DNA of 64,000 bases, from contig OU612068.1 of the NCBI GenBank assembly GCA_914767715.1, positions 14,632,001 through 14,696,000 of the forward strand. Direction: 5' to 3'. This DNA comes from Membranipora membranacea. Taxonomy: Eukaryota; Bryozoa; Gymnolaemata; Cheilostomatida; Membraniporidae. The notes beneath the pieces are model-generated. The model searched no databases. It saw only the letters and a list, made by a program, of their open reading frames with translations, and had not been told where the DNA came from. A program made the position numbers and the translations under genes. Below are positions 1-64,000 of the stretch, in pieces. How positions within the stretch are numbered: position 1 is the first letter of the stretch; every line of letters begins with the position of its first letter.

Positions 1-145
1 TGGCAACAGACTGTGGTGTTGGGCAGTTGAAGTACTAAGGCAGAGGTCTCAAGTGAAAGCTGTGAAGTAAGTTGACATTGAGTCTGAATTGTTAGAGGCA
101 TTCATTTAGAAAGATCATTTAGGTGGGTCCATGATTATTTTTTAG
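1..145. other. Left edge: intron of MOV10-like gene 1
   Basis: This short stretch ends in a T-rich acceptor (AG at 144-145) that opens the first visible exon of gene 1. A GTAAGT donor-like site at about 67 and an open frame before it could mark the end of an earlier exon, but I see no zinc-finger residues in it. The first exons of gene 1 (the N-terminal helical exon and the first finger exon, judged from the paralogs) therefore lie outside the window or cannot be recognised here. Confidence 0.4.
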
Positions 146-3100
146 CATGACCGAAGCGGAACTACGTATCCTTGCCCGATGCTTGGCTGCAAATACACGG
201 GAAATTCTCATCAGATGATTGACCATTACCAACGTGAAAAAAGTATAAAAGTTACTACGGATGAGTTAGAGCAAAACAGAGATGCATACAAGTGTGAGCT
301 ATGCAATGTGAGATGTAAATCACAAGCCAGCTTGGATCAACACCTCGAGGGGCAGAGGCATCAAGTCAACTCACTCCAAACTACAATAAGAGAAAACAGG
401 TAGATAAAGGCTTAACTTCTCCGGTCATTTATTTCATATTAAACAGTACTCACTTCATATTGATGTCAACTATACATACAACACAACACACTGAACCATA
501 TAGATCTTTTGAAGGAGTAAATTAACATTATTCTTCACAGAGCAATAGCAATGTAATGATGATTCGATTACTAAATAGTATATCAGTAGATATAGAAAAG
601 GAGGGAGACAATGTTGAAGTTCATGTGACTCTGTTTGAAATTCCGGTACATCATCATTTAGGTCACGGTTGATCAGGAATAAGGGTGATATCGAGATCAA
701 GTTTGATGAAGTGGGACAGAACTCTGGAGCTCTGTTGACCACTACTGGTGGAACTAATGGTCAAACTATCAAGCTTATCATTACCAATAAGTCCAGGAGT
801 GATCCAGTAACTTTCAATGACTACAAACACTTTCATCTGTTCAACCAACAATGCTCCATCAAACTGGCGGATGTTGAAAATACCCTGATTCCTCCCCAGT
901 GTGAGTTACAGTCAAGTGGTAGATTGTGGTGGATATTGCACAGACAGGTTCATGCTAACCTTTAATTAATTCAAGCAAAGAAACCAAAAATCAAATATAC
1001 ATCATCAAAAATAATTACACTTACAGAGTGGTCTTATACTCATCATTGGCTTTGCTTGGTGTAATCTAGGGTAATAGAACAAATAAAAGAAGGTACCAAC
1101 TTCTGTAGCTTTACACTGTACCTACACCATTATCATCCTTTGTAATATAATGTATTTTTATAGATTCCTGCACTGTTGATGTTGAGATAAGACCTAAAGA
1201 TACTGGTCGTGTGCGAGTGCCTCTATTGTTCTCCTTTACAAGAACCACTGAAAAGCTCTTGATTCTGAGAGAGATCGTATACATATGCGTCGCCAATCCC
1301 CAGATCCTTGAGGCCATAAAACCTGTTGCTCCATACACAAAACCAGAGGTTACACAGGCATCCGCGTTGGAGATCATCACAAGTGATTTAAAGCCGAATA
1401 TTGAGTAGGTTATATTTAATGGCTAAATGTTTTACAGGATGCTGGACAAACAATTCAAGGGTTGCAGGAATCAGTGTTTCTCATTTTCCAGGGACTCTTT
1501 GTCAGCATGTTTGTCTTACATTATATTAGTAATGTGAATATACCCATCATAACCAAGTTACTCGATTACAGAAACAGAATACAGCTAGAGCAGAAGATTG
1601 CGCTAGAATCTTATGCTGTGCCCCCTCAGGTGAAATCTCTTGTCGAGAAGGTACGAAAGGCAGGTGATAGAGATTCGACTCAGGCTAATCTTGATAATCT
1701 CAAGTAAGTGATGTTGAAGTAAATTTGAGGTGAGTAACAGTAAACTTGAACACCTTTTCCTTTTCAAAAACTAAATCTTCGGTTACTTTCTGTTCTTTCC
1801 GTTGTAATAACACCTCATGTAAATTTGCATATGTCGTACACGTTTTCTTGAACAGAAGAGACAGATTCATATAGTGGAAGCTCAAGTTCAAGTACATGAA
1901 CTTGGACTTTTATCTATTTGTGTATCAATAACTGTCATGACCAAAACTTATCAACTTTTCTTAGGAAAAGATTGATGATCGAAGAGTTGGAATTCAGCAA
2001 TTATTCGCCATATTTCAACAATCTGTTGTATCTGGAGGAGCAACAGATGGAGAGAGATATAGCTCAGTACACCATGCACTCTGTGAAAATGAGAAAAGAG
2101 GCTAGAACCGGCCTTGCTGCACTTGAGGTTTGTGTGTCGGTGGTGTTTGCTTAGTATGGGAACCCCTCAAAGAAATTGTATCTGGCATAAAAGTGTTGTT
2201 TTTCCTGTCGTCTCATATGTCGACTTGACACATACATGGGATTCAGATACATGGGATTAGGATTTAAGTCAACTTTCACATATATCGAGAGACATTTCTT
2301 GATGCGAAACCAGACACCGTTTCGATTCACTATCACCGTACAAGGCTGCGTGGATGAATGGTTAGCGTGCTTGCACACAATGACTTCTAAGGACATTGAC
2401 GCGAGTGCCCCGGGTTCAAAGGCAGTTTCTTTTCATGTTTTTTCCATCATGGAAATCGTTATCATTCATCATTCGAAATGGGAGTGGACCACTCATTCGA
2501 AGCATGGAACTATAGTGATACAGTATGCAACCAGGAAATATAGAATCCACTTTGGATGATTGATCTAATTTTGAGGCTCAAAAAGATTTTGTTCATAATG
2601 GTTAGAAATTGACGGTTTTATTTCATAATATGTGGTAGGTACCAGGATTGGCTGAGAGTCGGCCATCAGTGCTCAAAGGCGACAAACTATTTGCTATTAT
2701 GCTGAATCCTGGAGACAGTATGAAGTATGAGGCTTATGTTCATCATACAGAGCTGGAGACTGTCAAACTTGGTCTGAGCAGCAGGTAAAATATGGTTATA
2801 AATTCACTGCATTACAAGTTTTGTGTGTTGATATGATAATTCATACAATACTTACTTATATTATTCATAGTATAAATAGTGCTATTGATTGATTTATTTT
2901 GTGGTTAATTAATGCTAAATACCCTTTTGTATGGGCTTTCTTATATCATTTGTACAAACTGACTGAGTTTTGTCATGTGATAAATTGAACCAAAAAAATC
3001 CCCTCCGGTAGTGTGGGGAATTCCCTCTATGGAATGAACTTATGTCTACTCAAAACAAAGTTCTGGGGTGACATTCTAAGCACACCAAACAGCTCTCAAT

Positions 3101-6100
3101 TTATGACCATTGCTTTACCTTTGAGACTACATTTCCATATTTTTATAGAATATCCAACTTCAAATAATATGAAAAAATGGAAAAATGATCCCGAAGTTCA
3201 TCCAGTTTGACTGGGACCAACGACTCCTGCGACACCAGTCGCGTGGTAGTGAATTGCGCCATCTCACAATCCTCAAAGAGAATGGGTTGATTGCCCTAGC
3301 CTACCATGCAAACCCCCTATTTGCTACTCCGAGTGTGCACTCGAATCCCACAGCACAGTCTATTTGGCGCCTTGATACTCGATTTTACAATAACCCCATG
3401 CAACAGAGCATACCTGTTAGGGTTTTTGGCCTTAAGTGACTCGCCCCTTGGACCCCTTGTATGTTTCAGCTGCCTTTCCAGCTTGTCAGGATATTTTTCC
3501 ATGAGTCAGTCAGAAGATGAGCACACAGGAGGGCGCTTGGGGCTGGAACACACAACCGTGAAAACTCCCAAATTTTATTAGATATTTTGTTTCAGGTTTA
3601 CACAGAAGTTTGTGAATAACATGACATTCAGAATAGAATTCACCATCAATCGACTGTCTATCAGAATGGAGCACAGAGCCGTCTCTGAAATGGCTAATAA
3701 CCTGCAGAATGTTCTCTTCCCGAACCCTGCTGATTTCGTCCCAACTCTCCGAGTACCGAAGGATCATAGTTACAGGTAAGATGCTGTTTACAAAATACTG
3801 CTTTTTAGCAAAGAAGATACTAGGGATTATCCCCCACTGAACCCCTACTCAAACAGTTATGTAATGCTTTAAAGTGAAGTTATATAGAGTGGTGTTCACT
3901 CATGTGAAAATAGAATTTTGTGGCGTGTACATGGTATTGATGAGTATTGTTGAGTTTAAAAATTTTTTTTTTTCATGTTAATCCATGCCATGACTTTCCT
4001 CTTGTTCCTAATTATGTCAATTATCTACAATCTTGTCGACAGCCGCTTAATAAATTGCTTCAACTTGTTTAAGGTGTTACAATGCTAAAGTAGAGAACAA
4101 TATGGAGCAGCATCTAGCTGTAAAGCATATAGTGGCTGGTATATCCCGACCAGCACCATATCTTATATACGGTCCTCCGGGTACTGGTAAAACTATGACT
4201 CTGGTAGAAGCTATCAAACAGGTACTGTATGAAATATTATGAAATTGCTGTAAGACTTTATTGCTAACAATTGCTTAGGTTTTTTGTTGAAAACAGAAAA
4301 AAATCAAGGATAAGAAATTCAGTCCAGCAACCGTACATGTGCTTGTTCAGGGTCAGACATGTTCCCCTCAACTTATGTATATATATATATATATATTATT
4401 ATATATACCAGTGGATGTACCTCATGATTTACATTTATATATGAACTGCAAGATTTGTTGAGAGATAATTGGTAGCTTGACCTTACACAAGTCCAAGTTA
4501 AAATTGTCGAGTTAGCAGTTAAATAGCTAAGAACACAACAAGCATCGTTGAAGCTATTTGTGAGGCGTGGTGACAAATGGCAACAATTTGTGGATAGCCA
4601 ATACCAAGAACAAAAGCGCACTGCTACCAAACTTGCTCGGACGTGCCAGCACAAGGTGAAATCCTAGTAATAAGTTCGGCTTTGGTAGCTGCTTTGTTTA
4701 AGATGTGAACCGTTAACTGATGGGCATTACTAAATAAATGTCTAAAAACAATAACATATAGATGATTTGAATCTTCATTCTCCAGGTGTACCGGGATATT
4801 CCAAACTGCCGGATACTAGCCTGTGCTCCACAGAATGCTGCAGCTGACCTCATCACACACAGGCTACTCGACCATGTGGACAAAGTTGATATTCTCAGGC
4901 TTAATGCGCCTTCTCGATCGTACAACGATATTGACCCCGAGGTAAGTGAACTGCGCCAGTACAAACAGATAGATCATATTAAGGCCATTTCTTACCAGCC
5001 CGCATATCTAGTATGGATATATATCATGAACAATAATAAATAAAATTATATAAACATTTGTAGGTACAAGCGGTCTCTAACTATGAGAGTAAGACAGGAG
5101 TTGCTACTACGATGCGTCATGCCCTCAGTTCCAGGTCTAATCGTACTGATATGGAAGTGTATTTCCCTTCCAGGAATGATCTGAGAAAGAAGAAGATAAT
5201 TCTGTCTACCTTGGTTACTAGTGGCAGGTCAGTAGTATCGCAAAGATATAAACCCAGTGATGAAGTGTTTAGATAAACATAGTAACTGGCTCAAAACTGT
5301 TGGATTTGGGTAATAGAAGAAGCATTTCATTGAATCAGCTGCACAAATTTTAAGATCCCCTCAGTTTATTTATAGCTCAATTATTAGTTCCGCTATTGGA
5401 AGATAAGCCAACACATTCACTCTTTATCTGAAAACCCTGGTCATTGAAAGGTTTTGGTTTAAAATATTCTTGCGCCCTGCATGACATGTGTTGAACTAAA
5501 ATATCATCGCATGGCTGAAGTTTATGTATTGTATCTGTAGGTTGGTGTCAGCTGAGATGGTGAACACGCTCACACATATATTCATAGACGAGTCTGGACA
5601 CGCCACAGAGCCTGAGACTGTCATACCTCTGACAGGCCTGATTAGAGATGCTATCAGGTCTGGTGTGCAGGTAGTGCTTGCAGGTGATCCTAAACAACTC
5701 GGACCTGTTGTCAGATCACCGATAGCTCATAATCTAGGTGCGTGTGATGTGTGTGATGCTGTTTGAATTTATGTATGTATGTTTGTAAGATGCGAAAACC
5801 GCTTTTGCATTATTTCTGTATCATTATTATTTTTTAATTCCATTTTCTGTTTCCTTTATTCAAGAATAAGCTGTGCTAGAAATACATAGCATTTGGCTTG
5901 GACGGGCAGTTAAATTACTCAACTAAATCTTAAATCAAGAATAGGCGAGAAAATTGAATACATTTGATATGATACTGATGAAAATTTGGAATAGAAATCA
6001 GTCAAATATGTCGGCTGACATCTGATATTTTGTCTTCACTGGAACCTGTTTTCATATGACAGGTATGAGCCTGCTCGAGAGGTTGATGGACACAGGCGTG

Positions 6101-8739
6101 TATGCTCGAGATGAGACGACAGATCAGTATAATCCTGTTTATGTGACTAAGTTAGTGAGAAGCTTCAGATCTCATCCTGATATACTAGAAGTACCCAACA
6201 TGTGCTTCTATGATAATGAGCTACAGCCTTTCGCTGATAGATTAGCGAGAGAGAGATTCTGTCGATGGGAGGTGAGCTTCAATCGTATCAGCTTTTGAAC
6301 CTCGATTCAACTCTTTTAGTTATCAAGAATCTGAAGTTCACACATGGAAAGTTGTCATGTACTTAATGGTTATGATTCACAAGCGGACATGTTTTGGTCA
6401 TTGGTAATGTAAGCACTTGGTGTGTACTAACCACCAAAGGATGGCCACTGAATTTTTTATTAAATGAAATAATTGTATGTAAGAAAATTCAGCGGCCATG
6501 AACCGAAAGTTTGAATGTTTATTAAAGGTCTCTTGATGTTGTCGACTTACTCAAAATGTTAATTTCTTCACTTTTGCAATGGAATATTACTTATCGGGCT
6601 TGCAGGGTTTACCGACAGCAGGATTTCCGCTGATATTCCATGGAGTACAGGGAGAGGAGGAGAGAGAGGCCCGGTCTCCTTCCTGGTTTAACACTGATGA
6701 GGTTATGAGAGTAGTCAGCTATGTAGAGAAACTGATGGACTGTAAATCACCCAGAGTTAAAGCTGAGCATATCGGAATTATCTCCCCCTATCATCAGCAG
6801 GTAATTTATCAGCACCATTCATGGATCCCATGTGCTGTGCATCTTTTTCTCAGCTATTAATAAGCCTTTATATTGACATCAAGGCTGATGGGTTCGAGGG
6901 TCAAGGAACTTGGCATAAAAGCCTTTTGACAGCAGAACAGAATCAAGTCACTCAGCAACATGCAGCTTTTTTGAAAATAGCCTTGGTGCCATAAATAATG
7001 TTTAATCGAAATCGTCAGGTAAATAAGATAATTCGAGGATTGAAGGCCTTGGAGACGCAGCAGAGAGGTAGAACGCGTGGCTATGCTGATATATCTGTCG
7101 GATCTGTGGAGAAGTTTCAGGGTCAGGAGCGAGAGATCATCATCATCAGTACTGTGAGGAGTCGAGATGCTTTCCTAGATGATGACAAGAAATTTAACCT
7201 TGGATTTGTCGGCAATCCCAAGGTAAAATAGGCTAGTAATATTTCAATCAAAAGCAGATTGATAAAAGTTTAAAAAAATCATTTTGCTGCCTTTCTAATA
7301 GTGAAATGATCCTAGTTGAATGGTATATCAATCATAGTTTAGATTCAACAGTTGGCTGCAGTTTCCTGCCTTTGATAGCAAGTCAATATTGATATTTTTG
7401 TTCAAATATCGAATAATTTCAGATAGCCATGAATTTAGGAAATAACTTTGGTCTATTCATGATAAGATTTTCCAAGTTGTCACTGGTTTCATGGCGAAAG
7501 TTCATGAAGCAGTTGCTTACAATTATTAAACAACCAATATCAGATTCATGGGACAGTATATACCTGCTGTGTGAATCCTGCAGTTATTTTGATTGACAGA
7601 GATTCAATGTGGCAGTCACCAGAGCCAAGGCACTACTTATTGTAGTCGGCAATCCGGCAATTCTCAGGAAAGACTCCAACTGGCTCAGGTAAGTTTGCTC
7701 ACAATGTTTTCATGAAACAAGAAGTGCAGCACAGTATTCCTATCTTATATAAAGTGAGGCTTTGTGCAATCCATGAGTCAGCATTAAACTCCTACTGGAA
7801 CAGTCCAACTGCTATAACTCAAGGAAGTTCAGATAGGGTTAAGGTAGCTGGAAAAACCATCTACTGAGCATGGATTACTAAGCCATTGAAATCACACACC
7901 ATTTCTTCTGTCTGATTTTCCTCTTGGGAAAGTCCTTTAATTTGCTTGCTACATGCGATTGATGGCTATTGTGTTGACAACTAAATTCATCTCCATAACA
8001 TAGAAGAGGTTGATAAACACCTGAGCTGTAAAACTCAAATAGCACTGAGTAGACCGAGGCTGGAAATGTAATGGAAAGGTAATGAACATTGCAGTATTTA
8101 ATGATAGTTCAGCTATATACTTGTGGCCGATTTCTTTTAAAGCTGTTTCCTTTATCATGATTAGGTTGCTAAGCCACATTGAGGAAGGAGGAGGGTGCGT
8201 AGGAATACCACCTCCTGATGAGATAGATGGTGAAGACATTGATGATCTCAGCAACAGGATGGACGCCATGCAGATACAAGGTAATGGGTTCCGTCATTTA
8301 ATCCAACTGTCTGGCCAACTTGATTGAATTTAAATAATTTCTTACTAAAGCAACCTATGTTTTATGATTGGTGATCCTATGGTTGTATTTGAACTGAGCT
8401 TGGAGGGAGTTGGTGGTTGGGGAGGTGCCTAGTTAATATGTTTGCCCATTCTGTTGTGCTCAAAAGTTTGGAGCCTCGCCAAGTCTGTACTTTTATAATA
8501 ATCATGAATACATCATAATGAATATTTGTTTTTGGTAGAATACTTCCCTTCTCTACTCTACAAAAATATTACATACATTGTCCAAAATTGTCTGCAACTC
8601 ATGCCAATCACCATCTCAGTTGTGTATATATTGTACTTAAATAACAGTCAGCACTTGTATATTCATTACAGAGGCTCTGAGTGGCGGAGCCAGCGAACAC
8701 CAGCAGCAAGTCAACCAGGAGTGGAGGAGAAAAGAGTAA
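146..8739 (+). CDS. mov10-like: MOV10-family RNA helicase, gene 1 (5'-partial, 17 exons visible)
   Basis: Superfamily-1 (Upf1-like) ATP-dependent RNA helicase of the MOV10/Armitage/SDE3 family, known in other animals to work in RNA silencing and retroelement control in cytoplasmic RNP granules. Exons read from GT-AG sites: 146-399, 662-900, 1164-1404, 1572-1703, 1965-2127, 2639-2784, 3596-3775, 4074-4221, 4786-4941, 5064-5227, 5541-5737, 6063-6271, 6606-6800, 7019-7222, 7600-7688, 8165-8280, 8672-8739. Phases agree and the last exon ends at TAA 8737-8739, giving 966 visible residues. Exon 1 has C2H2-type fingers ([14 protein letters not shown] with H). Helicase motifs: I GPPGTGKT, Ia [17 protein letters not shown] (usually DEAG), [45 protein letters not shown]. 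The C-terminus NQEWRRKE resembles the tail of vertebrate MOV10. Introns are 120-860 bp and mostly featureless. Exon sizes match gene 3 almost exactly. Missing 5' exons make the true start unknown. Confidence 0.92.
2344..2425 (+). repeat. tRNA-like relic (possible SINE head) in gene 1 intron
   Basis: The intron between the exons ending at 2127 and starting at 2639 carries an A-box-like stretch (TGGATGAATGGTTAG, about 2351) and a B-box-like stretch (GGGTTCAAAGG, about 2412) roughly 60 bp apart. No convincing cloverleaf can be drawn, so a decayed tRNA-derived SINE is more likely than a functional tRNA. The overlapping open frames show no family resemblance. Confidence 0.3.
4378..4408. repeat. 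TA microsatellite
   Basis: An (AT)n tract of about 30 bp with one small interruption, in the gene 1 intron after the Walker A exon. It has no evident role. Confidence 0.8.
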
Positions 8740-11140
8740 TTCATGCTGGGGATGAATACGCTGTTTTGGTACATATTGATGAAATTCTGTATATCGGCGG
8801 CCAAGGTCAACAATTGCAAAATAGATAAATATTTTCCCACTTAATCAAATTTTTTCCTCATTTCATAAGTTCTGACTTTTGACAATGCTTTGCTGTTTTT
8901 AGGATAATAGCTGCTCTTGCTTTGCTGGCTGTATACTTTTCATCTGGAGCCTCCGGACTATTTTTTTGTTACCTTTCCTCTTTGTGAGGGATTTGCCACG
9001 TCAAGTCAAACATATTTCTGGTGTTTATAATAACATTTATACTGTTTCATAGGATGATTCTAAAATTTATAAAGAATATAATTATTTATTGGGTTTGGTT
9101 CCTTCTACACAAGGTTATATTGGTTTTCTACGGTGAAATTTGTTTGCATGCATTTTTTAATACGAAGTTGCCATCAAAATGTATCAAAAAAGTATTGCTG
9201 ATTTTTAGTGTCCAGCCTCTAATTTTGATTAGAAACAAACAAGAACAAATGGTTGCCCCATACCCTTTCAGGCCCAAGGGGAGCGCCCCAGTTTTTATGA
9301 AACAGATGTCAATCAGCCTAATTCTAGTGAGTATTACAGAGAGTGAAATTATGCAAAGCAATGGGTTATAATTGGTTTCACCAAGCCCTTGGTGAGAAAG
9401 TGGGATGGTTACAAAATCATCGGGTATCATTATAGTTATTAGCCCAAATATCTGGTGTTACCCTACCTGATTGGGGTACTGGTCATGTGTGTGTCATTGT
9501 AAGCCGACATTAGAAGGTTATATTTTTGAATATATACTGCATATATCAGAGCCGACAATGGTTGTTCTGCAAGTTCCGATAGCTTTACTCAATTCCTCAA
9601 TAAAGCTAATTGTCGTATACAGCGAGAAGGATGGTGTTGTCCGCTTGGAATTATCCTGACTCTGAAAGCGAGTACCACTGCTTGGGTAAAACGTACACTG
9701 TATTTCATTCCTTTTGTGCCCTACTGCGTTCCCATTAAAGGTATATATCTATTTATCAATTTGAAAAGTGTTTGGAAGGTGTAGAATTGCTTCAGGTAAA
9801 AAAACACTTCTTTTGTTGTATAACAATTGCTAAGTAGGCGTAATCATTATAATACACATGATACAGCGAGTCATATTACTTATCCATTGATACTTCCGTC
9901 TCCTTATCAATATTTACTGTGTTCACTAGTCCTAATCTATTGATATTTGGCAAGCGACGCAAGGAGTGCGCTCAAGGTGACCAGGTGAGAAATGTTTAAT
10001 ATGGTTTGTTATAGCAAGTATTTTGAGAACAATTATCACTGCAATTTTTATTTTTTTGAATCGTTGTATCTTCAAGTGTCATGCTGTAAAACAAATTGAT
10101 TATGCTGAACAATAACTTTCTGATTGCTCAGACCAAGGCTCATACTAGCCTCAAATTTGGTTTGTGCTCTCACAGGGATCATTACACCTTGTTTGAATGT
10201 TGGGTAGACTACCTTCATAGATGGAAGGTCACACCCCAAAATATCAAGGATCATCAATGCTTACTTTTGAACTCAAACCTAGTCAGGGTCAGTTAGAAAT
10301 TGTCGGAGAAATTCAGAGGGCCATACTGCATGGTGCATTCAAAATAAGGGCAATTAATGGATAGAAATAGTTGTTAGTATGTCTGCAGGTCTCAGCACAC
10401 AAAAGTCTAGTTATCAATGGGGACAGCAGTGGGATTTGATCCAAGAACCCCTTTAAATTACTTTGCTTGCAAGTTTTGGCCAGAAGTCTATTTTATTCTT
10501 TAGATAGATGCATATTTGAATGGTCTCTCTTCTCATGGTGGTTGCAGTACTTTCATGGTTTTCTGTGTACAAATAAAGAGAGATTATGTCCATGTTTTGA
10601 GATTTCAGTTATGCTGCTAACTGTCTGAACAAGCTTGCTTGTTGAATGTTGGGTGTTGTCAAAACAGATTAGGTTCTGAGAGCAGGCAGCCACTTTTGAG
10701 AAAGCTTTGCAAGTCTGTATTGATTATTTTAGTCCTTACGTCAACGGTATTGGAATTCTTGCTCTTTGTCTATCCACCATAGTTATCTTTTTATCTTATT
10801 GTGAGTCACGTTTGCCTCAAAATTTCCAGGGGAGTTTTGTATTAAACGGGACTTCCCCTCCGAGTGTTATTATAATCAATATGTTGTGATTGAATGGATA
10901 ATAGAATTGAAACTAAGCCTGTTTTGTCCCTTGACCTAACTGTGATCAATAGAATTATGTTGGATTATATAACTTTAACTTTATCACTGGCCAGCTGCCA
11001 ACTGAATATGATTCCCATATGCCATATTCAGTATCAATGCTGTGCCTCGATTTTAACAAACATGTTCTTGAAACAACAACCAAAGGGCCATTCAAATAAG
11101 TATGTTCTTACAGTACTTTTTTTCAAACAGTGAAACAAGA
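8740..11140. other. Intergenic spacer between genes 1 and 2
   Basis: This 2.4 kb AT-rich spacer follows the stop codon of gene 1 and precedes the ATG of gene 2. No open frame in it shows a domain or composition I recognise. AATAAA-like hexamers occur near 9598 and 10573, too far from the stop to assign with confidence. An acceptor-like TTTCAAACAG ends at 11130, ten bases before the gene 2 ATG, so a 5' untranslated exon and the gene 2 promoter probably lie in this spacer. Confidence 0.5.
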
Positions 11141-14100
11141 ATGGCTTCACGGGGAGTAAATTCACAGCAGGTGTTGGAGTATTCCTCTGATAGCTCAGCT
11201 GGAATGAGGCCCTCTATCCCTGCGGTTGTGGTACAATCTGATGATGGATCATTATCTTCAAACTATGGAAGCGCTCACATGGTGAATGATGCATCGAGCA
11301 GTCCTTACGCTAGCGCCGCTTTGGTGTTTGATGCCGATTCTAGTACCGATGATGCTAGCATCATACAAGCCAATGTTGTAATCAGAGAAGTGCCACGCAC
11401 ACCACATCAGCACCTTCACAGTGACGAAGATAGTCTTGACTCTGGGTCCTCAAGAGAAATCAATCGCAGACCATTATTGCCCACCAATCACCTTGGGAGT
11501 TGGTATGGAGCTGAAGAGCGTCCATCAGACATAAGCTCTGTTGGTTACCAAATCTCCACAGCCCGCTCTATTAGCTCTAATCTGGCAGAGGAGGGCGATG
11601 CACCAGATGACAATGATGACATGACTGAGCTATGCGGCTCACCAGGTATAGTGCTGCTGATAATTTTTCCATGCAGGGTTCAGCTTGTATACTATTATTC
11701 TAAAATTCATGATTACTCATAAATATCCTAAATAGGAGTAAAAAAATAAGCTAGAGAGAAGGAGTGTGGGGGCCTTGAAGTTAGCATGCAACAATTTTTC
11801 CGATCAAATCCATAGCAAGATTGATGATGTTATGAATATGTGTTTTACCATTGAAAGAAAGTTCTTACTCTGTGGTTTTTAACACACACTTGGCCACAAC
11901 TATTTTTTCTTCAGAACGCAGGTCTCAACTTATTTCGATGTAATAATAATCAGTTTGCAAGGTGTAGAATGAGATCAATAATTATAACCTTATACAATTA
12001 CCTTATCATTTCAATATGTTCCAGGGCTTTGTTACAAGTAGAGAAAGGACTTTGACTTGGTCTAAATAATGTTCGAAATAGTTGGCCCATCTACTCAGCT
12101 GTGATCCAAAACAAAACAAACTTATTTTCCTATTTTCTTTTTTCGCAGTGCCGTGTTTCGGTAACATGTACTTCCACAATGAACTTCTTTTTGAGACATT
12201 CAAATTTCTTGTGTTGGGTCTCAAAAGGAACAGGAGAAGCTATTCTCAAACAGAATTTATGAACGGCATAGACATATCAAACAGTGAAAACAGGTAAGTT
12301 GGTTTATAGGTTTTGTGTTTATGTTCATCTAGGGCACAAGTTCCAGCTGCCAGGGATTATGTTTTTGTTATTTATAGCTGATTCTCGCCTCTGCTTGCCA
12401 TTTTCCAAAGCTTCCGCGTACATCATTTTATAAAACAATTGTTTCATACTACCTGTGTGCTCTAGCAATTTTAGTTAGAAATTGTGATGATAACCTTTTT
12501 GTTTAATGGTACTCTAACAGTAATGGGTATTTCTCAAGTTTTCTCCTCTTTTTTCCTCATGCCCCTTTTCTCATATCACCGAATTATTGGAGCCTGTGCC
12601 ATGTGATGTTCTCTTATCCCAATGAACTAAATTAGTTCATAATTACTTGATTATCCCATTGGAGACTTTCTTATTACAATATTTGTTTTGATAATGCATT
12701 AAAGGCAAACATCACCCTTTTGGAGCCTTTGTTGAAATATCAAAAGAAAAGTCAGCCACACACACACATGAGTCACTATCACAAAGAAGGATATATCCTT
12801 ACTTTGTGATAGCCAGAAAGATTATAATTACATGAGCGCTAATTTTGCAACCATTCAAAACATTGATACTTTGCACTACAAAGCTTGATAGAAGAACTAG
12901 TTGTATGCATTCCAGGCATTTACCATGTTCTGTTTCTGTATACCAGCAACTGATTGAATGCTTTTCTCTCTCTCACTCAAGGGAGAGGGAATGATCATTG
13001 CTATAACCCTTATTACATCCTATCCTGCTGATTCATCTTTTCAGATGTAGCAATCTCGTCATTTTTTAGCTACTGAAAGAAAGAAAATTTATCAATCACA
13101 GACCTGATAGAGACCGGATTTTTCTCAATAAGTTTGTGGCTCATGGTGATAACAGGCTGTTGGTTGCTTTCACAACAAAGAAATTTGGAGACTTGTATTA
13201 CCTCTGTCGAATCTGTGATAAAGGCTTTCTCTGTTGGCAAGGCCTTAGTGATCACTTTACTCACAATGCACATAAAAATGCAGAATCACAGGTGATCACT
13301 ATGATAAGAAAAGTAAGTAGCCCTTGCGGATTGATAAACACCAGAGAAGTCATCAAGTATTTCAAATTGGGATCATTTATGATGAGCGAATGTGTTGATT
13401 CTGAATCAACCAAACAGAGCCATCGCTTATTGAGACAATCCCACATTCTTCAGGAAGGTGGTTGCTATGCATCAATATGTCTACCTTTATTCATACTGTG
13501 TTGTCTTGGTGACCTCCTTTTCTTACACTGAGAGCTCAAAATGAATGGTCTGATTAAGTTGTACTAGATAAGGCCTCAAAATAGGTCTGGTTTAATTGGT
13601 CAAAATAGGATATAATGCACGAGCACAATGTTCTTTTTTTAAGAATGATGATGGATTCAGATGTCCGCTGAATGGTTGTGGCTACAACTCAAAGGACAAG
13701 GAGAAGGTTGAGGAACATGTCAAGCTTGAAAAAGTTCACAAAGTGGACAGAACCAAAGGATTATTTGTGTTTGAACAAATCGACGCTCCCATATATCAGT
13801 TATGTGATATATGTGATATGAGAATATTGACTCAACGCAAGCCTCGTCATCTCATATCTACACACCATAAGCGAAAAGTTCTGATTTGCCAAAGGTGAGT
13901 CGATCATTTCCTCTTGCAATTGCTGGTTGAAAAACCTTTGATAAAAATCAGAAGTGCTGTCTCAGTTAGAAGACTGAGAAATAAAGGTCTCTTTAAGGCG
14001 CGGTCCTCATAGTCTGCCCAAAGCTGCTCTCAATTTGCAGGTAAACCGAGCACACCTTGGGCACCAACAGAGCCCAGTAGTCAGTGACTGCAACCGGGTT

Positions 14101-17100
14101 AGCTACTCGAGGACAGGCGGTCAAACCAATTGAGCCACCTCCGAGTCCTACCCCTCTATCTCACTTTAGTTTTTTGACCTGAACAAAATTGATTGATTCC
14201 CATCAAAATACCATGATTTTGTTATGCACATCCCAAGCCAGTCCCTGAATACACAGCACCTTCGCGGTATAGCTAACAGCTATGATGTCGTAGTTATTTT
14301 TCCTCTGAATTTGAATACAACAGGGATGGTGTGAGCATTTCAACCTATGTAAGGGAATTTCCCCCAATCTGTAACATGAAAAACCACCTCATTAAACTCA
14401 ATATTAAACTTACCAATTCTACACCCTGTGCATCCAACCCCCTATTATTTTTTGGTTACGAGTTTAATCTAATAATTCAAGAGATACTGAACCTGCCTCC
14501 GCTCAACAGCATCATGGTAATTGTAATTGGACTGTATTTTAGACTGCAATATACTATATACAAATTTCAATTTGGTTGAAGAGAAAAACTTATGGAGAAT
14601 AGAGAAGGTATCATCATAGAAGAGGAGATAACTACTGAAATGAATGATAAGATTATCCTCGATGATAATGGCAACGGCACCAAGACAATTATTTATAATG
14701 TGAAGAATACTAGTGACCATCCAGTTTCTATGCCTTCCTTGAAACAGAACATAAAGGCAGTTACTCAGGACCTGAAGTTATCTTATGAAACATCGAAAAG
14801 CACAGCTATTGCTTCAAATGGTACAAATGGAGGTTTTTCACAGCTTGAATTTCAACGTAGTGTCTTGGTAATAATTTTTGATACTGTTGCAATTTTCACT
14901 CACTCTGTTAGGTCGAAATGACAAGTTATTCAAATGCTGATAATGTTTGTGTAAAATCATTTAATTATAGTTGTTTCATTTGCAGAAACCAGGACTTTCA
15001 AAATCAACATAAGGGCTCACAACCAGTCAGAGCACACAGTCGATTTGATCTTCAAATTTGAAAAGTTTAAGATTTTGCGATCACGGATGGTTGTCTGTAT
15101 TCAACGAGCCCATGAACATCTGTATGACAGACTCCAGCCTGCTGCACAATATCATCCACGATCGAACAAACAAGATGACCATGAAACAAATCTGCAGATA
15201 GTGGAAAGTGACTTTGATCTTGAATTCGAGTAGGTGTATATCTATTGTATATTATACTCTATCATTGTGGTCTACTGATATGGGCTTTAATGTAAGAAAA
15301 AGGACATGACAATTAGTTCTGCTTTCAGTTTTTTTTTGGGGTCAACTGGTGGTAATCAGAGTATATGTTTATCAGGACTTATAATTTGCTAAAGACACTC
15401 GATATTATGAATCTCTTGCTGATACAATGACTGATGTAAGCAACACGAGACAATAAACAAACATTCGATAATCATAACTGGTGATTTAAAATAAACCAGT
15501 AGGTTAGGTTTTACCGCCCATCTATTACGATTGATCTTATTATCATTTCAGAAGTCATGTGGACCTAAAAACAGCACTAGGGAACTCATTACAGCAATAT
15601 CATATCCCTCAACAGATGGAGGCTTACTTACAAGCCCCTATGGTGCGAGAAGATTTATTGTAAGTTGTGAAGAGAACTTGCAAAACTGCAGTAAACACCT
15701 CTTTTCTCAGACTAGAGAGGAGTTGGGCTTGGACTCCTGCGATCAAACATGGTTGAACAAAAAAAAATCTACCAGTGCAGGCCATTTTTCTCATGTCTTG
15801 TTATATAAGTATAATGTATTCAAGTTCACTGTGGAAAATGTTAAAATTGGCTCCAGTCAGACTAAAAAGCTAGCCTGGTGGGGTCTTTAGGAAAATATAG
15901 ATTCATTTATATCTAATTACAACCCACTTCTTCTTGGTGAGAGTATCATATGGAACAGAAAAAAAAAGCTTCGCTGACTCCCATTGTCATATATGATAAA
16001 TGTAAGAGTTAATTCCGAGGCTTCACAGAAGAAGATAAATAATAATAATGTAACACTTTCGCGCCATATATTTAATAATAAATAATTTTAATGCTTAAAT
16101 TTCAGCAAGATACTGAACATTGATGACTTGGATTGCAGCAACTATTCTGATCATTTCAATAACCTGCTGTATATTGAGGAGCTACAGATGAGACGAGATA
16201 TTAAGTCTTACACCATAAAGGAGGCAAAAATGATTAAAACTGATACAAAGAGACACATCCTCCGCTTAGATGTAGGCATTTTATACATATCCAAACACTT
16301 TGGTTGGCAAAGATTTCATCCGACTACTGCTACAGTGGTTCTCTATTTTCTAACACTCTGATTGGGCAAAAAGGAATGCTACCACTTTCGTATATGAAGA
16401 TGAAGATTTTTCTAATTATAGACAACAGAGGAAAATCCTGGAATTTCATGTTTTTTCCAACAGGTACCTGGTTTGGCCGAAAACAGACCATCGGTTCTGA
16501 AGGGGGACACAATCTTAGCCACTCCTAAACGTCGTGATGGGAAGAAGTACAAAGGCAAGGTATACGACGTTGAAAGAACGACAGTGAAACTAGGTTTTGA
16601 GACAAGGTAATACCCAACCTCTCGGTCCAAGTTTTAAATCAAATTACTCCCTTTGATTTCATTGATACAAAATTACATTCTTGACACCAACAATGTTCTA
16701 GAATGTTTCTTTCAGAGGTCATCTGAGTAATTTTTTTTTTTAAACGTTAATTGACAAGCAATCTTCATCATTGAAATGATGTGCTTCCAAGTGTGCCAAG
16801 ATAAAACAAAAATAAATAAATATGGAAGATAAAGACTAACAATGAAAATGGTTATGTCTTAGACATGAAATACAGAAATGCATATTGTTGTAATGACTTT
16901 AAATTGTTTGCAGACCTGATCTGTTGCGGAAGGCTATTGAAAATTAAAGAAAGATTGCAAAGAAAATTGTTTGATGGAGGTTTCAGATAATGCTTGTCTC
17001 TCATCTGAAAGCGATGTATATTAAATGAAAACTGCTCACATATATAACCTGGAGCCAACATATTAAGTATTTTAAGCCATAAATGGCAGTAAAATAACTG

Positions 17101-20100
17101 GCAAGCTGTGGTAAGGGGAGAAGATTTAATGATCTTGAAAGATCCTGTGTTGATATCAGATGCTTTGGAATGAAATGAACAAAGGCGATAAGCCTAAAAG
17201 CCCGCTTCTGCAGTAAAAATAATGGATTTGTTATGTGAGCAGGGGGTATGTTATAGTAAATATGAATACCATAGATTAAATAACAGAAAATGAAATGGTG
17301 GTAAAAGGTCATCGCCGCTTTCCTTCCAATGCAAAATCTGCATTGCTGAAAAAGTGCAAGATTAGCTTTTAGCTTTTTTGAAATATATTCAACATGATCA
17401 TTCCAATAAAGTGTGTCATGCATCACATAGCCAAGGAGTTTAGTTTTGGCTTGTCTCTCAAGTTCAGAGCCAGAAATTGGCTCATCGCCGCTTTCCTTCC
17501 AATGCAAAATCTGCATTGCTGAAAAGTGCAAGATTAACTTTTAGCTTTTTTGAAATATATTCAACATGATCATTCCAATAAAGTGTGTCATGCGTCACAT
17601 AGCCAAGGAGTTTAGTTTTGGATTGTCTCTCAAGTTCAGAGCCAGAAATTGATAACAAAAATTTTGCGTTGGGTGATGCATTACAAAGAAAATAATGTGA
17701 TTTTTTCGTGTTGATCACCCTTTTGTTTGACTTACACCATTGGTTTATCTCACTGAGATCAATATTGCAAGACCTCTCTAACTGAAAAATGTTGTGGCTT
17801 TTGGCGACAAAAGTAGTATCATTGGCGTAAATAGAAAGTAATGTTGGGGCAATGATTTAGCCTTGAGGGACACCTTTCCGAATAGGTATTAATGGAATTT
17901 AACTGGTTGAACATAACATATTGTTTTCTCTCATTTAAAAATGAAGCCAGCAGTTTATGGGATGATCCAGTCATGCCATATCTAGACATATCTAGATGTG
18001 ACCCTTCATAATTTGCTCAATTCCTGGTTTCACAAGGCTATATTCAAATTTAAAATATTTCAAAAGTTTTCAAACAGTTTAATTTCAGGGTCATTACTTG
18101 TTGAGTGAAGTGCCTTACCAGTGTTCGACACTATGCATTATGATCCTAGTTCTTGTAGCATCTTCCTTCATAGTTTTCTCCTGTTTTCCAGAATGAGAGA
18201 GAGTTTCTATAACGGATCGATACACAAAATAGAGTTCACCATCAACAGGCTACCGATGAAGGTCGAACATCGAGCTGTGACCTGGGCAGGAGAAAGAGAC
18301 AAAGCTCTGAGGGCAGTTTTATTTCCCGAAGCTTCAAATCCTCAGGCATCGGCCATGCATGAACCACAGCACCTGAGGTTAGTAGCTCTTGAATAAATTT
18401 ATACAGATTCACAGACTTTTGTTGAACACATTGGTGTGACATGGGTTGGAGAGAAAGAACATATATATATATATATATATACATGATATATTTGATGATA
18501 TTCTGTTTCTGTATTTGAGCTGCCACATCGTCATACAAACCCTGCGGAGCTTGAGACATACTCTGAGATCATTGACAAATTATAATCTTTAGTCATGACC
18601 ATTGAAGTGACTTTTGATGAACAACATAATCATATGGATCTTGTATAGGTAACTGGGTTAATGGGCAGAATTATGGAACTGGGATGGTCCAGATGGGAGG
18701 ATCGACAATTATTTTATGAACTTGTTATGAAATCACCATTATAACTGAATATTGCAAAGTTTTATCTGTTATCAAACCACTGATGAGTCGACCTAGTTAG
18801 ATCTAGGGTAATATATCTTCAACTTGAAAATTCTGCCTGGTTTGCGTTTGCATTAAAAAAATGGGCTAACCTTGTTGCACATGTATATTCTCATTCTTAC
18901 AGTTTCCGTGATGACAATGTTCGCAGTAACCCTGAACAGAACTCTGCTGTGCAGCAGATACTGAGAGGATCATCTAAATCTGCTCCGTATCTCATCTTTG
19001 GACCTCCTGGGACTGGTAAAACTGTCACCATGGTGGAGGCCATCAAACAGGTAGGCAAAGAGCTAAATTGCTAGTATCAAAAATTAACCAATGAGAGTTA
19101 CATGAAAGTTGCTTCACTGCCCAAATTACTCTTCAGGCATCAAGTTGTCATAATATGTGCATTTATGAGAAAGTTACCAACAATGTTCAATGTTCTCCAT
19201 TATCACTTTGGGCAAAATTGAATGATTCATCATGTTGTGCAGGTATACAAGGAGAAGGTACATGCTAGGATCCTAGTTTGTGCTCCACAAAACGATGCTG
19301 CAGATTTACTTACGGAACGACTCATTTCTGATAGCACAATTATACGCTCCGATGTCATCCGACTACACGCTTTGTCACGCTCAAAGTCTACTGTCTCAGA
19401 GAAGGTTTGATTAGCTGTGTCTCGTTACTCGTGAACATCTAATTCAATTAGTAATTGTGCTATGCTACAATACTGAAGATTAAAATCCTATGCCTGTGAG
19501 CATTTGTCATGATACATGAGCGATTGAATTCCTAGAGAGAAGAATAGTATCAAGGCCGACTCAAATAATAAAAATACTGAGTTATATAGGTGAGCAGCAG
19601 ACAAAAAATATTGTGTGTTCCCATCCATCTTTTGTTATCATTCATCCAAGTCTGTACACCGGGCAAAATTTGACAAATCTCCTTGCACGTTCCTGTCCAT
19701 CTTTGAATGTTGTCTGTCCATGTTCATTCGTTTATCATCAAGCAGGAGAAAAAAGATATAGCAACTTTGCTTTTTCTAGATATGGCGTGTGTCAAATTTT
19801 CTGGACGGACTTGATGGAAAGGTAATGTTCCCCTCCAAGGAGAAGCTCATGAAGAAGAGAGTAATAGTAGTTACCCTCGTCACAAGCGGCAGGTCAGTCT
19901 AGCTATTTGACTTTTCTGTGCCTCCAATCGAGAAAAGAAGCCCACAAGTTATAGCCATGCATGGCACCACAACCTTAGTATGATGATGTACACCACCCTG
20001 TTGCCACTTTTAAAACAGGAGAAAATGACAGAGCTGATTCAAATGAAATTAGATTCTTTGCAGGCTGGTATCTGCAGATATGGGCTCACATTTCACACAC

Positions 20101-23100
20101 ATATTTATTGATGAGGCTGGACATGCTACAGAACCAGAGACTATTATACCATTATCTGGTCTTCTGGATGTTAATATGAGAAATGGAGGTCAGGTAATAC
20201 TAGCTGGTGATCCTAAACAGCTCGGCCCTATCATCAGATCACCTGTTGCAAAGCAGTGTGGGCTAGGTGAGTCCTTGCTGTTCTGCATCCAAATTTATAC
20301 CAATCAGAAAACCTAATGGTATCGGTCAGACTGGGAAAGACAGACAATCAGCTATTTCAGTCTATTATACCAAATATTAATGTCAGAATTGGGAACATAT
20401 CATAAGCTTTGTTTGTTTCAGGGTTGAGTTTTCTAGAGAGATTGATGAATGATAAATTGTACATGAAAGATCCGAGGACTAAATCATACAATCCGGTCTA
20501 TGTGACCAAGCTCGTGAACAATTACAGATCTCACCCAGCGATACTGAAAATACCTAATGAGTTGTATTACGATGGAGAGCTTAAAGTGTGTGCTGATGAA
20601 ATGCAGAGAAACAGATTCTGCCCTTGGAATGTAAAACTATTCTACATTCTAGCTCCTCAAAAATACCTTTGTTACCTTACTTATCAAGTTTGTACATTAG
20701 AATTTATAACAAAAAAACCTTTGACCTTTGACCTTTTAAGTGGGGTTAGGCAAATTGTGACTTCTTAAATTTATCCATTAACAATCCTACTATGACAAAG
20801 AGTAGTTTGAGGGCCCAAACAGCAAAGTTATGCGAAGAAAGCTTCTCTATTGCGTAGTGATCAACTATAGTATGAATAGCCTACTATTAAAATATTTTTA
20901 TCAAAACTTCAAATTAGATTGCATCCAATTTACTTTGTATTTAATTTTGTTTAGACTCTGCCACAACAAGGTTTCCCAGTAATATTCCATGCTATTACTG
21001 GACGAGAACAGCAAGAAGAAAACTCCCCATCATTTTTCAATGTGATGGAAGTTACTGAAGTTCTTAACTATGTGGATGATATCATGAACACCAGATCTTT
21101 CGGTGTACTGGCTGACCAAATCGGAATTATCTCCCCATACCATAAGCAAGTGAGTGGTGACTGACATGACATGTAAAGCTAAAAGTATACCAACTGAACA
21201 GCCTGGTTGAATGGCAGTGACACCATGCTTCCCTAGTGAAAAATAGTATGTTTACACCTCACTTTGAGAGTATGTTGGACTTGTAAGTCAGGTTCTGCCG
21301 CTGTGCTTTATTAGAGATTAGTTATCTTCAAATAAAATTTCCATTCAAATCATGCTAATTATTGATATCTGATTTAAAAAAAGGCAACAGCTTGAGTAGT
21401 TTCTTACTGGTGCTGATTTACTAGCACACCTCAGTAATCCGCATCAACTGGTTTAACTAATAATGTTTTATCAGTATATTAAGTAATCTAATACCGTTTT
21501 GAAGTGGCACTTGTTTCATCCTGCTTTGAATCTTTATTCCATGTTTCAAACATTTGGGCTCGTAAAAACAATCAATGTTGAGTTGTTTTGAGGGCTCAAG
21601 CGGTTATGTGGGATCTCGCAGCACTCCACATTCTACAATACAGCTAAAGTTTGGTACGAATTGTGTTTTGTTGAAAGGTAACAAAGATCAAAGAGGCCTT
21701 GAGGGAGCGCCAACGAACAGGGAGTGCTATGGAAAGAGCTAGGAAGAAATACGACAAGATATCTGTAGGATCTGTAGAGAAGTTTCAGGGCCAAGAAAGA
21801 GCAGTCATCATCATCAGCACAGTTAGAAGCCAGGATACACATCTGGTCCATGACAGGGTGTTCAACCTTGGATTTGTCGGGAATGCAAAGGTAGATAATA
21901 AATGTTTTATGATAATAATGGTTTGTAGAGGTTTTCAAAAATGTTGCTTTATTAATTTGTTGTATCTCAAAAATAGGAACTATTTGGAATAACACTATGC
22001 TACTGGAGCTGGAACAAACACACTCTACATGCACGCAAGTCTCACCTGAGTCTCAAAGCTTCCCCACCCTCCAAAAAACTGTGGTTTTAAGCCGTCTAGA
22101 GGGTGCCCGAGTAACTGTCTAATCTACACAGCCCTTATGCCTTTTAACACAAACTTGGTTACTGAAAATTCACAATCCTGACATTTTTTGTTGTTTTAGA
22201 GATTTAATGTAGCTGTGACCAGAGCTAAAGCGCTGCTTATCATCATCGGTAACCCAAACATTCTCTGTCAGGATGAAAACTGGAGAAGGTTAGTGAGCTT
22301 CCCCAATCGATCATCAAATATCAAATCTCATTCAATCCTTACTCACGAGTCTTTGTAAAGCTCAACACTTTTTTGCAAATAGTGCAATAAAACATTGTAG
22401 ATGATTGTCGGAGCTTATATTGCAATGCCACATGCATTTCTGTTCATAACATGTTTCGTGCTAATTTTTGACAGATATCACTCCACCTACCTGTTGTGTA
22501 GTTTGGGGGCTTGAGCGACATAGGTGAAGATTGTGGCGTCCTAAGCCTGAAAATGCATCTTAACCACTCAAGCCCTCATACTTTGACTAATGCGAAACTT
22601 TGAGACTCAAATTTAGCTACAATAGTCATCTATCTTTATAAAGAATATTACTCTGCTTATTCAAAGTTTTTAATTCCATTACTGTTTATATTTTTAAGAA
22701 TGATTGAATACATTGATAAGGAGAAAGGGTGTAGAGGATGCCCATTGCCTGCAAACCTCCATGAACCTGTACAAGATACGTCCGAGCATCAACAATCAGG
22801 TAATGGAATGGTAATGATAGGTTCATGAACAGTAGCTCGGGGGGGGGGGGGCTACATCCAAATGTTGTGTGCTTTTTAACCATCACGTTCACTCTTGTTT
22901 GGATAAAGAAATATCCGATTCATGCACAACAGGTGATGCCATAGAATAGCTGTAGTGCATGCAGTATGTGTTGTTAACATTATTTTGGTTTCCCTGTTTC
23001 CCTTGAGAATTGCTAGCTCTTGCTGTGAAGATGCTCAGCGACGTAACTGATTCCTATCCCCCAAATGAACAATGAACTCAAGCTGCTAATAAATTATTAA

Positions 23101-23258
23101 TTATTTTTTTTATGCAACGTTTTGGTAATGAACACATCACAACCATACTTTTCTTGATTGCAGAGGGTGCTTCTGCAGGACCAGTTATGCATTGGCCCAC
23201 TATGGAGAGCCAACAGCAGTCTCAGTATGAACCTGGCGTGCGCAGAAAAGATGAATAA
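11141..23258 (+). CDS. mov10-like: MOV10-family RNA helicase, gene 2 (20 exons, Ser/Asp-rich N-terminal exon)
   Basis: Paralog of gene 1 with the most divergent sequence of the four. Exons: 11141-11645, 12149-12293, 13102-13312, 13644-13894, 14582-14832, 14986-15229, 15552-15659, 16106-16271, 16464-16606, 18192-18377, 18903-19050, 19243-19404, 19780-19892, 20064-20266, 20422-20630, 20955-21149, 21678-21890, 22200-22288, 22699-22799, 23164-23258 (TAA). The sum is 3738 nt with consistent phases, or 1245 residues. Residues 1-168 form a low-complexity Ser/Asp-rich leader with no relative in the paralogs. Next come a short helical exon, a finger (CRICDKG..H..H), a second finger exon (CPLNGC; CDICDM..H..H), MOV10 beta-rich segments and the helicase core: GPPGTGKT (about 770), [41 protein letters not shown]. 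The exon 3 acceptor (AG 13100-13101) has a weak pyrimidine tract but is the only phase-matching choice I found. Exon 13 is about 50 nt shorter than in gene 1. Intron 9 holds an antisense LINE relic and intron 4 a SINE-like repeat. Confidence 0.88.
13996..14152 (-). repeat. tRNA-derived SINE-like element in gene 2 intron 4
   Basis: Read on the minus strand, this stretch starts with a tRNA-like head: an A-box-like GTGGCTCAATTGGTT and, about 40 bp later, a B-box-like CCCGGTTGCAGTC. A tail of about 80 bp without tRNA character follows. That layout is typical of SINEs. No target-site duplication or clear poly-A/microsatellite tail was identified. Confidence 0.5.
16860..17960 (-). mobile_element. 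Degenerate non-LTR retrotransposon (LINE) reverse transcriptase fragment
   Basis: On the minus strand of gene 2 intron 9, broken frames encode the C-terminal half of a LINE reverse transcriptase. A GVPQG motif is followed at once by a stop codon (about 17870). The YADD box is replaced by a degenerate YANDTT. Then come the thumb-type segments [19 protein letters not shown] and [10 protein letters not shown], and a terminal [14 protein letters not shown] typical of CR1/L2/jockey-like elements. A 170-bp segment is tandemly duplicated inside it (17309 and 17482). Several stops and frameshifts show that it is dead. It lies antisense to the host gene. Confidence 0.75.
17309..17653. repeat. Tandem duplication inside the LINE relic
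   Basis: Two near-identical copies of about 170 bp start at 17309 and 17482, an offset of 173 bp. They differ by a one-base deletion in an A run and a few substitutions. Both encode the same KLLGY-to-SKKL part of the reverse transcriptase, so this is a local duplication after insertion or an assembly slip. Confidence 0.8.
18460..18482. repeat. TA microsatellite
   Basis: A perfect (AT)n run of about 22 bp in gene 2 intron 10. Confidence 0.8.
22839..22851. repeat. Poly-G tract
   Basis: A run of about 12 G residues in the last intron of gene 2. It is a possible sequencing or assembly weak point. Confidence 0.8.
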
Positions 23259-24387
23259 CAAACTATAAATTCAATCTGGGTGGCCTCAATCTGCAAAAAG
23301 GATAATACTTAGAGTTTCAATATCAACAAAATACCCTAGACCAAGCCACGAGGTGAACATACATGGCTAACACGATAGGACAAAGTTATGTGATCAAAAT
23401 TCATTCCGTAACATTATTGATGATTTGTACTATTTCATTTTTATCTGAGATTGATAGAGCATGAATTAACTCATTTAGCTTGAGTACCATCTGAAGGAGT
23501 TAGTAGTGAGGGTTAGTAGTGAGGACCCGGGCACAATTTATAGAATGTTTGTTATATCTGAAACATCAGTAGGATACTGACAAATGCGTTGTGGGGAGGG
23601 GTGCTGACAGAAAATTGAAATCATATTAGGGAATTGTTAGATTTTTGCCGACCATTTTATTGCTTTCAGACTTTTATTTTTATGGCCCTGATAAAATTCC
23701 GTTGAATCAAGCATAGAAAATGTAACAAATACAGTACAAATCTGAGAAAAAGGGCATGCATTTTCTGGCATTCATATTTGAATAATTCATCACCGAAATC
23801 AAATCATATTATTTCAATAACTTGTGTAAAAAATAACAGCCTCCACAACACTGGCGGGTACGCTAAACTTCTGCAACTTTTTACCAATCAGTTCCGTCCA
23901 GCTTTGCCCCATCTAGAAGCTATTGTTGCTATCTTAACAATCCTCATTTATTGCTTACACCAACTCCTAATGTCATGAAGATTAACTTGTTTCTGTTGGA
24001 ACACAAGGCTCACTGTGGAATACCCAGGCAGTGACAGTAATTTGACAATTTTTTGTAAAAACAAAACTGTCCAGTTGAGACAATAATATCTCATAATAAA
24101 GCATGTGTGGTATGATGAAAAATCTAATGGTTCGATGGCGCAATAGGTTAGTATGCTTGCTATTCACTGCCCGACGATTGGTACCGCATGAGTTGCGGGC
24201 TCGAGTCCCACTGGAGGAGCTTTCAGGATGATTGTTTCAGCCCCCAGTACCCTCGGGTGTATAACTCTCTTCAACTTTGCGCTTTCCGAGTTTTAATCTT
24301 GGGAAGAGTTAATTGGCCTTCAAATATAATAGCAGCCGTTGCAGGACAGCTCTTGCATATGTAAGTTTTGCGATAAGATGAGAACCT
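23259..24387. other. Tail-to-tail spacer between genes 2 and 3
   Basis: This 1.1 kb gap lies between the stop codons of the convergent genes 2 and 3 and marks the turning point of the helicase cluster. Apart from the SINE-like repeat listed separately, I see no coding potential, and no convincing poly-A signal on either strand. Confidence 0.5.
24122..24330 (+). repeat. tRNA-derived SINE-like element
   Basis: The head has an A-box-like TGGCGCAATAGGTTAGTAT and a good B-box match GGGCTCGAGTCCCA (about 24199), followed by an unrelated body of about 100 bp. It sits in the spacer between genes 2 and 3 and ends close to the stop codon of gene 3. The distance between boxes is longer than in a functional tRNA gene, which favours a SINE. 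Confidence 0.5.
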
Positions 24388-27300
24388 TTACTCCTTCCTT
24401 CTCCATTCTTGGTTAGCTTGCTGTTGTAACTCGCTAGCTGCACCACTGAGAGCTTCTAATAATAGAGAAAAACAGTAATAATTAAAGGTAGATATAGGGG
24501 ACCAGGCAGACATCACATCTCAAGGTTTGAAAAGGATAGCATACATAAGCACAAGGCTTCATGGAACATCTAGGGAAAGTTGTTTAGTTTTGTCGCACAA
24601 ACCATTAATAAATAGTACCTTGTATCTGCATGGCGTCCATCATGTTGCTGAGATCATCAATGTTTTCACCATCTATCTCATCAGGAGGTGGTATTCCTAC
24701 ACACCCTCCTCCTTCCTCAATGTGGCTTAGCAACCTGAACATGGCAGAAAAAGAAATTAAAGGAGGCAATCATCAAACTGCCGCAGTGTTGTTATCAGTG
24801 TACCAGTTGGTAGGATCAGTGAGAAATGTCTAACGTTGTGTACTATTGTATATGTATATATATAAACACATTTTTATTGCATCAACCATCATCCAAAGAT
24901 GTTCTGCCTGTTGGCAAAAAGACCAAAAAAAACCAACCAAAATAAAATCAAGGGAATAAAACTCAATTGAATGAAAACAAAATGGTTTGACAATGCAAAT
25001 TTGAATGGATGGATGTATGTTTGTTGATGTTGTGTTATTGCTTTGTATCAAGTCAATATCCAACCGCTAGCTTGAGAAACTAACCTGAGCCAGTTAGAGT
25101 CCTTCCTGAGAATTGCTGGATTGCCGATTACAATGAGTAGTGCCTTTGCTCTGGTGATCGCCACATTGAACCTCTACAAAAGTGACAACGTTATCATATG
25201 CAATCATTTATTGGTTATAATACAAATGTACAAAATTGACATACCACCATTTTCATACTGAGCTAATCATTCAGATCACTCTGCAGTGCTAACACAGTTT
25301 AAATGTCATGCAGTGGGAGAACATCTGGTTATGCTGAATATGAGTATTTTTTTAGTATTTATTGACAACAATATTCATCATTGAAATGATGTTCTTTCAA
25401 ATATGACAGAGCAAGCAAAAAAAATTAAAATAAAAGAAAAGAAAAAAAATGCTAAGTTTTTGTAAGATAAGATGGCCATTAAAAAACAACCATAACTGGG
25501 CCAGTCCTACCTTACCTTTGGATTGCCAACGAAGCCCAGGTTAAACTTCTTATCATCATCTAGGAAAGCATCTCTACTCCTCACAGTACTGATGATGATG
25601 ATCTCCCGCTCCTGGCCCTGAAACTTCTCCACAGAACCGACAGATATATCAGCATAGCCACGCCTTCTACCTCTCTGCTGAGTCTCCAAGGCCTTCAATC
25701 CTCGAATTATCTTGTTTACCTACAGAGAAAATCGGTTTGTAGGTTTACAAAAAACCAATACAATAAGGATAAAGAATTTCATGATGAAGAGATGGGAGAG
25801 TCAAAAGGTCCTAAATTTTAGGAAATGCCGTTCTCCTTTAGTTTGAAATTTCAGATTACGCTTGAGGGCCATGAGTATGATATAAAGAACACGAGGACAA
25901 CTGCTTTGTCTGCAGGACATGCTGTATATACTGATATCCCTAATACACTGGATATACTGAATACACCCGATATCCAAATATACCGGATATAATCGAAGTA
26001 CACTGGATATACTGTATATACCCGGTATGCAAATATATCGTATACCCTATAGGAGTTTAATTTAGCTAGAGTTTAATTTCGCTATCTGGACCTGGTACTA
26101 AATTTCGCTAGTACTAAATTAAAAAAATGTCCAAGCTGGGATTTTAACCCAGGGCATAACCATCCATCTGATTGCAAGGCAGACACTTAGACCACTACAC
26201 CACACTACCTTGCATGTGTAGGTAAGGTGTATTTCTGTATAATTGTACATTGTTTATGAAACTATGGTGAGTGAGTTTAATTTAAGATACACTAAATTTC
26301 GCTACTTAGGCAATAACGCGAAAAGCGAATCCTAAATGCCGCGAAAACTAAACTCCTATAGGGTATACTGGATATACCGGATATACAGCAAAGGGTATGG
26401 TATTCATGTTGCTATGACCTTGCACACCCATTTGGTTTCATATTATTACACTTAATTTAATTCACCTCACCTGTTGATGATAGGGGGAGATAATTCCGAT
26501 ATGCTCAGCTTTAACTCTGGGTGATTTACAGTCCATCAGTTTCTCCACATAGCTGACTACTCTCATCACCTCATCAGTATTAAACCAGGAAGGAGACCGA
26601 GCCTCTCTCTCCTCCTCTCCCTGTACTCCATGGAATATCAGTGGGAATCCTTCTGTCGGTAAACCCTGAAAACCCAACGAATTCATAAATGAAATTCTGG
26701 TTTGTCTTTGCAAAAGAGTGGTGAATAGTTGTTTGAACAAGTCGACAGTGACAATACCTCGAATCAAGAGAGGTCAGTGAATTAGATTATGCACCCTGGT
26801 GGCTGTTAAACTAGTACTCAGACTTGGCTATGACTAAGCTAAGATAAGATGAATATCATTCCAAAATGTTGTGGTGTGTTCTTGGGAATTATACCGATTC
26901 AATTGTGACTGTTTAAAACTCACCTCCCACCGACAGAATTTCTCTCTCGCTAGTCTATCAGCGAAAGGCTGCAGTTCATTATCATAGAAGCACATGTTGG
27001 GTACTTCTAGTATATCAGGATGAGATCTGAAGCTTCTCACTAACTTAGTCACATATACAGGGTTGTACTGATCTGTCGTCTCATCTCGAGCATACACGCC
27101 TGTGTCCATCAACCTCTCCAGCAGGCTCATACCTGTCATAATCAAGCAGGTTTCCAGTGAAGGCATAGACATTTTGGTAAGTGTACTTGACATCATTACT
27201 GGTTTATTATATCTGGTTTCCAAATTTTAGATTCAAATATATGACAGTCTCTGTTAAAATCAATCTGGCCTATCTGATTTTGCTGCATTTTATGATTACC

Positions 27301-30300
27301 TCTTATTGACTGAGAATTCAGTTGAGCAGATAAAAATATGAAAATCGCTGACAGTGAATACTAAAATCCACAAGATCTCCATATCGACATACAAGTAGTG
27401 CATTCCATATCACACAGTGTTCCGCAAGCAAGAAGGAAATTGAAAACGCACCTAGATTATGAGCTATCGGCGATCTGACAACAGGTCCGAGTTGTTTAGG
27501 ATCGCCTGCCAGCACAACCTGCACACCAGACCTGATAGCATCTCTAATCAGGCCTGTCAGAGGTATGACAGTCTCAGGCTCTGTGGCGTGTCCAGACTCG
27601 TCTATGAATATATGTGTGAACGTGTTCACCATCTCAGCTGATACCAACCTGCGTACAATAAAACACCATTTTGTGAGATCAAGGAGTTAGAGACAACTCC
27701 TTGGTGAACTTAAAAGAATTTTGTAAACCTGTGAGACCATTTGACATTAAGCAAGGTCAAAAAGTAACCCATGTACAAGAGATATTGTTGTATGTCACTT
27801 GAGGCTAAATCAGATAAATTAGCTGGTATTGCCAAACAGCAGTTGTATAAGTGGATAGTTTGAGGTCGCAACGAATAAAGAAGAAGCTATGTAGTATGCT
27901 GTGCTACTACTGACCTGCCACTAGTGACTAATGTAGAGAGGATAATTTTCTTCTTTCTCAGATCATTCCTGGAAGGGAAGTACACTTCCATATCAGTACG
28001 ATTAGATCTGGAACTGAGGGCATGACGCATTGTAGTCGCAACTCCTGTCTTACTCTCATGGTTAGAGACCGCTTGTACCTACAAAAAGTATCACGTTCAA
28101 ATATCAAATTTAAATGTAAATGCTGAATTTATAAATCTTTACATAACGATAGCTTACAGAACACCATTAAAATGTTATTAGGCCTAAGGCAATCCCTTGA
28201 GTCTCATTTACAATTTATTATTGTATCAAAAATATATATTTATGGATTAAAGGAAAACGAAATAATTTATCAGCTTTGGCCCTATCATAGAGATTAGGTT
28301 TTCAACAACAAAAAGGTGGGAACAGTGGGATTCCATTCTAACTAAGGAACATGACGCTCGCTGTGCGTAAAGCCTGTGTTACTGTGAATTTGATGTATTA
28401 TATATAGTTAGAGCATTCATAAGGAGTTGTCCCATCATTGGACAAGTGAAGACAACAGTGACAACTGTACAGTAGGTTTATAACAATGATACATGGTTTG
28501 AAATAATGATCATCTCATTACCACCAGAGTGACAGATTAATGGCGATGCATATCATGCATCATATAAACAAAATATATCATATTATGCAAATCATATAAT
28601 ATGTATATCATATAACCATACAGTTTACTCACCTCAGGGTCAATATCATTGTATGATCTGGAAGGTGCATTTAGCCTGATAATATCAATTTTGTCTACAT
28701 GATCGATTAGCCTGTGGGTAATGAGATCAGCTGCAGCATTCTGTGGAGCACAGGCTAAGATACGGCAGTTAGGGACATCTCGATACACCTAGTGATAACA
28801 AATACCACCTTTATCTATGATGAGGCGTTGAGCCCCACGCATAATCTGCTACTCAGTGGGATGTAAAGTGCATCTAGTTATGGATGGATTTTTCTGTAGT
28901 GATTCAAGATGACTTGTTCACAATCATCTCAAGGACCTTGATCAAGATAATTTTGTGTACGTATTTCAGGATAGCTTGCTAGAGATATACTCCTTTGATG
29001 TTTCTTTCTCATATGCCATTAAGTATTTCATCTTCTGCAGACATTAATTAGCAATATAAAACAACCCACAATGCACCACTGCATACAAACTTTTCGATGT
29101 GACATCCCTAAAAATTTATAGAGGTGGGTATAGAGATGTGAGTTGTTGATTAACGGATGATTAGAATTGGGGGCCTCTTAGCATACGCCAAATCCCGAAG
29201 CATGGGCGGCAAGATATTGGGTACCTAAGAGGCGAGGCTGCAATTGCTGCGCCAGATTGCCCTCTGTTGTCCTGCCATAAATATAGTAAGTTTTGCAGTA
29301 TTTTCATTATTTCCCTCACAGTACCTGTTTGATAGCTTCTACCAGAGTCATAGTTTTACCAGTACCCGGAGGACCGTATATCAGATATGGTGCTGGTCGG
29401 GATAAACCAGCCACTATATGCTGTACAGCTAAATGCTGCTCTACATTACTCTCCACATTGGTGTTATAAAATCTGGAGAGAAGACAAAAAATCCAAGCTT
29501 GAATCAAAGTGTCAAAGAGCCAATACATCGTTACACATGCCTATAAAATATAAACAGTCTGTGATGATATTGATAATTGTACTTTGTAAACCAGGAAACA
29601 ACAAGTTATATTTACTTTGGCTCTCTATTTTCTGATCAATCACATTTCATATCACGTACCTGTATCTATGATCCTTGGGCACTAGAAGAGTTGGCAAAAA
29701 AACATTTGGGTTGGGGAAGAGAACATTCTGCAGGTTATTAGCCATTTCTGACACCGCTCTGTGCTCCATTCTCATAGACAGCCGATTGATGGTAAATTCT
29801 ATTCTGAATGTCATGTCATTCACAAACCTCTTTGTGAACCTGTAATACAAATTATAAATATATGAAGCAGGCACCACTTTGAACAATTGCTGATCATTTG
29901 AATGGTATTTATAGTAAACATGGATGAAGGAAAGAATACAAATAAAGTGGATCTTGGTAATGAAATGCTCTGTATGGATGATTAACTGGTGCATGATGTT
30001 CATGAAGTTCAATTTCAACACACTGATAGATCATTTATTATCCCCAACTCCGTATTTGAGCAGCTATCTTATTTAAAGATTAGATAAAAATAAAATTCTA
30101 AACTCAAGGCACCCGGGGAATCCCCTTGTTAGCGTGGGGAATTCTGATTTTGTCAAGAGACACCGGCAAACTGTTTCTTTATGAACTATGAGATTTGTCT
30201 TCCATAGGGTGGAATCTATAACATTATTCCCCATCAGAAAAGACGCATACTAAACTATCCATCCATTGTGTATCTCAATTATCAATTTGAGGAGATCTTG

Positions 30301-33300
30301 TACACACGTTACTTTATTGAGTTGAATTATTAGGACTATTACCTGCTACTCAGACCAAGTTTGACAGTCTCCAGCTCTGTATGGTGAACATAAGCCTCAT
30401 ACTTCATACTGTCTCCAGGATTCAGCATAATAGCAAATAGTTTGTCGCCTTTGAGTACCGATGGCCGACTCTCAGCCAAGCCTGGTACCTATATATTGAA
30501 TGGTATGATGAAGGTTACTTTATTAGCCATCGTTGAGGAATTAATCACATCAACTACCTTCCTTGTTTAAAATGCTGGTGACACTCACATTAATATCAAG
30601 ATTCTCATATAGTGATTCTTTAAATTGGCTAGTGTGCAATCCCTAAGTATCGAGATATATAATGAAACGCAGCAGTGCTTTGGGCACCAGTGCTTTAAGG
30701 GTTATTATCCAATTGTCATTTGTAACATGAGCCAGCTTCCATGGAGCTGATCTCGCTCAAGTTATGCGTGACCATAGAATGCGGAATGTCTACGTTATGT
30801 GCTCAAACTTCGCCCTAGCGGCTGGTAAAGGTATTCCATAAGTGGATATCAGGATGAAACTACAAGCGACCTGTGTTAAGTTTAAAAACTTACGCCGTAG
30901 ACTAATCACAGATTTGTGTGCTTTCTCTACGACTTGCACTAAGTAATATCATGCATTATGCTGATGCTGATGGAAGAGAAGAATTTACTGATGAGGGAGC
31001 TACTTTGAATGTGAGAGTAGGTTTTCCCTGAATAACTGATACAAACCTCAAGCACAGCAAGACCGGTCCTAGCCTCTTTTCTCATTTTGACAGAGTGCAT
31101 GGTGTACTGAGCTATATCTCTCTCCATCTGTTGCTCCTCCAGATACAACAGATTGTTGAAATATGAGGAATAATTACTGAAGTCTAACCCCTCAATCCTC
31201 AACTGACTCCTAAACAGAAAATCGATTTGATGATTTGATTGATTTGCAACAGTCAATGTCCATTAGTCAGATTTGGGGTGAGGGGGTGCCGGGCGGGGAA
31301 AATAGCTAGGGAGGCTAAGACTACATTTTGGTAATTCTCATCAATTAAATTCTGTCCACCACCGACAGACTAAAAATGTAAACTTTTTCAGATGCTGATG
31401 ATTTGATTTGAGAAAACCACAAGTCAGTATAGGGGCTAAGGGCTTGCTTCAATTTGTCACGGGACACGAAGCAGAGCTTGGTTAAAACAGTTTATAAATA
31501 GTTTCATTGAGTGTGGAACAGTTTAGCCCCTGATGCTGAAAAAAGTATGACGTAGCTTTGCTCGACAGTGTTCAATATGGTATGTGCAACTTTCTGGAAT
31601 TCCCTGGAACTTGCAGTCTTGAGCTGCATTGTAGGAAGGCCAATTCTTACTTGAGACATTCTAGAGCAGCTTCAGCCTTGGTGCTATCCTTGGCATTCTG
31701 TACACTGCTAACCAGATGCCTCACTTGACGGGTCACCAAATAACCTAGTAGGGGGACCTTCTTCTCCAGCTCAATTCTGTTCCTACAAACAGGATATCCT
31801 TGTTAATAGTAGTTATAAAATACGACTAAAAATATGAAATGGTAAGCCATGAAGAAAGATTTTAAAATTCATGGAATTCAACACTTATTATTTGTAATGA
31901 CATAATATTATGTTCATCTCTAGATCAGTATCTTTCACTCACTCGATATTTGGTTTGAGATCACTCTGGACTACTTCGAGCTCAGAGGCTTGTACGCGCT
32001 CTGGTCGGACATACGGAGCCACTGGTTGTATAACTTGGAGGATTTCAGGGTTGATGACACATTTGTAAATTATTTCTCTCAGGAACACTAGCTTCTGACC
32101 CCCTCGCCTGTTGAGTGTAAATACTATTGGAACACAAACTCTCCCGAAATCCTTCGGATTGATCTCGACCTCCACAATATATGAACCTTGAAGCAAAAAA
32201 ATTGTCTAGTTGGCTTCAGGGCATGTACCAATTTCTTGCAAATCGCCTTCATGAATCAAAGAAGGTCACAAAGTTGTCTTCAGGTACGAATTCAGATGTT
32301 TACAAGTCATGCGAGCATTACTCATGGATTAGCCATGATACTCAAGCCCTTGGTAAACTGCAAAGGCATGCCGGTAATAAACAAGTAGGATTTTTGCAGT
32401 TTTTTAATACGTTTTGAAATCTCACTCAATTACAATATCAATGAAAATCATAGACTTGATTATAATGTGATGAAAATATGACTATCTATAATTAAACACA
32501 AACACCAATTAGGGTTCTAACACAGAAGTACATGTAAGCTCGACCATATCTACTATTTCTTTTCAAAAGCTAAAGCAAAAGTATCTGAAATGGCAGGAAG
32601 TACTATTTTAACTCACGCATGGGAGGTATCACATGTGGATTGTTCCCCTTGGATACATTCTCACGGTCAGACAGTTTGATAGAGCTTTGCTTGTAGAGGT
32701 AGAAGTGGCTGAAATCGGTCAGAGTAGCTGGATTTTCCCTTGACTTGTTATGTATAATCAGTCTGATGACCTGTCCGTTCGTCCCGCCTGTTAGGATTAG
32801 CAGTGCACCAGAATCTTGCCCGGCCTCATCAAATTTGATTTCAATGTCTCCTTTATTCTGGATGAGCTGAGGTCTGTTCATGCAATGAAATGCGATGAAA
32901 AGCGATGTAATGCAATGAAATAAAATGCAATATTTGTGAATCACAATGATTTGGCTATTATAATAGTGCAGATATTATTAGCTCCTAAAATACAAGAATT
33001 GGGAAGTGATTGGTACGCTTTCTCCAGAAAGATGGCATTGGCTTTCTAGAGAAGGGGTAGGGCAATATGACCATATAGGAACCCAAATACAATTTAAAAT
33101 GAACCAAGCAGTTATTTTAAATAATTGCTCACAATTAAACATGGTTCAACAAAGTGCTAAAGAAGAATAATTATGATTCAATATGTCACCTGTTGTTTCG
33201 AAGCAGCGATCTGAGGTTATTCAGCTTGTGTTTTTGTCCCAATTGGTGCTCGTCTAAACTGACTTGAGAGTTACACCTCACATTGCACATGTCACATCGG

Positions 33301-34512
33301 AATGTGTCTGATTTCTGCCTCATTTCATTATTGGTTATTTTGAAGCTTTTATCCTTCTGATAATGGCTGATCAGCTGACGGGCATTACCATTAAACTGAC
33401 AGCCAAGCATGGGACAACAATACACATGCCCACTCCTGTCACCCTTCAAAAATAAATGTTGGATCGATGCAAAAAGCACATTGGGATTGATGCAAAAATT
33501 ATGATTCATATGGTTTACATATCTTTCACAATCAGTTTACCCTATCAGGTCCGGGTAATACATAGGCATTTTGACAGTTGTTATCTTGAATATTTTAATG
33601 TTAATAAAAGCATTTGTAACAACGTGAATCAGTGAATGTGTGAAGAAAACTATTGGCACTAGAAACTGCAAGAAAATGAAAAATACTAGATTAGTACCAT
33701 TAGAGGAGTTGTATAATGAGCGAGCATTTCCTGATGGGCTGGGGCTTTCTGCTGGTGGGAATATAGACCACTGCGGGACGGGAACCCACGATCACAGATC
33801 AGGCATACATAGTACTCTCTACTCTTATCTGAGCCGGGAGCGACTGTGAATATCAGGTGCTGTCCACCTGTAGTGTTGATGAACATTGGCTTCAGTACAA
33901 CCTGACCTCTCGAAATGAAGATCAGCTTTCTCCATTTTAGATAATTCACGACATCATTGAATGTGTATCTGAATAAAATACTTTACAATGTCAGGGTGCA
34001 AGGATATATTCCCTGTAGTAAATCATCTCAGAATCAAAACAGAGAGATGATGCTAGCTGAGGGGGGTGGTTAATAAAGATGGAGGTTCCACCATGTGGCG
34101 CATAGTAACCGATCTACATGTCAATTGACAACGACCACCGTCTGTATATATATACTTTTATTGTCAATCTACAGTCATCTTTAGGAATTTTTTTACAAAC
34201 ATATCAATATTTCTGTTATACTGAGATCAACGACCGACCGACCTAATCATGCCTATTATATATATAATTGAGAATTCAAGCCTTTTGTGCTGCTGTCTTT
34301 TTATTTTCTTCTTAGGGGGAATGATTTGTCACCGATTGGATTGCTATACAATGAGCTGCTTATGTGGCTAAGCTGTACCTGCATCTATTTCCAGGCTGGC
34401 GAGTGAAGCGACGATATCTGGCTGCCAGCTCCTTGAAGTAAAACTTGCTGAATCGATCATTATCCAGCTCTTGTAGAAAGAATATCGCCACTTTTCTCAG
34501 TTCATTATCCAT
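24388..34512 (-). CDS. mov10-like: MOV10-family RNA helicase, gene 3 (19 exons, complete)
   Basis: Paralog whose helicase exons are nearly identical to those of gene 1. Exons (high to low): 34512-34379, 33968-33698, 33443-33190, 32873-32617, 32186-31943, 31782-31651, 31209-31047, 30488-30343, 29839-29660, 29472-29325, 28788-28633, 28078-27915, 27648-27452, 27132-26924, 26665-26471, 25719-25516, 25173-25085, 24734-24619, 24455-24388 (TAA 24390-24388). The sum is 3327 nt with consistent phases, or 1108 residues. The start ATG (34512) opens [19 protein letters not shown]; the same frame upstream is closed by a stop, so no further coding exon precedes it. Finger exon 2 has CLICDRG..H..H and exon 3 has CPMLGC and CDMCNVRC. 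Motifs: GPPGTGKT (about 625), [15 protein letters not shown] instead of [41 protein letters not shown]; tail NQEWRRKE. The intron at 25720-26470 carries a TIR element with a tRNA-like relic. Predicted role: RNA unwinding and RNP remodelling in silencing. Confidence 0.9.
26045..26363. mobile_element. Non-autonomous TIR element (CCCTATAGG ends) in gene 3 intron
   Basis: The ends are inverted copies: CCCTATAGGAGTTTA at the left and TAAACTCCTATAGGG at the right. TATA abuts both sides, compatible with a target-site duplication. The flanks are themselves GATATAC-rich simple sequence (about 25930-26044 and 26364-26394), so that duplication is not proven. There is no coding sequence. The interior holds an antisense tRNA-like segment listed separately. 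It fits a MITE; the superfamily is not identified. Confidence 0.6.
26131..26214 (-). repeat. tRNA-like (Ala-TGC-like) relic inside the TIR element
   Basis: The minus strand shows an A-box-like GTGTAGTGGTCTAAG, a putative anticodon loop CTTGCAA (TGC) and a B-box GGGTTAAAATCCC. The acceptor stem is poor and there are extra bases between the anticodon and T arms. A functional tRNA is therefore unlikely. It is better read as a SINE head or a captured tRNA pseudogene. Confidence 0.5.
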
Positions 34513-35458
34513 GATGCTGCTTCAATTTTGGCAACTGAGAATGTGATATGAAGTGAGAAACTGCCTTCTATGTCTATCACCTGCAAAATCTGTGAATTAA
34601 GATGCTCATGTTATCAGACCGAATGTGAGGAAGTGTTTGTCAAACATCAGATGAGATTATGCCCCTTAAGCGGCACCGGCTGACATCTTGCTTGACCGCA
34701 ACTCCCCTGACAACCGAACTACCTTGCTGTCTAATAAAGGATGTACACTCACCATACTTATTTTCCCCATTTCACAGGTGCCCGTGCATTTGGGATTTCC
34801 TGCACATGACAAGCTATTTTTCCACTGGCCGGGTTGAAAATATGGCGAGTGTGTTGGATAGGTCCAGATTACAGTCGCAGACAGAGAGACACATCATTCA
34901 AGAGCAGATTGATAGTAAGATGTCAAAATACCCTAGGTAATCAAAGTAGTACCAGCAGGAAAAGGAAAAGAGTCCATCCCACACTAGTTTAAATAAACTC
35001 TACCCAAATTTACTTCTTCTATACTAGTGTATGCACTTAACAATAGTACCAGTGGTTTGCGGATTATGGCCTTTTGACATTTGAATCTATCATTGACAGA
35101 GAACTTCCTCCTTCCATCGAGTTTCTTTTGTCTAGTGAAAGATTGAGATGATGGAGTCTGCATTATTTTACTTACCTTGTCAGCTTTTCAGACAGGCTTC
35201 TACCTTCTTATATCTGGTCAAATAGATGCAGAGACACTCATGTATGTACACGTCTTGTTGATGCTGTATCCGCTATGAAAAATGGTCACATGTGCTTGGT
35301 AATCAATGCTTATAATGTTACCATGAAAAATCCCCGATAAAACGATAGGGAATCCCCCTTTTGACCATAATATCGGAATGTTTAAGTGGAAAATCCAGTC
35401 CGCATAAACCAGAGGCAATCAATAACACCTATATACTGCCATCAATCAGCTGATGCAT

Positions 35459-35660
35459 ACTTGCCAACCTGTACGCATAAAGCGTTTATGAACGCTTATT
35501 TGACACTAATTGAGTTTTAAACGCAAAAAACGCTAGCTGTACGCATTTATGGTTTTTCAAACACCTGTTCATCTAATTAGGTAATCAAAAACGCATCTTT
35601 AGTGTTTGCTTCAGTTTACTTGCATAATCTTGTCATTGTTGATTGATTAGGTTGGCAAGT
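35459..35660. mobile_element. Short TIR element (MITE-like)
   Basis: About 200 bp bounded by exact 12-bp inverted repeats, ACTTGCCAACCT and AGGTTGGCAAGT. The interior is AT-rich with repeated ACGC/GCGTTT words and no coding capacity. I could not define a target-site duplication. Confidence 0.55.
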
Positions 35661-35780
35661 CTGCTGATGTTGCAACTAACGTCAACTTCAACCAACAAGA
35701 TCATGCTCTCATACTTGGCACATTCAATAGTAATGCCTTTCAATCATCAGCCTACACTGTTTCGTTGGTTTAACAAGACC

Positions 35781-35804
35781 ATCTATCTATCTATCTATCT
35801 ATCT
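35781..35804. repeat. ATCT tetranucleotide microsatellite
   Basis: Six perfect tandem ATCT units upstream of gene 3. Confidence 0.9.
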
Positions 35805-36415
35805 AATAGCCATACAGACAATGACTATTTATAATCTTTGATACAGAGAAGCGGCAAAGTTTAAGTATAAAACATAATACAGCTAGTAAGTATAATAGTG
35901 CAGGCAATATAACCGGGTGTGAAAAGATAGGCTTGAGGACTATTTTGATAAAGTTATGCATAATCACAATAGGTTCAGTCATAAAAAACAGTCATTATGG
36001 TATTCATGAATGGTATTCAGTGCATTGTGGTACTGTTTATATATCCATTAACCACTAGAACTGATACGATCAGAGACCCCACCGAAAAGACGCATAGCTG
36101 TTCAGATCAATGTAGTTGAATTAGTTAATTTGTCAGAGTAATGTAAGACATTTGTATAACTGCAAAAGATATGAAATTACGTTGACGTTTGATGACAATT
36201 GTAACAACCCCTCCTCATTCATGCAACCGGGCTTGGGACCGTCTCAGGCTGAGTTTGTTGTTTTTTTGTTGTTTGATTTTTTTTGTATAAAAAGTTATAG
36301 AAACGTAGTAAAAATATCGCCTGTGATAAAATCTGAAGATTAATCTAAAAACAGCTTTAAAACCGTATTAGTAGAGAGTAAGTTAAAAAATTATGAAACA
36401 ATGTACATTGTCGCT

Positions 36416-37874
36416 TTACTGGCGTTGTAAGCGCCGCTCTTCATTTTTCCTTTGGACCATACTTGGCAAGTCAGCCAAGTGTGAAATCCGGTCAAAAGGA
36501 AATGGTGTCAGAAGGAGATGCTGTAATGATCTTGCTCTTGAAAGGGCGACGAAAGAAAGACCCACGCTTGTGTCGCGGTCCCCAATGTCAATGTAAGCCT
36601 GCTGCAAGGTGAGACCCTGGCATTTATGAATTGTCAGTGCCCAGCTCAATGATAATGGGAAGCCCGTCCTACTCAGAGTGTTAACGCCTGATGTCCAGGT
36701 GCGTGTGATTGGAGTTACTGGAAAGCTACCTGGAACATGAGGGAGGAAAGAAGGGCCGGTATAACTTGGGAAGGTACAAATGACAACGGCTGGTAGTGCA
36801 GGTGGCCCTTCACGGTTGAATATAATGTGGGTGACAGTGCCCACAGTGCCATTGACTAGGCCTTTCTGTACCCAGAGGTTGGAGCGAAGCATAATACTTG
36901 CCCCTTCAGCAAGCGATAGCCAGCGTTCAAGGCCACCAGCATCATCACTTTGAGCATTTTTGGCTTGGTTCATGTTGTGGGCACTTTCAAAAGTAGCAAT
37001 AGGGCTGCCAAGTAGCAGAAGTCTCTCGGCATTGTACTCTGCAACTGACTGGCGCTTTGGAAAGAGTCTTACAGACTGTTGGAAGTTGGCTTCATCAGCC
37101 ACACCTTGAAAGCGAGTAGCTAGAAGATCATAATCATTGCGGGTACTGATCCCGTCTCTGAGCCTGAGCAACAAGTCCCTGAACCCATGGTCATTGGCCT
37201 GCCTAACACATTCTGTCAAAAAAAAAACCCTCCGAATGTTTTGGTAGGCCAAATTTCCTAAGACAGCCTTTGGGCTTGCTGCATTGGGATAGAAAAGGCG
37301 ACTGTCACCAACAGGTGGAAGCTGGCCGAAATCGCCGATGATTCTGGAAAGGCTTGCTGCAGCCGTTTGTTGATGGCATTTAGCATGCTACAGCCAATCA
37401 TGGAGACTTCGTCTATTATGACGTAACGAGTAGCATGGAACTTGTCTTGAAGTTTTTGCAGTGAGGGACCTCTTAGCTGTGCAAAGCTGTGTACATTAGG
37501 AAACAGTAGGTGAGAATGTAGAGTAGCACCACCAATATTTACAGCAGCAACACCAGTCGGTGCTAAGAGTGTGACTGATTGGCCGAGAAGTTGATGTAGG
37601 CAGTAAATGAGGTATGATTTACCTGTACCCGCAGTACCAAGAACGAGCATAGCCAAGGGGTCAGCCTGAGGGTTGATAGTATGGGCATGTACATGATCAT
37701 ACACACGTCTCTGTTCAGCATTGAGCTGCTGAGGGTGATAATCTGGGTCATGTAAAATGGCAGGCTGGTTGACTGGATCAGCATTCTTAGATTGTACGAG
37801 GAAAGAGCGGGATGGTTGGATAAGATGGTGATTAAGTTGAGAATGAATGAGCCAGTCGAAGTTTGCATGTACCT
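36416..37874 (-). pseudogene. PIF1/Helitron-type DNA helicase relic, frameshifted
   Basis: Superfamily-1B (PIF1-like) DNA helicase region, of the kind found at the C-terminal end of Helitron Rep-Hel proteins and in animal PIF1-like repeats. On the minus strand one frame runs from about 37874 through HPQQLNAEQRRVY, Walker A GTAGTGKS, Walker B VIIDEVSMIG to about 37345. There the reading jumps frame and resumes at IIGDFGQLPPVG. It continues through WTSGVNTLSRTGFPLSLSWA, the TIHKCQGLTL motif and VALSRARSL to a stop at 36416. The junction lacks roughly ten residues normally found between these parts, so a small deletion with frameshift is inferred. No HUH Rep domain is visible upstream; instead the frame abuts a tandem repeat at 37881. 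Base composition is richer in GC than the surroundings. It is probably a truncated transposon fragment. Confidence 0.8.
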
Positions 37875-37880
37875 GAGGAG

Positions 37881-39259
37881 CTATGAGGCACAGAGTGATA
37901 ATGATGCGATAAAAAAAATCAGTAAAATATAGCAGTGCCTGTGGTAAATGATAAGCAAAGTGAAAATGTAATATAGTGCTGGCAAATTAGAGTATGATAG
38001 AGAATTGCCTGGTCCTTTTCAAGACTCTCTGATGTTATAATTAGAAAAGTGTACTCCCTACTGATTGTTTGCTTATAATCTAAATTGTTGTTTTGTCCTA
38101 TGGTTCTACTGGGATGTTTAATAATAGAGATTAGCAGTGTACAGTTTTAATGTGACAAACGCCACTTATAACTGAGTTTCAAACCCTATGAGATCTGAAA
38201 ATTAAAATGTTGATAGCTGCTTTCCAAAAAAAAAGTGCAGCAAACCTGAGAGATTCAATCCCACAGCTTACTATGCAGCTTAATAGCTCATGCTTACTGA
38301 GACATGATAACAGAGCTAAAAGTCTGTCATGATAAGTGCTGCCTGATAAATAAAAAAAAAGGTTTGCGGCAAGCTTCTAGCTTTGAGATCTGATACAACA
38401 ATGTTTATAGTACTGAGACAAAGCGCTGCCTGGTAAATAAATACAAAATATTGTGGCAAGCTTCTAACGATGAGATCTGGGATAACAATTAGTGTCCACT
38501 GCTGTTTTCTAAAAAATAGAGCAGCAAACCTGATGAGGGACAAAACGGGAGGAAGGTGGTTTATATAAGCCGAAACTAGGTGACACTCATAGATTACAAT
38601 GCGTATTAACTATGAGGCACAGAGTGATAATGATGCGATAAAAAAAATCAGTAAAATATAGCAGTGTCTGTGGTAAATGATAAGCAAAGTGAAAATGTAA
38701 TATAGTGCTGGCAAATTAGAGTATGATAGAGAATTACCTGGTCCTTTTCAAGACTCTCTGATGTTATAATTGGAAAAGTGTACTCCCTACTGATTGTTTG
38801 CTTATAATCTAAATTGTTGTTTTGTCCTATGGTTCTACTCAGATGTTCAATAATAGAGATTAGCCGTGTACAGTTTCAATGTGACAAACGCCACTTATAA
38901 CTGAGTTTCAAACCCTATGAGATCTGAAAATTAAAATGTTGATAGCTGCTTTCCAAAAAAAAAGTGCAGCAAACCTGAGAGATTCAAACCCACAGCTTAC
39001 TATGCAGCTTAATAGCTCACGCTTACTGAGACATGATAACAGAGCTAAAAGTCTGTCATGATAAGTGCTGCCTGATAAATAAAAAAAAAGGTTTGCGGCA
39101 AGCTTCTAGCTTAGAGATCTGATACAACAATGTTTATAGTACTGAGACAAAGCGCTGCCTGGTAAATAAATACAAAATATTGTGGCAAGCTTCTAACGAT
39201 GAGATCTGAGATAACAAGTAATGTCCACTGCTGCTTTCCAAAAAATAGAGCAGCAAACA
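37881..39259. repeat. Two-copy tandem repeat of about 650 bp, offset 729 bp
   Basis: Copies run from about 37881-38530 and 38610-39259 and differ by only a few scattered bases by eye. Each copy contains shorter internal sub-repeats. These carry GAGATCTG, AAGCTTCTA, a TGCCTGRTAAATAAA motif and an A-run ending in GCAGCAAACCTGA, spaced about 90-110 bp apart. The first copy begins directly next to the PIF1-like helicase relic, so both may belong to one composite element. No open frame of note is present. Confidence 0.85.
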
Positions 39260-41391
39260 TGCTGAGAAACGAACCCACAGTGTACTATACTGACCAGCTC
39301 ATTAGGTAATTGCGATTGAGACTACATAGGTAGCCACAGCGAATAGTGACGCAGCGACACAGCGACGCAACAAATAGTTTGCAAACTAGGGGTTCACTGA
39401 TTTGTTTGTAAACCGAATTACGACGTAAAGACATGCACCGGATCAAGACGGAATAATGAGGTTGTAAATTGCTCGTGGTAAATTGAAGAGGTAAAATAAA
39501 TGACAAATGATAATGGTAGGCACATAGGCGGCAGCTACCAGGAGAAGTGAATGATAGTATAATCTGTGAGAAGTTATCGAAACTCACATGGGAGCGGCGT
39601 AATTAACGCAGATTACATGACGATGATATTGTAATAAGAAAAAACAAAATAATCTAATCTATATAATACCAAAAGAATGAAGTTTCTAATGAGAGAATAG
39701 AGTTAAATAATTACTTGAAAGTAGAGAGGATCCCTGAAATTTCCTGCCTGGCTTGTTGACTGTTTACTGGTTGACCACAAATTGCCCAAAAATTTGAAAT
39801 TTAACAGTTCTTGGCTCAAAAGTGCAAAGTTCAAGCAACTAAGAATTTGCAAGTGGCCTATTGGCTGTAGTATAATTGTTTTGTGCCATTTATAGTGATT
39901 AGCTTCGGAACCATAGAAATTTCTATAAAGCAGAATTGAATCATTGCTATTTCTATTGAGCCAGATTTTTGCCCAGGCACTCAGGCTAAAATGATTTGCT
40001 CAGGTATGACTGCCTCTATTAGATATTAGCCTTTGAACCATAGAAATATATATTTGAGCAAATTTTAACCATTGAAATTTCTATTAAAGCAGATAATTTT
40101 ACACATATTGCCCAGGCACTTAGGCTTTATTAAGTTGCTCTGAGGAGTGATTGAGGATTGCACATAGACAAACTATGTCTATTGGATTGAATAAAAATGG
40201 CTAGAAAAAGCCAAAAACCTGTGCTGGCTGTTGCAAGTTTTCTATGTCATAGCATCAACTGCTGGTTTTCATATTGCTCCCAAAGAGAAGATCAGGTATG
40301 AATCTAGTTAAGTTGACAATAATTGAAGGTGGATGGGCAAAACTGTAGGTGTTTATTGTGTGCAAAAATAGGGCTCAGCTGCCACATAAGTTTTCAGAAG
40401 TCCCCTATGAGAGTTGCTTCATGGGCATTACCTTAATACCACCTCCAAACCTTCGGTTTTTCGGTGGGATAATAAGATTTCTTGCATGAACTCATCTAAA
40501 CAGAAGAGAGAGGAAATCAACTGATACTACAGCAGCCATTTGTATTCATGATACTACCGTATTTATAATCTTTGCTGCAGCTTGAGCATTAACCAGGTTA
40601 ACAATGTATTCTTTTTTCTTTTCATGGCTAATATTGTAAAACATTCTTTGAGAATGATCATTATGCCAATAATGTATTAAAAAAAAAAAGATCTCGATAG
40701 ATTTTCCAATCAATTTTATTCCATTTGGCCCCCAATGCTTCCTTGGTTGTTAGTTGTAGCCAGGCAATTATCTTCGACATAAAAAGTACAAAACTATAAC
40801 AACTGCTGTACATGTTGTAAAAATAAATGTTTAGACTAGAAACCGGGCTTTTTAATACGTCACCAGTCACCACTGTCCTCTTAATCTGACATGGTGACTT
40901 TTTGAGAGAATCGACCCTTGGCTTGTAATTGTGACATGATTCTAAAACACACCCATAATCCTACCAGGTAAAAAATGTACAAACAGAAAACATTTAGTCA
41001 AGCTTAAAATATATGGCAAGCTGACGTACTACATACTCTTATTGTGTTTTTTACAATCTTACATTACAAGAATACGATGGGATAGAAAATATCAATATAC
41101 TCTATTAATTGTATAAACCATTATCCTGAAAAAGTCAGTTCCTTTAAAATATTTCATGTCTCATATATCAAAATCACTCATCCAGGCCTACCTTAGCAAT
41201 GGGCACTCTTGAGCAAAATGAGTTGTTGATTAATTTTTGTTGTTGTAATATTTGGTGTTTTGTTTGAATATCATTGTTTTGACTTGATTGTTGAGGCAAG
41301 CTAGTTACACTGTGTGGGTCGCATGACATCTTAATAACCTTCCCTTAATTTTCTATTATCATGGCACCTATGTATATGGATGTTGCAGAGT
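39260..41391. other. Spacer downstream of gene 4
   Basis: 2.1 kb between the tandem repeat and the stop codon of gene 4. It holds one diverged tandem duplication (39899-40140) and otherwise AT-rich sequence without recognisable genes. Confidence 0.5.
39899..40140. repeat. Diverged tandem duplication, unit about 125 bp
   Basis: Two related units begin with TTAGCTTCGGAACCATAGAA (39899) and TTAGCCTTTGAACCATAGAA (40027). Both contain TTTCTATTRAAGCAGA-like and GCCCAGGCACT(C/T)AGGCT words in the same order. Confidence 0.7.
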
Positions 41392-44300
41392 CTATTTGTC
41401 ACTTCGCTTCCATTCTTGGTCTCCCTGCAAAAGTTCTTCACTAACCTCATCTACATTGACAGCATCTGGGAAGTAAATGAGAGGATGTGGAATGGCATGT
41501 CAAGCCTGTGTTTGAACTGAAACATCATCAGAGTTAAGCTGTTGGCAACTTATTTTCTGCGGTAGGTAACCCTCAAGGGAACAGAAATCAAGCAAAGTTG
41601 TGTATTTTTTTTACATTTGGGCGCCGTGACGAGCTAATTGAAGTTAATTTCCATAATCAGTTGTCACACACTGTTTCATACTTTGGGAATCTGAGCTTAC
41701 CTGTTAGATTCATGGAAGACATGTTATCGGTTAGCTCTTCAATTTCGTTTTCTTCTACCTCATCCGGTGGGGCGCTACCCACGTACCCGCCTCCTTCCTC
41801 AATGTGAGCCAACAGTCTATATTTTCATGAAGCATAAATATAATTACTCAAAGCAAATTTGAAGGAATACGAATGAAAAGACTTAAGAGCCAGCCACCAG
41901 GGAGTTTGGGACAAAACTCTCTGCAGCCATTACACAATAAATATTATATATTTAATATTAATTATTCTTTTAATTAATAATTACATTAAAATAAATATCA
42001 ATTATTTCTCCAACAATTATCAGCTCAAGAACATTCACTTACAAACTGCATCTTTTTTTCATTCTTCTTTTGGCACAAAACAAAAAGCATTTTTTTTCTA
42101 GAAAACGATTATGATGCCAACAAAAGTATTAAAACAAAAAGAAGGTAACTTGGGAGTTGCCATCCCTCGTTTTCTCAATGACAACACCGATGATCTCATT
42201 TTTGGTGGTACCATCATAAATTGACAAAACAGATTTCCAAAACAATAATACATTAGTGTTGATACAGACCTGTTCCAGTTCTTATCCTTCCTCAGAATAC
42301 CAGGATTACCAATCACAATGAGAAGTGACTTAGCTCGGGTTACAGCCACATTGAATCTCTAAATAATCACATAAAATGGTACAGGTGATATAATAATTCA
42401 AGTAAGTCAATATCAATAATGAAAAACAAAAATCAATTCATTTTTCAAGTTTTGTTTTACAGCTTTAAAGCTGAAATATGAAAATAGGATTCATATCAAT
42501 TTTTCCTTTTTATCAATAAGATCAAAAAACAAAAAATTGACTTGATCTTCATATTTTGATTTTTTGTTTTGGAACAAAAAGCGGTAAACAAGTTGTTTTT
42601 TGATTTTTAACATCAGTGTGCAAAAATGAAGAACAAACGATACTATGTCCCCTTATACGCTGTGCAGTGGTTTTGTCTCCGCCTCCTAATTTACATTACC
42701 CATGTGATTCTTGTTTGTCATCAATATTATTTTGTTTTGAATAGTTAGATCAGACCACCCTGGCAGGGCTATACATGTCACTACATTGCATTGCAGACTG
42801 CCCTGGCTATGTGAGACATGACACTTCAACGTTTCAGACCACCCTGACAGTGCCTGGCCTGACACTATGTTTCAGACCACCCTGGCTGTGTACACATGGC
42901 AATATTTTGTTGTTTACAAGACCTAGACATGGCACCTTATACAGCAATTGTGAGGCACCCAATTGTTGGTGACATTATGACATTGAATTGGGTAGTAGCA
43001 ATGATACTAATATTGATTTTACATGCTCTACCCATAGACGTTTAAATCATATAATGAAATGATAATAAACAGTATATAAATGTAATAATATTGATATTAA
43101 ATAACTATCGCCTTCGGAAACAACATTTTTATAAAATTTTAATCATCCTGGATTTTGCTATAAAGAGGGGTTTTCAAGCAGGGTGAACTACATGTAAGTG
43201 TTTTATGCACACAATCTACTGCTGCTGAGTTATGACATTCAAATTTATACACACTAATAATAAGTTTTAAGTTAACCCCAGCACTACTAGGTACTAGGGA
43301 GGACAAATCTTTTTGGTACCATCCCATATTTGGTTTTCCCATAGCTCTAGATATCTTCAGCTGACATTTTGACAATTTCAGCTGTACTGTCAGCGGCAAC
43401 GGTGAATAGTAATATTTTACAGTAAAATTAAATTTTCAAAATCAGTAAAACAAGTAAACATTGAGAAATTTCCATGAATATTATTTTCCTCACCTTTGGA
43501 TTACCGATGAAGCCGAGATTGAAGTCTTTATCATGAGTAAGATAAGCGTCCTGACTCCTTACAGTGCTGATTATGATGACTTCTCTCTCGTTACCCTGAA
43601 ACTTCTCTACAGATCCCACAGTTATATCAGTATAGTTACGCATCCTACCCCGAGTGTCAGCCTCTAACGCTGAGAGAGCCTTCCGTATCTTATTCACCTA
43701 GCAGGGAAAAAGAGAATAAAAATACAATCAATTAATCATACACATTATTTGAGTTTGATAGATTGGCGTGTTTTAAATGGAATGGTCAGACAACTTTGTT
43801 ATCCTCTTACTGGTTACACCTAGAATACAGAACACTCAATGAAGGCGGTGGTTTTTGCACAATTAATTGAAGTCTTTTGCAGTTCCTGAATTATCAAAGG
43901 TAACCAATTAACGAAAAGTTTATGATCTAACCATATAATACGTGGGTACAAATGCAACTAAATAACAATGATTTTTATATGTCATCAAAATATGAATGAA
44001 ACAAATGTATCGTTTGTGGTATATATCAAAATATAATATGAATGATTTCATCCGTCTGACCAGGCTTACCTGTTGATGATAAGGGGAGATTATTCCTATA
44101 TGAGCTGGTTTAACGCTCGGTTTCTTGCAGTCCATCAGTTTCTGTACATAGCTGACTACCTGCATGACCTCATATCTGTTAAACCAGGAGGGAGAACTCC
44201 CTTCTCTCTCCTCATCTCCGTTAACTCCATGAAATATCAGAGGGAAGTTCTTTGTGGGTAATTCCTACAAACATTTCATTTCAGCACCTCTATCAAAGAG

Positions 44301-47300
44301 CCAATGTTATGATCAAGTGAAGTAAAGTGAAGACGAATGTGGATCAACTCCAATTATGCCCTAGTACCATCAATATGAACAGCTGAAGGCTAAAGGGTGA
44401 GATAGTGGAAGAAAGAAGCCTTACTCAAAGTTATCTCAATCCTCATTTATAATCCTTAATTTTAAGAAAGCTCATGAAATTTCACTGATTTGCAAATTAA
44501 AGATGAAACTTTAGAATAGACAGTTTTCTGAACTCTTATTTATGCCTCAATTCGGAGTTTTCCTCTCTCCAGTTTGGTACTTTTAACCCACGCCGCATAG
44601 GAAAAACCTGCTGAAAGAGGGTTATCTTGAAAACCGCTTATGTAAGGATAAAAATGATTTTTGGTTCAGAGTCTGCACCATTAAAAACCCTGTGAGACAG
44701 GGTTTCCAAATCATTGGAGGCTTGAATGTTGATAAATCTTAATTTTAGTGACAAAACTCGTGAAAAATTCTGCCAAATTGTCCGCAAAACAGGCAGAAAA
44801 TGCTATAATTGACTATCCAAATACTAAATTTATTTCCCAAACTATGTCTATATAAGTTTTTAATGTTGCAGATTCTGAATCAAAAATAATTTACATCCTG
44901 TTATAAGCGGTTTTCAAGATGACCCTCTTTTCAGCATGTTTTTCCTATGCGGCGTGGGTTAAAAGTACCTAACTGGAGAGAGGACAACTCCGAATTGAGG
45001 CCTAAATCAGAGCTCAGAAAACTGTCTATCCCAAACTAACAAATTGAGCTAAACCAGCATGACACAATCCATGGAGTGAAAAAATAAATAGTGTAAGTAA
45101 AAAGTATATAATATAAATTACGTACCTCCCATTGACAAAACTTAGTTCTATCTACAGGATCAGCGCATGCCTCCAGCTCATTCTCATAGAAGCACACATT
45201 GGGTACTTCTAGTATATCAGGATGGGACCGGAAGCTTCTAACTAACTTAGTTACATAGTTCTCATTGAATGAGTAGACGTCTGGATTTTTCTTATACAGT
45301 TCTGTAGACATCAATCTCTCCAGTAAACTTTTCCCTGAGGAAAAAAGGAGAATGATAAATTGCTGAGTGATGTCTCAAAAGACACTTATATATCAGATTT
45401 TATAAAACCAGATAATCATTTAATGTTCATAATTTAAGATCATGATGATTTTCTCTATCTCGACAGCTTCATTTGGTCACTCTTCAATAACACACTAGCG
45501 GTGGACCAGTCAAGGGGGAGCAACCCAAAAACCGACAAGAATTTTGACTTGACGTACCTACTATAATCTCCTAAGTTTGGAGAACCCTAAGAGTTTTACC
45601 ATGAAACACCATTACAGCCTACATTACCACATTAATGCCTTACCTAGCCCTCTACTTGTAGCTATACTGGATCTGATGATAGGTCCGAGCTGTTTAGGAT
45701 CCCCAGCTAGTACTACTTGACCTCCATTTCTCATATTAACATCCAGAAGACCAGATAATGGTATAATAGTCTCTGGTTCTGTAGCATGTCCAGCCTCATC
45801 AATAAATATGTGTGTGAAATGTGAGCCCATATCTGCAGACACCAGCCTGTGTTAATAGAGAAACACTTATTATTTTTCTTAGGGAAGATAACTTCAATTT
45901 CAAGGCTAGAATATAGCAAGAGTTTCTTCCTTAGGCCATGAATAAACTTTGCACGCCCCCTCAACATTTGACCAGGAAGGTAACAGGGAGCGCAAAGTAA
46001 ACCCTAATCTGTATTTCTGATTCTATATATCTCAGCCAAATGTATCCGAGTAAAGTGAAAGTGAGATCTTTAATAAACCCCATCTGGCTGTGAACGCCTT
46101 TTAGAACAGTTATGTTAGAACAGTTTCCATGTCAATATTGTTTTCATAGAAAATTATCAAATTTCCGCATAAGAAGAGATTGTCTCGCTGTCATCAGCAA
46201 TTAGGAGGAAACTAATGCACCCAAGCCTTTGCTTTGCCAGTATGATCTTGCCAGAAATAGCAACAAAATTACGCAATATTTGATCAGTGAGGTAAACAAA
46301 GTTATCAAAGTTACTCGATATACAAGCCTGAGTTGCAAGTCTGAGGCAAGATGGGCAAGAGCTGAACAAGTCTGGCATCAAACAGACCACTCACACAATC
46401 CTCGCATCACAGACCAGACAATCTTACAATGAGTGACCTCACCTTCCACTAGTGACCAGGGTAGATACGATAATCTTTCTCTGTTTGAGTACATCCTTAC
46501 AGGGGAACTCTATCTCCATATCACCCCTCTGTGACCCTGAACCTGCACCACTGAGAGCATGCTTACCGGGTGTGGAGATACCAGACTTACTGCGATAGTT
46601 TGCTACTTTCTGGACCTGAATCAACAAACAAGTAAATTCCAAGATTACAACATTGAGTTCGACTTTATATTTGGTATGTTACAATATGATCTATTGTATT
46701 TGCTGAAGTGGGGTATTTCATGTAAGCCTTTTGTTAACTCAACCATTGACAGAAAAAATACATTACTCCTTCCATCCGGCCAATTCTATTGAGATTAAAG
46801 CGGGTCCGACACCTTTGAGCACTAAGTCAAGTGAAGTTATGGCTCCTTGAATACAATTGAGAATTAGAGTATTTGATGGTCGTCTTCGGTTAACTCAACC
46901 ATTGCTGTAAGACAAATTTACTCCTTCAATCGGAATAATTCTTTTGAGATCGAAATGGATCCGCCACCTATGAGCATAGAGTCAAGTTTAACTCATTTGA
47001 TGTTAATAATTAGACGCAACTCATGATATTAATATATATCTTACATCAGGCTCCATATCACCATAAGGCCTGGAGAGAGCGTTCAGCCTATATATATCCT
47101 TATGTACTACATGCTCTAGTAGTCTTTTAGTCATCAGGTCGGCCGCTGCATTCTGTGGAGCACAGGCTAATATACGACAATTAGGATACTCTCTGTATAC
47201 CTAAAACATTTCAAGTACAATATTTGGATTTTTGAGAAGTTGTTTTTTCGTTGCAAAATTGCCGACAAGTTACAGTATCATGGATAAATAAATGTTAATA

Positions 47301-50300
47301 GAGAGCTAGTTCATGTTTTTCATACTGACATCTCCAAGTCAGATGGGTAAGTCACATGGGTAAGTCACATGGGTAAGTAACAGGGTAAGTAACATGAGTA
47401 AGTCACATATGTAAGTACCAGGGTAAGTAACATGGGTAAGTCACATGGGTTGTAGGAAATTCCACATACAACCAACTAACCTGTTTGATAGCCTCAACCA
47501 GTGTGAAGGTTTTGCCCGTACCCGGAGGACCGTATATAAGATACGGTGCTGGTCTGGAAGTCCCGGCTACTATATGTCTCACTGCAGAGTTCTGTTCTGT
47601 GTTACCCTCTATCTTTGTGTTATAGAATCTACATTTTCAACAAACATTCATAACAGGTAAGTTCCCCAGTGGAGTACCAAGTTGAATCACCAAGTCACTC
47701 TCAAAACCCTCAAGTGATGACTGGTCAAGCAGCCAAAATACAAACAAACAAAATCAGAAAATTTTTTACCACCAAAATAAAGTTAGACTGAATACATACC
47801 TGAGTGTGAGTTTGCTGACATCCCTCAGTGGAGGTAAAGGCCTGTCGACAGGGAAGAGAACCTTCTCCAGGTGGAAGTTATTCTCACCAGCCCAGGCTAT
47901 CGCTCTATGCTCTAATTTAATAGTCAGTCTGTTCACTGTGAACTCAATTCTAAACTTCATCTTATCTATAAAGGTATCCGTGAGCCTGCAATATGCACAG
48001 ACTAAGGTTAAGCTTCATAGCACACAATCCCATTTCCTAGAATTCTTAATGATATCAAGTCTGATCTTCCTTGGATTTTCAGGTTGAAGTTACATTGTGG
48101 GAGTGTTGTTGAAATTGAACACAATCTTGTGGCAGACAAAAATCTTGTATCACTAAACTCAAAACCTTTCTTTTGGGTATTCTAAGCTCCTACCACAAAC
48201 AAATCTAATTGCTTCAAATAATTTCAGCATGATCTGTTTGTTTCTGAAATGTTTCTGTTTCTTTGTTAAAAAAAGTTCAACAGGTAAATTGCTAGGATTT
48301 CGATCAAAACAACAATCTGCCATGATGGTATCAATAAGACGTTGATGCCATACCCGTAGATATCATTTCTACAAATACGCACTCACCTGTTATGAAATCC
48401 TAGAAATACTTCATTCAGAGTAACATTATGTACGTGTCCCTCATACTTTCTGCTGTCCGTATCTCTAGAAGCGTAGAGCCTATCTCCTCTTAGTACTGAT
48501 GGCCTGTTCTCAGCTAGGCCTGGTACCTATCAAATAATACACAACCACTGTAGAAAGGCAATATTCATATATGTTCTAAAAAACACTGCTTATCTCGCTT
48601 TTCAAAATACGATCATTATGAAATTGGGATTGTGTGCTTCTTGATACCTTGGCGAGTGAAGTGACAAGCGATTTTATCATTGCGTATGTTAGAAAGGTAT
48701 CTATTGTGAACTGAGGTATGAGGGCACCTTGCAAGTCTCCTGGATGATAAGTACGTAACAATGCAATACACTGTGCCATTCCAGTTATCAATAACTACAC
48801 AATACACATACTATACATATGTATCTGAATTAATTAATTAACAATCTTCTACATATTTCAAGCAATGTCTGATGTGTCTCTACTCACCATGAGCCTGATA
48901 AGTCCCGTCCTGGTATCTTTTCTCATAGGAGCCGCCTCTAATGTGTAATGTCCTATATCTACTCTCATCTGCGTCTCCTCAAGGTACAGTAGGTTAGCAA
49001 AGTACTTACTGTAATTACTGTAATCTAACTCTCTCAGATTCAACTCAGTTCTTAAAAGTAAAGGTGAGAAACTGACATGAAATGCTGCTGAAAAGAAAAA
49101 GTATTCAAAAAAGCAATCAAACCATTATTTAGAGATCTTTGTGGCCTTATCCAAAAGGAGACTGCACTAGGGGTGGGATGGCAGCACAACCAGTAAGATC
49201 TATGGTTTCATTCTTACAGCATGAATTTGTGTGAATTTTAAATGATCATTTCATTTTTTTGTTTTTTATTTTCACTTGTAATGATACCCAGTGATCAACC
49301 GACCAGTTCAGATAAAAAGTGAATCAACAATTTTGTGTTAAAAGTTGTCTGCTCGTATTAAAAGGAAGACGACTATTAACATACTACATTTTCATGCAAA
49401 CCAGTTGAGATTGTTAAAATTACAAAATGAAGCTTCCTAGCCATTCAACGGCAAAGCTGCACAAACTTACATGATATTTTGCAGTTTCTCATGAGTGCTC
49501 TCCCCTGCTTGTTTCAGCTCATGCAGGCTATCACCGATATAACGAGGCACTGTATACTGTGGTAACGCCAGACTCTTCTCCAGAGCATAGTTCTTGCTAC
49601 AAATAAATTAAATTAAGATCGAATATAGTCAAACAAGTAGTGAGTTATTGTACACTAGCCACAACGAAGGAAAACATATCTTACCATTGAACTAATATGC
49701 ATGCTATAACAGCGTATTGCAAATCAAAGTACGATAACTCACCGATGAAAATGATTATTACAAGGTAAGAAAATAAACATATAATATAACATATAATTAC
49801 AATATAACAACTAATATGAATACTACCAGGATGATATTTTCTGCCAGAATAGAAGGTAAATAATGAGAGTGACAATCATCAATGGAAAATAAATCACACA
49901 TCCAGACAAACTACAGCGACTTATATTGGTAGAGAGTAGTACTCACTCTATATCTGGAGTGTTATCACTTCTCACCACATTCAGCTTGGGTATATCTCTC
50001 TTTGCAGGTTTACTGTACGGAGTTACAGGCTGTAAGTCTGAGAATATCTGTACATTGTGTACAGCTTTGTATATTACCTCTCTCAGTATCCTGAACCTGT
50101 TACCCTTACCACTTGTGAAAGAGAATATGAGGGGGACTGTCATACGCCCGTAATTGTGAGGCCTGACTGTCATATGCACCCAGTATGAGGCTAAAAAGAG
50201 ACATGTGAGTCGTGTGAGCCGATGCAAGACAAATAAACTCATTTCAAAAGAGCTATAAAATACTGAAGTATAACAGGGGACAGGGGTAGTGGGCGGTCAT

Positions 50301-53300
50301 CAATAAATACACCGTAAGTATGAGAGATAAACATTTCATATATAGAAAATTTACACATACTGACTGAGTTGAATTCTTTTTTTACCACATTTTCAACCAC
50401 TAGTTGACTGGTAAATTCAACTGAGACATTAGTAGCCATGGTCTCTAGCAGAGATAGTGCAAGGTAATGAGAATACCATCATTTGGGTGATTATGTGGTA
50501 ACAGGTTCTTTGAGTTGTGAGTGCATGTGACAATTTATGAATGGCTGTATCTGGAAAATGCCTTGCAGTCAGATTTGGCATCTTTAATTAATTAAGTTAA
50601 TAGTTGTTTGAGTAGGTTATTGCCTCAAATATGTTTTCATTCCAATCCTCATCTAAACATTCAGTCCAACGACTTGATAACTAGAGTCAATGACAAGATA
50701 CTGTGGTTACACCAGCAGAGCATTGATTTTCGGAGAGACAGCAGTGCTGGCAGTGGACACTATAGGGTACATAATAATCATTATGCTAGGGCTTGATACA
50801 TTTCGGGGATTTGGAAAGTATTTATAATATTTGCTAGAGAAAGAATTGACACCCATAGACATGTAATATTGACAGCTGTTATCAAATTTGTAAATTTACT
50901 CACAGTTTTTAGGGATGACTTGAGTCCTCCTACAGCTGGTCACCTGACCTGAGTCTGACAGAACTACACTCCTCGTATCGTGTAGTAAGAAGTGAATACA
51001 TGTCTCAAACTTAACAGGTGTGTCGCCTTTGTTTGTGACTTTGAACTTGAACATTTTGGATTGGCCCACATTGCCGATCACTGACACAGTAGAAGACGAG
51101 GTGGTCTCTTGCTCCTGCTCACTATTCTCATATGATGTGACAACTTCTACTCCCTTCTTGTCTTGTATTAAAGCAGCTCTGAAAGCAAAATACACAAAGA
51201 ATCATATCACACATCAACGTTGCTATTGCTAATCATTAAAGGGTCAGTCCTATTGGAAAAGTGGATATATTACCCCAGTGAATCAAATATTGTGAGTTCA
51301 TAGGGCAAATAAAAATTAACAAAAAATGAAAATTGTGGAAAATAGCAATTAGTTTTTTTTCAATTATTTTAGCAAGGATCATAGTAGATCATAGTGGTCA
51401 GGGGGAGGCAATAAATCACTATGATCCAATTTTTCAGACTTTGCAGCAGTTTTACTGCAACTAGGTTCACAGGCAGTTTTATTTCATATGCCTTAATGAC
51501 TTCTCCGCCTAAGATCTTTAAAACCATACTAAACATGGCCTAGTAGGACTGTCACTTTAACACAACTCAACAGATCGACGAAAGTTGTTTTATGGGATGA
51601 ATGGAATGCTTTATTTTCCTTTACAGCAGTGCTTTTGAGTAGTGTGCAAAGGTAAAGTGGGCATTTACTTTTGTTAGCATCGGCAGTTTTTAACAGCTAA
51701 CAAACACACTTTGTGAAATCAAAGCAGGCATTTTTATGCAGCAGTCTGAGCACATGCATCTTATCATAATTCACTCTAAAGATTTGAACCGATATTATTC
51801 CAACAAAACTGGATAACACAACGTTTGAAGTACAACGAACTTACAGCACAATTAATTTATTAATTAATTGATTAGTTAACTTATTTAAAAACACATCGCT
51901 AAACTTAGATTAGAAATTACCTCCCCTCCCTGTATCCGCTCCTGAACTCGTTAACCTTGTGTCGTCTCCCCAGTTTATGCTGCACCATGTTACCTTCAGA
52001 GGTAGTTCTGATTGAGCACACCTCACAGTATAGTGGGTCCTCAGACAGAGGTATAGCAGCACCGCTGACTGTATCTCTGGGTGCTTCTCCTCTCTCAGCC
52101 AGTGTGAGCGTCTTGGATACCTTGATGAACAATTCTCGTTCATTCTAAATGAGTCGATAAATAGCTGGGTTAGTATGACTACTACCGTTAGTAGGACCAT
52201 AGAAGAGGGCAACAACTATTAAAGCTTTGGTTGGTGCAGGGAGAATGGTTGGTTGGTTGGTGGGAGTCACAACTTACACAAAACAACAACTGTGAATTAT
52301 ACACAAGGGAAACCGAAAGAACTATATCTGCACTATCTAGATATCAAGATATTTGTCATTGGTATGTTTTTAGGGCTTGCGTGTCACTGCAACTTTGAAG
52401 ATCCTGATAACAAGTTTATGTGCACTTTGAGTGTACCCTATATGCCTACTCCAGATTACTAGTATACACTACTAGCCTTGTCACCCGGCAATTTTTTATT
52501 TTGGGAGTACAAACAAAACAAGCAGCTGTGGGACAAGTCTAAGTATACACATAGAGATCATATCAATGTTAACACAATGAATGACTAGGATATCTGGTCT
52601 ATAATGAATCATGTAACTAAGGAAACTGTTGGAATATTAGTATGACACAAACTTACTGGAGTGATACGAGGCATCTTCCTGGCTTGTTGTTGATGGCTGT
52701 CAGAGTTCTGATGAGTGGCTAGGCCATGATTAGTAGATAGGCCCCTGTCACACAGCCGACACACAAAGAATACTCCGGTTTCCTCTGACCCGGGGTTCAC
52801 TGTAAATACTAGATCTTCCTTCAGGTCTATGAATATTGGCTTGATTATAACCATTCCTCTTTCAAAATATACATACTTCTTGCTGCGTAGATACTGTATA
52901 ACTTGTTGAAACGCATACCTGAAATAATAAAAAAAATAAATATCATCCAGGAATCTATGCATAGGATGACAGTATTATCCTGGTGCAGAATTCCCTCTCA
53001 GAATGGATGGGGTTTCTAGACTCTACTCGCATATATTTCGACGAGATTGATTCAGCCATCACTAACCTTCTGGCTGCAGGGACGGACTTGCAGAAACTAA
53101 TATAGGCATTGCCGAGATCAGACCTATAATATCTAGAGAACTGGTAAAGGAATGTATCTAGCGTCTTTAAAAATCTGTTGGCAGTTCTTTCCAACGTCTG
53201 TGCTGGTGAGTTGGCACCAATTTCTCCAACTAAAATACAAGACATATGAATTGGGAAATTTATTGATGAAGAAAGCAACACTTGTGGATACTCGTTGAAA

Positions 53301-54490
53301 AATATACTGTCTAATAGGCTACATCATTACTACCAAGTGACTAGGTACAGGTGGAATGCGGGTGCATCGCTTAATTAATATACTTCCATAAACATGATGC
53401 TACATTGCTCGAAGCAGACAATAAAAATAGTACTGCGTTAAAAGTATCCATACTCACCTCCATTGGCAGTTGCATGACCAGTGACAGGAGCAGGTCTATT
53501 AGTCTGATCCTTCACACCAGAATGCTTCACCAAACTCCCAACCCTCTCGTAAGCTTGTCCATCCTTCATGCCCAGTCTAGTAGTGAGGTGATGAATCAGA
53601 GAATCCTTCTGAGGAGCAGATGCCTGCAGTCTGAGTTCGCTCCCCTTCCTTACAGGTGGGTTATTGAAATAATCCCTTGCCTTTCTCACTCTCTCCATGT
53701 ATCCTGATGGCAGGGGACTCTTCACTTGGTTGATGTGAGTGATTGCTCTCTCTATTGATCTATGCTGCTTGATGAGTTGGAAAGCAGTGACTTGGCCAAC
53801 ATTTTTTATGTTGTCACAGAAGTCACATCCGAGCATGATGCAGAGATCTATGAGCTCAGTGCGTCCTAAATTTAGTTGCCTCAGCACATCTTGCAGTTTT
53901 ATTTCAATAGCATGAGTTTTACCACTGCAAAATGTCAGCTTCTTCAACAGGACAGCTCCACCAAATGGTAAAACATCCGAGTCTTCGCTCCCTACAGCAT
54001 AACATCGACCGGACTTAACAAGCTCTACGCATTGAGCTTCGGCTTCCTCTGGAGCTTGAACGTAAGCCACGCCCATCAGATCAAACAACTCTTTACAGGC
54101 TTTTACATGCTCATGTGTAACCTTCATTGTCTGTTTGGCCAATCGTATCGCCTCCTCATCACGGTCAAGGTCATTCACTGACGCAGCAATCTGGTCAGCG
54201 GCCTTTTTTCTCCTAAGCTCACGCCTTGCCAATGTCTCCGTTTTTATATCCGGTGGCTTACCATCAAAAACATACACTGGTGTTATGCCATTCTCAATCA
54301 GATTTACCGTGCGGAGGAACAACCCGATGACCATCGAAGGCGTATCTTGTTGTGTGGTGGCAAGAAACTGATAAATGCTGACACTAGCATCTATTGCTAT
54401 ATGCTTCTCTGACAGCTGCTGGGCGCTGATCTCACTGATAGATGATGGTGCATGCTCTCTCAATATCTTCATGAGATTTTGGATACCCAT
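41392..54490 (-). CDS. Predicted FEN1-zinc finger-MOV10 helicase fusion, gene 4 (20 exons)
   Basis: Predicted single polypeptide of 1460 residues joining a flap-endonuclease domain to a MOV10-family RNA helicase. Exons (high to low): 54490-53458 (FEN1), 53229-53067, 52918-52657, 52144-51921, 51178-50904, 50190-49947, 49596-49471, 49050-48888, 48526-48387, 47985-47800, 47628-47481, 47200-47045, 46615-46443, 45846-45644, 45334-45126, 44264-44070, 43697-43494, 42358-42270, 41816-41701, 41465-41392 (TAG). The sum is 4383 nt and every junction is phase-consistent. Residues 1-344 are FEN1-like, about 345-398 a helical MOV10-type N-terminal exon, and about 450-475 a C2H2 finger (CRLCDRG..H..H). A second finger ([10 protein letters not shown]) follows near 535, while the CPxxGC finger of the paralogs is lost. 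Helicase motifs: GPPGTGKT (about 970), [52 protein letters not shown]; tail QEWKRSDK. The alternative is two genes, with FEN1 ending inside the first intron; transcript data would decide. Confidence 0.8.
42745..42905. repeat. Short irregular tandem repeat in gene 4 intron
   Basis: The phrase CAGACCACCCTGGC or close variants recurs at intervals of about 40-80 bp, with related CCTGGC/CCTGAC words between, in the intron between the exons ending at 43494 and starting at 42358. No coding potential goes with it. Confidence 0.5.
44517..45028. mobile_element. Foldback MITE, long copy (512 bp)
   Basis: A non-coding element in a gene 4 intron. It begins TAGACAGTTTTCTGA and ends TCAGAAAACTGTCTA, so the ends are inverted repeats bounded by TA. 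The inverted similarity runs about 150 bp inward: AATTCGGAGTT, GGTACTTTTAACCCACGCC and AGGGTTATCTTGAAAACCGC recur as reverse complements in the right half. A TA boundary suits a Tc1/mariner-type target site. A second copy lies at 56928-57158. Confidence 0.8.
46731..47005. repeat. Diverged tandem duplication, period about 156 bp
   Basis: Two related units begin with GTTAACTCAACCATTG at about 46733 and 46889. Both continue with TTACTCCTTC, ATTCTWTTGAGAT and GAGCAYWRAGTCAAGT words in the same order. They lie in the gene 4 intron between the exons ending at 47045 and starting at 46615. Confidence 0.7.
47338..47452. repeat. 15-bp minisatellite (GGGTAAGTCACAT-type units)
   Basis: About eight imperfect units of roughly 13-15 bp built on GGTAAGTMACAT, located in the gene 4 intron next to the Walker A exon. 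On the plus strand each unit contains a perfect GGTAAGT splice-donor word, but gene 4 is transcribed from the other strand. Confidence 0.85.
53458..54490 (-). CDS. FEN1-like: FEN1-like flap endonuclease domain (exon 1 of gene 4)
   Basis: FEN1 normally removes 5' flaps during DNA replication and repair in the nucleus. This single exon encodes 344 residues from [10 protein letters not shown]. All seven metal-ligand acids of FEN1 are present at the expected places: D34 (AIDAS), D76 (VFDGKPP), E149 and E151 (APEEAEA), D170 and D172 (SEDSD), D223 (GCDFC). The loop after D34 is about ten residues shorter than in human FEN1. The fold extends through the helical end around residue 322, but the QGRLDDFF-type PCNA-interacting peptide and the basic tail are absent. 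The exon ends after GCCAATGGAG in a GTGAGT donor (phase 1). Read-through would add six residues and stop at 53438. Being intronless, it could be a captured retrocopy or an original one-exon FEN1. Whether a normal FEN1 exists elsewhere cannot be seen. Confidence 0.9.
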
Positions 54491-56080
54491 GATGATGATG
54501 TTGACTGTTGTCCTCTGTTACTGAAACATGACACATGACAAATATATATTAGATCAGTATATAACATAAAGCAGCTCAGTAGGGGATTATTAGTCACACT
54601 CACAGCAACCGTTCTGCCTTCAATTTCAGGACTTACTAATTTTATTACTTTGTTCATACATGGCCCCTGGGACTGGAAAGGTAAAACTTTTGATGCTTGC
54701 AAGTCTTAGGAGCATAGTAGGACTGCCACAAAAGCCCAAAAACAGGAACTGCAGCAGTCCTATGCTTAGGACTCTAGGAGTCTCATACTGTTCATATTAT
54801 CATAGGTAGTTCGAATCCAGTGAGTGTAGTACATGTAACATTATTATTAGTAAATTAGTGCATAATAATTAGGTGTTATTGTTCAAGTGTTATGACCATA
54901 GGACTGCCGCAGTTCCTGATGTCATTCTTGATGTTATTCTGATCAGAACCAACCTGTCCTGTGGCGGTCTAAATTAACACCCGAACTTCTTCTTGGCCAA
55001 GATGATTAAACCTAAGCCAAATTCTTCACATTTGTTGTTACAATTAAGGGTTGCTCCCACAATGTCCATATTTACTTCCCAAAAACCTTTGTGTATTTTG
55101 ATGATTCAACTATTCTTTTTTATTCATAAAATCTTTATTTTTTTTGGAAATTCCAGTCTCCATGTGAAAAGTTAAGAAAAAGTGTCAGCCCACTGAAAAA
55201 ACTCTAGGAGTGCTGTGTAGTAGTGTGATCACCTTTATTATCAACTGCAACATTCCCATAAAAGTACTCATTGAAATGACTGAACTACCCACATCATGTC
55301 AACTCCAAAACCTGGGTCTTTTGCAATGTTTGACTGCCCCCCCCCCCTCCCATTGACAAAAATTCAGGGGCAGTCAAATATTGCCAAAGATCAAGGTTTT
55401 GGAGCGGACCTATGGAACTACCTCAAATATCATTGAATCAATCTAGTAGCCTGTATTGACAAGGCTTGTCAAGACAGGGTAAATCAGCAGTTACTAACAA
55501 ACTGTGCTTATTTTTGCTTGAGTCATTTTTGTGAACTTATAGTATCAGGGCCAGAGCAGAGCTCAGTCTGAAGGAGTCCGCGGGAGAGCAGGAGTGCAAT
55601 CATATCGCCTCTGCAAGAGACAGTTTTTGTCTAAGATATGATTGCAACCTCATTATTGAATTCTTAGGAAATGTGGCTCAGGTTTTATCGCCATAACTGC
55701 ATACTTGAGTACAGTGATATTAGACAGATTAAATGTAATGCTATGTGAATACATAGAATGTTAGTGGTGAGAGTACACTGCCTTGGGCTTGGGGAGTCCC
55801 TGTATGTATCGATATTGGTGCAGACAATGAACAGTTGACCAATGTTTGCTGGACACAGTTACTCAAGAAGCTTGTTACCTATCCTGTTACTCTGGAGTTG
55901 AGGTGTTGTGGCAGGGGGATGAGATACTCTTCTCTGATAGTGTTAAAAGCTGAAGAAAAGTTATAAACTAATCGCCTTGCATAGTTAGAGTTTGTGATTG
56001 TTGCTGGTATATCAAAACATCATTATCATCATGATTATTTTCAAGTCCATGCTAGTTTTGTCTTACTCTTAGTTGCTCAG
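54491..56080. other. Head-to-head spacer between gene 4 and SENP8
   Basis: 1.6 kb between the divergent start codons of gene 4 (-) and the SENP8-like gene (+), so it presumably holds both promoters. It contains the foldback sequence at 55268-55435 and no recognisable coding sequence. A pyrimidine-rich stretch ending in CAG directly before the SENP8 ATG (56081) suggests an upstream untranslated exon for that gene. Confidence 0.5.
55268..55435. repeat. Imperfect foldback sequence
   Basis: Two arms of about 70 bp are imperfect reverse complements. The best part is CTCCAAAACC...TTTGACTGCCCC on the left against GGGGCAGTCAAA...GGTTTTGGAG on the right. A C-run (about 55337-55347) and a short loop lie between. 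It could be a small MITE or a decayed hairpin repeat. Confidence 0.65.
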
Positions 56081-59000
56081 ATGTCGCAGCATCTGCTCAG
56101 TTATGGAGACTGCTTGCTGGATCCTGAAGACCTCAAACTACTGGAGCATAATGAATGGCTAAACGATAAAGTTATCGATTTTGCGTTTGAGTAAGTATCA
56201 ATAGAAATGATATATCATGAAGAATTCAACCAACCTTTTGTTTTAGTCAAGGCCATGTCCTGTGACACAGAAGGGAGGGAACATTCAAGGAAACAGCTTT
56301 GTTGAAGTTGTGTTCTTTTCTGTCAGGAACCATGTTAAATGTATGTCTTCTTTCCATATTTGTGTTTGAAAATTGCATCCTAAAATATGTTAATGGTGAT
56401 AGTATGCATAATGGCTCTATTAAATTTTTATTTTGTCACCAACAAAATGCTGTAAAGAATGAACACCAGCAGAAAAGAATTCACATTGGAATTTGTGAAG
56501 CTCTTCATTCATCTCATTTCATAGTCATGATACGCTCTATCTTTGTAGATATTTCACAAACACAATAATAAACAAATCTCAATTCAGAAATGATATAATA
56601 CTTTGCTGTGCGGAGGTTATACAACTTACTAAACATTCACCTGGTATGTAGGCTGCTTTCCTGATAGCAGTTATTGTTATAAAATTGGTGGCTCCTGCTT
56701 CATTTTCTGGCTGGCAATAACAATGTGTTGGCTCTGATTGACTATTTTGGTGTTCCATCAATAAAAGCCACTTAAAGTCAACAAATGAAACGCTCCAGCA
56801 TTATACTGGAGGGCTACATCATTATGTAAGCAAGTATTTTTAAATGGCATACTCTATCATTTGTTTGAGGATCACTGCAAACTTATGACTTTTAGCACTT
56901 AATTGGCAGTATGTGCACTTTTGAGAATAGACAGTTTTCTGAGCTCTTATTTATGCCTCAATTCGGAGTTGTCCTCTCACCAGTTTGGTACTTTTAACCC
57001 ACGCCGCATAGGAAAAACCTGCTGGAAGAGGGTTATCTCGAAAACCGCTTATGATAGGGTAAAAATGATTTTTGATTCAGAGTCCAAAAACCAAGTACCA
57101 AACTGGAGAGAGGACAACTCCGAATTGAGGCCTAAAATAGAGCTCAGAAAACTGTCTATAATGCTAGAAAATATCGAGGAAAAAATCATGGTTCATATTT
57201 ATCTACTCGGTATACTTTCAGATGAATTTGTCGAGGCCATTCTTGCAGATCTACATCTTCCCTCTAAACAGTGGATAATAATGCCAATAAACGACAATGA
57301 ATCACTAGATGAATGTGGAGGGAGTCACTGGTGAGCCTAAAAATTTTAAGCTTCACCCTATAGGCCTATATCTCTATCACTTGTATGGTGCTATGTTGGC
57401 TATGTCCCTAACTAGAACAGATGTAACCTTACCAATTCGGAGTTGTCAAGCCACGGTTTATCAAATTGGTCAAAATTCTTTTTATATTGACAAAACATTT
57501 TTTTCTTCTTATGGTCATTCCATAAATATTTCCTCACCACAGTGGTGGCTTGAAGAACGAACTCTGATACAGAGTTTTTAAACAAGTTATGACTGCTCTC
57601 TAATGGTTTATAAACTTTTATCAAATCTCACTTAAATTATTGCTGTGCCAAACTCTTCACTGGAATATTGATTGAGATTTAAACTTATATTATTGACACA
57701 TATACACTGTTTATTCTTTATGGCTTTATTGAAGAGAGTGTTGGGGATTCTCATTTGCCTGTATTTGGAGTTTTTCCCCTTTAAAGTTTAACCATTATTG
57801 TCAGGGCCCAACTGGTATATACTTACTTCATAATAATGTTTTGTAGGAGTGTGTTGTTATATGGCAAAAAAGAGGAGAGTTTCTATCATCTAGATAGCCT
57901 TCATCATCACAACTATCAAACTGCATGTGCTGTTGCAGCTAAAATCTCGACACTTCTAAAGAGTAAGTGAAAGCTGTCACACCTCAACTCAAGGCTGTAT
58001 TGATTAATTGATTTTTACCTTCCTTTCAAAAACAAATCTGTTTAACAGTGATGTTTTTAAATAGAAGGACTGCTGATTATATATTTTGATCACAACTGAT
58101 TTGGATTAAAATTGGATGCGTTATTAGAAAGTACTTGAACTACCTATCATTCAAATGAGATGATAAGATTTATTTCAATTGAGTCAATCAATTCAAGTTC
58201 CCTTACGCAGTAAACATAAATGTTATAGTTGCGTTGAATTGCTTATTTTTAGTACCTGAAGAAAAACAGTGTGTGATCAAATCCACTACCCCTGTGCAAC
58301 AGAATGGTAAGTATCTGAACTGCTGTATCAAAGATGGTTTTATGACTAAGCCTATTTAGGGGTTTGGACTGAATATTGACATAAATTGAGGAAAACGCGA
58401 ATTCAGATTAATCTAAGTGATTTATGTTTTGGCTAACCAAAATATTTCAACAAATGCATGATTGAACAAAAAAAAGTGCAGTCACTCAAATATATACCCT
58501 GGAGGAGTATAGCATTCTCAGGGGGAAATGTCGCCACTTCACTCCATACAGGCCTGAAGTAGTGATATTCAACATTTACTCTTCCTTATTATTTCATCTT
58601 AGCTGAGTCAGCTGAATTAGAATCAAACTAGCCAAACTAAACTGTAACTAATATTTATATTCATTTACTGAGACGGCAATTTGGAGTTGTCTGCTTGGTA
58701 TCTTTGAGGAGACAATCCCTTTTACATATCACATATTTTGGGAAAGACAGCATTCCCTCTCATTTTCATCACAGCTCATTCAATTGATAGAAATTGCTAG
58801 AGTCACTATTTGAGAAACTTCATACAAATCAGACTCAATTCAATCAAAAAGTCAATCAATCCACTGTTTTTCAGGTTCTAAAAATGCTCAGTTTGATTCC
58901 GATATGTCCTAATAGTGGGCACAATCCATGCAAGTGATGTGAGACTTTGTAGCGATTCTCACATCCCTACATTTTTGTCTCTTCCCTGGGCCATGTTGCC

Positions 59001-59210
59001 AATTTGTAGCCTGCTTGGTTCATTGCAGGATATGACTGTGGAATGTTTGTGATAAAGATTGCAGAGGTATTAGTCACTGGTCTAACAGGTGGGCAGTGTA
59101 TACCATGGGAAACACTGAACGCAATAAAACCTGGTGCTATGCATGAATATAGAAGGCATTTAGCTGGGATAATAAAAGATTTGGCAGCATCCAATAATGA
59201 GTTGTCATGA
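56081..59210 (+). CDS. SENP8: SENP8/NEDP1-like NEDD8-specific cysteine protease (6 exons)
   Basis: Ubiquitin-like protease (C48 family) that in other animals matures NEDD8 and removes it from conjugates in the cytosol and nucleus. Exons: 56081-56190, 56549-56643, 57168-57330, 57847-57962, 58253-58306, 59029-59210 (TGA 59208-59210). These give 720 nt, 239 residues and consistent phases; human SENP8 is 212. The N-terminal WLNDKVIDFAFEYF matches the substrate-binding start of the family. The catalytic set is complete: His in GGSHW, Asp in FYHLDSL, the oxyanion Gln in QQN and Cys in GYDCGM. The ATG at 56081 lies directly behind a CAG, so an untranslated exon is likely upstream. Intron 2 carries a MITE whose right end is 9 bp from the exon 3 acceptor. 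AATAAA signals at about 59565 and 59670 are plausible poly-A sites. It is divergent from gene 4 and convergent with the coiled-coil gene. Confidence 0.93.
56928..57158. mobile_element. Foldback MITE, short copy (231 bp), in SENP8 intron 2
   Basis: It has the same termini as the 512-bp element (TAGACAGTTTTCTGAGCTC and its complement) and the same AATTCGGAGTT, GGTACTTTTAACCCACGCC and AAAACCGCTTAT words, but the middle is deleted. The right TA lies at 57157-57158, only nine bases from the first base of SENP8 exon 3. Confidence 0.85.
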
Positions 59211-59943
59211 TCCAGCTTCTCAAGGTACTGTTCAGTTTGAGGTACTAAGTCATATATCTGGATATACACAAATGGAGACAACTATCCTGCACCTGTCTGA
59301 ATTGATAAATGTTATAGTATGCTCGATAAGTGTAATTTTGACAAATTGAAGAGTCCAGCCCCAGTACTCAATGTACTGCATGTCCTGATGGTGCCACCTT
59401 CTTCTAGGTCTATATCTCATCCTTTTTTACCCATCATGCCAGACCTAACTGTATCAAGTGTACATTAACAGTGACATGATACAATCTTATATGCATTATT
59501 AGATAATATGCCGGGATACTGTAAAACACAAAGATATCCTATTTCAATCTGTTGGAAATGACCTAATAAAACGGCTGACTCTATTATGATCGGATTGATT
59601 TCGTATTGTGTATTTCTCGTCTTCTTTTATCTGTTAATGTATGGAAATTGAATGCACTTCATTTGTATCAATAAACTAATGCAAAAAGGAAATTGAATCC
59701 TACTGAATATCAGTAATAAAAATATCAAAACATTTAGGCTAACATTGTGTTCTACAATGTGAGTTGTATGAAGATGAGGGATCGATCCCTTCTATGAGAC
59801 AAAATATCAAATCACTGCTGCCTCAATCTGAAAATAAAGTCTTATATGAAAGACAAATTTTATCATATTGTCATATGTTTGTGTGCTGTTAGCCAGGGTA
59901 GTTACCAAAAGCCGAGTGTGGTATAATCCAGCTGGTCGACACA
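59211..59943. other. Convergent spacer between SENP8 and the coiled-coil gene
   Basis: About 730 bp of 3' flanking sequence shared by two convergent genes. AATAAA occurs at about 59565, 59670 and 59711 on the plus strand, suitable for SENP8. I see no coding potential. Confidence 0.5.
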
Positions 59944-62900
59944 CTAGTAAGCCCTACCCAGGCTCCTTAGTCCCGTCCTGCGCTTGTTTTTCGGAGGGAC
60001 CAGAGCTTGTCTTACTGATGGTTTGGGTGGAAGCTTTGATCTAACTGAAGTCTGTTTGAATATCTCATCTAGCTCATCATCATCGCTCTGTGACTCTATG
60101 ATCCTCACATGCTGACCCCCACCTCTCTGTTTAGGTACTGTGACAGGTTTGAACCTTGGAGCCTTACCTAACGGCAGCTTCCTTTGCACACCTTTGTTTA
60201 CGATTGGAACTGCGGCAGCAGCGGCAAACGGATGACTTTCATTTAGATCTGCTCTCGATGGTTTTGGCTTGGCTGGAGGTAGTGGATGGTTGGGTTTTCT
60301 AGTGAAAAGTGTTGACCTATCAGTAGGGCGGTTTTGCGGTGGTTTGACTGGATGACTCACCAAGGACTCGGGGCTTGACTTATAAGCAGGACTTAATGCT
60401 GGCTGGATGTGAGGCCTGGGTGCGAGAGGCTTCTTGCTATAAGCAGCTGGTTTCTTTTTCTGCAGAGTTGGAAGCTTGGATTTTTCCTTGGCTGGTGGCG
60501 ATTTCTTCTCCCTGCCACCATCTTGTTTAGGCATTGCCAGCTGTTCTCTAACTGTCAATCTAGACTTGTGTTTATACCCAGAGCCTTTAGCCTTCTTGGT
60601 TCTCCTATCTGTGTCATCCCCACTGTCAAGGGAGTTACCCGTCCCACTATCAATACTTATATCCCCATCACTCAACTCCCTGTATGGTGTAAATACTCCC
60701 TCTTGATGCTCTAAGGGTAAGATTGGAGTTAAAGAGTTACCGAAATGCAGCGGTGATCTCTTATACACCGACAGTGTGTTTACAAAGTTACTATCCAACG
60801 CTGCTAATGTTTGGTAGTCATTTCCCGCTTGTGGTTTTCTTGCCTTTACTCTTTGCTGATCTGGAGAGGTGTGGATGGTAGGTGGTTGTCTGCTCTGACC
60901 TGGAGGTAACGGTTTAGCACCAGGCACTGTTTTTAGAATGTACCTATTAGCAGGGGGTCCTCTAGGTTCACTTTTAGTCAATATATAAACAGTCTTTGGC
61001 ACTGATGGTCTTGCTGAAAATAATGAAAATGCAAATCAATAATCTCAATTCATTAAAATATTGCTAATCAATTTTCAGCTTGTTGACAGGGCTACAGGCG
61101 ATTGAGTTTGAATGATTAATATGGTCAGCAATCCAGGAAATTCTGACTTAGGTGATGGTGAGATAGTGTCTTTATGTCTTTACAAATGTTATGTCCCAGT
61201 ATTTCAATATTATTCATATTGCCCTGATCTAGTTTATAGGTTTAAAAATCTTTATATTCACATACAAAGATTATTTGACTTACGTGAGCTGAAGACTTTC
61301 TGCTGTTGGAAGATATACTCGTCAGAGGCATCACTGAGGGGAGAGTATCTGTCTACTGATGGTCTGTGCTTGCTTACTTTCTTACTCTGAGCAGCTGCTA
61401 TATTATCATCTTGTTCTGAGTCCATATCTGCCTCGTCACCACTAGCTGACGCTACCTGAGGTGCTCTCGGAGTAAACTCAACCTTACAATCCACATCAGT
61501 CTTCAGTCCACTTAGATCCAATTCGAATTTCTTCTTCAGTCTGTCAACACGCTCTCTGTACTCCTTAGCTTCATGTTCATCGAGTATTCCGGCTGTAGAA
61601 GGATTGAAGTCTCCACTGCGGACCCTCCTCTCTGGGATGGATTTCTCCCGCTGTGGTGTGAGGGGAGGGGGTAAAGTTGCTGGAGACGCCAGACTTTCTG
61701 ATCGGTTGCTGCTCGTTTCGCGGTCAAAATTTTCTGAAAACTTCTGTTCGTCTGTCAAGGTTCGTTCCAACTCGTCGTCCAAACTCTCGCCGTCCGAGTC
61801 TTTATCCTGCGTTGGCGACGAAACATTTTCAGCTAATTCATTACTGGGCTTATTGATCCACTCTTGAGGGTGTTTGTTTTTTAGGATATTGTCTGCTTGC
61901 TTTGTCAACTTTTCATCCGCTCTTTCCTGATAGAGAGCAATCCACATTCGAGAACAGTTTGCTCTCACCGTCTCATATGTCCTTATGCTCTGCTGTCGCT
62001 GCTGCTCATTAAGAGGCAATGAAATATCAATATCCTGTATGGTAAACTTGATGTCATCTTGTTGGCGGATTAAGTTAGCCCTAGCACCCATCTCTACTGT
62101 ATAATCCTGTTTTATGAGAGCGAGCTCGTAGCTTGCCGTCTGCAATTCTCTGTACACAGATCTCATGCTGTCTGCTAAATATTGTATTTGGTCATACCCT
62201 TCTCGATATTTAGGGTCTTCTCGGGACATCTGTTCAAGTTTTGGATACTCTGCGTTTCTCTCTTGTTTCAGTTGCTTGTAATAGTCTTTTAATTCCCGTT
62301 CTTTCTCCACACAGTTGTCATACTTTTCTTTGACCTCTTCAAACCTATGCACTTGATTCATGAGTAATTTCCTCTCACTCTGTTTTGTCAGCTTCAAGTC
62401 TTTCTTGTACTGTATATCGGTCTCTATTGACTCAACTGTGTGTTCTAAAACTTTGATTTTCTCCAGAAAGTCTGGCATCGTTCGATAGGTTACGGTCCCC
62501 GGCCCTGTTATTCTGCGACTACAGTTATACCATATCTTTGACAGCTCTATTAGTTTGAATCCTTTGACTAGTATATCGGGAATCAGGCGGAAAACTGCTT
62601 CTACAGGCAAATAACCTTTGTAGTCCCTTATTTGCCGCAAACTATCGTCCTCAAAGTCCTTGGAAGATATTGGTCCCTGTGTGATGAGGTTGTTCCATCT
62701 TGATTGGATCTCAAAGATATTCCTGACAGCGAAAGCCAAACGTTGTCTATCTGTTTTATTTTTGAGTTTCTCAAACTGTTTCCCCGATTGTGGCTCTTCC
62801 AGCTGGAAACGAGGAAATTAATATAAGAAATGTACATTGGAAGAGAAAATCATAGAGAGAGTAGCTTCTTGTGTATTGAAGTTTTACAAATGTTGTTTTA

Positions 62901-63359
62901 AGTCCATATTACATAAAGTAGCTCGTAATTCAGAAAATTGTGAGATAGATATGGGGAAGACTTCATATGGACATAATTGGGTTTGAGCCATTTTCAGTCC
63001 CCAAATATAAGATGCCACTCAATCTCTGACAAACATGGCAATTAAGGATCTTCATTAACTCCGCCTTTGCCGAGAACATACCCTTTGTTTAGCCAGCTGA
63101 GCGTCTCTCTCTGCCTTCTCCTTCTGTATTCTCTCCAGCACCTTCATTCTGTTGTCCTTCCGCTTCTTCTTCTTCACGTTACCCAGACCTGCTGTGTTGT
63201 GTTTACTGGTCGTGTTAGCCTTAGGTTTCTTCTTTTTCTTTGGTTTGGGGGCTTGTATCTGGAATGGTGCCGGGTAGTCCTGTGGGTTTGGTGATGGGGT
63301 TAAGTGGTTATCTGGGTCTGACTTCGCGTCATCATCATCGTCATCATCAGATATCTCAT
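59944..63359 (-). CDS. Unrecognised charged coiled-coil protein (5'-partial, 3 exons visible)
   Basis: I do not recognise the family. Exons: 63359-63082, 62802-61284, 61013-59944 (TAG 59946-59944), with phases agreeing, give 954 visible residues. The first visible exon starts inside a codon, so the gene continues beyond the window. The order is an acidic run (DEISDDDDDDD), then a Pro stretch, then a strongly basic segment (KPKKKKKPK; KKKKRKD) that could serve as a nuclear-localisation signal. After these comes a conserved-looking globular part with RNIFEIQSRWNNLI and GYLPVEAVFRLIPDILVKG, then about 200 residues of Lys/Glu-rich coiled coil. The C-terminal 500 residues are Ser/Pro/Lys-rich and probably disordered. 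It is convergent with SENP8. Function is unknown; a nuclear or cytoskeletal scaffold is only a guess from composition. Confidence 0.8.
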
Positions 63360-64000
63360 CTGGTAAGCATGATAATAGAATGTCAGGATATTATAAATAA
63401 GGAGTCTTCATATAATAGTGAAGTGATTTAGTTGATTATTAAATTGACCATTCTTGTGGTCATAAGTTATAACTGGTTACTTGCCAAGGTGCAAAACTCA
63501 TACCCTTCTTGCATTTATCCCTTAAATTGACACACAGAATATAACGAAGCTAAAAACCAGTTAATTTATGGTTACACAATATTGAGATGATCATTCGGTG
63601 CACTTGTTAAAACTGGCGGATATTGCAGGTTAAAAACCAGCAACCAAATGAGCTTCCCATCTCATCAATCTGCAAACACTTCGAAAATTGAGTCGGTTGT
63701 TGTATATAGCAAATGACTAAGGCTTTAATTGTAATAGAACATCCCACTCTCACAGCTCACATTAGTATGTCTATGTCACCAGTACAACAATTATAGATCA
63801 ATTGTATTTTAAAGCAATACTCAAACAAGAAATCGTGAAGTATGGACAAAGTACAAGATGCCTCAATCAGTTATATTTTAGTATTGTCGGTTATATTATT
63901 GCTGGCTCAGCAGCCTAGTATTTGCCATCGGTAATAATTGTATTGTCGTGAATCTGAGACACTCTGTTGCTGCACAATGGAGCTACTCAAATAATCAATA
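63360..64000. other. Right edge: upstream intron of the coiled-coil gene
   Basis: AT-rich sequence upstream (on the minus strand) of the first visible exon of the coiled-coil gene. I see no exon or other feature here; the missing 5' exons must lie further right. Confidence 0.4.

What the first reader, a model, noticed from the sequence alone, without database searches (positions are those of the whole stretch)
53067..54490. FEN1 nuclease exon spliced in frame onto a MOV10-family helicase
Seen directly: a 344-codon FEN1-like exon ends in a GTGAGT donor after one base of a codon. The next minus-strand acceptor, only 228 bp away, opens an exon whose first two bases complete that codon, and it encodes the MOV10-type N-terminal exon found in paralogs 2 and 3. 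The assembled 20-exon frame is 4383 nt, exactly 1461 codons including stop. Known: FEN1 cuts 5' flaps; MOV10/Armitage helicases act in RNA silencing, piRNA biogenesis and retroelement control. I know of no described FEN1-MOV10 fusion. Inference: a single-chain unwind-and-cut enzyme, perhaps acting on retroelement replication intermediates or R-loops.
Basis: partly seen in the sequence, partly recalled or inferred. Interest (0 to 1): 0.92.

Follow-up and report, generated by a model that had tools for sequence, protein, structure and literature searches.

The report
Flap nuclease fused to MOV10 helicase
In what looks like a bryozoan (moss animal) genome, a DNA-cutting flap nuclease appears to be spliced onto the front of an RNA helicase of a family that restrains jumping genes, giving one predicted cut-and-unwind protein for which we found no description; whether the joined message is really made still has to be shown with RNA.

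Summary
A 1033-nt FEN1-like exon (54490-53458, minus) ends in a phase-1 donor; the next helicase exon (53229-53067) completes the codon, and 20 exons give 4383 nt with one terminal stop. The donor outscores all 784 other GTs of the gene span; the acceptor is weak (132 of 850 background AGs score as high). The helicase is MOV10-type and groups with Watersipora and Bugula MOV10s, so probably bryozoan. The nuclease belongs to a separate FEN1-like clade with four more intact, unnamed members at 67-97% identity. They keep the catalytic residues but lack the 3'-flap loop-wedge (6 of 6; 0 of 115 canonical FEN1s) and the PCNA-binding box. No listed database protein joins the halves. No transcript was available; intron 1 holds an in-frame ATG and an AATAAA, so two separate products remain possible. 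Best reading: a real FEN1L-MOV10 fusion gene (about 0.7), perhaps a nuclease tethered to an RNA helicase for retroelement or RNA-DNA-hybrid control. That function is inferred.

The parts
53458..54490 (-). Exon 1: FEN1-like (FEN1L) nuclease, 344 codons + 1 base, starting MGIQ
53230..53457 (-). Intron 1 (228 bp), GTGAGT..TTTTAG; holds the in-frame TAA of FEN1L read-through (53440-53438), AATAAA (53264-53259) and a helicase-frame ATG (53245-53243)
53067..53229 (-). Exon 2: N-terminal exon of the MOV10-type helicase, entered in phase 1, no in-frame ATG inside
52657..52918 (-). Exon 3: holds a C2H2-like zinc-finger pattern (by eye; no Pfam zinc-finger match listed here)
51921..52144 (-). Exon 4: zinc finger (zf-C2H2_jaz / zf-met)
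49947..51178 (-). Exons 5-6 (51178-50904, 50190-49947): MOV-10 Ig-like domain
47800..49596 (-). Exons 7-10: MOV-10 helical and beta-barrel domains
41392..47628 (-). Exons 11-20: helicase core ([12 protein letters not shown]) to the stop codon at 41392
24611..34512 (-). MOV10 paralog 3, own ATG at 34512 in its first coding exon, no FEN1L found
11141..22298 (+). MOV10 paralog 2 with a different putative N-terminal extension exon (11141-11645), joined in the same phase 1; has an in-frame TAG at 13067-13069
251..8276 (+). MOV10 paralog 1; its start lies outside the window

Best explanation
The locus is a chimeric gene of a bryozoan-like animal. A divergent FEN1 duplicate (FEN1L) serves as first coding exon of one member of a local MOV10 helicase cluster, and splicing joins them into one protein of 1460 residues. 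Shown by sequence: the open frame, the consensus donor, intact nuclease and helicase catalytic motifs, and a FEN1L clade kept in several sources. Inferred: that the fusion transcript is the main product and that the protein works as a tethered machine. The helicase would load on single-stranded RNA and move 5' to 3' towards a duplex junction. The N-terminal nuclease, on a linker of roughly 40 residues, would cut the 5' flap strand there. The most likely setting is RNA-DNA hybrids and flaps made by retroelements. Loss of the loop-wedge and of the PIP box would free the nuclease from 3'-flap checking and from PCNA, so from replication.
For: Exact 20-exon frame. Best donor score of the gene span against 784 other GTs. 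Pfam domains of both halves. All seven carboxylates plus G2, Y40, K93 and R100 kept in the window copy and P0121-P0124; loop-wedge deleted in 6 of 6 and PIP pattern absent in 6 of 6, P0125 being truncated. FEN1L clade 100/100 in a tree of 40 rows. Core conserved at 318, 269, 240 and 218 of 322 residues against a fast-changing tail. ORFs of 3 of 4 relatives end soon after N-G-G-E or N-G-G-K, which G|GTGAG or G|GTAAG would encode; shuffled tails give GG[EK] in 0.7-2.7% for these three. Exon 2 has no in-frame ATG of its own. Paralog 2 can enter the matching exon in phase 1 too. FEN1 has Gly2 of its processed N terminus in the active site (passage of PMC5490271) and XPG with an added N-terminal Met was inactive in one assay (passage of PMC7515719), which fits the nuclease being first.
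Against: No RNA evidence: the junction query found no spanning protein among 4 hits from 3575 candidates, though it also missed P0123 and P0124, so its reach was limited. The acceptor is weak, and ATG 53245 and AATAAA 53264 allow two genes. The GGK tail of P0124 could be a remnant of the canonical GGKF-type tail, seen in 24 of 115 canonical FEN1s, and P0123 lacks the motif. The relatives' DNA and organisms are unknown, so linkage of FEN1L to MOV10 is seen in one locus only; neither nor one search listed a Watersipora or Bugula FEN1L. Against strong flap cutting: in human FEN1 L53A lowers the rate 1000-fold, R47A 300-fold and T61A 50-fold (passage of PMC6125683), and FEN1L has none of these three residues. 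Substrates are untested.
Confidence: 0.68

Rival explanations
1. Two tightly packed tandem genes. FEN1L reads through to the stop at 53440-53438 (350 residues) and is polyadenylated after the AATAAA at 53264. The helicase starts at ATG 53245 from its own promoter.
For: In-frame ATG and AATAAA are present. Stand-alone MOV10s begin about 45-60 residues before the same motif, as a start at 53245 would. The weak acceptor is matched by 132 of 850 background AGs. FEN1L ORFs of 343-352 residues recur in databases, and none of the listed hits is joined to a helicase.
Against: The best donor of the gene span would be idle. Residues after the donor are poorly kept: 3, 2, 0 and 2 of 6 identical in the four relatives. 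ATG 53245 has C at -3 and T at +4, a weak start context, against A and G for the FEN1L ATG (rule recalled). An ATG in 31 open codons and an AATAAA in 228 A+T-rich bp are both fairly likely by chance (own estimate).
Confidence: 0.2
2. Both (overlaps with the best explanation): alternative processing gives a FEN1L-only product, by intron retention or early polyadenylation, and the full fusion.
For: An in-frame stop, AATAAA and strong donor coexist in one short intron.
Against: No transcript data either way.
Confidence: 0.25
3. FEN1L is a decaying retrocopy that happens to lie before the helicase and does nothing.
For: Single coding exon and a long stem branch of 2.03. P0125 reads as a broken copy or a misassembly. 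Loop residues that matter for rate in human FEN1 are gone.
Against: The catalytic centre is kept in the window copy and in 4 relatives down to 67% identity, and the core is conserved while the tail drifts.
Confidence: 0.04

Closest known systems
Flap endonuclease 1 (FEN1), e.g. PDB 9rci and 3q8k (3q8k is human by a passage; 9rci taken as human)
   Same: XPG_N and XPG_I domains and all catalytic residues tested; starts MGI; 123 identical of 300 aligned residues to the 9rci chain
   Different: Loop-wedge residues 49-58 deleted, R47 and T61 not kept, PIP box absent, C terminus runs into a strong splice donor
MOV10 RNA helicase, closest by identity: Watersipora subatra P0006/P0007 and Bugula neritina P0009
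   Same: MOV-10 Ig-like, helical and beta-barrel domains, zinc finger, AAA_11/AAA_12 core; one clade 100/98
   Different: No nuclease in those three proteins, though P0007 starts at query residue 605 and may be a truncated model; here FEN1L and a linker precede the helicase
DNA2, a natural nuclease-helicase (features recalled; its helicase matches weakly)
   Same: Superfamily-1 helicase and flap-processing nuclease in one chain
   Different: DNA2 has an unrelated nuclease domain and a DNA helicase
MOV10 with RNase H2 in LINE-1 control (passage of PMC10174503)
   Same: Helicase and nuclease acting together on RNA-DNA hybrids
   Different: Two separate proteins and a different nuclease; the analogy is mine

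Membership tests
FEN1 / Rad2-XPG 5' nucleases | XPG_N and XPG_I domains above Pfam cut-offs | tested here: met
   80.6 and 91 bits against cut-offs 22 and 24.9
FEN1 / Rad2-XPG 5' nucleases | Seven active-site carboxylates, Lys93, Arg100, Gly2, Tyr40 (human numbering) | tested here: met
   All present in the window copy and P0121-P0124; P0125 loses D233
Canonical FEN1 | Alpha2-alpha3 loop-wedge for 3'-flap recognition | tested here: not met
   Residues 49-58 gapped in 6 of 6 FEN1L (nine of ten in P0124); none of 115 canonical hits has five or more gapped. Role from passages of PMC6125683
Canonical FEN1 | C-terminal PIP box for PCNA | tested here: not met
   Pattern Q..[LIVM]..[FY][FY]: 0 of 6 FEN1L (P0125 truncated), 108 of 115 canonical, none in the whole fusion
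FEN1 / Rad2-XPG 5' nucleases | 5'-flap cleavage activity | not testable with these tools
   Needs protein
MOV10 helicases | MOV-10-specific domains plus AAA_11/AAA_12 core | tested here: met
   PF21633, PF21634, PF21635, PF13086, PF13087, all above cut-off
MOV10 helicases | Groups with MOV10s in a tree | tested here: met
   In the bryozoan MOV10 clade, 100/98, 7 of 20 rows; MOV10L1 proteins were not in the tree
MOV10 helicases | 5'-3' RNA unwinding, retroelement restriction | not testable with these tools
   Known for other MOV10s (title of Gregersen 2014 seen in a reference list; PMC10174503 passages)
FEN1L-MOV10 fusion | Transcript spanning 53458/53229 | tested here: inconclusive
   No spanning protein among the listed hits; no RNA reads available

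The most novel reading that the evidence does not exclude
A bryozoan lineage evolved a dedicated single-chain RNA helicase and relaxed-specificity flap nuclease. A FEN1 duplicate lost 3'-flap proofreading and PCNA binding, was captured as first exon by a MOV10 gene in an expanding cluster, and now destroys RNA-DNA flap intermediates of retroelements in cis.
Probability: 0.3. Interest if true: 0.82.

Novelty: new variant of a known kind. Interest (0 to 1): 0.62.

Why it matters
FEN1 is usually described as tied to PCNA (recalled) and to a strict 3'-flap check (PMC6125683 passages). A conserved FEN1-like clade that dropped both while keeping its active site is a natural test of what those parts do. 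Joined to MOV10, it would be a one-chain version of the helicase-plus-nuclease teamwork reported for MOV10 and RNase H2 on LINE-1 hybrids (PMC10174503 passage), and it suggests a route by which DNA-repair nucleases could enter transposon defence.

Tried and rejected
Retrocopy or pseudogene of FEN1: thought unlikely because the catalytic centre and core are conserved. FEN1L from a virus or prokaryote: two viral-contig scans found no relative, and the one genome contigs locus was an archaeal nuclease at 33%. Origin of FEN1L within animals could not be resolved because of the long stem. Splicing of exon 1 to another exon of the model: only exons 2, 6, 15 and 20 accept phase 1. The higher-scoring acceptors at 53123, 53318 and 53407: 53123 and 53318 would put the helicase out of frame, and 53407 lies before in-frame stops (own reading). 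An acceptor 6 nt inside exon 2 (53223) would also keep the frame. Rfam on 53000-55200 and the bacterial promoter scan gave nothing useful. Literature: searches found 0 papers; two searches listed 8 and 4 papers holding both names, none on a fusion by title (listings only).

Not obtained: the genome search on the window's own assembly (11 attempts) and structure prediction (7 attempts) did not complete, so a canonical FEN1 elsewhere in this genome and a fold of the nuclease are unchecked.

Mended then: the ATG distance (16, not 15 nt), the tail length (1-12, not 1-13), the ranking of the bryozoan hits, the circular use of the fusion's own exon-2 phase, and the rate loss of loop mutants added against my reading.
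Full report
WHAT IS THERE. On the minus strand, 54490-53458 encodes an intact FEN1-like nuclease of 344 codons plus one base. It ends in GAG|GTGAGT. The next exon, 53229-53067, supplies the two missing bases and leads into a MOV10-type helicase. I rebuilt all 20 exons: 4383 nt, one stop at the end, every intron GT..AG. An in-frame TAA lies upstream of the FEN1 start with nine codons between, so MGIQ is the likely start.

HOW GOOD IS THE JUNCTION. With a weight matrix from the other introns of the gene, the donor at 53457 scores above all 784 other GT sites of the span and second among the 19 donors. The acceptor scores low: 132 of 850 background AGs do as well, and it ranks 17th of the gene's 19 acceptors. 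Phase agreement alone is weak evidence. Intron 1 also holds a stop of the FEN1 frame, an AATAAA at 53264 and a helicase-frame ATG at 53245, which begins 16 nt before exon 2. Exon 2 itself has no in-frame ATG, so the helicase must start in FEN1L, at that intronic ATG, or in an exon not recognised here.

WHOSE GENOME. In the search with the whole protein (997 hits from 8000 scored candidates, 120 listed) the five highest-scoring hits are long fish proteins; four of them align to the helicase twice or more and so sum their scores (P0001-P0005). By identity and coverage the best are Watersipora subatra (47% over 73%, 55% over 59%) and Bugula neritina (45% over 72%) MOV10. In a tree of 20 rows, with trimmed pieces for the window's paralogs and 13 other MOV10-type proteins chosen from the list, the window's four helicases and the three from those bryozoans form one clade (100/98). 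I infer a bryozoan; the species is not established.

THE NUCLEASE IS A SEPARATE FEN1-LIKE CLADE. A search with the FEN1 exon gave 2437 hits, 120 listed. Five stand apart: P0121 (97%), P0122 (82%), P0123 (73%), P0124 (67%) and the broken P0125. Their organisms are not named. The other 115 listed are FEN1s at 35-47%. With P0121-P0124 the window copy forms a clade with support 100/100 and a stem of 2.03 changes per column, against 35 of those 115. In human numbering, the seven carboxylates, G2, Y40, K93 and R100 are all kept in the window copy and P0121-P0124; P0125 loses D233 after a frame break. Residues 49-58, the loop-wedge, are missing in 6 of 6 (nine of ten gapped in P0124); none of the 115 canonical hits has five or more gapped. 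R47 is changed or gapped in 6 of 6 (4 of 115 canonical have G there). A PIP-box pattern is in 0 of 6 and 108 of 115. Passages of PMC6125683 say that this loop decides 3'-flap recognition, that substrates without a 3' flap are cut hundreds of times more slowly by normal FEN1, and that L53A loses most of this specificity but also 1000-fold in rate; they also note a truncated loop in bacterial homologues whose 3'-flap pocket is otherwise kept. A passage of PMC7515719 describes an acid block unique to FEN1 next to the wedge. So this clade should have other substrate rules and no PCNA tie, and unless it has compensated it may be a slow flap cutter. That is inference.

CONSERVATION. Between window and relatives, 318, 269, 240 and 218 of 322 core residues are identical, while the 22-residue tail keeps 16, 9, 7 and 8. 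That is the pattern of a working domain followed by a linker. In P0121, P0122 and P0124 the ORF runs N-G-G-E or N-G-G-K and then stops within 1-12 residues, as translation into an intron after G|GTGAG or G|GTAAG would. P0123 does not show it. As a control, 24 of 115 canonical FEN1s have GGK near their end, so P0124 is ambiguous; no canonical one has GGE there. The relatives' DNA was not held, so the donor in them is inferred from protein letters.

THE CLUSTER. Four MOV10 genes lie in the 64 kb: paralogs 1 and 2 on plus, paralog 3 and the fusion on minus. The exon that matches exon 2 can be seen in two paralogs. Paralog 3 starts with its own ATG in it. Paralog 2 can enter it in phase 1 from a different upstream exon coding 168 Ser/Asp-rich residues. 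The match of these exons rests on position and phase more than on sequence, and paralog 2 has an in-frame TAG in its next exon, so it may be a pseudogene. The shared phase-1 entry makes the acceptor at 53229 somewhat more credible than its score. Exchange of first exons in this family is a guess.

IS IT KNOWN. None of the 120 listed hits to the whole 1460-residue protein has an alignment that starts before residue 300. A 439-residue query across the junction gave 4 hits, all FEN1-type proteins; it missed P0123 and P0124, so its reach was limited. Because proteins were filtered by length and lists were cut, this is not proof of absence. Literature searches found no paper on such a fusion (listings only).

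MECHANISM. Shown: both active centres are intact in sequence. From paper passages: MOV10 inhibits LINE-1 and, with RNase H2, removes RNA in L1 RNA-DNA hybrids (PMC10174503); it is a 5' to 3' helicase (a cited title); FEN1 threads a single-stranded 5' flap and has Gly2 of its N terminus in the active site (PMC5490271). Inferred: a helicase moving 5' to 3' on a flap strand would carry a tethered 5' flap nuclease to the junction where it cuts. The polarity fits. Retroelement intermediates are the likeliest target because of the MOV10 half. I put 0.68 on a real fusion gene, and about 0.3 on the retroelement machine.

Noticed in passing
45670-45849 and 20061-20240: Exon 14 of the fusion and the matching exon of paralog 2 are 97% identical over 180 bp, while the other matched segments of the two genes are 39-73% identical in protein: looks like gene conversion.
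   Followed up: partly
13067-13069: Paralog 2 has an in-frame TAG in the exon after its N-terminal exon, so it may be a pseudogene or be spliced otherwise.
   Followed up: partly
251-8276 and 34512-24611: Paralogs 1 and 3 are recent inverted duplicates, matched segments 85-97% identical in DNA.
   Followed up: partly
36416-37986: Two overlapping ORFs of a PIF1-type helicase, perhaps a mobile-element remnant, between the fusion and paralog 3.
   Followed up: no
44510-45035 and 56921-57159: Fold-back (palindromic) repeat inside intron 15 of the fusion with a related copy upstream of the gene: perhaps a small DNA transposon.
   Followed up: no
37881-38537 and 38610-39266: Tandem duplication of 657 bp at 97% identity.
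   Followed up: no
11141-11645: Paralog 2 may carry a 168-residue Ser/Asp-rich N-terminal extension; the ORF has no Pfam match.
   Followed up: no
59944-62817: Two long minus-strand ORFs (363 and 519 residues, the second looking coiled-coil-like by eye) without Pfam match.
   Followed up: no
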